This document shows positions 1 to 64,000 of a stretch of DNA of 64,000 bases, piece by piece. The stretch lies in the NCBI GenBank assembly GCA_963678705.1, contig OY783209.1:18709311-18773310 (forward strand), read 5' to 3'. The position numbers were made by a program, and so were the translations under genes. Below the pieces are notes generated by a model that was not told the origin of the DNA, made no database searches, and saw only the letters and a program-made list of their open reading frames with translations. This stretch comes from Panorpa germanica (Eukaryota; Arthropoda; Insecta; Mecoptera; Panorpidae). Positions within the stretch are counted from its first letter, which is position 1. Every line of letters begins with the position of its first letter.

Positions 1-871
1 CTTCAAGTTCTTTTTCCTTTTCATCTGTATTCAGAACTTCTTCTGAATTATTCTGGCTTTGTATTTTAATATTTGTGGGCACATTGATCGCCATTTCTTT
101 TTGTAATTTAATATCGTTTTTATTTTCATTTACTTCTGTGTCCCGTTTTTCTTCTGAATTTTGGTTTTGTATTTTGATTTCTGTACTCTCGTTGTTTATG
201 ATTACTTCTTGTAGTTCCGTCCGTACATTGTCTATTTCTTTATTTTCAATGCTTTGTCCGATTATTGTTTCACACGGTTTTTGTGTTGACGGCTCGTTAG
301 TATGGATTTCGTGGTTCGTCATATCTTCTATTATTAATTCTAGAAGCTCATCCATTGTGTTAGGATTTTGGCGTCTTAATTTACATCCAAGGGGATCGTT
401 TAGCTCCTCTATGAAATCTCTCACCATCAGGGAATCGTGATGTTTTGCCAGTGCTTTCATATTTAAAGATGTTTTATTGTGAAGTGTGTTCAAAACATTA
501 AAGTTGTTAAGTGATTCTAAACATCTAAAGTAATAAGTAATAACTTTCTTATTAGGCTTTCGTTTAAGTGCTGTTGTATGCGGGATATGGCTGCGGTTTT
601 TAGTATAACTATTTATTAAAATAGTTTTTGATTTCTCCCTTGTATTAATATGTTTATTCTTTATTAAACTTGCTGCGTCTCCAATAATCTTGCTTTTTAT
701 AGCTGAGAGCAATAGACCGTTATTCCTAATAGCTTTTTTTTTATCTTCATTTTTACCGGGGAATATGGCAAAATTATCTATGATCACTTCGCAATCTTCT
801 ATAAAATTCGTCAGCGAATTGTTTCCATTATATTCCTTTACATAATTTAGATAAATATGGAATGTCTCCAT
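1..871 (-). CDS. gag: Errantivirus gag, unit A copy (runs off window)
   Basis: Reading leftward from an ATG at 871 the frame stays open to the window edge (290 codons). It matches the gag frames in units B and C, and the sense copy at 30902. Gag is the structural capsid/nucleocapsid precursor of an env-bearing Gypsy-type element. The family call rests on position directly after the LTR, tRNA-Ser-type PBS and leader, and on the env-bearing relative in this window. In the conserved part, a DFIEELNDPL segment is followed by NP and a leucine-rich helix, the layout of errantivirus Gag C-terminal capsid. No zinc knuckle is visible. Of the three antisense copies this is the only one without a break in the visible part: the A-run at ~733 keeps nine bases and the codon mutated to stop in unit C is intact. 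Confidence 0.75.
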   Translation of the reverse strand, partial: METFHIYLNYVKEYNGNNSLTNFIEDCEVIIDNFAIFPGKNEDKKKAIRNNGLLLSAIKSKIIGDAASLIKNKHINTREKSKTILINSYTKNRSHIPHTTALKRKPNKKVITYYFRCLESLNNFNVLNTLHNKTSLNMKALAKHHDSLMVRDFIEELNDPLGCKLRRQNPNTMDELLELIIEDMTNHEIHTNEPSTQKPCETIIGQSIENKEIDNVRTELQEVIINNESTEIKIQNQNSEEKRDTEVNENKNDIKLQKEMAINVPTNIKIQSQNNSEEVLNTDEKEKELE

Positions 872-1544
872 TTTGATTTATAGTGTAACTTTAATTTAAG
901 AAAAGTTATTTTGTAAACATTTTATTTTTAAAAATTATTATTATTATATAGTTAATTTGCAAGTATTTTATTATATTACGTTATAGTATTTATTACGTTA
1001 TGTAATTAATATTTTATTTTAATATTACTTTTAGTATTATTATAATTTTCGTTAGGCCTATATAAGCGATTTTTATTCCTTTTTAGAAAATTATTATTTA
1101 ATTATTGTGTATTACGTTGCGTAATTTATATTTTATTTTAATATTTGGTAGGCCTGTATAAGCGATTTATACTCCTTTTTAAATTTAATATCTGTTTTAG
1201 GCCTGTATAAGCGATTTATACTCCTTTTTAAACAGAAAATATTATTGTAAAAATAATAATAATTTTTGTTTTTGTGAAATATGAATATAGAAAGGAAATA
1301 TGAATGAGTACTCACATTACGATTATCACCGCGATGCCTTGCGAGATCTTTATGTCCATATGCTGCTGCTAGTGGGTCGATGAGCCTCGGAGCACTTCAA
1401 TTTCTGTTTCTATTTCACTCCACTATTTATTAAGTTTACTTTATTCTTTAACTTAATTTTTGTAGGTTTCGAAATATTAAGTTAACCATAAAAATGGAAA
1501 AATTTACAGCGATTGTAATTCCTTAATATCCTGCCGACTGCGCC
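872..1544 (-). other. Errantivirus 5' leader with repeated 34-bp motif, unit A
   Basis: Untranslated region between PBS and gag. It contains three copies of a motif whose core reads TATAAGCGATTTATACTCC on the plus strand, starting with AGGCCT, at about 1054-1086, 1150-1184 and 1199-1233; the first is more diverged. The PBS complement (CCGACTGCGCC) lies at 1534-1544. Confidence 0.75.
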
Positions 1545-1832
1545 AATTAAAGTTTAAGTAATTTAGACTTTAATAAAAAAAACAATTTATTTTAGTTTTA
1601 CTTAAATAATATTTATTTGGACTAATAATCACTGTGCGATACAGCTTATGCCTAGTCTCAAATGGTGAGCCAGCCAATTACTATCTGCGCGATGCAGATT
1701 ATACATGAACTTAAACTAACTAGATTAAGATTAACATATTACTTATATACTACTTTATCATATCTAAAGTGCATGGTCAGCAAAGATACTGAAGAGACAT
1801 TATTAGTTTGTGTCGTATGGAATGTGAGTTAT

Positions 1833-1836
<4 letters not shown>
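1545..1836 (-). repeat. Errantivirus 5' LTR, unit A (292 bp)
   Basis: The boundary at 1545 is set by the adjoining PBS complement. The outer boundary at 1836 is set by the terminal sequence TGTTATAAC (seen here as its complement), shared with the two LTRs at 29864 and 36961. It is followed at once by (AT)n. It is about 52 bp shorter than those LTRs because it lacks one copy of an internal ~58-bp repeat. Confidence 0.88.
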
Positions 1837-1895
<59 letters not shown>

Positions 1896-1912
1896 TATAG
1901 ATATGTATATAT
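1837..1912. repeat. (AT)n microsatellite next to the LTR, unit A
   Basis: Alternating TA broken by a few AAA steps, directly outside the LTR end. Length differs between the three units, as expected for a slipping simple repeat. Confidence 0.95.
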
Positions 1913-4301
1913 ACACAGAAACAACGCGTAACATATTATTTAGGCGTGACTTGGGCGTGGCTAAGTTTATATGAGGTTTTCAATGTTAATTTGGGACTAA
2001 ACATCGTAATTTGTCCGATAACAGCCATATGTAGAAACAAAGAAGGAGCAATAATCGTATGTAAAAGATACCATAAACGGGTTCTTTTAAGTCAGCAATA
2101 GGGTAACAATTTCGACTCGGGTATAGAGCTAAAAGTAAACATTTTTTTTAGTTTTTGGAAAATCCGAGGAAGCCAAAAGTTTTAGAATTTTTTCTCTACG
2201 AAAAAGGAAATTTTCAAAATATTAAACAAACAGTTTTTATTCTACTATACGAATTTCATCATAGATTCTCAAATTCTTTAAACATACACTTGGAACATTA
2301 CAATATAGGAGTAGCCGCTACTTTGTTTCGAATAAGATAACTCCAAGCTTATGTCCCCCTACTTACAAATCTCTTAGCATTTAATTTTCAAAACGAATAC
2401 TTTTCTGTAATCCTACATAATAAATTTCAATATATGTACATTGCTTTAAATAATTGTTCGCTTATTTAATGTTTATTAAAATTCATTTTTGCCCATTTCA
2501 CTTGCTACAATGCCAAGCGCCTCATTCTTAATCACCACAATCCTAGCTACGCCACTAGTTAGCACTCCCCGCTGTTCAAATTCGCACAGTTGCTGAATTT
2601 AAATTATAGTGTTCTTATTAATGGTAAGTAGACAAAATACATAATTAATTCTAGTTATTTAATATTTGGGGCGATTGACTCAACCCCATAGTGATTTTAT
2701 AGCACTATGCCTCCAAAACGCACTCGCTGTGAATACATCGCATTCTATTGCTGGATGAAATTTGAATATCTATTGTGATTATCTATCTAATGTATTTTTT
2801 TAAATATATTTTCTTTACTTATATATTAATTTAAATCTGCATAGTAAATTTCTGCTAGATACCATATACGAACATTATCACATTATTTTTATTTTACATT
2901 GATTTTTAGCACCTTGGATTTTATTAGGTCTGTCCTTATATATCTTATTTCTCATTTAAGTCTCACTCAATAAGAAACGATTACTTGAAATTATAATTAT
3001 AGGTGTAAAACACTATGTATGACCCATACGAGTTATAGCTACTAAATAACGCGACAGACGCTGGAAAACGGTTTATTTTGATTTTATAAATATTTGCTTA
3101 TTACTACCTTTAATATATACTCCTGTTCTATCCTTATAATGCTCCATGTCACTTCCTTTTTCACAGCTTCAACGAACTCAAACCTTGTTCCTATTAATAC
3201 AAATTTATCCTTGGTAAATAAGGCTTACCTTCTGGTAAATAAATAAAATAGCGAGAAGCTCTGCATTTGAAAGAGAAAGCTTTACGATTAACAGCTGTCC
3301 GTCGCTGACGTTTGGCGCATACAAACTTTTTCTCTAGCACCGTCAGGCTCGTTATTTAATAGCCGACATACTATAACATTCTTGAAGAGCATAAATTTAT
3401 TGTGTTTTACTTATTTATAAATTAATTCTATCACAGATTCACAATAATTTACATGTTACTGAACAAGTAGGCTTGTGTCCTATGTCTTAATTTTTATAAA
3501 AGTGTACTATGTATTGATAAAATGCGTTACTAGAACCTCAAATGTTCAATTATTTTTTAATAACTCCTTATATTTCAAGAGATATTAACAATTAAAAAAG
3601 TAATTTTGTCTCTTTAATTATTAAAGGAATTCAACGCTGTAAGACATTCCAATTGCATGTGACATCACAACCGCTATTTGCTATCTCTTTTATACGACAA
3701 AGCTTAAAAGAAATATATTCTTGACAAAACTCTGACAAGTTTACAGGTTACCAACCTTAGAACCTTTCAGCTACAAATCTCTGCTATATGTATATCAAAA
3801 TATAAAATATTATTTACGGCTATTTCAAAGAACAATAAAGTTTCAATATTATGTCTGCCGTAACAGGGTTAAATAAAATGAAAACCTTTTATTCTTTGAC
3901 TTGACTTGATTATTTCGACACCCAACAGCTACAAAACATTAATACAACGCAGCACTGATCTACTCAAAAACTTTTTTTTTATACCTATTATATTGTTATA
4001 ACTAGTTTATATAAACTATTGTTAAGTACACAATCCTAAAAAATTAAAATTAAAATAGAACTATTTAAAATAATAAAGTAAAGTTTAACTCTTAGAATTC
4101 AATACAATTTTACTGTTTCAAAATTAGCTCTCACATATAAAATATTATTCATATTCTATATAAGTTTTCTTGAGTTTCCGATTTTTTCGTAAATAAATAA
4201 TACTATTTATTTTACCAATTCGAATTTGTTGTTTTCTGTTGCTGTTTTGTTATTGTTTGTCGTTGTTTATTGATTGATGTTGGATGTTGGATATTGAATA
4301 T
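1913..4301. other. Unrecognised unit-specific DNA, unit A
   Basis: AT-rich sequence shared with unit B, and with C only from ~3690 on. A 61-codon open stretch at 2155-2340 is identical in A and B, but only because the units are recent duplicates. It has no recognisable domain and is absent from C. No element ends or RNA genes were seen. Confidence 0.6.
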
Positions 4302-5733
4302 TTATTATATTATTGAATGGTTTTGTTGGATATTGAGAATTAAAAAACAAAGGAAAAAAATATAAGAAATGACAAATGAAATATACTGATGTTTAGAAGT
4401 CTGATATTAGAGATTTATCATTATGTTTTAATTGTATCAACCGGCGTTGTCCGTATGTGTTATATTTAGTTAATAAGTGAGTGTGTAATGTGAGTCTGTC
4501 GTAACAATTACCGTTGTCTACAAATTAATTATTAAGAGTCGTAATGAAATAATTTAAACTTCAATAAAAATAACATATGCTGCTAATGTCTAAGCAAAAT
4601 ATTCGGTGTAAGATATAATTATTATTAAGTAACACCAGAATAATATTATTATTTAAACATTATGAAGACACAATTTACGTACAAGCTAATTTTGTAAGCA
4701 TCACGCAACCTTTCAAAGTCGTAACAATTTGCATATGTTAGTAATATAATGAATATAAAATATGACAAATAACTTAATACAAATAGTTAATATAACCAAA
4801 CCGCTGCCAAATTATTTCTAGTAAACAGCATTTTGCTATTCCAAATATTGTTACCGCCCAAATTATTAATGGCAAACCACTTCGCTATAATAAATAATAG
4901 TTTACGTTTGATAATTAGAATTAATCCATCATCAACATTGTCGCAGATGTATATTATATTATATTCAATATAACCTCGTATTAGCAAACTTATAAATAAA
5001 TTTAGTTATTAAAATATTTATTATATTATTGAATGGTTTTGTTGGATATTGAGAATTAAAAAACAAAGGAAAAAATTATAAGAAATGACAAATGAAATAT
5101 ATTGATGTTTAGAAGTCTGATATTAGAGATTCATCATTATGTTTTAATTGTATCAACCGGCGTTGTCCGTATGTGTTATATTTAGTTAACAAGTGAGTGT
5201 GTAATGTGAGTCTGTCGTAACAATTACCGTTGTCTACAAATTAATTATTAAGAGTCGTAATGAAATAATTTAAACTTCAATAAAAATAACATATGCTGCT
5301 AATGTCTAAGCAAAATATTCGGTGTAAGATATAATTATTATTAAGTAACACCAGAATAATATTATTATTTAAACATTATGAAGACACAATTTACGTACAA
5401 GCTAATTTTGTAAGCATCACGCAACCTTTCAAAGTCGTAACAATTTGCATATGTTAGTAATATAATGAATATAAAATATGACAAATAACTTAATACAAAT
5501 AGTTAATATAACCAAACCGCTGCCAAATTATTTCTAGTAAACAGCATTTTGCTATTCCAAATATTGTTACCGCCCAAATTATTAATGGCAAACCACTTCG
5601 CTATAATAAATAATAGTTTACGTTTGATAATTAGAATTAATCCATCATCAACATTGTCGCAGATGTATATTATATTATATTCAATATAACCTCGTATTAG
5701 CAAACTTATAAATAAATTTAGTTATTAAAAATA
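4302..5733. repeat. 716-bp direct duplication unique to unit A
   Basis: The segment beginning TTATATTATTGAATGG occurs twice in a row (about 4302-5017 and 5018-5733), ending each time in sequence of the type TTTAGTTATTAAAA. Units B and C have it once (B ~13910-14625; C ~21065-21780). Copies are nearly identical, so this arose after the units multiplied, or by collapse or expansion in assembly. Confidence 0.9.
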
Positions 5734-6550
5734 TCGTCGCAATACAATTAATTTAGTTAGTAGTACGTATTGTTGTCGTAGAACCATAGTTTATAACTTT
5801 ATTACCTAGAACAAACATTTCATCGCAATACAATCAGTTTAGTTAGTAGAACTTATCGTTGTCGTAGAACCATAGTTTATAACATTATTACCTAGAACAA
5901 ACATATCATCGCAATACAATCAATTTAGTAAGTTGTACTTATCGTTGTCGTAGAACCATAGTTTATCGCATTATTATACAAACAAAACGTATCGTTGCAA
6001 TACAATCAATTTAGTTAGTAGTACTTATCGTTGTCGAAAAACCATAGTTTATCGCATTATTATACAAACAAAACGTATCGTAGCAATACAATCAATTTAG
6101 TTAGTAGTACTTATCGTTGTCGTAGAACCATAGTTTATAACATTATTATACAAACAAAACGTATCGTTGCAATACAATTAATTTAGTTAGAAGTACTTAT
6201 CGTTGTCGTAGAACCATAGTTTATCGCAATATTATACAAGCAAAACGTATCGTAGCAATACAATCAATTTAGTTAGTAGTACTTATCGTTGTCGTAGAAC
6301 CATAGTTTATCGCAATATTATACAAACAAAACGTATCGTTGCAATACAATCAATTTAGTTAGTAGTACTTATCGTTGTCGTAGAACCTAGTATATCGCAT
6401 TATTACATAAACCAAACTTATCGTCGCAATACAATCAATTTAGTTAGTAGAATTCATCGTTGTCGTAGAAACTAGTATATAGCATTATTGTCTAGTTCAA
6501 ACTTACCGTCACAATACAATAGATATAGATATTGGAACTATTGTTCTAGT
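5734..6550. repeat. 86-bp minisatellite, 9 monomers, unit A
   Basis: The landmark TCGCAATACAAT recurs every 86 bp from 5737 to 6424, with a final degenerate landmark at 6510. Most monomers share TTAGTTAGTAGTACTTATCG and GAACCATAGTTTAT. The last two monomers diverge toward the flank. Confidence 0.95.
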
Positions 6551-7780
6551 ATAAGACTACAAATTATTCGTAGTAACAAGAAATATTATATTTCTCTGTT
6601 AAATTAACAAATCATACAGTCCTCTTTAAATCTAAGACTTAAGCGACCAACCGAAACCACTTCAATAAATTAGAGCATTAAAGGTCGAATACGTCGTGTA
6701 CAGTCACCTTTAAATAAATTAAATTAGTTTTTTTTATTTTAAATTATCTTCCGGTATTTTTCTTCTATATGAGTCTACTTCTTTTGTTTGTAAGACAATC
6801 TCCTAGGTGATTTAGTACGTAACAGATTTTGCATGCATTTTTTTGGGCTGCGGCAGCTCTTCCAATTTTGCCACCTTCTTTTAAAACCATTTTAATTGAT
6901 CTCATTCCATTGTATTCTGGATATGGCATACGGCAGGATTTTTTTTTACTTTGATAACCGTCACATTATGTTCCTTTGAAATGTATTCTACTTAAAACTC
7001 TATGTTGTGTATTTTCTTAATGGCATATTTATTTACTTTTTCTAATAACACTTTGTTACCAATTTTGTAATGTCAGATATTTATGTGGTGTTTGACATGT
7101 GATTTTGCCTCCTTTTCGCTGCTATGCTATATTACAAAACTGTTTAATAGGAATTATGTAATTTACTACCCAACAGTAGTACAAATTAAATTTAAAAAAA
7201 TAGAATTTGTAAACTTGAAACTTTTCTTACTTTATTATGGTGAACATTTAGGAATTATGAGCACTTTCGCTAAAATAATTAAAACTCAAAATTAACCAAA
7301 TCTTTGATGTATTACTACATGTCCATTAACGTTTTAAATAAAAAAATGTTTCCGAATAGTGAGTAAGTAACATTTATTTTAAAGTATTTTACTGTTATTA
7401 ATTGACTTTTATTGCTATTTTTCGTATTTAGCATTGACCTATGTTATTGAAACCGTAATTAATGAATATTGTTTGCATATAATATTAATTTAGGCAATTA
7501 ACCACATCCTTTTAAATTTTAATTTTAATTTTTCAGTCGAAATCAAAAATAACACAATCGCTTTTCACATTATTTATAAGTTAAATAATTATTATCTTAG
7601 TGTATAAGTGCTTGCTCAAAGTAACTGGAATAATAATTACTAGAATGTAAGTAATTATTTTAAAATATATTAACAATTAAATTATGATAGATACGTCTTA
7701 TTTTAAGAAAATGAATAAGCTGTCATAGCAATTTGAGGTGATATATAGAATGTGTTAAAGACATGTATAAAACTAATAAT
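6551..7780. other. Unrecognised unit DNA with a coding-like remnant, unit A
   Basis: Shared with unit B. On the minus strand around 6770-7075 two adjacent frames read like decayed protein (see the better preserved B copy at 15750-16053). Otherwise no feature is recognised. Confidence 0.5.
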
Positions 7781-8068
7781 AATAACAGATACAGACGACA
7801 CAGTGGGCGAGAGCATTGATGCTTGACGCCGACTGCTGTGTCTTCGGGTTCGATCCCCAAACCAGATATATATTTTCTGGGTTTGGTTATTATGAACTTA
7901 TATTGATTATGGTCATACATAATCGTACAGTTATTAGGCAGTGGTGTAGCCCACATATATGAGGCCACAACACCATAAATACTGCCCACATTGAAGGAGG
8001 TCGTCGTTGATAGGACTCAGCATCGGAAATAGGCCGACGTTAAATAAAAAAAAAAAATAACAGATACA
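7781..8068 (+). mobile_element. tRNA-derived SINE with target duplication, unit A
   Basis: A box-B consensus GGTTCGATCCCC lies at 7847-7858 and a box-A-like ACACAGTGG about 45 bp upstream, the RNA polymerase III promoter layout of tRNA-derived SINEs. The body ends in an A-rich tail. Both sides carry the 13-bp direct repeat AATAACAGATACA (7781-7793 and 8056-8068), showing target-primed insertion. Body about 262 bp. SINEs depend on a partner LINE; which one cannot be told here. Confidence 0.88.
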
Positions 8069-8525
8069 ATGATGGTGACTAAATGCGTCAGTGTAAATTA
8101 TTATTGAAAATTAAACGATTGGTATACGTATGGTTTATAATTAGGGAATAGATTTATGGGATTCGAAATTCTGTCTGTGTTCCATTACCAAATTCTGTAA
8201 TCTGAATCTCAAAATCACCAATCACTAAAATAATATAGCAATTAGATAATGAAATTGCGATCTACCATACAATTACAATTTTACTTTATGTTATAAACAT
8301 TATATTCGTAATATAATTATTAATTTCTATTGTTTGGTAATTATTTGATTTGCCTTCTTAAGATTTGCTTGATCCGGCTTTCATTCACTTTATACTAATA
8401 ATACTACCAAGCTGAATTTAACACAAAAATTACACAAATCAAATTTTTTTTGAATTTTTATTATTCATTTACTTAGTTACACTTGGTCTAATGACCAACC
8501 AGCAATTTATCCATAATTAATACAT

Positions 8526-8582
<57 letters not shown>

Positions 8583-8587
8583 TATAC
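8069..8587. other. Unrecognised DNA ending in (AT)n, unit A/B border
   Basis: No gene or element seen in 8069-8520. 8521-8587 is an AT/TA microsatellite with one AAA interruption, lying just left of the antisense errantivirus fragment. Together with the AT repeat at 11457 it brackets that fragment. Confidence 0.6.
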
Positions 8588-8947
8588 GATATTAAGGATT
8601 GTCATTTCAATTGACATTTCCTTAATTTTAAGTTTTTCTTTTAAGGCTTAGTTGTGCAACAGTTAAAGTACCTCTTCATTCGGATTAAAGTGCAGTCTGT
8701 CATTTGTTGTGTCTGTCTGTTGTGTTTTGAAAAAGTATTGTTTATCGTAATATTTGTAGTAATTTATTTAAATGGTTGTTCTGTATAATTATTTTAATAG
8801 TTCATACAATTTTCATTAATAAGGTGGTTGTCCGTTTTAGGGTTTTATTATTTTTAGTTTTAAATTTCGGAGTTAAATATTATATACTCAGGTGGGTTTG
8901 GTTGCTTGCGGTTGCGTATTTGAATTGTTGAGGTTCGGGTAGAAATT

Positions 8948-9421
8948 TTAATTTTTCGGGAAGTATTGAAGACTTTTTGAAGTTGATCTTATCAGTAAGT
9001 TCTTTATAGTAAAGTAAATATATGTTTTATTATTTTTATTCGTCATGATATTCGTCAAATATTCATCTATCCAGTTATTATTTTTATTTCGTTTGGTTCC
9101 ATATAGTTGCTTTAGTTGTGCCGAATTTCTAATCTTCTGTCCACGAATTATTTCTTTTCTGTGATCATTTATCCACAAAGTGTGTGCCTCGTTTTCTGAA
9201 TCTTCTTGTTTTTCTGGAATGCATTTAGCTTTGTTTCTTTTTTCCTTTTCAATTTTTTCTTTTATATTAAAATTTTGATTTTTATTATTTCCTGCTTTTC
9301 TTTGCTTTATATTGTGTAATTTTTTTACTTCAGAATATTGCATATTTTGTTTTTCTGGTTTTTCTTGGTTGATGTTTTGTTGATTTTTTACTTTAAAATC
9401 TAGAAAGTTTGGATTTTTTGA
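8948..9421 (-). pseudogene. Downstream part of gag after an in-frame stop, unit B
   Basis: Same frame as gag, separated from it by one TAA. It is lysine- and glutamine-rich and open for about 130 codons from an internal ATG at 9343. The sense relative at 31783-32010 also has a stop at nearly the same place, so the stop may be natural for this family (a gag end with a readthrough or shift) or may be shared damage. Function unknown. Confidence 0.6.
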
Positions 9422-10491
9422 TTATTGCTTAACATTTTGTTGATTTTGTATTTCGAAATGTTGTGAATTTTGATTCTCTGATTCTTGTTTGATATTTTGC
9501 TGATTTTCTACTTTGAAATCTTGCATGTTCTGATCTTCTGTGTTTTGTTTGACGCTTATTTTTCCTTGCTTCATTTTTACTTCAACAATTGTCTTTTTCT
9601 TTACTTCTGTTTTGTTAAACTCTTCAAGTTCTTTTTCCTTTTCATCTGTATTCAGAACTTCTTCTGAATTATTCTGGCTTTGTATTTTAATATTTGTGGG
9701 CACATTGATCGCCATTTCTTTTTGTAATTTAATATCGTTTTTATTTTCATTTACTTCTGTGTCCCGTTTTTCTTCTGAATTTTGGTTTTGTATTTTGATT
9801 TCTGTACTCTCGTTGTTTATGATTACTTCTTGTAGTTCCGTCCGTACATTGTTTATTTCTTTATTTTCAATGCTTTGTCCGATTATTGTTTCACACGGTT
9901 TTTGTGTTGACGGCTCGTTAGTATGGATTTCGTGGTTCGTCATATCTTCTATTATTAATTCTAGAAGCTCATCCATTGTGTTAGGATTTTGGCGTCTTAA
10001 TTTACATCCAAGGGGATCGTTTAGCTCCTCTATGAAATCTCTCACCATCAGGGAATCGTGATGTTTTGCCAGTGCTTTCATATTTAAAGATGTTTTATTG
10101 TGAAGTGTGGTCAAAACATTAAAGTTGTTAAGTGATTCTAAACATCTAAAGTAATAAGTAATAACTTTCTTATTAGGCTTTCGTTTAAGTGCTGTTGTAT
10201 GCGGGATATGGCTGCGGTTTTTAGTATAACTATTTATTAAAATAGTTTTTGATTTCTCCCTTGTATTAATATGTTTATTCTTTATTAAACTTGCTGCGTC
10301 TCCAATAATCTTGCTTTTTATAGCTGAGAGCAATAGACCGTTATTCCTAATAGCTTTTTTTTATCTTCATTTTTACCGGGGAATATGGCAAAATTATCTA
10401 TGATCACTTCGCAATCTTCTATAATATTCGTCAGCGAATTGTTTCCATTATATTCCTTTACATAATTTAGATAAATATGGAATGTCTCCAT
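9422..10491 (-). pseudogene. gag: Errantivirus gag, unit B copy (frameshifted)
   Basis: ATG at 10491. A run of nine A (minus strand) seen in units A and C has eight here (~10354), shifting the frame after roughly 45 codons. A long frame then stays open to a TAA at 9422. The C-terminal part is rich in Q, N, K and E and contains 20-residue repeats (see the finding at 9330-9560). The first half matches the capsid-like part described for unit A. Past the TAA, the same frame continues as coding-like sequence to ~8948. Confidence 0.82.
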
Positions 10492-11164
10492 TTTGATTTA
10501 TAGTGTAACTTTAATTTAAGAAAAGTTATTTTGTAAACATTTTATTTTTAAAAATTATTATTATTATATAGTTAATTTGCAAGTATTTTATTATATTACG
10601 TTATAGTATTTATTACGTTATGTAATTAATATTTTATTTTAATATTACTTTTAGTATTATTATAATTTTCGTTAGGCCTATATAAGCGATTTTTATTCCT
10701 TTTTAGAAAATTATTATTTAATTATTGTGTATTACGTTGCGTAATTTATATTTTATTTTAATATTTGGTAGGCCTGTATAAGCGATTTATACTCCTTTTT
10801 AAATTTAATATCTGTTTTAGGCCTGTATAAGCGATTTATACTCCTTTTTAAACAGAAAATATTATTGTAAAAATAATAATAATTTTTGTTTTTGTGAAAT
10901 ATGAATATAGAAAAGAAATATGAATGAGTACTCACATTACGATTATCACCGCGATGCCTTGCGAGATCTTTATGTCCATATGCTGCTGCTAGTGGGTCGA
11001 TGAGCCTCGGAGCACTTCAATTTCTGTTTCTATTTTACTCCACTATTTATTAAGTTTACTTTATTCTTTAACTTAATTTTTGTAGGTTTCGAAATATTAA
11101 GTTAACCATAAAAATGGAAAAATTTACAGCGATTGTAATTCCTTAATATCCTGCCGACTGCGCC
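10492..11164 (-). other. Errantivirus leader and PBS, unit B
   Basis: Same layout as unit A: three copies of the AGGCCT...TATAAGCG motif near 10674, 10770 and 10819, and the tRNA-Ser-type PBS complement ending at 11164. Confidence 0.75.
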
Positions 11165-11452
11165 AATTAAAGTTTAAGTAATTTAGACTTTAATAAAAAA
11201 AACAATTTATTTTAGTTTTACTTAAATAATATTTATTTGGACTAATAATCACTGTGCGATACAGCTTATGCCTAGTCTCAAATGGTGAGCCAGCCAATTA
11301 CTATCTGCGCGATGCAGATTATACATGAACTTAAACTAACTAGATTAAGATTAACATATTACTTATATACTATTTTATCATATCTAAAGTGCATGGTCAG
11401 CAAAGATACTGAAGAGACATTGTTAGTTTGTGTCGTATGGAATGTGAGTTAT

Positions 11453-11456
<4 letters not shown>
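11165..11456 (-). repeat. Errantivirus 5' LTR, unit B (292 bp)
   Basis: Same ends and length as the unit A LTR, differing by a few bases. It is bounded by the PBS complement and by (AT)n at 11457. Confidence 0.88.
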
Positions 11457-11501
<45 letters not shown>

Positions 11502-11519
11502 TATAGATATGTATATATA
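11457..11519. repeat. (AT)n microsatellite, unit B
   Basis: AT repeat directly outside the LTR, shorter than in unit A. Confidence 0.95.
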
Positions 11520-14500
11520 CACAGAAACAACGCGTAACATATTATGTAGGCGTGACTTGGGCGTGGCTAAGTTTATATGAGGTTTTCAATGTTAATTTGG
11601 GACTAAACATCGTAATTTGTCCGATAACAGCCATATGTAGAAACAAAGAAGGAGCAATAATCGTATGTAAAAGATACCATAAACGGGTTCTTTTAAGTCA
11701 GCAATAGGGTTACAATTTCGACTCGGGTATAGAGCAAAAAGTAAACATTTTTTTTAGTTTTTGGAAAATCCGAGGAAGCCAAAAGTTTTAGAATTTTTTC
11801 TCTACGAAAAAGGAAATTTTCAAAATATTAAACAAACAGTTTTTATTCTACTATACGAATTTCATCATAGATTCTCAAATTCTTTAAACATACACTTGGA
11901 ACATTACAATATAGGAGTAGCCGCTACTTTGTTTCGAATAAGATAACTCCAAGCTTATGTCCCCCTACTTACAAATCTCTTAGCATTTAATTTTCAAAAC
12001 GAATACTTTTCTGTAATCCTACATAATAAATTTCAATATATGTACATTGCTTTAAATAATTGTTCGCTTATTTAATGTTTATTAAAATTCATTTTTGCCC
12101 ATTTCACTTGCTACAATGCCAAGCGCCTCATTCTTAATCACCACAATCCTAGCTACGCCACTAGTTAGCACTCCCCGCTGTTCAAATTCGCACAGTTGCT
12201 GAATTTAAATTATATTGTTCTTATTAATGGTAAGTAGACAAAATACATAATTAATTCTAGTTATTTAATATTTGGGGCGATTGACTCAACCCCATAGTGA
12301 TTTTATAGCACTATGCCTCCAAAACGCACTCGCTGTGAATACATCGCATTCTATTGCTGGATGAAATTTGAATATCTATTGTGATTATCTATCTAATGTA
12401 TTTTTTTAAATATATTTTCTTTACTTATATATTAATTTAAATCTGCATAGTAAATTTCTGCTAGATACCATATACGAACATTATCACATTATTTTTATTT
12501 TACATTGATTTTTAGCACCTTGGATTTTATTAGGTGTGTCCTTATATATCTTATTTCTCATTTAAGTCTCACTCAATAAGAAACGATTACTTGAAATTAT
12601 AATTATAGGTGTAAAACACTATGTATGACCCATACGAGTTATAGCTACTAAATAACGCGACAGACGCTGGAAAACGGTTTATTTTGATTTTATAAATATT
12701 TGCTTATTACTACCTTTAATATATACTCCTGTTCTATCCTTATAATGCTCCATGTCACTTCCTTTTTCACAGCTTCAACGAACTCAAACCTTGTTCCTAT
12801 TAATACAAATTTATCCTTGGTAAATAAGGCTTACCTTCTGGTAAATAAATAAAATAGCGAGAAGCTCTGCATTTGAAAGAGAAAGCTTTACGATTAACAG
12901 CTGTCCGTCGCTGACGTTTGGCGCATACAAACTTTTTCTCTAGCACCGTCAGGCTCGTTATTTAATAGCCGACATACTATAACATTCTTGAAGAGCATAA
13001 ATTTATTGTGTTTTACTTATTTATAAATTAATTCTATAACAGATTCACAATAATTTACATGTTACTGAACAAGTAGGCTTGTGTCCTATGTCTTAATTTT
13101 TATAAAAGTGTACTATGTATTGATAAAATGCGTTACTAGAACCTCAAATGTTCAATTATTTTTTAATAACTCCTTATATTTCAAGAGATATTAACAATTA
13201 AAAAAGTAATTTTGTCTCTTTAATTATTAAAGGAATTCAACGCTGTAAGACATTCCAATTGCATGTGACATCACAACCGCTATTTGCTATCTCTTTTATA
13301 CGACAAAGCTTAAAAGAAATATATTCTTGACAAAACTCTGACAAGTTTACAGGTTACCAACCTTAGAACCTTTCAGCTACAAATCTCTGCTATATGTATA
13401 TCAAAATATAAAATATTATTTACGGCTATTTCAAAGAACAATAAAGTTTCAATATTATGTCTGCCGTAACAGGGTTAAATAAAATGAAAACCTTTTATTC
13501 TTTGACTTGACTTGATTATTTCGACACCCAACAGCTACAAAACATTAATACAACGCAGCACTGATCTACTCAAAAACTTTTTTTTTATACCTATTATATT
13601 GTTATAACTAGTTTATATAAACTATTGTTAAGTACACAATCTTAAAAAATTAAAATTAAAATAGAACTATTTAAAATAATAAAGTAAAGTTTAACTCTTA
13701 GAATTCAATACAATTTTACTGTTTCAAAATTAGCTCTCACATATAAAATATTATTCATATTCCATATAAGTTTTCTTGAGTTTCCGATTTTTTCGTAAAT
13801 AAATAATACTTTTTATTTTACCAATTCGAATTTGTTGTTTTCTGTTGCTGTTTTGTTATTGTTTGTCGTTGTTTATTGATTGATGTTGGATGTTGGATAT
13901 TGAATATTTATTATATTATTGAATGGTTTTGTTGGATATTGAGAATTAAAAAACAAAGGAAAAAATTATAAGAAATGACAAATAAAAAATATACTGATGT
14001 TTAGAAGTCTGATATTAGAGATTTATCATTATGTTTTAATTGTATCAACCGGCGTTGTCCGTATGTGTTATATTTAGTTAATAAGTGAGTGTGTAATGTG
14101 AGTCTGTCGTAACAATTACCGTTGTCTACAAATTAATTATTAAGAGTCGTAATGAAATAATTTAAACTTCAATAAAAATAACATATGCTGCTAATGTCTA
14201 AGCAAAATATTCGGTGTAAGATATAATTATTATTAAGTAACACCAGAATAATATTATTATTTAAACATTATGAAGACACAATTTACGTACAAGCTAATTT
14301 TGTAAGCATCACGCAACCTTTCAAAGTCGTAACAATTTGCATATGTTAGTAATATAATGAATATAAAATATGACAAATAACTTAATACAAATAGTTAATA
14401 TAACCAAACCGCTGCCAAATTATTTCTAGTAAACAGCATTCTGCTATTCCAAATATTGTTACCGCCCAAATTATTAATGGCAAACCACTTCGCTATAATA

Positions 14501-14624
14501 AATAATAGTTTACGTTTGATAATTAGAATTAATCCATCATCAACATTGTCGCAGATGTATATTATATTATATTCAATATAACCTCGTATTAGCAAACTTA
14601 TAAATAAATTTAGTTATTAAAAAC
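11520..14624. other. Unrecognised unit DNA, unit B
   Basis: Colinear with unit A 1913-5017. It includes a 61-codon open stretch at 11761-11946 without recognisable domains, and one copy of the 716-bp segment (~13910-14624). No element termini, RNA gene or host exon was recognised. Confidence 0.6.
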
Positions 14625-15525
14625 ATATCGTCGCAATACAATTAATTTAGTTAGTAGTACGTATTGTTGTCGTAGAACCATAGTTTATAACTTTATTACC
14701 TAGAACAAACATTTCATCGCAATACAATCAGTTTAGTTAGTAGAACTTATCGTTGTCGTAGAACCATAGTTTATAACATTATTACCTAGAACAAACATAT
14801 CATCGCAATACAATCAATTTAGTAAGTTGTACTTATCGTTGTCGTAGAACCATAGTTTATCGCATTATTATACAAACAAAACGTATCGTTGCAATACAAT
14901 CAATTTAGTTAGTAGTACTTATCGTTGTCGAAAAACCATAGTTTATCGCATTATTATACAAACAAAACGTATCGTAGCAATACAATCAATTTAGTTAGTA
15001 GTACTTATCGTTGTCGTAGAACCATAGTTTATAACATTATTATACAAACAAAACGTATCGTTGCAATACAATCAATTTAGTTAGTAGTACTTATCGTTGT
15101 CGTAGAACCATAGTTTATCGCATTATTATACAAACAAAACGTATCGTAGCAATACAATCAATTTAGTTAGTAGTACTTATCGTTGTCGTAGAACCATAGT
15201 TTATCGCATTATTATACAAACAAAACGTATCGTTGCAATACAATCAATTTAGTTAGTAGTACTTATCGTTGTCGTAGAACCTAGTATATCGCAATGTTAT
15301 ACAAACAAAACGTATCGTTGCATTGCAATCAATTTAGTTAGTAGAATTCATCGTTGTCGTAGAACCTAGTATATCGCATTATTACATAAACCAAACTTAT
15401 CGTCGCAATACAATCAATTTAGTTAGTAGAATTTATCGTTGTCGTAGAAACTAGTATATAGCATTATTGTCTAGTTCAAACTTACCGTCACAATACAATA
15501 GATATAGATATTGGAACTATTGTTC
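14625..15525. repeat. 86-bp minisatellite, 10 monomers, unit B
   Basis: Landmark TCGCAATACAAT every 86 bp from 14631, with the degenerate end landmark at 15488 (857 bp, ten periods). Monomer type matches unit A (GAACCATAG, TACAAACAAAACGTATCG). One monomer more than unit A, near the right end. Confidence 0.95.
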
Positions 15526-16759
15526 TAGTATAAGACTACAAATTATTCGTAGTAACAAGAAATATTATATTTCTCTGTTAAATTAACAAATCATACAGTC
15601 CACTTTAAATCTAAGACTTAAGCGACCAACCGGAACCACTTCAATAAATTAGAGCATTAAAGGTCGAATACGTCGTGTACAGTCACCTTTAAATAAATTA
15701 AATTAGTTTTTTTTATTTTAAATTATCTTCCGGTATTTTTCTTCTATATGAGTCTACTTCTTCTGTTTGTAAGACAATCTCCTAGGTGATTTAGTACGTA
15801 ACAGATTTTGCATGCATTTTTTTGGGCTGCGGCAGCTCTTCCAATTTTGCCACCTTCTTTTAAAACCATTTTAATTGATCTCATTCCATTGTATTCTAGA
15901 TATGGCATACGGCAGGATTATTTTTTACTTTGATAACCGTCACATCATGTTCCTTTGAAATGTATTCTACATAAAACTCTATGTTGTGTATTTTCTTAAT
16001 GGCATATTTATTTACTTTTTCTAATAACACTTTGTTACCAATTTTGTAATGTCAGATATTTATGTGGTGTTTGACATGTGATTTTGCCACCTTTTCGCTG
16101 CTATGCTATATTACAAAACTGTTTAATAGGAATTATGTAATTTACTACCCAACAGTAGTACAAATTAAATTTAAAAAAATAGAATTTGTAAACTTGAAAC
16201 TTTTCTTACTTTATTATGGTGAACATTTAGGAATTATGAGCACTTTCGCTAAAATAATTAAAACTCAAAATTAACCAAATCTTTGATGTATTACTACATG
16301 TCCATTAACGTTTTAAATAAAAAAATGTTTCCGAATAGTGAGTAAGTAACATTTATTTTAAAGTATTTTACTGTTATTAATTTACTTTTATTGCAATTTT
16401 TCGTATTTAGCATTGACCTATGTTATTGAAACCGTAATTAATGAATATTGTTTGCATATAATATTAATTTAGGCAATTAACCACATCCTTTTAAATTTTA
16501 ATTTTAATTTTTCAGTCGAAATCAAAAATAACACAATCGCTTTTCACATTATTTATAAGTTAAATAATTATTATCTTAGTGTATAAGTGCTTGCTCAAAG
16601 TAACTGGAATAATAATTACTAGAATGTAAGTAATTATTTTAAAATATATTAACAATTAAATTATGATAGATACGTCTTATTTTAAGAAAATGAATAAGCT
16701 GTCATTGCAATTTGAGGTGATATATAGAATGTGTTAAAGACATGTATAAAACTAATAAT
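15526..16759. other. Unrecognised unit DNA, unit B
   Basis: Colinear with unit A 6551-7780. It contains the coding-like remnant listed separately at 15750-16053. A 70-codon open stretch on the plus strand at 16062-16274 has no recognisable features. Confidence 0.5.
15750..16053 (-). pseudogene. Unrecognised coding-like remnant inside the repeat unit
   Basis: Reading minus from ~16053, about 50 codons stay open and include a segment beginning YKIGNKVLLEKVNKYAIKK and ending near IKVKNNPAVCHI, then a stop. An adjacent frame continues with a segment containing KEGGKIGRAAAAQKNACKIC. The composition is unlike the flanking AT-rich DNA. Family not recognised; it may be debris of an unidentified transposon or virus-like element. 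The unit A copy (~6770-7075) has an additional stop. Confidence 0.35.
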
Positions 16760-17046
16760 AATAACAGATACAGACGACACAGTGGGCGAGAGCATTGATG
16801 CTTGACGCCGACTGCTGTGTCTTCGGGTTCGATCCCCAAACCAGATATATATTTTCTGGGTTTGGTTATTATGAACTTATATTGATTATGGTCATACATA
16901 ATCGTACAGTTATTAGGCAGTGGTGTAGCCCACATATATGAGGCCACAACACCATAAATACTGCCCACATTGAAGGAGGTCGTCGTTGATAGGACTTAGC
17001 ATCGGAAATAGGCCGACGTTAAATAAAAAAAAAAATAACAGATACA
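16760..17046 (+). mobile_element. tRNA-derived SINE with target duplication, unit B
   Basis: Same insertion as in unit A: box B at about 16826-16837 and the same 13-bp AATAACAGATACA repeats (16760-16772 and 17034-17046). The shared insertion site shows that the SINE was present before the unit duplicated. Confidence 0.88.
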
Positions 17047-17518
17047 ATGATGGTGACTAAATGCGTCAGTGTAAATTATTATTGAAAATTAAACGATTAG
17101 TATACGTATGGTTTATAATTAGGGAATAGATTTATGGGATTCGAAATTCTGTCTGTGTTCCATTACCAAATTCTGTAATCTGAATCTCAAAATCACCAAT
17201 CACTAAAATAATATAGCAATTAGATAATGAAATTGCGATCTACCATACAATTACAATTTTACTTTATGTTATAAACATTATATTCGTAATATAATTATTA
17301 ATTTCTATTGTTTGGTAATTATTTGATTTGCCTTCTTAAGATTTGCTTGATCCGGCTTTCATTCACTTTATACTAATAATACTACCAAGCTGAATTTAAC
17401 ACAAAAATTACACAAATCAAATTTTTTTTGAATTTTTATTATTCATTTACTTAATTACACTTGGTCTAATGACGAACCAGCAATTTATTCATAATTAATA
17501 CATATATATATATATAAG

Positions 17519-17552
<34 letters not shown>

Positions 17553-17557
17553 TATAC
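17047..17557. other. Unrecognised DNA ending in (AT)n, unit B/C border
   Basis: Equivalent of 8069-8587. The microsatellite at 17500-17557 is shorter than its counterpart in unit A. Confidence 0.6.
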
Positions 17558-17917
17558 GATATTAAGGATTGTCATTTCAATTGACATTTCCTTAATTTTA
17601 TGTTTTTCTTTTAAGGCTTAGTTGTGCAACAGTTAAAGTACCTCTTCATTCGGATTAAAGTGCAGTCTGTCATTTGTTGTGTCTGTCTGTTGTGTTTTGA
17701 AAAAGTATTGTTTATCGTAATATTTGTAGTAATTTATTTAAATGGTTGTTCTGTATAATTATTTTAATAGTTCATACAATTTTCATTAATAAGGTGGCTG
17801 TCCGTTTTAGGGTTTTATTATTTTTAGTTTTAAATTTCGGAGTTAAATATTATATACTCAGGTGGGTTTGGTTGCTTGCGGTTGCGTATTTGAATTGTTG
17901 AGGTTCGGGTAGAAATT

Positions 17918-19462
17918 TTAATTTTTCGGGAAGTATTGAAGACTTTTTGAAGTTGATCTTATCAGTAAGTTCTTTATAGTAAAGTAAATATATGTTTTAT
18001 TATTTTTATTCGTCATGATATTCGTCAAATATTCATCTATCCAGTTATTATTTTTATTTCGTTTGGTTCCATATAGTTGCTTTAGTTGTGCCGAATTTCT
18101 AATCTTCTGTCCACGAATTATTTCTTTTCTGTGATCATTTATCCACAAAGTGTGTGCCTCGTTTTCTGAATCTTCTTGTTTTTCTGGAATGCATTTAGCT
18201 TTGTTTCTTTTTTCCTTTTCAATTTTTTCTTTTATATTAAAATTTTGATTTTTATTATTTCCTGCTTTTCTTTGCTTTATATTGTGTAATTTTTTTACTT
18301 CAGAATATTGCATATTTTGTTTTTCTGGTTTTTCTTGGTTGATGTTTTGTTGATTTTTTACTTTAAAATCTAGAAAGTTTGGATTTTTTGATTATTGCTT
18401 AACATTTTGTTGATTTTGTATTTCGAAATGTTGTGAATTTTGATTCTCTGATTCTTGTTTGATATTTTGCTGATTTTCTACTTTGAAATCTTGCATGTTC
18501 TGATCTTCTGTGTTTTGTTTGACGCTTATTTTTCCTTGCTTCATTTTTACTTCAACAATTGTCTTTTTCTTTACTTCTGTTTTGTTAAACTCTTCAAGTT
18601 CTTTTTCCTTTTCATCTGTATTCAGAACTTCTTCTGAATTATTCTGGCTTTGTATTTTAATATTTGTGGGCACATTGATCGCCATTTCTTTTTGTAATTT
18701 AATATCGTTTTTATTTTCATTTACTTCTGTGTCCCGTTTTTCTTCTGAATTTTGGTTTTGTATTTTGATTTCTGTACTCTCGTTGTTTATGATTACTTCT
18801 TGTAGTTCCGTCCGTACATTGTCTATTTCTTTATTTTCAATGCTTTGTCCGATTATTGTTTCACACGGTTTTTGTGTTGACGGCTCGTTAGTATGGATTT
18901 CGTGGTTCGTCATATCTTCTATTATTAATTCTAGAAGCTCATCCATTGTGTTAGGATTTTGGCGTCTTAATTTACATCCAAGGGGATCGTTTAGCTCCTC
19001 TATGAAATCTCTCACCATCAGGGAATCGTGATGTTTTGCCAGTGCTTTCATATTTAAAGATGTTTTATTGTGAAGTGTGTTCTAAACATTAAAGTTGTTA
19101 AGTGATTCTAAACATCTAAAGTAATAAGTAATAACTTTCTTATTAGGCTTTCGTTTAAGTGCTGTTGTATGCGGGATATGGCTGCGGTTTTTAGTATAAC
19201 TATTTATTAAAATAGTTTTTGATTTCTCCCTTGTATTAATATGTTTATTCTTTATTAAACTTGCTGCGTCTCCAATAATCTTGCTTTTTATAGCTGAGAG
19301 CAATAGACCGTTATTCCTAATAGCTTTTTTTTTATCTTCATTTTTACCGGGGAATATGGCAAAATTATCTATGATCACTTCGCAATCTTCTATAAAATTC
19401 GTCAGCGAATTGTTTCCATTATATTCCTTTACATAATTTAGATAAATATGGAATGTCTCCAT
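17918..19462 (-). pseudogene. gag: Errantivirus gag, unit C copy (nonsense mutation)
   Basis: ATG at 19462; 126 codons to a TAG at 19082-19084, where the A and B copies have a sense codon. The frame resumes (internal ATG at 19051) and is open to the shared TAA at 18392, and beyond it from 18313 to 17918. The A-run that is short in unit B is intact here. So units B and C carry different disabling changes, acquired after the duplication. Confidence 0.82.
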
Positions 19463-20135
19463 TTTGATTTATAGTGTAACTTTAATTTAAGAAAAGTTAT
19501 TTTGTAAACATTTTATTTTTAAAAATTATTATTATTATATAGTTAATTTGCAAGTATTTTATTATATTACGTTATAGTATTTATTACGTTATGTAATTAA
19601 TATTTTATTTTAATATTACTTTTAGTATTATTATAATTTTCGTTAGGCCTATATAAGCGATTTTTATTCCTTTTTAGAAAATTATTATTTAATTATTGTG
19701 TATTACGTTGCGTAATTTATATTTTATTTTAATATTTGGTAGGCCTGTATAAGCGATTTATACTCCTTTTTAAATTTAATATCTGTTTTAGGCCTGTATA
19801 AGCGATTTATACTCCTTTTTAAACAGAAAATATTATTGTAAAAATAATAATAATTTTTGTTTTTGTGAAATATGAATATAGAAAGGAAATATGAATGAGT
19901 ACTCACATTACGATTATCACCGCGATGCCTTGCGAGATCTTTATGTCCATATGCTGCTGCTAGTGGGTCGATGAGCCTCGGAGCACTTCAATTTCTGTTT
20001 CTATTTCACTTCACTACTTATTAAGTTTACTTTATTCTTTAACTTTATTTTTGTAGGTTTCGAAATATTAAGTTAACCATAAAAATGAAAAAATTTACAG
20101 CGATTGTAATTCCTTAATATCCTGCCGACTGCGCC

Positions 20136-20423
20136 AATTAAAGTTTAAGTAATTTAGACTTTAATAAAAAAAACAATTTATTTTAGTTTTACTTAAATAA
20201 TATTTATTTGGACTAATAATCACTGTGCGATACAGCTTATGCCTAGTCTCAAATGGTGAGCCAGCCAATTACTATCTGCGCGATGCAGATTATACATGAA
20301 CTTAAACTAACTAGATTAAGATTAACATATTACTTATATACTATTTTATCATATCTAAAGTGCATGGTCAGCAAAGATACTGAAGAGACATTGTTAGTTT
20401 GTGTCGTATGGAATGTGAGTTAT

Positions 20424-20427
<4 letters not shown>
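20136..20427 (-). repeat. Errantivirus 5' LTR, unit C (292 bp)
   Basis: Same ends as the unit A and B LTRs, bounded by the PBS complement at 20135 and (AT)n at 20428. Confidence 0.88.

Positions 20428-20460
<33 letters not shown>
20428..20460. repeat. (AT)n and deletion junction, unit C
   Basis: The AT repeat runs straight into TCTTTTATACGACAAAGC, which in unit A lies at ~3687 and in unit B at ~13290. The intervening ~1.8 kb is absent. The break lies in the simple repeat. Confidence 0.88.
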
Positions 20461-20461
<1 letters not shown>

Positions 20462-21780
20462 TTTTATACGACAAAGCTTAAAAGAAATATATTCTTGACA
20501 AAACTCTGACAAGTTTACAGGTTACCAACCTTAGAACCTTTCAGCTACAAATCTCTGCTATCAAAATATAAAATATTATTTACGGCTATTTCAAAGAACA
20601 ATAAAGTTTCAATATTATGTCTGCCGTAACAGGGTTAAATAAAATGAAAACCTTTTATTCTTTGACTTGACTTGATTATTTCGACACCCAACAGCTACAA
20701 AACATTAATACAACGCAGCACTGATCTACTCAAAAACTTTTTTTTTATACCTATTATATTGTTATAACTAGTTTATATAAACTATTGTTAAGTACACAAT
20801 CCTAAAAAATTAAAATTAAAATAGAACTATTTAAAATAATAAAGTAAAGTTTAACTCTTAGAATTCAATACAATTTTACTGTTTTAAATTAGCTCTCACA
20901 TATAAAATATTATTCATATTCCATATAAGTTTTCTTGAGTTTCCGATTTTTTCGTAAATAAATAATACTATTTATTTTACCAATTCGAATTTGTTGTTTT
21001 CTGTTGCTGTTTTGTTATTGTTTGTCGTTGTTTATTGATTGATGTTGGATGTTGGATATTGAATATTTATTATATTATTGAATGGTTTTGTTGGATATTG
21101 AGAATTAAAAAACAAAGGAAAAAATTATAAGAAATGACAAATGAAATATACTGATGTTTAGAAGTCTGATATTAGAGATTTATCATTATGTTTTAATTGT
21201 ATCAACCGGCGTTGTCCGTATGTGTTATATTTAGTTATTAAGTGAGTGTGTAATGTGAGTCTGTCGTAACAATTACCGTTGTCTACAAATTAATTATTAA
21301 GAGTCGTAATGAAATAATTTAAACTTCAATAAAAATAACATATGCTGCTAATGTCTAAGCAAAATATTCGGTGTAAGATATATTTATTATTAAGTAACAC
21401 CAGAATAATATTATTATTTAAACATTATAAAGACACAATTTACGTACAAACTAATGTCGTAGGCATCACGCAACCTTTCAAAGTCGTAACAATTTGCATA
21501 TGTTAGTAATATAATGAATATAAAATATGACAAATAACTTAATACAAATAGTTAATATAACCAAACCGCTGCCAAATTATTTCTAGTAAACAGCATTCTG
21601 CTATTCCAAATATTGTTACCGCCCAAATTATTAATGGCAAACCACTTCGCTATAATAAATAATAGTTTACGTTTGATAATTAGAATTAATCCATCATCAA
21701 CATTGTCGCAGATGTATATTATATTATATTCAATATAACCTCGTATTAGCAAACTTATAAATAAATTTAGTTATTAAAAA
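20461..21780. other. Unrecognised unit DNA, unit C
   Basis: Colinear with unit A ~3690-5017, including one copy of the 716-bp segment. No feature recognised. Confidence 0.6.
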
Positions 21781-23240
21781 CTTATTTAGCTATTAAAAGT
21801 AGTACTTATCGTTGACGTAGAACCACAGTTTATAACATTATTACCTAGAACAAACATATCATCGCAATACAATTAATTTAGTTAGTAGTACTTATCGTTG
21901 TCGTATAACCACAGTTTTAACAATATTACCTAGAACAAACATATCGTCGCAATACAATCAATTTAGTAAGTAGTACTTATCGTTGTCGTGAAACCACAGT
22001 TTATAACATTATTACCTAGAACAAACATATCATCGCAATACAATTAATTTAGTTAGTAGTACTTATCGTTGTCGTATAACCACAGTTTATAACAATATTT
22101 CCTAGAACAAACATATCATCGCAATACAATCAATTTAGTTAGTAGTACTTATCGTTGTCGTATAACCACAGTTTATAACATTATTACCTAAAACAAACTT
22201 ATCATCGCAATACAATCAATTTAGTTAGTAGTACTTATCGTTGACGTAGAACCACAGTTTATAACATTATTACCTAGAACAAACATATCATCGCAATACA
22301 ATTAATTTAGTTAGTAGTACTTATCGTTGTCGTATAACCACAGTTTATAACATTATTACCTAGAACAAACATATCGTCGCAATACAATCAATTTAGTTAG
22401 TAGTACTTTTAGTTGTCGTAGAACCACAGTTTATAACATTATTACCTAGAACAAACATATCATCGCAATACAATCAATTTAGTTAGTAGTACTTATCGTT
22501 GTCGTATAACCACAGTTTATAACATTATTTCCTAGAACAAACATATCATCGCAATACAATCAATTTAGTTAGTAGTACTTATCGTTGTCGTATAACTACA
22601 GTTTATAACATTATTACCTAAAACAAACTTATCATCGCAATACAATCAATTTAGTTAGTAGTACTTATCGTTGACGTAGAACCACAGTTTATAACATTAT
22701 TACCTAGAACAAACAAATCATCGCAATACAATTAATTTAGTTAGTAGTACTTATCGTTGTCGTATAACCACAGTTTATAACATTATTACCTAGAACAAAC
22801 ATATCGTCGCAATACAATCAATTTAGTTAGTAGTACTTATCGTTGTCGTAGAACCACAGTTTATAACATTATTACCTAGAACAAACATATCATCGCAATA
22901 CAATCAATTTAGTTAGTAGTACTTATCGTTGTCGTATAACCACAGTTTATATCATTATTACCTAAAACAAACATATCATCGCAATACAATTAATTTAGTT
23001 AGTAGTACTTATCATTGTCGTATAACCACAGTTTATAACATTATTACCTAGAACAAAAATATCGTCGCAATACAATCAATTTATTTAGTAGTACTTATCG
23101 TTGTCGTAGAACCATAGTTTATAACATTATTACCTAGAACAAACATAGCATCGCAATACAATCAATTAAGTTAGTAGAATTCATCGTTGTCATAGAACCT
23201 AGTATATCGCATTATAACATAAATCAAACTTACCGTCACA
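21781..23240. repeat. 86-bp minisatellite, 16 monomers with 5-mer higher-order repeat, unit C
   Basis: Sixteen periods from 21862 to 23236, plus a partial first monomer. Monomers differ in type from A and B (ACCACAG rather than ACCATAG; CCTAGAACAAACATATCATC). The variant TTGACGTAGAACC occurs at about 21812, 22241 and 22671, 430 bp (five monomers) apart with one 1-bp deletion. Other variants (TTTCCTAG; CCTAAAACAAACTTATC) keep the same order within each block. Confidence 0.93.
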
Positions 23241-23539
23241 AAACAATAGATATAGATATTGGAACCATTGTTGTAGTATAAGACTACAAATTATTCGTAG
23301 TAACAAGAAATATTATATTTTTCTGTCAAATTAACAAATCATACAGTCCACTTTAAATCTAAGACTTAAGCGACCAACCGAAAACACTTAAAAAAATTAG
23401 AGCATTAAAAGGTCGCATACGTCGTGTACAACTTTCTAAAAACTTTTTTCTAGTTAATTTTATTAATAATAATATTTTTGAAGTCAGAGTATTAACCATT
23501 GCTGATACTCTTTTTCTGTCGGTAATCATACTAGCTCAA
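23241..23539. other. Right end of the array and flank
   Basis: 23241-23427 matches the post-minisatellite flank of A and B. After GTCGTGTACA the sequence changes abruptly, marking the end of the array. Nothing is recognised between there and the LINE. Confidence 0.75.
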
Positions 23540-24145
23540 ATGGCTTAGTTCTCTTTAATCTTCTTGTCAGTCCATTCGTGTGCTGCAGATGAAACGCTTT
23601 ACGTTGACACGGTGTTGGGAAACGTTGCTCGTGCTTTCTTGCAATTTTCGTAATTTCTTCAGCTACTGTTGTTACTTTGAGCCTACGTATATATATATAT
23701 ATATGTATGATATGTATATGTATATGTATATGTATGATATGATACCTAAGTATATCGATATTGCAGACATACCATCGTGCATTTACTATGTTTCTCAGAA
23801 CTTTATTTTGGAAAGTCTGAATGCATTTGATGTTGCATTTCTAAGTACAGCCCTATAGCTGAATTTCATATGTCCAAACTGGTTTCGTTATTTGCTTATA
23901 CAGCATTAGCTTGTTATGTATGGATAATATAGATTTGCGTCTCATTAGCCAGTACATTTTCTTATATCTTATTTACTGTTCATCTCTCTTTTTCTTTACG
24001 TGAGCCTTCCAACGAAGTGTGGCATCTAAAGTCATTCCTAGATACTTTGCTGTATTTATATACGGAATAGCTTGGCCATTTATTAGTATTTCTTATTATC
24101 ATGCACTCATTTCGTTTCGTTTAATGCAATCCTCCATTTCTTTGA

Positions 24146-24787
24146 CTATGCACTTATGTTGTTTATTGCTTCTTGCACTTTTTTGGATGCTTCTGGTGTA
24201 TTATTAGCTATTGCTAGTATAGCCTTATCATCTGCAAACGTTGCCATTATAGCATTACTGTTTGTTGTTATGTAACTGGTGTATAGTGTATACAGGATAG
24301 GGCCTAGTACAATTCCTTGTGGAACTCCAGCGTTTATATTTTTAATACTTGAAAATTGATCTTCTACTTTGACTCTGAACAGCCTATTTTCTATACATGA
24401 CTTTAGTAGTTCACTATATTGTCTAAGTAACATTTTGTTCACTTTGTATTCTAGGCTTTTATGCCATACTCTGTCGAACGCCAGAGAGACATCTAGGAAT
24501 ACAGTAGAACATATTATCATTTCTTTAAGAACTTTTTCTATAACGTTGGTAATTCGGTAATTCAGTTTTATACGTTTCAGCAGTAACTTTTCAAATAGTT
24601 TACCAATAATTGGAATCAACGAAATTGGTTTGTATGATGTTTTCTTGTTTGGCGGTTTTCCTGGTTTAGCTTGCATAATTACTTCGGCAACTTTCCAGTA
24701 ATAAGGTATATTTCTCAAGCGTAACACAGTATTAATAGCGGTTGCTATATATTTGAATAGCTGTTGCTTGAATTTCTCCAGTTTCAT
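24146..24787 (-). pseudogene. Jockey-type reverse transcriptase fragment
   Basis: A 213-codon open frame. Visible RT motifs: KPISLIPIIGKLFEKLLLKR (fingers), FLDVSLAFDRVW (first catalytic Asp), AGVPQGIVLGPILYTLYT, and TFADDKAILA (the catalytic FADD box). About 30 residues between the fingers and the first Asp motif are missing compared with the LINE at 47829, which keeps an HQFG-type segment there. The endonuclease is in a different frame, so no functional ORF2 exists. Confidence 0.88.
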
Positions 24788-24957
24788 ACTTGATTTCTTT
24801 GTAATAGGATATCTGGTTGCGAATTACTACTGAGGCTCCTCCTCTGGCTTTATTTGCTGGATGTATTATATGATATATGTTGTAACCCTTAATCTTTACG
24901 AACAAATAACTGACGTATAAAATGCATTTCACGTCATACAAATGGCCGACAATTTCT
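24788..24957 (-). pseudogene. Jockey-type endonuclease fragment
   Basis: A short minus-strand frame with the HPANKARGGASVVIR segment typical of the AP-like endonuclease of Jockey LINEs. No N-terminal catalytic motifs are seen. It is cut off on its 5' side at about 24957. Confidence 0.7.
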
Positions 24958-27829
24958 AGCGCTAAATCTATAATTCAAATTTTTAATTGCTGTATCTCCG
25001 ACAACATTTAGATATTTAATAAAATAGACACTCCAATACACATTTATTAACATCAATTTTAATCAACAATTGAAAAATCGACCACAAAATAATGAGGACA
25101 GAAGCCCATTAAGAGCGCGTAATATTATAATAAATGCTAACTAAAATGCAAAGAAAATTAAAGAAACCTGATAATCAATTAGCAAATAAATTATTCAGAG
25201 TTAAAATTTTATATATTTAATTAGAATAGGTAGTATTTTATGTGAAAAAATTGGCAATTTTACATACAATTTTTTATGTATTGCCCCGTTTTAAAAAGAA
25301 TTAAATTTTCAGAAAATTCAGTCAGTGTTTCAAGAACGCGAAAGGTATTTATAAAATATATATTTTCAATATATATTTTACATAAAAAATGTTATATTTA
25401 ACATAAGAGAATTGGATTTTATATGTTATTTTTACGTTAGTATAAACTGATATTTTATATGCATATAGAATACATGCAGATTCTATTTTAAATAGTCGCA
25501 GAGATATACGAGTATCTTTATATATAAAAAAATCATAAATAACTGATTAGCAATATAGAACGTGGATTGTCAGATGACTGAAAGTCAGAATACGGAAGAC
25601 GCAATATAGAAGCATATAGTATAAAGAAAAAAATATAGTAGAAATGCTGAAAGTCAAAATATCTTGATAACTTAGAAAATAGTAGCATAATAAATATAAT
25701 CAAGATAAGATAGGAAGAAAAGGGTAACAATTATATAGAAAATAAGAGAAAATTAGCGTTGCAGAAGAAGAATTTTAAAAATGTAAAGCAACTAATGAAA
25801 AGAAAAATAGAGAAATGATTATGAATGGCAAAAGTGAAAGTCAATAGGAATTGGCAAAGAAACAAACAACAAAGTTAAATTACAAACGTTATTTATTTTA
25901 AGTTTTCAATAATTTTAAAACTCATAATCTGTTTTAACTTACTAACTGATGAATCCAATAATGTTGACGTAATATCCAAATATTGTAAATAAGATATTTT
26001 TTTTATTATATAATTAAAATTTGTATTTAATATTTTCATACATTTTTTTTTTGCACAGAATTATAATATTGCATTGTCTTTATAGTACTTTACACTTTAA
26101 TAAAATATTTAATATGCGAGTGCTTTCATTGTCGTTAATATAAGAGCTAATAAAATAGAGGCTGCTGCGATGGAATTTTTTATAAAATTCATTATTTGTG
26201 AACTTTATGATCAATTATTTAACTCTTTACAATTCATTAATTACATTATGCAAATCAAACAAATAAAGTTGAAGTTTATAAAAATCAATTTTGCTCTAAC
26301 AATTTTGATAAAGCTTTTGCGACTTTTACAATTAAGTGATCCTATATGATCACTATAGGCACCCACGATATAGATCAAGAGTTGCTACAGTTTCACTTTA
26401 AACACATTTAATTAATAATTATATTACGCCACAATTTTCATTACATTATTGTGAAGAAAATTGTAAGCATAATAACATACTTATGCATATAACTTTACGA
26501 TCAAAGATATGAATTTTCTGTAATCATAAGTTTGACTTTGAAATATGTGAGTACTTATTATATAAACCATGGCTAGGGTTTTCCAACTCCATAAATTGTA
26601 GTACAAAGACCTAAATTTTTTAAATAAATATTACCACAATATGTGGACAATTCTTCGATGTACTCATTGTGCAGACAAGGCTATAATAAGCCTGAGGAAT
26701 ATAGGCAGATATTTTAAAGCAGGGAAATTCTGAAAAATTTGACTTTAATAAAACTATTTTAAACTTTTAATTTTAAATACCCATTCTCGTGTCTATAAGT
26801 TGTAAATTATGTATTGTAAACGTTTAAAAATGTATATATTATTTTAAGTGCTAATAACTTTTAAAAGTTGATACAAAAGTTGATGTTTGCAAAATAAATA
26901 TATATATATATTTATATATTAAAGTGTCGCTCACAATTTGTTCAGATTATGAGCCATTTGTAACTAAATTCGGAACTGGCTGTTATCGCTTCTTTTTATC
27001 TACGATCATATTGCTACTCTGAGATGCTGTCTCGTCCCAAATGTTCGCTGCAATATTGTATCGCATACTTGCACAAATACTCAAATACACATTCTGAAAA
27101 GTCTTTTTTAGAATGTCTCTTCTTATTAACACAATATATTTAAGCAATACATTTTTTTATTATAATGCAAAAATGATATTTTGCATTCAGACCATATTAA
27201 TAGCTAACTTTAAATTTAATTAGAATTATTATAGATGTGTCTCTTAGCGGCGAGGCAACGCCAACGGGTATACCATTTAAACAGAGTAACATTCAAAACA
27301 GTCTTTGTGTAACAGTTTAAACAGCACAGACGAGATGTCAACCCGTGGGCTTTTGTACATGGTGTTTATGTATTTCCTGTGTCTAATGTCATAGAGTACA
27401 GAATGTACACGAACTAATTATATAAATTGCTCGTCATCCTTCTTGAAATCGTAAGTCCTTGCCAGTGTCAGTAAAAATATTCTCAGCTAAATATTCCTGT
27501 GTGATCACGGCGAACGTCGAAGCTATACTGTCGTATAGTGCCATATACAAAATGTATGAAACAGTATCGTTTTTCACTGACATGGAAGGATACGGCCTTG
27601 ATCGTCACGTGACAACACTGATTTGTACGTACAGAAATTTCCAGTATGATTACGGAGGGCATCGGAACAAAATTGACTGATATGTGCATAAAAACATTTA
27701 TTTTCACTAATATTTAATTTTTATTCATGTAAATTATTTGGTACCTCATCTTTTACATTCAATTTAACGTTATTTCTAACAAATAAATGTAACTCCGTAA
27801 ATGTAATGTAAAATTAAGGGTAATAGGGA
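24958..27829. other. Unrecognised AT-rich DNA
   Basis: About 2.9 kb without recognisable genes or element ends. Open stretches at 25533-25730 and 27459-27680 are short, with no domain or conserved motif. The ~27240-27680 part is less AT-rich than its surroundings but was not recognised. Confidence 0.6.
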
Positions 27830-28497
27830 AAATCAATAAACTCGGTAAATGGGTCCCACACGATTTGAATGAACATCAAATGGATAATTGCAAAGTCACT
27901 TGTAAAGTGCTGCTTCAACGCCACGAATGGAAATCATTTTTGCATCTAATTGTGACGGGTGACGAAAAATGGATTTATTTTGAAAACCCGAAGCGGAAAA
28001 AATAATGGCTTTCACCCGGTCCTTCGCTTCGGCAAGAAGACCATGCTCTGTGTCTGGTGGGACCAGAGCGGTATTGTGCACTATGAATTCTCTAATTCTG
28101 GCGAAACCGTTAATACATAACGCTATCGCCAACAAATGATTAATTTAAACAACGCATTAATTGAAAAACGACCTGCTAAAAGACATGGCAAAGTGACTTC
28201 GTTACACGACAATGCGCCGTCTCACACAGCAAAACCAGTGAAAGACCTTGAAATCTCTTAAATAAGGCATTCTTTTGCCATAATCCATTATTTCGAAAAA
28301 GTTGGAAAAGGTCTCGACGAATGGTTTGACGCAAAAGACAAACACTTTTACTGACATGGTATTCATAAGCTACCTGAAAGATGGACGAAATGTGTACAAG
28401 CCGATAAGCAATATTTTGAATGAAACTTTCGTGTTTTTTTTTAACGAAAAACCGAAACAAAACTGATGCATATACCTGGTTAGTAAGATATGCCATG
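27830..28497 (+). pseudogene. mariner-family transposase, broken
   Basis: Begins mid-protein at LGKWVPHDLNE. It then reads TGDEKWIYFENP (first catalytic Asp), and after a frameshift/stop at ~28000 MLCVWWDQSGIVHYE and LHDNAPSHTAKPVK (second catalytic Asp). The third-Asp region is not found. The C-terminal segment LPERWTKCVQADKQYFE resumes at ~28370. The N-terminal DNA-binding domain is absent and no inverted repeats were found. This is a typical dead DD34D mariner. Confidence 0.9.
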
Positions 28498-29859
28498 TAA
28501 TTAAATAAATTAATGTAGAAAAATGTAATGCCCAGCAGAAAAACATTTTAAATGATTACAATAAATACTATATCCACCACAACTAGTTATATCAAAATTT
28601 ATACTAGTTTATAAAATGTACGTAGTACGAGAGTTAACATGGGATTACGACCTACAGATGTTTTATGTTACATTCTCATAAATTATGCGTTTTAAAACTC
28701 TTAAGTCAAAACCATAACCTACATTTATTTTATCTTCACTCAATGAATTAATAAGTAAATTAACTACAAAATATAAATTTGTTAATTACTTTTGGCTCCC
28801 AGAAAGTATACGTTAACTCGAGTGTTCGAAGATTGGAAATGGTTACTTTCAAAGCTAATTCTTTTATTTTGTCTAGTCTGGTAGTATCCTATAGTAAGTA
28901 ACCTAGTCTAGTAGTAAACTATAATAGAAAAATAATAAATGTACAAAAGAACGGTATTTATTGACTATATTTGACAATTGCTAGGTACGTTTATCTCACA
29001 TAGAAATAATGTTTTATCTAACGTAACAAAAGCAAAGGTATACAAAGTACAGGATCAACTGTATTAATTTTGTAAAAATAAATCTTGTTAGCCGAGTAAC
29101 ATAATTATAAAAATTATTAAGAACTTTTATTTCATATATTTTATCCTAAAATCTGAAGAAGTCTTCTTCGAGGAATAATGTGTCATAAAATATCGCTTAT
29201 GTAAAATATTTTATGAACGTAATGTAACTCATGAATGCAATGTAACCCACGTTTTATATTTTGTAAAGTATAGTACGAATTCATATAACTCGACAAAAAA
29301 CTACAACTGGTTTTATCAAAACGTTTTCTCGTTTTATAAGCCATCGCTATATTTTAAGAGATTTGTTGCGTTAGAAAATAATAATCTACGATAATAACAT
29401 ACAAGACCACATATGAAAAATAGTGATAGCAAAAGCATCGAAATTATTAATACTCACAGCCTGAAATTTTTTAAAACAAATTTGTAAAATCGAAATATTG
29501 TCAAAAATGCAGTGATGTTACGCATTGTAGTTCTTCTTAGCCTACCCTGTAGTTTAGATGTATTCTTAATTTTAAAATAAAAACAAGTGTGTTAATTTAT
29601 AAAAGTAATAATTTAATTGTGATTCTAATGAATAGGTAAATATAGTGTTTATAAAATTAATAAAAAATGCCAATTAAATGCTGTCTTTCATTATACGAAG
29701 CAAATTACTTCAATGGTCCAATTGTTTCAATCTTCATATTCCCTAGAAACAAAACAAAGAAGAAAGTGTGGCTAACTGCTATACAGTGGAACAATTTCAT
29801 TTACAAAAAATCTTTAAGTGTCACTTTCTGTTTCAATTAATATATATGACCAGAAATAT
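28498..29859. other. Unrecognised AT-rich DNA
   Basis: No gene, element end or RNA gene recognised. It ends in a short AT tract into which the errantivirus inserted. Confidence 0.6.
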
Positions 29860-29863
29860 ATAT

Positions 29864-30207
29864 TGTTATAACACACATTCCATACGACACAAACTAACAA
29901 TGTCTCTTCAGTATCTTTGCTGACCATGCACTCTAGAGATAATAAAATAGTAAATAAGTAATATGTTAATCTTAATCTAATTAGTTCATGTATAAACTGC
30001 ATCGCGCAGTTAGTAATTGGCTCACCACTGTTTGAGTTCAAGTTTATGTATAATCTGCATCGCGCAGATAGTAATTGGCTGGCTCACCATTTGATACTAG
30101 GCATAAGCTGCATCGCGCAGTGATTTTTAGTCCAAATAAATATTATTTAAGTAAAATTAAAATAAATTGTTTTTTTTATTAAAGTCTAAATTACTCAAAC
30201 TTTAATT
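29864..30207 (+). repeat. Errantivirus 5' LTR (344 bp)
   Basis: Starts TGTTATAACACAC and ends TTTAATT. It holds three copies of a CTGCATCGCGCAG-type motif, the first two lying in an internal repeat of ~58 bp; the 292-bp LTRs have only two such motifs. A promoter is expected here, but no start site could be placed. Confidence 0.92.
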
Positions 30208-30217
30208 GGCGCAGTCG
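30208..30217 (+). other. Primer-binding site, tRNA-Ser type
   Basis: GGCGCAGTCG, with the last LTR base giving TGGCGCAGTCG. This is complementary to the 3' end of serine tRNA, the primer used by many errantiviruses. Confidence 0.85.
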
Positions 30218-30901
30218 TACGGATATTAAGGAATTACAACCGCTGTAAATTTTTCCATTTTTATGGGTAACTTAATATTTCGAAACCTACAAAAATAAAG
30301 TTAAAGAATAAAGTAAACTTAATAAATAGTGGAGTAAAATAGAAACAGAAGTTAAAGTGCTCCGAGACTCATCGACCCACTAGCAGCAGCATATGGACAT
30401 GAAGATCTCGCAAGGCATCGCGGTGATAATCGTAATGTGAGTACTCATTCATATTTCCTTTCTATATTCATATTTCCCAAAAACAAAAATTATTATTATT
30501 TTTACAATAATATTTCCTGTTTAAAAAGGAGTATAAATCGCTTATACAGGCCTAAAAACAGATATTAAATTTAAAAAGGAGTATAAATCGCTTATACAGG
30601 CCTACAAAAATATTAAAAATAATATTAAAATAAAATATAAATTTAGCAACGTAATACAATAATTAAATGATAATTTTCTAAAAAGGAATATAAATCGCTT
30701 ATATAGGCCTTATGAAAATTAAAAATATTAAAAGTAATATTAAAAATAATATTGAAATAAAATATTAATTACTTAACGTAATAAATACTATAATGTAAAA
30801 TAATAAAATACTTGCAAATTAACTAAATAATAATAATAATTTTTAAAATAAAATGTTTACAAAATAACTTTTCTTAAATAAAAGTTACACTATAAATCGA
30901 A
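30218..30901 (+). other. Errantivirus leader with repeated motif
   Basis: Non-coding. The AAAAAGGAGTATAAATCGCT motif occurs at ~30522 and ~30572 and in a diverged form near 30681, each ending in AGGCCT. It matches the leader repeats of the antisense copies, so the motif is conserved between subfamilies. Confidence 0.75.
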
Positions 30902-32009
30902 ATGGAGACATTCCATACTTATCTAAATTATGTAAAGGAATATAATGGAAACAATTCGCTGACGAATTTTATAGAAGATTGCGAAGTGATCATAGATAAT
31001 TTTGCCATATTCCCCGGTAAAAATTAAGATAAAAAAGAAGCTATTTGGAATAACGGTCTATTGCTCTCAGCTATAAAAAACAAGATTACTGGAGACGCAG
31101 CAAGTTTAATAAATCAAAATCCTAACACAATAAATGAGCTTCTAGAATTAATAATAGAAGATATGACGAACCACGAAATCCATACTAACGAGGAATATAA
31201 CCACCCTCACCAACAACAAGTAAAGAACACACAAGATTTTCAAACAGAGCCGTCAACAAAACGTGTGAAACAATAATCGAACAAACCATTAAGAATAAAA
31301 AAAAAGACAATGTACGGACGGAACTACAAGAAGTAATCATAAACAACGAGAGTACAGAAATCAAAGTACAAAACCAAAATTCAGAAGAAAAACGGGACAC
31401 AGAAACAAATGAAAATAAAAACGATATCAAATTACATAAAGAAATGGCGATCAATGTGCCCACAAATATTAAAATACAAAGCCAGAATAATTCAGAAGAA
31501 GTTCTGAATACAGATGAAAAGCAAAAAGAACTTGAAGAGTTTACCAAAACAGAAGTAAAGAAAAAGACAATTGTTGAAGTAAAAATGAAGCAAAGAAAAG
31601 TAAGCGTCAAACAAAACACAGAAAATCAGCAAAATATGAAACAAGAATCAGAGAATCCAAATTCACAACATTTCGAAATACAAAATCAACAAAATGTTAA
31701 GCAACAGTAAAAAAATCCAAAGTTTCTAGATTTTAAAGTAAAAAATCTACAAAAAATCAAACAAGTAGCAGAAAAACAAAATATGCAATATTCTGAAGTA
31801 AAAAAGTTACACAATATAAAGCAAGAAAAAGCAGGAAATAATAAAAATCAAAATTTTAAAATAGAAGAAAAAATTGAAAAGAAAAAAAGAAACAAAGCTA
31901 AATGCATACCAGAAATACAAGAAGATTCAGAAAAAGAGACACACACTTTGTGGATAGATGATCACAGAAAAGAAATAATTCGTGGACAGAAGATTAGAAA
32001 TTCGGCATA
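30902..32009 (+). pseudogene. gag: Errantivirus gag, broken
   Basis: ATG at 30902. Stop after about 41 codons (~31026), then a large in-frame loss relative to the antisense copies (about 100 codons around LINQNPNT), then a segment rich in Q, N and H absent from those copies, and a stop at 31276. Further frames continue at 31444-31710 and 31783-32010. The 20-residue repeats in the C-terminal part are recognisable. No functional product is expected. Confidence 0.85.
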
Positions 32010-32809
32010 ACTAAAGCAACTATATGGAACCAAACGAAATAAAAATAATAACTAAATAGATGAATATATGACGAATAAAAATAATAAAATATATATTAAC
32101 TTTACTTTAAAGAACTTCCTGATAAGATTAACTTCAAAAAGTCTTTAATACTTCCCGAAAAATTAAAATTTCTACCCGAACCTTAACAATTCAAATACGC
32201 AATCGCCAGCAACCAGACCCACGTGACTATATAATATTTAACTCCGAAATTTAAAACTAAAAAGAATAAAACTCTAGAACGAACAACCAACCACCAACCA
32301 CCTTAATAAAGAAAATTGTATAAACTATTAAAAGAATTATACAAATTAACCATTTAAATAAATTATTACAAATATTACGATAAACAATACATTTACAAAA
32401 CACAACAGACAAAAAGAAAAGAAAATGATAAAACGAATTGAGAATCAGAAACAACCACCTTAATGCAGAAAATCGCATAAACACTGGTTATCACCAGCAG
32501 TAAAACCCTATAAACATACAACAAACATAAAAACATACAAATTAAGCGACATCAAGTAATAACTATTTCGATACAATCACCAACGCAGTTAAAATTATTA
32601 AAATTAATAAAAAGAGCAAATTATTTAAATTAAAATAAAGAAACGCGACCTATTAATATCTACATTAACAAAACTACATTTAAAAATAACGGATTAAACC
32701 CATTGTAATGATAACACAAATTACACGTACAATAATTTAAAAGATAAACACTATCAGCAAATATAAAAATTAACATAAAATAAAAATGATATAAGTATTA
32801 GACATCAAG
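32010..32809 (+). other. Decayed errantivirus interior (pol expected)
   Basis: Up to ~32420 it matches the 3' part of the antisense truncated copies. After that nothing is recognised. Protease, RT and RNase H should lie here but no motif survives, so they are deleted or mutated beyond recognition. Confidence 0.6.
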
Positions 32810-34330
32810 AAACAAACGCAACGCACAAGGTAATTTACGAAATATACACTCGTGTAATCTAATTAAATACGTAGAAACTCTCATTATCAATCGCGACACA
32901 TGCGAGCAGTGCAAATACCATGATTTGAACGCCGCTAAATAACACAAAAACAACTGTGAGATCAAAATATAAGCGCATTCCACAAAACTAGAGTACACCG
33001 TATCATAAAACATAAACATAAACCTTACCAAGTCAAATGTGCTAGTAGATGTAATGAAACCCAATACTCCAGTACAAAAGATAATGCTACATTAACAAAC
33101 TAAGTCGGCATTTCTAATTCAGCAACTATGATAATCCATGGACACATATTGAAAAACACAAAAATAAAATAGCAATGTTATGTGCATAAAGTAAAGGAAA
33201 TAAATACAGACAGTACAAGTTATTATCATGATTAAAGCTACTGTTAAAAATCCAAATGTAGACACAGTATATATGAATACTAACAAAAAACATGGCAATA
33301 GCGGAATAAAAACAAAGGACCTTTTTTAAGTAAAAGAACCACCAGAGTAATAATCAGAATCAGCAAGTAATGAAGTAATAGACGCCACATATAAATTAAT
33401 TCGCGAAAGATATAAGTGGTCTAATCTACGAAAAGATGTCGAAAATTTCATTAATAACTGCAGCACATGTAAAAAGTGCAAATATAACAGAAAACCAATT
33501 AGAGCACCGCTAAATAATAGCGAAACACCTGAGAGACCTTTTGAGAAATTACATATACATACGTTTGGTATAGACAATACCCAATTCCTTACCCCCTTCC
33601 TTAATATATGTATTTTCAAAATACACACAGGCATACAAAATCGCCAATAGGTGTTCCACAGAAATTGCCGATAAACTAATAACGTATTTCTCACACCACG
33701 GCATACCCAATCATATTACAAATAATATTAGAAAATATACAAATATAACTGAATTCTCAAATAATCTCATCAAAGAATTACAATAATTATATAAAATTAA
33801 AATTCATATAACAACACCATACAGACATGAAAGTAATTCTCCAATAGATCGAGCACATTCCACGATATCAGAACTATATCGTATAGTGAAACATAAACAT
33901 GATCTTACACCCGAAACTATCATGCAATATGCTATTATAGGATATAACGAAACCCCACATTTTAGTACAACATACAAACCTTTGAAATAATAAATGGACA
34001 CTTACAAACCAAGTCAGTATTGGTTATGGATTATGACAAAAAACTCATAGACTTATACATCTAAAATCATAAAAATAAAATCTCAACCCTATACTCAAAA
34101 ATTAAAGAAATAAATGCAAATCGAAAAGAACAGGTCAATAATAAGAGAAATGCTACTGTTAAAGACCCAAACGTAAAACAATTAGATATCGTATACCTCA
34201 ACACTAAATCAAAACAGGGTAAAAGCCGAATAATGAACACAGGACCCTTTAAAGTACTAGAAGTATCCGATACCTATATTGCTAAAAAAGAAGATCTAAA
34301 AAATTAAAAATTAAGAGAAACACATGTAGA
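32810..34330 (+). pseudogene. Errantivirus integrase remnants, two overlapping-content segments
   Basis: At 33390-33570 a segment reads RERYKWSNLRKDVENFINNC followed by a CxxC and RAPLNN...RPFEKLH, the zinc-finger and core start of Gypsy-type integrase. At ~34140-34330 the C-terminal part reads VKDPNVKQLDIVYLNTKSKQ and GPFKVLEV. A more decayed version of the same two segments lies at ~32880-33050 (DTCEQCKYH) and ~33243-33330 (VKNPNVDTVYMNTN). Many stops; not functional. Confidence 0.75.
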
Positions 34331-34389
34331 TAACCTAGGGAAAACCAAAATGAAAAATCCAACTCCAAACGAATTTAATGAGAAAAAAT

Positions 34390-36939
34390 TAACGTCCTAT
34401 TCGAACGCACTACACTACTTGTCGATAAATCTAAGACAGATTATATTCTACACCTAGTTCACGACAAATTTAACCCCAGAGACGAAAAACCAAGATACTA
34501 CAACGGATTCGCAAAGTTAATAGCAAAAAAAAACACACTCAATTTCGAATACATATTAAATAAAGCTAAAAGAACTAATAACTTCGTAGAGGGCCCATAT
34601 AAACTCACGCGGGGAATAACATTTGGACACACAATAAAACCAGTCTGCAATTAACAAAACTGCCTGGACAAACTTTCCGAATTTCTAAAAAAAACTTGAA
34701 AATTCACCAACCGAATGAATAATACGGATGCCTCCTATAGCACAAGGACTTTTTAATAGAACAAAAGAAGAGGTCCTAGAAGTATTTAAACGACACGGGC
34801 CTACAAAGCACAAATACATCATGCACTCAAATCCCGAAATACAAATGAATTATTTATTTATTAATCTTAATATATATAAATTACGTGTCACGTTGTGTGT
34901 TTGCGATGGACTCCTAAACTACTTAACCGATTTTAATCAAATTTGTACACCGGGTGCAGTTTGATCCAACTTGAAAGATAGGATAGCTTACATCTCAATT
35001 TATGATTAATTATTATAATTTATTATTAATTATCTGATTTTAAAAGATGGCGACATCTGTTGATAAATAGATTGAGTAAATATTCTGTTGACTAGATTGA
35101 GTAAATATTCAATAGATGGCGCTATGTAATGTAATATGACAAAAACGTTAGTCACAGCAACGCGTGGCCGGGACAGCTAGTTAATAATAAATAAATATAT
35201 TAAAATACGATCAAGTACTAAGAAATCCTGATTGTTGCAGGATCACCACCGCAACCAACACCAGCGATATTATTGAATGCCGAATTATTAAAATCACTAA
35301 TAACCCAGGATTATATCCTGTGCAACTAGGAACAGCCCAAAACATCAAGGAATATTGAAATTTAGTCAAGAAAATAGATTTGGACCCCTTAATAAAATAT
35401 TATAACCACGTACACCTGACTAGAAAAGATATTAAAATGAAATTAGAAAAAAAAAAAATTTACAACCAATGGGCACAGCACTGCTGTAATGGACATCCTG
35501 GATATGGAAATAAGTAGAAAATTTAAACAAATTCTCCCAACTCGAAGAGAAAAAAGAGGCTTCATAGATGGCTTAGGTACCGTTTGGAAAGCAATCGGCG
35601 GAAACCCAGACGCTAACGACGGCGAGCGTATAAATTTAGCCCTGGAGACACTTGATAATAAACAAGAAACTCTAAATAAAGCTATATCTAAACAAATAAA
35701 ATTAACGAACGATATTTCCATCAATTTAAATTGGCCCTACACACCATTGATTCTAATTAAGAAAAACTAGATAAACGTAGCAAATTCCTAATGAACGATA
35801 TCGATAAACTCCAACACCAAGTATTTAACATCTTTATAACAGAATCGATCGGACTTGTCAGTCAATCAATGCAATTACTTTTGCACCTACTAAGAACCAT
35901 TGAAACTGACATAACATTCGCTAAACTGAACACGCTTAGTGGTTCAACCCTAGAACCTGATCACCTATTAGCAGAATTACAAGCAATAAAGGAACATGTT
36001 CATACAACCAAACATATCAAACTGCCTTACGATATTACATCAGAGAACATTCAACAATATGAAACTATTAGCAAAGTCAAAGCATACTCCAATAAAAACC
36101 AAATCGTTTTTGTAATAAATATACCACTAGTAAACCCTAATATATTTACGTATTATAAACTATATCCAATCCCCATACCTTATAACAATAAATTCCAAAT
36201 GATTATTCCCAGAACCCAATACAGCATTGTGAATGAGTATAAACATGTAGATTTTAATGCACCCTGGAAAGAAATATATAACAATCAATTCCTATGCAAG
36301 CTTAGCGAACCACTCAACATCGAGGAAACCACCTGCAAGATAGAACTAATTCAAAACCAGCCAACCAGCAAATGTCAACCCTTAGTGATTTCTCTAACCG
36401 GCATCAAGATCCAGAACATCGAATTCAACACCTGGATGTTAATCACAAATGACGAAACCAGTGGCACCTTAGCATGCAACAGCCAGCGTGACATACGTCT
36501 ACAAGGAACATATATAATACACCTTGCACGAGATTGTCAATTTTCTGTTTCAGATAATACTCTTCAATACATAGATATAGAAGAGAAAGTCGAAGCTTGG
36601 AACACCATTTCCCTGCCAAAAATACCAGAGATCCAAAACAAACACCTAAACATCTCTACCGTGACCAACCTAAAACACCTGGACCTGGGCAACGTAGACA
36701 AGCTACAGACCACCCTAGTCCTACTACCTGAAGACTTCGATGACAGAAAAATCTCAGACCATGTTCACATAATTAATTATACATTATTACCCATATTATT
36801 CATAATAATTACTATTGTAGTATATAAGTTAATCAAATATTTTAGAAAAATTAAAATAATAAAAAATGAAAATGCACAAGAAATAAATAGCAAAAATATT
36901 GAAGAGTTGCAAAAACCTTTTGCTACATTTGAAGCATAA
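34390..36939 (+). pseudogene. env: Errantivirus env (fusion glycoprotein), interrupted
   Basis: The envelope protein mediates membrane fusion and is homologous to baculovirus F proteins. The N-terminal part (from ~34415) is in pieces with stops and is split by the Helitron at 34865-35180. A furin-type cleavage site RREKR, followed by the glycine-rich start of a fusion peptide, is encoded at 35541-35570. That frame (35489-35770) ends before the main frame. The rest is one open frame of 382 codons (35791-36939) with cysteines and, near its end, a hydrophobic membrane segment (YTLLPILFIIITIVVY) followed by a basic tail. The breaks make a full product impossible; the long 3' frame is nonetheless the best preserved part of the element. 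Confidence 0.85.
34865..35180 (+). mobile_element. Non-autonomous Helitron nested in the errantivirus
   Basis: Begins TCTTAATATATATAAATTAC and ends GGCCGGGACAGCTAG followed by T. The TC start, CTAG end and insertion between A and T are the Helitron signature. 316 bp, no coding capacity. The retroviral sequence is continuous across it. It must have moved by rolling-circle transposition with a helper element's protein. Confidence 0.85.
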
Positions 36940-36950
36940 GATTTTATCTT

Positions 36951-36960
36951 AGAGGGGAGG
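36951..36960 (+). other. Polypurine tract of the errantivirus
   Basis: AGAGGGGAGG directly before the 3' LTR, the plus-strand priming site. Confidence 0.88.
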
Positions 36961-37304
36961 TGTTATAACACACATTCCATACGACACAAACTAACAATGT
37001 CTCTTCAGTATCTTTGCTGACCATGCACTCTAGAGATAATAAAATAGTAAATAAGTAATATGTTAATCTTAATCTAATTAGTTCATGTATAAACTGCATC
37101 GCGCAGTTAGTAATTGGCTCACCACTTTTTGAGTTCAAGTTCATGTATAATCTGCATCGCGCAGATAGTAATTGGCTGGCTCACCATTTGAGACAAGGCA
37201 TAAGCTGCATCGCGCAGTGATTATTAGTCCAAATAAATATTATTTAAGTAAAATTAAAATAAATTGTTTTTTTTATTAAAGTCTAAATTACTCAAACTTT
37301 AATT
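36961..37304 (+). repeat. Errantivirus 3' LTR (344 bp)
   Basis: Same length and ends as the 5' LTR, about five mismatches by eye (about 98.5% identity). Followed by ATAT, the target duplication. Confidence 0.92.
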
Positions 37305-37308
37305 ATAT

Positions 37309-37693
37309 TTAACTAGAGTTGAAGAAAAATATATTACGACATGCTCTGCGTATCCAAAATCATTTAATTTATCCATTTTTCAATAACTTTAGATTAAATG
37401 AAATATCAAATGTTTCTCGCTTACCATCTAAATATAATACAGTTTAATTGAAGATTATAATTAATTGTCGTACTACTAATCCAATTAGAAAACAGGAATG
37501 TTGTGAAAGCATTTGAATATAGCTTTGAAAAAGGAACAGCAACCATATTAACGCAAGGAAGTTATTGATTTAAAAAAAATACATTCTATAATACTACATT
37601 TATAGTAATGTACTAGTATAAATACACTTATCTAGTAGCTTACATTTAAATAATAACATTGTTAATTATATATAACATTATATATAATTCTAC
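37309..37693. other. Unrecognised AT-rich DNA
   Basis: Nothing recognised between the errantivirus and the LINE. Confidence 0.55.
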
Positions 37694-40050
37694 ATGTTGT
37701 TAGTTCTACATTTGGTTACTATGTTCGAGGGTTTAGTCCGACGAAATCTTCAAACTTCATTACAATTCTCAAGCAACGGTGTAGTTTTCGTGGTAACGAA
37801 GTCTAAAGTCGTAATTCGCTGCTATAGATTTGATTTCTTCTTTGACTGTGTTAATCTTTTGGTCTCTATGTATGTTGTCATTGCGGATATACCATAGTGC
37901 ATTAACTATTCCTCGCAGAACTTTATTTTGGAACGTATAAATCGCTTTAATATTGGATTTCTTAGCAACATCAGAGTTGCACTTCATATTCCCACAATCG
38001 CTTTAGCCCTTTATATATAGCTTTATATATTACTATATAAGCAGATTGTTTTTTATGTTTAGTTTGGAGCGTCGCCCAATTAGCACGTACATATTCTTAC
38101 ATTTTATGTATAGGGCTATGCACCTGGTCGATTGTTGAGTTTTTGTCTCTAAAACTAAATTGGTGGGCTGGAATAACGTGTATCTCTTTTATTACAGGCT
38201 TCAGGCGCTTCAGCACTATTTTTTTGAAAACCTTAGATATTATTAGCAGCAAGGATAAGACCGGTAAGATTTTTTCTCATTTGGTTTTTTTAACAGTTTT
38301 AGAATCATAATTACTTCTGCCACTTTTCACTGTTTATGATATGCAATAGTTTTTCAATACCCTTTGTTGGGTAATTTTTTAAGTACCTGTCCAGTAATAA
38401 GGTTATAGCAAGGTGTATTTTTGTTACCCAAGTTATATTTAATATCCTTTTTGAGCTCTGGTAACGTTCTAACTCAACTGATTTTAACATTAGCGTAATT
38501 TATGCTTTCATCAGCCGATTGTCTAGCAAAGAGTTTAAATGTTCTCTCAATGTTTTGTGAAATCATTACTGTTTCTCCTAACAGATGGTGCCTACGTCAC
38601 AGGTCTGTTGCTGTCTTTTGGTGTTTTTCACAGTGAATAATTTGTATATTTTCCTGCTAAAAGTTCCTGTAGATATGCACTAATAATTAGATTTTTTACT
38701 TTTCGAATCTTTTCTTTTAGTTTATTGCTTAATCAGTTGAGAATCGTCTTTTCGTCGTGTGAGCGATTTTTTTTTCATTTTTGCCGTTGCCATTTTTGCC
38801 ACCATTGCCAGCTCTGACTGGTAGCTGATGTTGCTTTGTTATTTGTCCTCATTTTGTATATTGCATTCATACAAACACCTTGCTGTATATTAGTAGTAAA
38901 GAGCTTAACTTTATTTTCCAGTCGTTCAGTAGATTTTATGGGTTCCTTAAGTTTTATTAGATTTTCTTAAATCGTTTCCAATCTATAATAAAACCGGGTA
39001 CTGAAGTTGGTACTTCTTTCATTAGATGTGTGGTCCAAAGTGAGGACATTACTATCTTCAGTTTTTGTATACCTCTTGGATAAACCTCAAGTGATGAAGT
39101 CGATAAGATTAGGTGATTTATTACATTGTAATGTTTTATTGACTTCCTGATTATAACAGCCGAAGTTCCTCTAGTTTTATTTGAAAGGTGTACAATATAA
39201 TTAAATATCGTCTAATTTTTTGGTGTGTTTCTGCTATGAGACAGATGTCTATTTTCTCATTCCTCATTTCTCATCTTGTGTTTTGCTGTTAAAAGAGCAA
39301 ATTTTGCCGTTAAAAGAGCTTCACTGCCCTTTCATAGCTATTTGAGCATATGTTGTTTCCCCTGACGTACATACCTGGAAATGTTAGTGCTTTTCTCTCT
39401 CTTTTTTCTCAGTAAACTCGTGCGTGAGTATAGTCTAGGTTTTCATTGCGGTATCAGCTGGTATTTATTCTCATTGGTTAAATTTTACCAACATATTGAG
39501 ATTTTTTCAACGTTTTTATTATTATCAAAGGTGAGCATAAATGTAGTACACGCGTGATAAAGTAGACTTATACTTTATTTTTTTTTTTAAATGAGAACAT
39601 GATGCTACATGTTATTAAGAGAGAAAGAGGGGGTTAAAAACTGATTTCAGCCAGTATTAGCATTGAGCTCATATAAAATTGAAATAGAATATATAAACAA
39701 GGATAGGATATATACAGTAGTCTTAGACCATAACAAATAAAAATAAAAACAATCAAATTTAAATATAAAAAGAATTCCTTAAAGCCAATAGAGTCTATTA
39801 ATAATATAATTAGTAAAAACTGTCTGTTTACCTTTAATTTATAACACACCGGTTATATTTATTGGTGGGGGTTTACGATCTTTCTTGCTTTTTTTAAATT
39901 TTATTTTTTTGTGTATTACTTTCGCAAACTTACCGTAGCGTGACTTCGGGTGAAGACAGAGCTCTCTTTTTTTGCCATTTTCTTTTTCAGAATCCAATCT
40001 GTTTCACAGGTGACTTTGACTTCCACGTTTGTCATGCATGAGACAATCGT
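37694..40050 (-). mobile_element. Decayed Jockey-clade LINE
   Basis: Minus-strand order: possible ORF1 debris (~39850-40050, KPPPINITGV), endonuclease N-terminal segment (~39230, KIDICLIAETH), the linker between endonuclease and RT (38450-38900), RT fingers (~38180-38270), then directly the C-terminal region (LIGRRSKLN at ~38070, FQNKVLRGIVNALWYIRN at ~37900). The RT catalytic core is missing. Many stops and frameshifts. It is close in sequence to the LINE at 47400. Confidence 0.8.
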
Positions 40051-40440
40051 TGTGCGTATTTGTCGTGCCAATAAGGCAACTAAAATTCAGTAGCCCTCGA
40101 CGAGGGAGGAAGGGGTATTTGCCAAGGAGCTAGAATTATGAGTATGGCTCTCTTTAAACAAACGTTAAAACAAGCTAAAAAATTAATTTAATATAATAGT
40201 TCTTTGGTACGAGAAAACAGATTTTTATGTCTAAAATTTGACTATTTTAATTCAGTAGCAGCTGTAAATGGGGTTACTAATACTATATTGCAGATATAAA
40301 TATAAAATTAAGTATGTTGGTTTACAATGTAATAATAACTACGAAAATGATTTGCGGGGTGATTCGGGGAAGGGCGCACAGTGATTAAGAGTGGAAATTA
40401 ATTGATAGAGCAGGAAAGATTACGTAAATGATAACTGAAT
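40051..40440. other. Unrecognised DNA
   Basis: Nothing recognised. It ends at the poly-T that marks the 3' end of the next LINE. Confidence 0.5.
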
Positions 40441-41490
40441 TTTTTTTTTTATTTCACTATTAACGATTATTACAATCTGTCCTGCTTAGAGGACATTCAG
40501 TGATAGGTATGTCAAAATAAAGTCTCTTGCGCGGGATGTGCCCATCGACTCATCCCTCATATTTAATAGATCCTAGATTCTGTTTAGTTGGCTAGTAGGT
40601 CCGGTGGTATCTTCTTTTTTAGTCTGCGTAGTGTGGAAATATAAGACATTAGACAGCCGTCCAAATTGTTTAGATGTTCAGTTATTCTCTTTTTGTATAC
40701 TTTTATTCTAAGCACTATTTCTACTTTTACTGTAGGTATATCCAGGTTTTATGTGATTATGTATAAACGTGACAATCCTTAGCATTTTGGACTGAAAGCT
40801 TTGGATTATCTCAATATGTGAGGTAGATGCAGTACCCCATAATTGGATACCATATGACCATACCGGTTTAAGTATTGATTTGTAGAGCAGGAGTTGGATT
40901 TCTGTGTTAAGTTGTGACCTACGTCCTATCAGCCAGTACATCTTTCGCAGTTGTAGGCCTAGTTGCTTTGTGCTTCTTCCAAGTAAATCTCTTGTCTAAG
41001 TGTATTCCCAGGTACCTCACATGGTCAGCCTGCGGTATATTGACATTGTTTAAAGCGATACTTGAGCAGTTTCCCTGTCTAGTTGTGAAATAACATGTAT
41101 TGATTTTGATTCGCTGGCCTTGATTCCCCAATCCTTCATCCATTAAGATAGTTTGTCTAGATTTTTCTGTAGCATAGTCGAAGCATTAGCTGGATCATTA
41201 TGCGACGCCAATATTGTTGTATCGTCAGCGTAGATTTCCGTCATTACTGAACTTTCCACAGCTAGGTGTGCTGTGTATAATAGATATAATATAGGCTTTA
41301 ATACGCTACCATGTGGTACTCCAGCCTTGATCTGACGGATGTTTGTAATTGCATCCTCAATGTTTAAACCATGAAGTATCGGATTTCAATATATGGCGTT
41401 AGCATACTGTAGTAGGTGTGTAGTCTTTGCTTAAATTTACAAAGAAGTCTTTCATGCCACGCACGATCAAATGCCTGTAAAATATCTATG
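40441..41490 (-). mobile_element. 5'-truncated Jockey-like LINE, second subfamily
   Basis: A poly-T tract at 40441-40451 is the A tail on the minus strand. Upstream come the RT C-terminal region (40708-40941; YWLIGRRSQL, SILKPVWSYGIQLWGTA) and the preceding segment (40919-41143; ADHVRYLGIHLDKRFTWKKH). Decayed RT core remnants extend to ~41490. The wording of these motifs differs from the LINEs at 23540, 37694 and 47400, so this is a separate lineage. Target duplication not found. Confidence 0.85.
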
Positions 41491-42432
41491 CTAAAAATTA
41501 ATTTAAAGAAACATTTATCTTAGTAAACAATTTAGGTGCAATTTTTGTCCATTGCGTCATGTTGCTCTTCAAAGTTTACACATTTAATAATTACACCTCA
41601 AAGTATTTGAGGTGCATTCATTAGATTCACATTTTATGCATTTACTTTCTCATATAAATTGATTTGTCGTATGATTAGGTATATCTAAATCATTTGTGCT
41701 TTGTCTAATATTGAATTTTGAAATAAAAATAACGTTTAGTTATGCTTCTTCGTTATTACTATGCATACGTATAGTACGTAAACATAACAATTTCAATCCC
41801 AAGCTTTTAGCGGTCAAATGCACGTATCTCATTTCGCTACATCTTGTTCATCGGATGACTTAACACTATCATCCGCGCCAGAGATAGCTATATGCAGCAC
41901 TGTTTTTCAATATAAAAATATTTGATAAAAAAATTTATAATTGATGAAACTACACCAGTTTAAAATGGTATTACTTTAAGTGACGGGAACTATCTGTTAA
42001 ATATTTCACAATATCCGCACACACCTATTTAAAGCACAGATTTACAAATACAGTAAGAGATCGCAATAAAAGTTAGTCCATTATTGAATCTTAAATTACG
42101 ATTTTCTTTATTTAGTAGCACAGTTATTAGTTTTTAGCATACTTATCAGCAAAATTAATAAAATGTTGCAAATATTAAAATTAAAATAAAATAAATATTT
42201 ATTAAAAATGTACGTCACTTTGTTTTAATAATTTGATTTAATTATCTAGATGTTTATTTTAAATTTTTATTTTTAAATCTACTCAAATTTTATAAAACTG
42301 TAACTATGTCAACTATGTGTATAATTCACAAGACATAACTTATATTAAAACAATATTTATATAGAAAAAAGGAATATTTATGATGTAACGTAACCTTTTT
42401 TTCAAGAAAGTCTGCATAGTGAATATTATAAA
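41491..42432. other. Unrecognised AT-rich DNA
   Basis: About 0.9 kb with no recognisable gene or element end. Confidence 0.55.
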
Positions 42433-42437
42433 TATAA

Positions 42438-42653
42438 TGTTATATTTAGCAGAGATAAACTATTAATTTATATTAATCAGGTTTATTATATTTAATTAAA
42501 TGTACACTTGCTTTAAGATGTCATAGAGTATAGTATTACATAGTAGGACGGTATTACAGAGTACAGTATTACCTACAGTATTACTAAGTGTAAAAAGAAA
42601 GATAGAATAGTAGTAGTGTCAAACCCTAGAGGGCGCTAAATTTAAATCCAACA
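42438..42653 (-). repeat. Copia 3' LTR (216 bp)
   Basis: Plus-strand ends TGTTATATTTAGC and ATCCAACA. The adjacent CTCCCTCTAA (42654-42663) is the complement of a purine-rich priming tract. Confidence 0.9.
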
Positions 42654-42714
42654 CTCCCTCTAAATTTAGACATTCTAACAACAAATTATAATTAATTGAG
42701 TGTCAAAAAAACAT

Positions 42715-43527
42715 GAAATTTTTACCATCATCCACATACAGACAAAGATAACATTTCTCATTATTGACATGACCAACATACACACATTGATGAGCTTTGC
42801 TGTTGATGAAGCCAAATTTCTTTAATATTGAGTCAAATTTCTTATTCCAGCTTCTGGGGGCTTGCTTTAAACCATACAGCTACTTATTGAGCTTGCATAC
42901 CATGTTGTTTTCACAGGATAGACCTTCAGGCGGAGACATAATTATGGTCTCCTTAAGTTCACCATATAAAAATGCAGTTTTTACATCAAGTTGTAAGATT
43001 TTAAGTTTATTTTAAACAGCCATGGAAAGTAATGAACGTATTGAATCATACCTTACAGTCGGAGCGAAGGTTTCTGTGTAGTCAATACCTGCGGTTTGTG
43101 GAAATCCCTTAGCACAAAGTCTCGATTTGAACCGTGGACCCGTTGACTCTTCCTTTATTCGGAACACCCATTTACTGCCGATCACTTTGGCATTTGGAGG
43201 TTTTTCTATCAATGTCCAGGTTTCATTTTTCTTATGAGCATCAAGTTCTTCATTGATTGACTTTATCCATTCATTTTTATTTGTTGAATGTACTGCTTCT
43301 TCATATGTTATAGGAACACAGGATGAGAATAAACACAGATGAGTATGTTCTTCAGTACATGGACAGTTGAAATTCTTATTTTTTGTTTTATTTCTTGGTC
43401 TCAATGTCACATTACTGACAGGAGGAGAATCAATACTGGTGTTAGGTAAGTATTCACTGTCGGATGTTGACCTGTTTCCTATCTCTGTCTCATATGAACT
43501 TTCTGAATTTGTGTCATTGTCAATCAA
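42715..43527 (-). pseudogene. pol: Copia reverse transcriptase, N-terminal half
   Basis: Open from 43527 to 43012. It includes the integrase-RT linker and the RT start (EAVHSTNKNEWIKSINEELD, KWVFRIKEE, RLCAKGFPQ, ETFAPTVRYDSIRSLLSMA). After one stop it continues through LDVKTAFLYGEL and LYGLKQAPRSW to LYVDDG at ~42740, the catalytic box, and then breaks off. Everything downstream of the active-site box is gone. Confidence 0.88.
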
Positions 43528-43550
43528 GGTGTCCTCTTCCGCTTTTTCTC

Positions 43551-44236
43551 TTACATCTTTTTTTTTGTATTTGTTTTGTAATTTTTAGTGTCTGTCTCAT
43601 ACAATTCTACCGAAACAAAGTCTCTTTTCACTGAGGATTCAAAAAATGTAGCATCTCTGCTTTTTATTACCTTCCTAGTATTTGGTAATGTGAATCTGTA
43701 TCCTTTTGTATGGTCGCAGTATCCGATGAAGATCATTCTGTGAGCCTTTGGGTCCCATTTTCTGCGTTTTTCTTTAGGTAGATGAACCATTGCCTCGCAG
43801 CCAAATATACGCATATGATTAACATTTGGTTTGCGTCCAGACCACATTTCCATAGGAGTCTTGAAAGCTTAGGATCTGGTTGGGGAACGATTGATGATGT
43901 AAGCAGCAGTGTGTATTGCATCTGCCCAATACAACTTCGGCAGACCAGCGTTAAGTAGCATGCACTTCGCTTTTTCAACCAGTGTCCGATTCATGCGTTC
44001 CGCAGTCCCATTCTGTTCAGGCGTGTATGGTGTGGTGGTTTGATGGATGATTCCGGCACCTTTCAGGTAATCAGAGAAGGCTTTGTTATCGTATTCTAGT
44101 CCATTGTCTGTACGAAGAATTGCTTGAATTCTTTGAATTTACTGAGCACTTCAGACATGTTGTGGAGAAAGTATACTGAAATCTTCTTAGAATATTTATC
44201 TAGGAAGGTTAAAAAATATCTGCTCCCACCGAGAGA
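43551..44236 (-). pseudogene. pol: Copia integrase, central and C-terminal part
   Basis: After the stop at 44237 the frame continues briefly, then shifts near 44130. The shifted frame carries LRTDNGLEYDN (second catalytic Asp) and TPEQNGTAERMNRT (catalytic Glu), then KPNVNHMRIFGCEA and GYCDHTKGYRF in 43551-43853 after a stop at ~43870. Catalytic residues are present but in separate frames. Confidence 0.85.
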
Positions 44237-45580
44237 CTAAGTTTCCATTAGTCCATATACGTCAGAAGGAACCAGTTCTAGGGGTTTGATGACTCTTAAT
44301 CCCTCACTTTTAAAAGGTAACCGTGTCTGCATTCCTTCTTTACAAGTTATGCATTTCAGATTTTCTGTTTTTCCTGAGAAAGTTAAATGCTCTGTGTTAT
44401 CAGACAATTTTTTTAAAGTTTGGAAATTAAGATGTCCCATTTTCTGGTGCCAGAAAAAAGCATCTTGTTCATGATCAACACTGGACATGTGCGCAAGGCT
44501 TTCAGGCATGTTCAGCCGGTACATGTTATTTACAATGCTCGCAGTTGCTATTATTTGATTCTTGCTGTTCATGATCACACAGCCTGAGGTATCAAATTTC
44601 ACTTGGCCTTCATTTTTAATAATTTGGCTTACAGATATCAGATTAGTTGCCAATTTAGGAACATATAAGACATTTGTGAACAGAATCTTATTCTCTTGCC
44701 CGTTTTGGTCATAAATATTTAAGCTGACATCTCCTGAGCTTTGCACAGATAACACTTTGTTATCAGCAACACGAATGTTCTTTGTTATAGGGGTAGTTTC
44801 CTTTACAATTATATTCTTGGTCTTAGTCATATGTGCCGAAGCACCGGAGTCTATGTACCAAGCATCATCATAGTAAGATGATGCAACAAACACGTTCATG
44901 GGTTTGTATTTGTTGCATTCAGAGCGTTTATGTCCATATTGATTGCAGGAATAACATCTCGGACCCTTGTAGAACTTCTTCTTTACAGAGTTGTTATGAA
45001 ACTTCTTGTTGACAGCAAAAGCTGTTGTGTTGTTGTCTGAATTTCTAACATCTTGCAAAAGTTTTGCTTTAACACTGTCTGCAGTTATTTTTGTGCCAGA
45101 GCTTTCGATCGCAATAATCATTGGTTGATATGATTCATGCAGACCGGAGAGCAGCAACGTCCCGAACCACTCGTCCACTTTAAAGCTAATGTTGCGCAGC
45201 TTGTGAGCTGTTGACATAATTTTGCTTACATACTCTTCTATATTTTGACATCCACTGAGCGATGTGTTACATAAATCACGCAGCAGACCAACTCATCGTG
45301 TAAGTCCGGAGTCGTCGAACGCTGCGGCCAATTTGTCCCAAACTCCTATGGCCGTGTTTTCCTCTTGGATATGAACGTAATTGATCGGTTCAACCAGAAG
45401 AATTAAATTTGTTTTCGCTTTTGTATCACGTTTTGAATCTGTGGGTGACGCCGGGTTTACCTCAATGCAATCCCATAGTTCTTCGTGTTGTAGGTATGTT
45501 TTCACTGCGAATTGCCAAGTCGAATAGTTTTTACGGCCAGTTAACTTCTCGATTAATGCCAGTGAATTATTCGATGCCAT
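44237..45580 (-). pseudogene. gag-pol: Copia gag-protease-integrase N-terminus
   Basis: ATG at 45580 (MASNNSLALIEKL). One TGA at 45293-45295 interrupts an otherwise continuous frame to 44237. Features in order: Gag helices, zinc knuckle CYSCNQYGHKRSEC (~44925-44965), protease active site WYIDSGASAHMT (44828-44863), the integrase HHCC region (FWHQKMGHLN...CITC), and the first integrase Asp (SDVYG). It ends in a premature stop right after that. The product would package RNA and process itself; as it stands it is broken twice. Confidence 0.9.
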
Positions 45581-45721
45581 TTTTATTCGTTGAGAACACT
45601 TTAAACACAAAGAAGAACAGAAACAGTTTCAACAGTTACGTTTTTTTCTTTAAGGTTATGTTCACCACACGAAAAGTCTTTATTCACTTTTTACTTTTCG
45701 AAAAACACTCACTAAACGTCT

Positions 45722-45745
45722 CTGGGTTTATCTGGGCCGATAATC
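45722..45745 (-). other. Copia primer-binding site, internal tRNA-Met type
   Basis: Directly inside the 5' LTR the minus strand reads GATTATCGGCCCAGATAAAC. Its GGCCCAG core resembles the primer site of Drosophila copia, which pairs with an internal half of initiator tRNA-Met. Family assignment by resemblance. Confidence 0.65.
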
Positions 45746-45961
45746 TGTTATATTTAGCAGAGATAAACTATTAATTTATATTAATCAGGTTTATTATATT
45801 TAATTAAATGTACAATTGCTTTAAGATGTCACAGAGTATAGTATTACATAGTAGGACGGTATTACAGAGTACAGTATTACCTACAGTATTACCGAGTGTA
45901 AAAAGAAAGATAGAATAGTAGTAGTGTCAAACCATAGAGGGCGCTAAATTTAAATCAAACA
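45746..45961 (-). repeat. Copia 5' LTR (216 bp)
   Basis: Mate of 42438-42653, with TG...CA ends. Confidence 0.9.
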
Positions 45962-45966
45962 TAAAA

Positions 45967-47252
45967 GTATACAATATATATGATACTTTGACCTACCCAC
46001 TGATAAGAAAATTGATTATAACAGATTAGTCTCTTATGGAAATATCGGAGCAGTTCAACTTCTAGTACCACTTGTATCAGAGGCTAGATTAGAAACCATA
46101 CTATTAGACTAGGAGCTTCACTCGGATTGCCCTTAACATATTCAGCCAATTGCGCCTTAATATGACAATACCCAACGAACCTATCCCAATCGGGGATGAG
46201 GACCCAATTGGAATACCACATGCAAAAATGAGTATATATAGAGTATATACTAGAGTAATGTTAATTTTGTCTCATTGGAATTAATTGAGGACCAGACTGG
46301 GATAACCTAATGTAAAAATTAATAGACTAATGTCAGTTTTGCTTCATGGGATCTGCCTGGTAATTCACTACTCATTGTAATAATTAGTAAAGTTATAAAT
46401 ATAAAATAAGTTACAAAAATATATCATTCTATTTTTAATCATCAATAATTGCTATTGCATAAATTTAATGATTATTAAAAAACGCGATTAGGAATTTCAA
46501 GACTATTTAAAACTACTCGTAATTAGTGAAAGTGGTGTAGATAAATTGATCATTGGTCTTAACAATTGGAGGTGAAGTACATCGGATATTTGATACCACT
46601 ACACTCAAATATGTTTTCTGGCATTCACTGCCGGCGTATCGCTGGCTAAAATAAATTTTGTAGTATAGATGTTAGTAATTACTACATATCTATTAATGAT
46701 AGATTGGCAGAGATACAAAAAAATTATTATAAATACGGGAAAATAATTTTTTAACTGACTTAAATTAACTTTTTGATCCTTTTTGCTTTATATTGATTTT
46801 ACAAAAATATTTCTGGTCGGGTTCTTGTTGATAAAGGTTATCAACTTCAGGTCAGATTGCTACCATATGGTTCAAATTGATTGAGTTGAATTTTGTAAGT
46901 TAAGTAAAGTGTAAAATATGTGGATATAACGTGCGCATTCTTTCGTTTTGGTCAAATTTTATAAGTGGGACTGCCATCTATCAGTACCATTTTAATTACT
47001 TGTATAATGATAGTATACACTTACTGCCTATTTAAAGAAATTTAAAAATTAATTTTTTTAATACGCTATTGTAAAAGAAAAAGAATTTTGCGCTCCTCAA
47101 GATGGCTTTATATGTAAATCCATCAGCCGAAAGTCGTACTTGTATATTAGGTGTTTAATAAATTACCGTAAACTTAATAAATTACGGTATTGAATGTAAT
47201 TAGACGATTATTTAACCTAGTTATAAAAAAATAAGACAATATATCTAGGATT
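45967..47252. other. Unrecognised AT-rich DNA with a diverged ~90-bp duplication
   Basis: 46198-46286 and 46287-46373 both begin GAGGACC and carry similar downstream text (ATGCAAAAAT / ATGTAAAAAT; TAATGTTAATTTTG / TAATGTCAGTTTTG). No element recognised. Confidence 0.45.
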
Positions 47253-47299
47253 TTTAATGGCTCTGGTGGATAGCAGTGCTATTTAGGTTGCCGATACAA
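47253..47299. repeat. 47-bp dispersed repeat (copy 1)
   Basis: TTTAATGGCTCTGGTGGATAG and the following bases to GTTGCCGATACAA recur with a few changes at 59277-59325. Here it is followed by an AT repeat, there by poly-A, suggesting the 3' end of an unidentified LINE or SINE. Confidence 0.6.
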
Positions 47300-47399
47300 T
47301 ATAAATATATATATATATTCAATACGACGGATAAACACTAATGCGTTTGAGTAATAAGCTAAAAGAAAATATTTGAGTAGTAAAAACGTTAGCTATTAG

Positions 47400-48990
47400 T
47401 GCTCATCTAACGGAACTCCCAGCAAGCAAATATCTAACTATTCTCTGTGGAAAGTTATCAAAGTTATCAACAGATCGGTAACGCAAGCACCACTTGTTAG
47501 GGGAATCTTTAATGAGTGGGCGAGGAGTGATAGTGCAAAAAGCGTGTTATTTGCACAGCACTTGGAGGAAACATTTAAACCCTTTTCTAGATAATCGGCC
47601 GATAAAAACCTAATGTTACAAAAGAGGAATGATAATGTCGAAATCGATCGAGTGACGCTGTCAAAACTCAGAAAGGAAATTAAATGTAACTTGAGTAACT
47701 AAACAGCACCTGTGTACGACCTCATTACTGTGCAGATTCTTAAAGAATTGCCCTACAAAGGGTTTGTAAAGCTGTTGCATATGATAAACGCTTCTCTTCG
47801 ACTGAAATATGTTTCCAGGCATTAAAAAGTGGCTGAAGTAATGATGATGCTAAAACCAAGTAAGAATTTAAATGATATAAAATTTTACCAGCCTATATCA
47901 TTACTGCCAATTAGGTTCAAGGTCTTTGAAAAACTATTTCTAAAGCGCCTGAAACATATAATACAAGAGAGAGACCTAATCCCAAACCACCAATTTGGCA
48001 TTAGAGGCAATCATGCAACTATCGACCAGGTACACAAAATAGTTGACATAATCAAAGTCACCTTAGAAAGAAAGAAAATATGTTCAACCGTCTTCCTTGA
48101 TGTGTCTCGAGCGTATGATAAAATATAGACAGAGGGATTTAAATTTAAATGGGATCTCCCGAAACAATTTTGTGCTGTTTTGTGTTAATCCTATCTGGCA
48201 GACAGAATCTTTTGTGCTAAGTGTGGCAATGAATACTCAGACTTTAAGAACATCTGTGCAAGAGTGTGCTTGGCTCAACACTGTACTTTCTGTACACAAG
48301 AGATATACCACTCATATGAGGCAACAACAATTACCATTGCGAATGATATCCCTATTTTGGCCGTTAAATCCACATTAAATCTTTAAAAAGTAGTAGGCCA
48401 GATCAGCTCTTTGAAAAAAATGTAGCAAACTAAACTCAATGAGTCTACATCAACACACGTAAATTTCACACGAATGAAGCAAAATATCTAGGAATGACGG
48501 TAGATACTAACTAAAGGTGGAAAACAAATGTCAAAAAGAAAAAGGAAGAACAGATCATAAAATATAATAATACGTATTGGCTAATTGGACGACACTCTGA
48601 ACTAAACATTGAAAACAAGCTGTTTATTTATAAACAAGTGCTAAAACCAGTGTGAACATATGGACTGCAACTCTGAGGTTGCACTAAGGAGTCGAACATT
48701 AAAGAAATACAAATGTTCCAAAATAAAGTTCTGCGAGGAATAGTTAATGCATCGTGGTATATCCGCAATGACGACACACATAGAGGCCTAAAGATCAATA
48801 CAGTCGGAGAAGAAATGAAAACTATAGCAGCAAAGCAAGAATTGAGACTTCGTAACCACGAAAATATCACAGTGACGCAAATGTTGTTTGATAGTAATGA
48901 TGTTCAAATACTACGCAGGACTAAACCGTCTGACCTAATAATCTGGTCATGTCGAATTGTTCATTGGAGTAAAATCTACCGCACCGTGTA
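47400..48990 (+). mobile_element. Decayed Jockey-clade LINE, plus strand
   Basis: Order on the plus strand: linker segment (NYSLWKVIK, WARSDSAKS at 47440-47540), RT fingers (47829-48128; QPISLLPIRFKVFEKLFLKR, HQFGIRGNHATIDQVH), FLDVSRAYDK at ~48100, scrambled RT core, KYLGMTVDT (~48480), YWLIGRHSELN (~48580), FQNKVLRGIVNASWYIRN (48713 onward). The FADD box is not found. Frameshifts throughout. Same family as the LINEs at 23540 and 37694. Confidence 0.87.
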
Positions 48991-49062
48991 ATTATTGAAA
49001 TGTATACCACTAGATAAGTATATCGATACTTAGTAGTATTATAGCTAATAAAAAATAATATT

Positions 49063-49257
49063 ATGCAACAAAAATATGCTGAACTAGAAAAGAAAATAAA
49101 ACCCCTAGAACTACCAGAAAAAATAAATGAGACTGAATACCAAACGGACGAAGAGGAGTTGGCAAAGGAAACAGAGTGGATAAAAAAAAAGCAAAGAATC
49201 ATAACAAGTTTACCAGAAATATGTACATTCCCACGAGGCCATTGCAACCTATTTTAA
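49063..49257 (+). pseudogene. Possible LINE ORF1 N-terminal fragment
   Basis: A 64-codon frame, highly charged with a coiled-coil-like start (QQKYAELEKKIKPLE) and an acidic stretch ETEYQTDEEELAKETEW. Placement after a LINE 3' end and the composition resemble the start of ORF1 of Jockey elements, but no diagnostic motif (zinc knuckles) is included. Uncertain. Confidence 0.35.
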
Positions 49258-52200
49258 GAATGATTACTTAAACAAAAAAGCTAGTATATATATATAGAAA
49301 TCTGTGTATTGAAATAATCAACCAACTTACAAATAATATTAATATCTTACCTAAATAATTATTAATTAAAATAACAAGAAACAAGTGTGCCTTAGAATTA
49401 GAATTTGAAAAATAAAATACAGTTTTTAAATATATATTTCATTCTATTACTAATGTCAACAAATAATTACAAGTACAACGTTTCTAAAGTTACGACTGAA
49501 AAATTAATAAAGTAAATTAATCTACCATAATATATCCTTAAAATATATAACTTGTACATATATTTAAGACGTATTCTATTTGTTTTCTATAATGCTACTT
49601 TGTATTCCTCATTATATCTATTACAATATACGAGTATGTAGTTCAACTTACACACTGTTTATATTATCGATAGTTATATAATTAATAGCATTAAATTACA
49701 TATTTATATTAAGGGATAGTACGTTTTCTTTAGTTGCCATGTGAGTAATAATACTACTCTGACCATGTTTTTTTTTTGTTTTAAATTGTTTATTATACCC
49801 CTAAAGTTAATAAGTCGTGCTCATAATATAATATTTTAAATTCAAATTAATAATTTTGATTAAATTATTAAACAAAAAAAAATTAGAACTTTATAAGTGA
49901 AGTGGCTATCATCGGTGCATGTGTGCAATCTCAAATTCTTAAATTCAATTAAAAACAAAACTTTTCGAAAAATATTTTAAATAATCTGTAAAATATAAAG
50001 TAAATAATTTAATCTCATGACTTAAAACTAAAGTAATTGAGCGTAGCTCGCGCCACGCTAAGAACCTACAAGCAGAACATTGATTTTGGATATAGCTTTC
50101 CAAAATTGTAAACGTTGTTTTAGTAAGTCTTTAACAATGCAAAAGAATCCTCAAACAATCAATTCCATTGCATATATAAAATCTTTTAACTCTTATTTGC
50201 GTTTAACTCGTTTCTTAAATCTATTAATTAAATCTTCTTTAACACGTTAGTAATTAAAATAATTTTAAATAACATTAAGTAATAACTACATATCTAGCTC
50301 TATCACATGTACTGATATCTAGCTCTATCACATGTTTTACTGAAGTTTAAAAGCCTCGTCACAAAAATTACGTTTACAGTTGGGATTGTTTTTAATCCAA
50401 TTTGTTACGAAGCACTTTAAATAAATACACCTATGTAGGTAAATGTTTTCTGGTGCTTTTGAAGATTCAAGTAATCTAAATTTTAGAATACAAATAAATT
50501 TTTTTAATGTTATGCAAAAACAGATACACAATAAATTTAAATAAGTTGAAAATTATTATTATATTATTCTGAATATAAGTACAAATCAAGAGGACATTTA
50601 GAAGACACACATAGATAAATAAGAAAATAGTCTAATGGAATAATCTATGACTATTACTACATCTAATACAAAAAAATGCTGTTCATGTTAAGCTTACTGC
50701 CTAATGTACAATAAAACATTAGTTCACATTTTATTTTTCTTCGCAAATCCTAAACGTGCCGCGATTATATGGTAAATTATGTATGTTGTAAAATAAAACA
50801 AAAAATATATTTATAAAATATATATTTTATAAATATATTTAAAATAATATAATAAATATATATTACTAAATATATATTACTAAAATATATATTTAGTTAG
50901 AAATAAGAAAATATTTTACTTAAAAATGTTATGATTAAAGGATGTTTAATTATAAATAAATGTATTTTTTTGTATAATTTTTGTTATGAGTTTAGTTATA
51001 GAGTTAATTTATTTTAAAATATTGTTAATATAGAGAAATTATATTTATTTATATTATTTTTAATTTTAATTCTTAATTTCTAATATCATACCGGCAATAC
51101 ACAAAACATTGTTTCAGTTTTACTTTCCTTTAAGTGATGTGTGTGCCGCTATAGACTGTCAATACGAGATCCGTGGAATAGGTTTTGGTGATGGCAATGA
51201 AGGAAGAGGCGATTGTAAGTTTCAGGGTATCAATTAGTACTGTGGATCTGTGAAATGTAGAACATATTTGCTTGAATTCGTGGATTTTTAATTTTTATGG
51301 AATATTGATTATGGTTTGTTGTAAAATATCTTAGGCTAGAGGATAATTTAGGTTTGATGATATGTATAAGATTTTCTGAAATTATAATGATAGTACTTAT
51401 TGAATGTAAGATTTAGGTGAATGTGGCGGTATTGTACGGATAGATAAGTTGAGGAAAAGTGAATCTCTGTTGTCTCTCGGGGATTTTCGTTTTAATCTGT
51501 TTTAGATTCTAGGTGACCTGCCTTACTGGATTTAAAACTGATACCTTCTAGGAAGCTGATGCGAAGGATAGTCACCTCAAATCTATTTTAAGACCCATAG
51601 ACGTTAAGGTGGATATGAAGGGTAACTATCATGAATAGGATGGATGGATAGAATAATATTATGTCATCCGGACGATTTTTTTGTGATTAGAGTACAATCC
51701 ACGATACAACCTTAGGTATTATTAATTTTATGCACTTTTTCTGGAGATCGTACACTACCGTGTTTCTAGTTGGTGCATCCAGTTTAAGTCGAACCTGGTG
51801 CTCTGCTTTCTCTGATAGCTGGATTGATTTTACTAATTAATTTGTCTTTAAATGTTTGGTATTTTCATGAAAAAGTTTCGATGTGAATCTATAGCAAATT
51901 GTCTTACATGGATTTTCTTTTGGTGAATCATTACGCTGCGAATTCAATTTTAATTGATCTGTTAATTAATTATTTTTTTGATTGATCCGCAGTAGTTAAT
52001 TATTTAGTATTACTTAGATTTTAGCCTATTATTTTTTTCAAAGATATTCATTATCTTAGAATGAAATGTATATACCAGACAGGAATTATTTCCTATAATT
52101 ATTTTAAATTAATAATGAAGCTAAATTTGCTATCAATTTTATTCTATCCTAGATGTATTTAATGTTTGTTCAAATTTGGTTTAAGCATAGTTCGCAGATT

Positions 52201-53640
52201 GTAAATGCAGCATGATTACTAATCATGAATGGATATTTTATGTGAATTGATATTTATATTTATTATTTTAATTGTAATATTTATGTGAATTTAGCAACAC
52301 TTGGTATCTTAAACCATTGTAATAATTATATGATTCATTTATTAATTAACGTTACAGATTAATTAAATAGATTCTGTGTTTGTTTTTATTTATAATTTAA
52401 ATTATTAATGTTTAAAACAAATCTTGTTTTAATACTAAGTATTACAGTATTAATCTACAAAACAATAGAAAAACACTGCATTATAAATTTATTTATAATA
52501 TATGTAGGAACGAATAAGATGAAATTCAACAGCTTCTTTTAATCATGATTCGTCGCCGAACTGTCGTATTTAAACTATCTTAAGTACGTTATTCGGTCTG
52601 TGACCGTCTTTAGGCAAAGACATCTAAGACTAGCTAGCTTTAGTAAATGCTCTGCGATACAAGTCAAGTGATAAATTCATGGTTTCAACCAATAAAATTG
52701 TAATTATACGAAATGTAAACGAAACTGTATTTAATACTTGGAACGGAATTTGGAAAGAATCAGCCATTTAAATTCATTATGTTGTTATGTGCAGTAGGTT
52801 CGTCCGCACATATATCAGGGTAAAACTTAGTTAATCTTTTTAATTGTTCGGATAAAAGGAAGGCCTACCGTTATCGGAATGAATAGTTATATTTTCTTAT
52901 GATCTGTAAGATAATCTATATTATATATCTGTTATGTAGTATATTTTTAACATTCATTTTTTATCAGTCATTCTGGATTTAGTTTTGAATTTTTTGCTAT
53001 TCACATGGAAGTTATTCTTTATTTTTGAACAATATTAGTTTTGTAGTAATCTAACCTTCCTCTTGATAATTATAGCAGGTGTATTGTAACAAATTTTTTA
53101 CTTATAGATTTTTGTCAAATAGCTAGTTAATGCAAGTTGAGACGATTTCATTAAGAATTGATTGCGATTGGATTACTGAATATGTATGTATTTTGTGCCG
53201 TTTTTATTTTAATAAATGACCTAAAGTTTATTAAGTTTTGTTTCCAGATGATAATAAGCCTCTTGAATAAAGAGGTCTCGTTACGGCTTGGTAGTTACAA
53301 TTTGTAAGGCAGGAATGTTATTTAATTTTTTTTGTTTACATTTAGATTACATTTCACAAACGGTATTCTATGTGCCATGGCCATCTTAACAGAGTCCGAA
53401 GGTCTTGTGAAAAAAACTCTTACAATAATGTTCATTGTTAAAATATTCCACTGTTAGCTTGTGCCACAGCGAGTCAAAGGTTAAAACAATTATAATGTCT
53501 AAAACATTAAACCATTAATTAAATTACGTAAAAGAATGTGTTTAACAAAATTGACTAAATGCATTCTCAAAGTAATAAAATGAACCAGTTAAATATATTT
53601 AGAACTAATGCTAAATTCAGTATATAATTAATAAACTTTA
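49258..53640. other. Unrecognised AT-rich DNA
   Basis: About 4.4 kb without a recognisable gene. It has a 21-bp direct repeat ATATCTAGCTCTATCACATG(T) at 50291 and 50316, and a strongly AT-only region around 50800-50900. 51080-51840 is visibly less AT-rich and has short coding-like stretches on both strands (see findings). No element termini were seen. Confidence 0.6.
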
Positions 53641-53825
53641 AGATAGTTTTTTCTGTATTCGTAAAGTAAATACGGTAAACAGAAGGACTGTGACTCGAAG
53701 TGTAACCAATTTCCCGTTGTTGTAGCAACCAAACTGCTAATGACAGCCCGCACCAGTCTGTTATACAGTTTCCAAGCCTACAGAAGCCTATTATTTTACC
53801 TCTTAGTTAAAAAAAAGTTATCAAA

Positions 53826-54270
53826 ATGGAATTCAAACGCAGCCGTGTTATTGCTTTGTATTTAGTTCGAAAATCGCAACCAACCATTTTTATATATCAG
53901 TTTATTATACGTTACAATGATACTAGTAGTATCAAAAAACGCCATGGAGGTGGATATCCAAAAACAGCAACATCGCCAGAAATGGTTCGAACGGTGAAAG
54001 ACAGAATTCAACGTAATTCACGACAAGGCGCAAAAAATGTCAATATGTCTGCTCGTAGCATAAGACACTTATTAAAAAATGAACTACTACTGAAACCCTC
54101 AAAAATACAAAAAGTGTTAAAACAAAACCGTACAAAATACAAAGGTGTTAAAACACTTGCCCGTTGGCGACGAGCTTGAAAATTTGATATTTTCTGATAA
54201 ATAAATTTTCACGTTTTAGAAATATGTAATCAAAACGATCGTGTATGATGCAAATCAAATGGCATATAAT
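53826..54270 (+). pseudogene. Tc1/mariner-superfamily transposase, N-terminal fragment
   Basis: ATG at 53826. 117 codons start MEFKRSRVIALYLVRKSQPT and include KTATSPEMVRTVKDRIQRN and LLKNELLLKPSKIQKVL, a helix-turn-helix DNA-binding domain of the IS630-Tc1-mariner type. The frame ends at 54179. Shifted by one base, ENLIFSDK at ~54180-54205 is the first catalytic Asp motif. An internal piece near residues 28-40 is also damaged. The rest was lost, or cut off by the mariner inserted at 54287. Confidence 0.85.
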
Positions 54271-54286
54271 TAAATAATTGCATATA

Positions 54287-54855
54287 CGAGGCATGTTTTT
54301 CAAGTAAGTACCGTTTTGCGTTTCCGCCTTTGCAGCGCTACGGTCGGCGTTCCGCGCAGGTTACCTACATCTCTTGTCAGTTCATCACAGTCTGATTCTT
54401 CATTGTATACGTTGTTTACTGAGTGTTTAAGATGCCTCCGACAATCGTGAGTCCCGCTGATTGTGAAGTACGGGCTGTTATACGATTTCTTAGTGCTAAA
54501 GGCGTAAAACAGATCGATATTCACCGTCAGATCTGTGAAGTTTACGGACAAAGCATTAAGAGTGATGGAATGGTTGTTCCTGCACTTGAAGAAACACCTG
54601 GGTGGTCAGCGTCTTTAAGACGATAACGAAGTCAAAACAGTTGTGATACAGTGGTTAACAAGTCAGGCGGCAAACGTTTATGAGGAGGGTATTCAAAAAC
54701 TGGTGCCACGTTATGACAAGTGCCTCAATATTCACGAAAATTATGTAGAAAAGTAGATTAAGGTACAGGCTTTCATGTAAAAATAAAATTATTGCGATAT
54801 CTCTGCACGTCTTTTTTTAAATCCAAAACGGTACTTACTTTAAAAACACGCTTCG
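54287..54855 (+). mobile_element. Internally deleted mariner with inverted repeats (569 bp)
   Basis: Terminal inverted repeats of about 32 bp: CGAGGCATGTTTTTCAAGTA at the left against CGAAGCGTGTTTTTAAAGTA read from the right end, both continuing into AGTACCGTTTTG. TA duplications at 54285-54286 and 54856-54857. Inside, a start frame (54432-54626; MPPTIVSPADCEVRAVIRFL) encodes the N-terminal domain, and a C-terminal stub (QKLVPRYDKCLNIHENYVEK, ~54690-54755) follows. The whole catalytic core is deleted. Confidence 0.9.
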
Positions 54856-54901
54856 TATATATATATATATATAAATATATATATATATATTTATATATAT
54901 A
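54856..54901. repeat. (AT)n microsatellite between mariner and Gypsy element
   Basis: AT repeat that starts with the mariner's TA duplication and ends at the Gypsy LTR. It continues on the far side of that element at 58479. Confidence 0.93.
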
Positions 54902-55555
54902 TGTGGAAAGAACAAATAAACCAAGCAAACAGAGAACTCATAACTATGACACCCGTTCTAAGAAAGTCATAAAGAATGTGATTAATTAAGATTGTTTACA
55001 TGTGAGCGTTCGGTTGCCAGATGTTGCGCCAGATGCTACGCATATGGCTTATGGCGTGGAACGTCATAGAAATAGTCGGAAGGCCACTTATACGCGTATG
55101 TGTTTGTTATTGTTTTGTTTTTGTTTATATAATAACTTTTGTTATTGTTACATGTGAGCACTCGGAAGCCAGATGCTACGCTAAGTAATAAAAACTAATG
55201 TAGAACTGAGTATATATTAACTAGAACTTAAGGTTGTGCATGCATTCATCGTTCTGTATTTGTAAAGTAAACATCAACGTTTATATTGTAACCTTATTGT
55301 ATTATCATTATTATTATCATCGTTATTATTTTATTCAATAAATGTATTAAACCAATTATGTGATTCTTTATCATCCTGACAAACTAACTAAGATATTACA
55401 TAGTTGAATATTAATTGAATTGACATTGCCCTAAATTAAACAAGAGTACCTTGATTCCACACCAGATTAGCGGATTGGTTATTGTTTTCCACATAAGAAG
55501 TTGGATAGTTCTCGTTTTCCACATTAGGATTGGCATGGTACTCTGGGTTTCCACA
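54902..55555 (+). repeat. Gypsy 5' LTR (654 bp)
   Basis: Ends given above. A polyadenylation signal AATAAA lies near 55330. Directly downstream, TCAGAAGTGCGG is the candidate primer site; compare TCAGAAGTGGG at 61802. Confidence 0.9.
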
Positions 55556-55560
55556 TCAGA

Positions 55561-55680
55561 AGTGCGGATTAGTAGCTTATAGCGAATTGAACTAAGTGCG
55601 CGAAGTGAATAATACAAAGAAGTGCGGATTAGTAACTCATAGCGACTTGAACTAAGTGCGCAAAGTGAATAATACAAAGA
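55561..55680 (+). repeat. 60-bp tandem duplication in the Gypsy leader
   Basis: Two copies, each starting AGTGCGGATTAGTA, at 55561-55620 and 55621-55680, with four differences by eye. They lie between the primer site and the gag ATG. Confidence 0.92.
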
Positions 55681-55829
55681 AGAATAATACAAGATAGTTT
55701 TCTACAAACAGTGCTTTCAAGTGATAGTTCATTAGCGGAATAGTCGAGAATTTATAAGACGGACTTTATAATAGGACTAGCAAGTGAATTGTATCAGAAA
55801 AGTGTGTAAACTGTTTTACGAGGAGAAAA

Positions 55830-57881
55830 TTGAAAATGGCATATAACGTAAACATGAACGATACTACTGTGGAAGATAGTTTGTTAGCTGGACGCTCAGG
55901 TAACTCAACATCTAATGAAGATAGTTGGTTGGGAGTACAAGCAGAGCTGACGAGGCTTAAAACAAAACTATTGCAGTTGAGTATCGGGAATAGTACAATA
56001 CAGAAACAGAGAATGAATCATCATGGGTTTATGCCGACACAGAACCTGGAATGCATACCTGTGTTTAACCCAGCAACCACGGTATTGACGGCTACAGCTT
56101 GGGTGCGAAAATTGGAGGATATAGCAGACATTTATGGCTGGAGTGATAAAGTGAAGCTTCATCAAAGTGTCAACAAGCTGCAGTGTGCCGCGAGAAACTG
56201 GTTTGATGCTAGTTTGAACGTAGTCAAGGATTGGACGACGTTCAAATACGAATTAATCAGGAATTTTCCAGTGGAGTACGATGAATCTGACGTACACATG
56301 GAACTAATGAAGAGACGACGAGAAAAAAACGAAGCAATAGAAGATTATGTATACTCGGTGAAAGCGATCGCCAGTAAGAGTAATAATATCAGTGAAAAGG
56401 CCGTGATAAAATACATAATAGCCGGACTAAACAACAAAGACTTGATAAGTGTGTTATCAATGTGTGACTTTAAAACAGTGCCTGATTTGTTGTTAAAAGT
56501 AAAACGGTATGATTCGACACTATTGCAAGTGCAAGAAAGGAATAATTTTAGTGTACGTAAAGACAGACCAAAAGAATCAAACGCGATAAAATGTTTTAAT
56601 TGTAATGAACTCGGACATAAAGCAAACATGTGCCGAAAAAGTAACCAAGACAGTGAGAATAAAAGAGTCGAACCAAGTGAGAAAAACATTAAAAGTGAAA
56701 GTAAAATAAAGTGTTTTAAATGTCAAAAAGAGGGACATATTTCGAGAAATTGTACCGCGAATAATACGAGTGATGCTTTGTTAGTGAACACAAATAAAAC
56801 ATGTGATATGACAAAAGACATGACCATAGACAGTATCAGTTTTAAATGTCTGATTGATACCGGAAGTGATCAGAATTTGATTAGAGCTGACGATTATATT
56901 AAATTAAGTAATAAAGCGGTAGTGCATGAAAACAATATTGTATTGACTGGAATCGGAGGATTTCAAATCAAAGTTTTGGGTGAATTTAGTGCTCAAGTGA
57001 AAGTAGACAATGAACAGTACTGTACTAACTTTTTAATAGTTCCATCAAGTACAACTAGACATAGTGTTGTAATCGGTAAACCTCTGCTAGACCAAGTAGA
57101 AACCACAATAAGTGTAGACGGTATTACCATGCGAAAAAAGTACGAGGATAGTGAACAGAATAAAATATTATGTGTAGTCGACGACGAAATCGTCATGGGT
57201 AATAATATTAGTCCAGATGTCAGGGCTAAAATTAAGGAACTTGTTGAAACCTATGAACCAAAAGTAACAAGGGTTACTGAAGTAGAAGCGAAAATATACA
57301 TGACCGAAGAGGTTCCTGTTTATCAAAATCCGCGACGTATGGCTTACTGCGAACAAGAAGAAGTTACTCGAGAAATGCGAGAGGATGACTTGCAAGAGTT
57401 ACGTGTTAACGCCAAGAAACAAATATTAAAAACACAGGAAGAGAATCGCAAGAATTTCAATAGAAATAGGAAACCAGCTAGGACATACAAAGTCGGGGAC
57501 ATTGTAGCTGTAAAAAGAACTCAGTTTGGTACTGGATTGAAATTGCATAATAAATATTTAGGACCGTATCAAATTACAGGAGTTGACCCAAATGAACGGT
57601 ATAGGGTAAGACGTATCGGTGAAGGGGAAGGTTCTTTTAATACACACTCAAGTGCTGACCACATGAAGCCATGGGGTGTGTTCTCAGACGACAGCGATTC
57701 TGAAACTGTAGATGTTTTGTCAGGTGCCGAACCGCAACCAGATGACCGCAGTGACGTATCGTCTTTGGGGGCCAAAGATAAGTTGGACGGCCGTGTGGAA
57801 AGAACAAATAAACCAAGCAAACAGAGAACTCATAACTATGACACCCGTTCTAAGAAAGTCATAAAGAATGTGATTAATTAA
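55830..57881 (+). CDS. gag-pol: Gag-protease-integrase-tail fusion protein, intact 683-codon frame
   Basis: The frame has no breaks. Residues ~1-240 are Gag (RMNHHGF, then a capsid-like part with WVRKLEDIADIYGW). Two zinc knuckles lie at 255-268 (CFNCNELGHKANMC) and 295-308 (CFKCQKEGHISRNC). The protease has its active-site CLIDTGSDQNLI (catalytic Asp ~343) and VVIGKPLL near 430. The pre-RT segment ends at about 511 (MAYCEQEEV). There the sequence passes in frame to TREMREDDLQELR and the integrase C-terminus (VGDIVAVKR, LGPYQITGV). RT, RNase H and the integrase core are absent. An acidic tail follows, and the last ~28 residues lie inside the 3' LTR. It could make a packaging protein with an active protease; it cannot reverse-transcribe itself. 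Confidence 0.92.
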   Translation: MKMAYNVNMNDTTVEDSLLAGRSGNSTSNEDSWLGVQAELTRLKTKLLQLSIGNSTIQKQRMNHHGFMPTQNLECIPVFNPATTVLTATAWVRKLEDIADIYGWSDKVKLHQSVNKLQCAARNWFDASLNVVKDWTTFKYELIRNFPVEYDESDVHMELMKRRREKNEAIEDYVYSVKAIASKSNNISEKAVIKYIIAGLNNKDLISVLSMCDFKTVPDLLLKVKRYDSTLLQVQERNNFSVRKDRPKESNAIKCFNCNELGHKANMCRKSNQDSENKRVEPSEKNIKSESKIKCFKCQKEGHISRNCTANNTSDALLVNTNKTCDMTKDMTIDSISFKCLIDTGSDQNLIRADDYIKLSNKAVVHENNIVLTGIGGFQIKVLGEFSAQVKVDNEQYCTNFLIVPSSTTRHSVVIGKPLLDQVETTISVDGITMRKKYEDSEQNKILCVVDDEIVMGNNISPDVRAKIKELVETYEPKVTRVTEVEAKIYMTEEVPVYQNPRRMAYCEQEEVTREMREDDLQELRVNAKKQILKTQEENRKNFNRNRKPARTYKVGDIVAVKRTQFGTGLKLHNKYLGPYQITGVDPNERYRVRRIGEGEGSFNTHSSADHMKPWGVFSDDSDSETVDVLSGAEPQPDDRSDVSSLGAKDKLDGRVERTNKPSKQRTHNYDTRSKKVIKNVIN

Positions 57882-58474
57882 GATTGTTTACATGTGAGCG
57901 TTCGGTTGCCAGATGTTGCGCCAGATGCTACGCATATGGCTTATGGCGTGGAACGTCATAGAAATAGTCGGAAGGCCACTTAAACGCGTATGTGTTTGTT
58001 ATTGTTTTGTTTTTGTTTATATAATAACTTCTGTTATTGTTACATGTGAGCACTCGGAAGCCAGATGCTACGCATATGGCGTGGAACGTATAGGCATATT
58101 CTGGGAAGTAATAAAAACTAATGTAGAACTGAGTATATATTAACTAGAACTTAAGGTTGTGCATGCATTCATCGTTCTGTATTTGTAAAGTAAACATCAA
58201 CGTTTATATTGTAACCTTATTGTATTATCATTATTATTATCATCGTTATTATTTTATTCAATAAATGTATTAAACCAATTATGTGATTCTTTATCATCCT
58301 GACAAACTAACTAAGATATTACATAGTTGAATATTAATTGAATTGACATTGCCCTAAATTAAACAAGAGTACCTTGATTTCACACCAGATTAGCGGATTG
58401 GTTATTGTTTTCCACATAAGAAGTTGGATAGTTCTCGTTTTCCACATTAGGATTGGCATGGTACTCTGGGTTTC

Positions 58475-58478
<4 letters not shown>
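57794..58478 (+). repeat. Gypsy 3' LTR (685 bp)
   Basis: Carries the end of the coding frame (stop at 57879-57881) and the extra 32 bp near 58070-58105. AT repeat follows at 58479. Confidence 0.9.

Positions 58479-58539
<61 letters not shown>
58479..58539. repeat. (TA)n microsatellite
   Basis: About 60 bp of alternating TA, the far half of the target microsatellite. Confidence 0.95.
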
Positions 58540-58543
<4 letters not shown>

Positions 58544-59064
58544 ACGAATTTGCGGGCGTCTAAGCATATAACAATTATAATTAGAAATATTATCCGAACT
58601 TAGCAGAAAAGGTTGCACAGTGCACACCCTTGTATAAATTTTTAGGTATTAGGTATTAGATAAACAAAGGTTGTTTACTTGACGCGTCCCACGCGTCTAT
58701 CAAGATCTAGTTATACTGCGAAACTACAAATGGAACGTTATAGAAATATTCAGAAGGTCAAGCATAACTACGCATACAAATTATTTTTGAAAGTTAGGGA
58801 TGTGAGAGAAGAGGTAGGCTACGCAACCGTTGATATAAAAGGAACCAGAGTACAGCGTCGCAAGTCAGTCCGCATACATCAGTCAGTTTGCAACAATCAG
58901 TCACTCAGCAATGAATAGTCAAGAAGTGAAATGAAATAATAAACAGTATTTGTAAATAGTTGAACTTAGTTAAAATTGTTTTGTGTTAATAAATAACGTC
59001 TGTTAAAAGTGTTAATCCTTCTTATTATTTTAGTTGTGGATATTCTCTATTTTATAAGTTACAA
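58540..59064 (+). repeat. Candidate solo LTR / promoter-bearing region
   Basis: Begins near TATTACGAATTTGCGGGCGT and may end at ATAAGTTACA. It carries a TATA box (GATATAAAAGG, ~58832), clustered TCAGTC initiator-like motifs 40-75 bp further on, and several AATAAA signals (~58937, ~58989). This is the order expected in an LTR. No partner LTR or internal region is in the window. A 79-codon open stretch inside (58679-58918) has no recognisable domain. Ends are uncertain. Confidence 0.4.
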
Positions 59065-59539
59065 CGCGACTAAATAGTGTAAATAATTATTCAGCTCGGT
59101 AATTAGAAAGAACCCAGAAGTCGCAGGCATGATACAGCACATATATAGAAAGTTCGAGAATCCTACTCTCCCTTCCCTTAATCCTCGCTTGCACATACAA
59201 ATTTGTACCTTTAAAAATTTTAGGGAAAAAAATTATATTGATTGAATTTTGTGTAAAAGCTACTAGCATTCTGGGAGTTTTAATGGTTGTGATGGATAGC
59301 AGTGCTATTTAGGTTGCCGATACAAAAAAAAAATTTGAAATATTTGAAAAATTGTGGTACCATGGTAGTTAAAAAAATCTTAAGGTGTTTCAATTTTCGA
59401 AAAATAAAATATTTTTTTTCTAATTCCTAAACAAAATGAGATAAATTTTTTTTTCTCTTTTTCTTGTGTAGTCATGAGCAGGACCACCTTCTGGTGCCGG
59501 CTTATCGTTAAATTTTGGGACACCCTGTATCCATATATA
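59065..59539. other. Unrecognised DNA with a dispersed repeat and a terminal-like motif
   Basis: Contains the second copy of the 47-bp repeat (59277-59325, followed by poly-A). TTTTGGGACACCCTGTAT (59513-59530) resembles a terminus seen on many insect MITEs and SINEs, but no partner end was found. Confidence 0.5.
59277..59325. repeat. 47-bp dispersed repeat (copy 2)
   Basis: Matches 47253-47299 through GTGCTATTTAGGTTGCCGAT, then runs into poly-A. Confidence 0.6.
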
Positions 59540-61532
59540 TCTATATATATAAAAGAAAGACGGGTTTGTTGCAACACTTATAACTCGAGATCTGCTGAAC
59601 CAATATTCATGGTTATTGATTCGTTGGATTTGTCTCCGCCCCGAATAGCATAATACATCTTAAAAACAATGAAAACTTTGCTCTTGACCGAAGATATGTG
59701 TTACATTAAATCCTGTTTGTATTGTTGCCTACTAATCAGGCGTTGAATGGATATTACTAAAATTTAAAATTATGAACTGCTTGCGGCAGTTTGTTAGTTA
59801 GGTTAGGAATGCCAGCGCCAGATCGCGGAATGAATGACGCATTTAATAGAGAATTGGAACGTGAACGTGAATCTGATCCACATGAACTAATCCAATCAGT
59901 CCAAACGAATGTACCTCTGTTGAATCCTAAGCAGAGGGAAGTCTATGATACACTGATTAATGCAATTGATGATGGAAATGGCGGCTTATTTTTTTTGGAT
60001 GCCCCCGGTGGAACTGGGAAGACATTTTTCATGTCATTGATTTTGGCCACTGTACGTGCGAGATCCGAAATTGGTAGCAATTGCTTCTTCTGGAATAGCG
60101 GCCACATTGTTAGACGGATGCCGTACGGCTCACTCAGCGTTAAAATTGCCATTAAACCTTCAAACTACTGAACAACCGACATGTAACATTTCGAAACACT
60201 CCGCAATGGCCAAAGTTTTAGTAGCATCAAAAATCATCATATGGGACGAATGCACAATGGCGCACAAACGCGCATTGGAAGCACTAGACCGAACATTAAA
60301 AGATTTGCGCAATGACTCGAGATGTTTTGGTGGTGCAATGATTTTATTATCTTTCGATTTCCGACAAACACTACCAGTCATTCCAAGATCTACTGAGCAT
60401 CAAATCTGTAGCGATATGTAAAGAAACTTCAACTGTCTGTAAATATGAGAGTTGCATTGTTGAACGATCTATCTGCTGATGATTTCTCGAAGCAATTGCT
60501 GACTATCGGTAATGACCGTGTTCCTGTTGACAAATCGAGCGGTTTGATTTCATTTCCTCCAAATGTTTGCAATTTTGTATCATCAAAAGACGAGCTTATC
60601 AACAAAGTATTCCCGGATATCATTGCTAACCACAAAAATACTAAATGGTTAAGTGAGCGAGCAATTTTGGCCGCTAAAAATAAAGATGTGACCTTAATTT
60701 TATAATTCAAACTCTGTATTCATTCAAATCTATCGACTGTGTAACAAACGAAGAAGAAGCCACTAATTATCCAAGTGAATTTTTAAACTCCTTGGATGTG
60801 CCTGGTTTACCACCGCAAAATTTAAAACTTAAGGTTGGCTCGGTAGTCATCATGCTTAGAAATTTAATCCAACCAAAACTGTGCAATGGAACGCGTTTGG
60901 TGATAAAAAAACTGATGAGCAATGTGATTCACGCGTCGATACTTAAAGGAAAAATTAAAGATGAGGAAGTTCTTATTTCAAGGATTCCGATGATCCCAAC
61001 GGATATGCCATTTGAGTTTAAACGAATTCAATTCCCGATTCGTCTTGCCTTCGCCATGACGATCAACAATTCACAGGGCCAATCCTTGACTATTTGTGGC
61101 CTCAATCTATAAAATGCATGTTTTTCTCATGGTCAATTGTACGTGGCATGCTCACGTGTCGGCAAACCATTCGCTTTATTTGTTCTTGCGCCTGACCAAA
61201 AAACAAAGAATGTCATTTACCACAAGGTGCTTGAATGAAAATCCCATTAATGAATTAATCCGAGTGTATTCCAATCTGCACAACATAGTTTTCAATCATT
61301 TTTTTCTGACATGAGTGTGAATTACTTATTTATTTTTATTTTTTAAATTTTTATTCTCATTTTGTATGTTTTCATCATCATTCATCATAATAAAATACTT
61401 TTATGTTTCTATTCATATTAATATTATTTTGTATCATTGTATTACGTTCATCAAAGCCTAAATTAGTTTAACTAAAAGGTAACATGACATTCATTGACTG
61501 TTAGGCGGTACGAAGTTCGCCGGGTCAGCTGG
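59540..61532 (+). mobile_element. Helitron with helicase remnants
   Basis: Starts TCTATATATATAAAAGAAAG and ends GGGTCAGCTGG before T. A short hairpin (GGCGGTACGAAGTTCGCC, 61504-61521) sits about 11 bp from the 3' end. These are Helitron ends. 1993 bp. Only helicase-derived coding sequence is found; the Rep (HUH) nickase part is missing, so it cannot move on its own. Confidence 0.9.
59791..61112 (+). pseudogene. Helitron Pif1-like helicase, broken
   Basis: Pieces in different frames: 59791-60171 has Walker A (DAPGGTGKTFF). 60056-60421 has Walker B and motif III (IIIWDECTMAHK, LLSFDFRQTLPVIPRST; the usual GD before FRQ reads SFD here). 60445-60705 has [13 protein letters not shown]. 60792-61112 has the C-terminal AFAMTINNSQGQSL. 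A frameshift at ~60050 and stops at ~60420 and ~60705 separate them. N-terminal Rep domain absent. A SF1 helicase would unwind DNA during rolling-circle transposition. Confidence 0.9.
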
Positions 61533-61590
61533 TATATTTATATATATATAAGCATAAGATTATTATACCCGCCAAAATTTGAATTTATAT

Positions 61591-61798
61591 TGTAAAATAG
61601 TTATTAAGTTGAATGTACTTGGTATAGACAGTATAATCAGAGAGTCTCTTGTAAAGCGTCGTAAGATCAGGACGTATAATTGTATCAGTGTTATATTTAA
61701 TTATTAAATCATTTTAATCATAACTTCTATTTAATTTATTTTACGCATAAACACAGATCCTGACAAATACCACTTTTTATAGGCTTTAGGGCCTTACA
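61591..61798 (+). repeat. Candidate 5' LTR (208 bp)
   Basis: Begins TGTAAAATAG and ends GGGCCTTACA (TGTAA/TTACA inverted ends), with the primer-site-like TCAGAAGTGGG starting a few bases later. The 3' mate is outside the window, so the left end is a guess. Confidence 0.5.
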
Positions 61799-62246
61799 GT
61801 TTTCAGAAGTGGGATAAACGCGAATTTAAAAAGATTAAGTCGTGAAATTAAATAAGAAAAAGTGATTTTGTGACCAAGAGACCGCCATTACTCTGTTTTA
61901 ATTTTGAATGAGCTAATTTCTAAGTGAATCAGTGCAAAAGATCAAAGGTAAAAATAAGGAAAGAGTAAAAAGCGTAATTAATAATTATACAATAAATCAC
62001 AGTGGATTTTGGAGTTATAATTAGAAAATTACAAGAACAAAGGGACTTGTAGTGACGTCATCGACCACACCCAAAGATACGAAGAAAGTATTCGACGGTG
62101 GAACTTTGAACGAGGCACATACAGCTCCACCTAGGAAACTAAGTGGCAGATAAAGAAATTTTGTCATTTAGCAAGAAATCTAACTAACTTGAAAGGTTTA
62201 AGTCTGAGTTAGATAGCAAAAAGCAGAACCAACCGAAACAGGAATT

Positions 62247-64000
62247 ATGACAGGTCATAGTTCACAAGGTAGCCGTCGCAGCGCCAGTCCGATAGACGCT
62301 GACATCGAGCTGTCAAATGCGAGATCCAACATGGGCGACGATTTAGCCCAAGAAAGGAACGCGTTAGATACTCAAAGGGAATATTTACTATGGGAAAGAA
62401 ATTTAGTAAACAAGGAAAAAGAGTTATTAGAACGTGAAAAAATAATTTTTAATCAATCTTTCAGCTTACCTAGAAGTAATACTGAACACAGTCAATACAG
62501 TATCAAAGAAGTATTAAGTATGTTACCGGAATTCGACCCCAGTAATATAAACAGCTTGAGTTCAACAAAATGGGTTGAGAAAATAAGGAATATTGCAGAA
62601 ACCTACAATTGGACTGAGAAGATGCTTATATTGCATCTAGTGTCAAAATTACAGGGACCGGCGAAACTCTGGTATGAATCTATAGACGAATATTACACTA
62701 ATTTCGACTTATTTTCACAGGCATTTATCAAATCGTTGCCGAACAATGAAGATGAAAGTAAGATACACATGCAGTTGACAAAAAGAACTAGACAACGAGA
62801 CGAAACAATTGAAGAATACTTCTATTCTGTTGTTGCAATAGCAAACAGAGGAAAGCTGTCAAATGTAGCGATACAGAAATACATCATCAGTGGATTGAAT
62901 GACGTAGATATGATTCGTACGCTCTCGTTAGTCAAATATGCTGATTTGAACGAACTAATGGAACAGATCAAGGTCTACGAAGAAACAATCAGTCAACTAA
63001 AGTATCGACAAGAGTATTCACGATCTGAAAAGTCAACAATGTCAAAGAACGAACAAAGAATTCGTCATGAGAAACCAGACGAAACACAACAGGTACGATG
63101 TGAAATAAGGAAATGTTATTTGTGTAATAATATAGGTCATATAGCCAGAAACTGTCCAAACAAGAGAAGTAATAAGGGACAAAAATGTACAAAGTGTCTA
63201 CGCTACGGACATGAAGCTTCTACATGCAGAACTAAGTCAATAGTTAAGATAGAAGTAAAAGCTGAGCCAAAGAAACAGATGAAATGTGAAACTAAAAAGC
63301 AAAATATCGAAGGTATGTTTTGTAAATTAGTACAGATAGATGGTCTTATTATTAACGCATTTTTAGATCTTGAAAGTAAAGTTGTCACGATAAAAGAAGA
63401 TATCGCAAAGAAAATGAATATGAAATTCATAAATCACAATGTGACATTAATTGGTTTTGGCCAAGGAACATGTAACTCTCTTGGAAAACGTGAATCAATA
63501 ATTACGATCGATATAATTGTTATAATGTGCGAAATTCTATTAGTACCGAACGAAGCTCAGGAAAATGATATAATCATTGGAAGAAGTGCTCTATCGAACA
63601 GCAATCTAATAATCGTAATTAAAAACGGGTAGGTAATTCAAAAACCAAATAATGAAGAAACCGTTGATGATGACAAAGAAAGCAAAACAATTTCACATGT
63701 GAACAAGAATAAATATAGCGAGCCAATAGAAAAAGCAGAGATAAATATACAGACTAATTTATCTGAAAAAGAAAAGGAAAATTTATGTGAATTGATAGTT
63801 GGAAATCGTGAATGTTTCGCGAAAAACATTTATGAAATAGGTACAACTAACCTTGTGGAAATGAAAATAGAATTGACGGATCAAGAACCAATAAGAAGTC
63901 GACCATACAGATTACCTTATGGACAAATTCAAAAAGTTGAAAAGGAAGTAAAAGAATTGCTAGATGCTGGAATCATAGAAGAATCTACATCGGAATATTC
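62247..64000 (+). pseudogene. gag-pol: Gypsy gag-pol, with degenerate protease and one amber stop
   Basis: ATG at 62247. A coiled-coil-like stretch (~residues 30-75) is followed by a capsid part (WVEKIRNIAETYNW, KYIISGLNDVDMIRTLS). Two zinc knuckles: CYLCNNIGHIARNC (290-303) and CTKCLRYGHEASTC (314-327). The protease region has FLDLESK at ~372-378 where DTG or DSG is expected, though IIIGRSAL is kept. The frame meets TAG at 63630-63632 and continues unshifted into the RT N-terminus (RPYRLPYGQIQKVEKEVKEL, DAGIIEESTSEYS) up to the window end. Either a mutation or a suppressible stop; the altered protease favours decay. Confidence 0.87.

Follow-up and report, generated by a model that had tools for sequence, protein, structure and literature searches.

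Organization of the array

The window, a stretch of 64,000 nucleotides from Panorpa germanica (contig OY783209.1), carries at its left end a head-to-tail array whose copies are spaced by 9621 and 8970 bp. Self-BLAST of the window gave these offsets, in agreement with the initial annotation, which had described three colinear tandem copies at this spacing. The direct matches pair 1-5014 with 9622-14622 (99.28% identity), 5727-11488 with 14707-20459 (98.44%), and 1-1868 with 18592-20459 (99.57%). Kilobase repeats with 98-99.6% identity are not a product of chance.

Two phases are used here to describe the repeats. In the phase of the initial annotation, copy A begins at position 1 and copy B at 9622, and copy C spans 18592-23430; the starting point is only the window edge, and copy C measures only 4839 bp. 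The natural phase is set by the end of homology at 23430, which is the right end of the array: copy C loses homology after TACGTCGTGTACA, while A and B continue alike past the equivalent point. Read in this way, U1 (1-6702) corresponds to copy A, is cut by the window edge, and aligns to 9622-15681. U2 (6703-15681; 8979 bp), defined by self-BLAST and edge comparison, is complete. U3 (15682-23430; 7749 bp), the outermost unit, lacks approximately 1.8 kb at 20459/20460, between the (AT)n beside the LTR and the equivalent of position 3682. The array runs past the left edge, and the window holds three units, one of them cut. Their order is head-to-tail, as in a composite satellite or macrosatellite.

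The unit consists of an errantivirus-type fragment, (AT)n, a SINE-like element, undefined AT-rich DNA, and an 86-bp minisatellite. The errantivirus-type fragment is a sure transposon remnant; the second, the SINE-like element, was assigned by eye from the sequence. This putative retroposon with an A-tail lies on the forward strand at 7794-8055, flanked by 13-bp direct repeats (AATAACAGATACA, at 7781-7793 and 8056-8068), and has another copy in U3. One (AT)n microsatellite adjoins the LTR edge of the viral fragment at 11457-11519 (also at 1837-1913 and 20428-20459), and another lies at the other side of the fragment at 8520-8586 (also at 17498-17556).

The viral fragment and the minisatellite occupy matching places in all three units, as had been proposed. 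The units had also been called nearly identical, which holds for their body (0.4-0.8% diverged) but not for their structure. Copy C is shortened by the loss of approximately 1.8 kb after the LTR, minisatellite copy number varies, and U1 alone contains a second copy, at 5013-5728 on the forward strand, of the 716-bp segment at 4297-5012, with mismatches at 4/716 positions.

Comparison of the intervals 1914-3700, 3700-5012, 6490-8520, and 8587-8760 with 23431-64000 returned, besides the known viral end, a single 48-bp match at 79%. With low-complexity DNA masked, copy B contained no inverted repeat at E≤1e-3. Among the inverted pairs listed (25 of 34), those inside 1-23430 are AT-repeat pairs, and the remainder pair the LTR with a forward-strand provirus described below. 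Rfam searches at gathering scores and a tRNA scan gave no match, and two ORF pieces in 15747-16051 that appear pol-like by eye had no Pfam match at E≤1.

The viral fragment and a related provirus

The errantivirus-type fragment lies on the reverse strand in every unit. In U2 it spans 8714-11456, with a 5'LTR (11165-11456), a leader, and gag. In U1 it occupies 1-1836, with the 5'LTR at 1545-1836, a leader, and gag from an ATG at 871, and is cut by the window edge; in U3 it was placed by self-BLAST at 17684-20427. The LTR edge is intact at 1836, 11456, and 20427 and adjoins (AT)n. The gag end falls at 8714 and 17684 (beyond the window edge in U1), with the other (AT)n 127 bp beyond it, and these 127 bp have no match in 23431-64000 at E≤1e-3. 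The primer-binding region starts with GGCGCAGTCG, which presumably corresponds to a serine tRNA primer.

The initial annotation had described a chimeric repeat with a truncated errantivirus. This is borne out: pol, env, and a 3'LTR were not found in the U2 fragment (8714-11456), so that it is not a complete element with two LTRs, and homology stops at 8714 and 17684, both equivalent to position 32411 of an env-bearing relative located at 29864-37308. The term antisense, also used there, means merely the reverse strand of the window. A repeat built around the virus is not what we find, as the fragment takes up approximately 2.7 of the 9 kb in a unit, the gag frame of the second and third copies is interrupted, and neither the right end of the array nor the divergence step described below falls inside the fragment.

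Read from its ATG, the gag frame is broken after 57 aa in copy B and after 126 aa in copy C, and in copy A it is open up to the window edge. Among 423 candidate proteins, none was related to a 246-aa piece of gag at E≤0.001. A domesticated gag was considered and dropped, given the broken frames in B and C, and no signs of a working gene were found in the array fragment. The viral fragment is a decayed passenger without coding function.

The relative at 29864-37308 is a near-complete but decayed errantivirus-type provirus on the forward strand, opposite to the array fragments and 6.4 kb from the end of the array. Its LTRs are 98.5% alike, and ATAT is present at both sides, a palindromic sequence that the available part of PMC5408687 gives as one of three palindromic errantivirus targets, used in one subgroup. 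Pfam matches to Baculo_F (PF12259, 8.2e-22) and Gypsy env (PF07253, 3.3e-07) identify an env of the Gypsy/Baculo_F type, as in errantiviruses, and the provirus also matches Integrase_H2C2 (5.2e-11). Four of the seven provirus pieces scanned gave no Pfam match, or only chance-looking matches outside pol and env. Positions 660-1717 of copy A align with 31113-30035 of the provirus at 93.5% identity over 1082 columns. For copy B, the LTR and leader align at 89.6% (1253 columns, 50 mismatches, 80 gaps) and the gag part at 86.6% (1341 columns, 71 mismatches, 109 gaps).

The region downstream of the array is transposon-rich on both strands. Pfam matches there indicate a non-LTR-like reverse transcriptase and a copia-type element on the reverse strand, and two Ty3-type gag ORFs and PIF1 helicase pieces on the forward strand. 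One of the Ty3-type gag ORFs has four protein relatives, of which the three listed come from Solenopsis, Colletes, and Eupeodes. The env has two, of which the one listed comes from Pieris; all four genera are insects. Against viral contigs, the env ORF gave two pattern matches, neither of them confirmed.

The minisatellite and divergence between copies

Tandem-repeat finding placed the 86-bp minisatellite on the forward strand at 5732-6489 in U1 (8.8 copies), 14620-15468 in U2 (9.9 copies), and 21798-23199 in U3 (16.3 copies). A search of viral contigs for its pattern gave no match. Monomers were assigned to two types, R and L, by a diagnostic block. The inner minisatellites, those of copies A and B, are two-part, with R-type monomers first and L-type monomers after them: two R-type, five L-type, and two edge motifs in U1, and two R-type, six L-type, and two edge motifs in U2. 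The outer minisatellite, that of copy C, is of a single type (16 R-type and one edge motif).

Monomers 1-5 of A and B show no differences. A CAC variant is present at 14/15 sites in C and at 0/7 sites in each of A and B, so the bulk of the C array is not the recent source of the R-type monomers in A and B. Gapped distances, calculated with 14 of the 17 C monomers, blur the switch from R to L: the distance to C monomers is at minimum 3 and on average 5.6 for A2, 4 and 5.5 for A5, and 4 and 6.4 for A7. The same 14 monomers show a weak 5-monomer periodicity, with a mean distance of 2.89 at lag 5 (nine pairs) vs 3.67-4.88 at the other lags from 1 to 9.

Body divergence was measured over the stretches common to all three copies (1-1836 and 3690-5013 of A and their partners) and amounts to 13/3159 for A-B, 18/3150 for A-C, and 21/3149 for B-C. 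Across the whole unit, A-B divergence in 500-base bins ranges from 0 to 1.2%. Past the minisatellite, the tail differs at 2/190 positions between A and B and at 10/190 in both A-C and B-C. The U3 tail (23238-23430, forward strand) is thus 5.3% diverged from both other tails, vs 0.6% before the minisatellite, making the outermost copy about nine times more diverged there. Fisher tests of tail against body gave p=0.21 for A-B, 1.5e-6 for A-C, and 4.4e-6 for B-C; these values are post hoc, the tail having been singled out after a slightly longer stretch had shown 14/210. The step lies at the minisatellite: no C-specific substitution is listed for 4698-5013, where the alignments with C contain 12 gap columns. 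A terminal inverted repeat at the tail end was considered and dropped, as the end motif occurs in the window solely at the three tail ends.

Origin of the array and known systems

On balance, the array is probably a composite satellite or macrosatellite in its beginnings, in which a piece of transposon-rich DNA was recently amplified into a short tandem through crossing-over in the minisatellite. The starting point would have been a region flanked by two divergent copies of a repeat carrying the minisatellite, one to the left (L) and one to the right (R). Mispairing and unequal crossing-over within the minisatellite would have duplicated this region. The interior of the array would thereby have gained a hybrid R/L minisatellite, and the right end would have retained an R copy free of L-type monomers, together with the tail and flank belonging to it. 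Later unequal exchange may have copied the hybrid unit, and the 716-bp duplication, the 1.8-kb deletion, and the changes in minisatellite copy number would then be local events. The viral fragment would have been carried along as a passenger. Three points count against this course of events: the absence of the CAC variant from the A and B sites, the blurred R-to-L switch, and the fact that decay at the edge, combined with gene conversion of the body, would yield an equal step. The first two make it necessary to suppose that C was homogenized separately.

The chief rival to the crossing-over model invokes decay at the edge and conversion of the body. An older tandem duplication would have formed through unrelated break-repair, and the inner units would have been homogenized by conversion and unequal exchange while the outermost minisatellite and tail escaped. 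This history is possible, if rather unlikely. The diverged part is indeed the outermost one, and the C minisatellite has its own variant set and the weak 5-monomer periodicity, but conversion would have had to bring nearly all of the compared C body to below 1% and halt at the minisatellite, and the order of two R-type monomers followed by L-type ones in both A and B becomes a coincidence. The initial annotation had suggested circle-mediated or unequal amplification. Its second option, acting through the minisatellite, is the one we favor. Head-to-tail units with no gap between them would suit the insertion of a concatemer copied from a circle (rolling-circle or eccDNA) with the unit on it, yet such a concatemer should be uniform, and this origin is disfavored by the roughly ninefold higher divergence of the outermost tail relative to the body. 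We therefore consider a circle very unlikely; unequal crossing-over inside the minisatellite fits better than circle insertion.

A similarly small chance attaches to an assembly artefact, with alleles or collapsed units set in tandem. The body divergence would be within the range of allelic differences, but three structurally different units, distinguished by the 716-bp duplication, the 1.8-kb loss, and 8.8, 9.9, and 16.3 minisatellite copies, exceed two haplotypes, and at least one tandem step would stay. Slighter still is the prospect of a piRNA-source locus, kept because reverse-strand gag-LTR copies might yield RNAs against the related provirus. The provirus does lie close to the end of the array, and the accessible text of PMC13172572 describes somatic piRNA clusters of several insects as enriched in antisense gypsy insertions; the neighboring elements with Pfam matches, however, lie on both strands, unlike a one-strand cluster. 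It is also improbable, if less so than these, that a satellite has been caught at birth in the fullest sense, with the hybrid minisatellite and diverged outer tail recording the array-founding crossing-over and the gag-LTR fragment multiplied beside its env-bearing relative as a possible source of silencing RNA.

With respect to known systems, the nearby provirus shares its ATAT target and Gypsy/Baculo_F-type env with the Drosophila errantiviruses of the gypsy, ZAM, and Idefix subgroups, as far as these are covered in the consulted part of PMC5408687, whereas the array copies lack pol, env, and a 3'LTR. Flamenco-like piRNA clusters resemble the array in holding LTR-element pieces in a duplicated locus, on the excerpts of PMC10495008 and PMC13172572. 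The former reports that flamenco is duplicated in D. simulans, with two copies that align only in the promoter and dip1 region; the array units, in contrast, align throughout. Tandems also arise from LTR retrotransposons when their LTRs recombine ectopically (McGurk and Barbash, as related in the available portion of PMC12628747). Unequal exchange between dispersed repeats that leads to a tandem is common to both cases, but the inferred exchange point in the array is the minisatellite rather than the LTR, and each fragment has one LTR.

The array resembles a satellite DNA that is only beginning to form from transposon debris. It had been called unusual, yet composite satellite units from transposon graveyards are a described kind, in the sections consulted of a 2025 review (PMC12628747) that calls the origin of monomers an open question and reports that satellite monomers resemble various transposons over multiple short segments. 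Among the literature matches listed, judged by titles and abstract openings, none concerns an errantivirus-bearing macrosatellite. Events of this kind are known, the viral piece being a passenger in the array. With three units, a compared body diverged by less than 1%, and a visible step at the minisatellite, the array is a place where the first step of satellite birth could be tested; otherwise it is ordinary repeat biology. Set against the composite satellites in that part of the review, the array differs in its unit of 8-9 kb, its still recognizable viral part, and its three units (one cut) in the window, and resembles them in a unit of transposon remnants within a transposon-rich region that then became tandem.

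Unit C of the array

Unit C, the third and outermost copy at the right end of the tandem array, carries four changes of its own within 13 bases, at the positions corresponding to 4685-4697 in unit A, while the rest of its body is near-identical to the other units. At 21949-23152, within its minisatellite of 86-bp monomers, there is a weak higher-order periodicity, with a repeat length of 430 bp or five monomers.

Mobile elements and possible remnants outside the array

A copia-type LTR element on the minus strand (42438-45961) is identified by direct repeats and domain pieces. Self-comparison gave repeats of 216 bp with 97.2% identity, and between them lie pieces of Pol_BBD, gag_pre-integrs and RVT_2. 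By eye, the plus strand of 27800-28500 resembles a decayed mariner transposase; the minus-strand ORF, the only one scanned there, gave no good Pfam match. Pieces of a PIF1-like helicase occupy 59776-61109 and are perhaps of Helitron origin.

Gag ORFs and their flanks

At 62217-63632 lies a Ty3-type gag ORF; the ORF that comes after it is still open at the right window edge. Another gag ORF, of 697 aa, is found with a pair of long direct repeats (655 and 686 bp, 94%) at 54902-58479; its protease match is weak and below the cut-off. (AT)n tracts lie on either side of this region, a feature that it shares with the array's errantivirus-type viral fragment.
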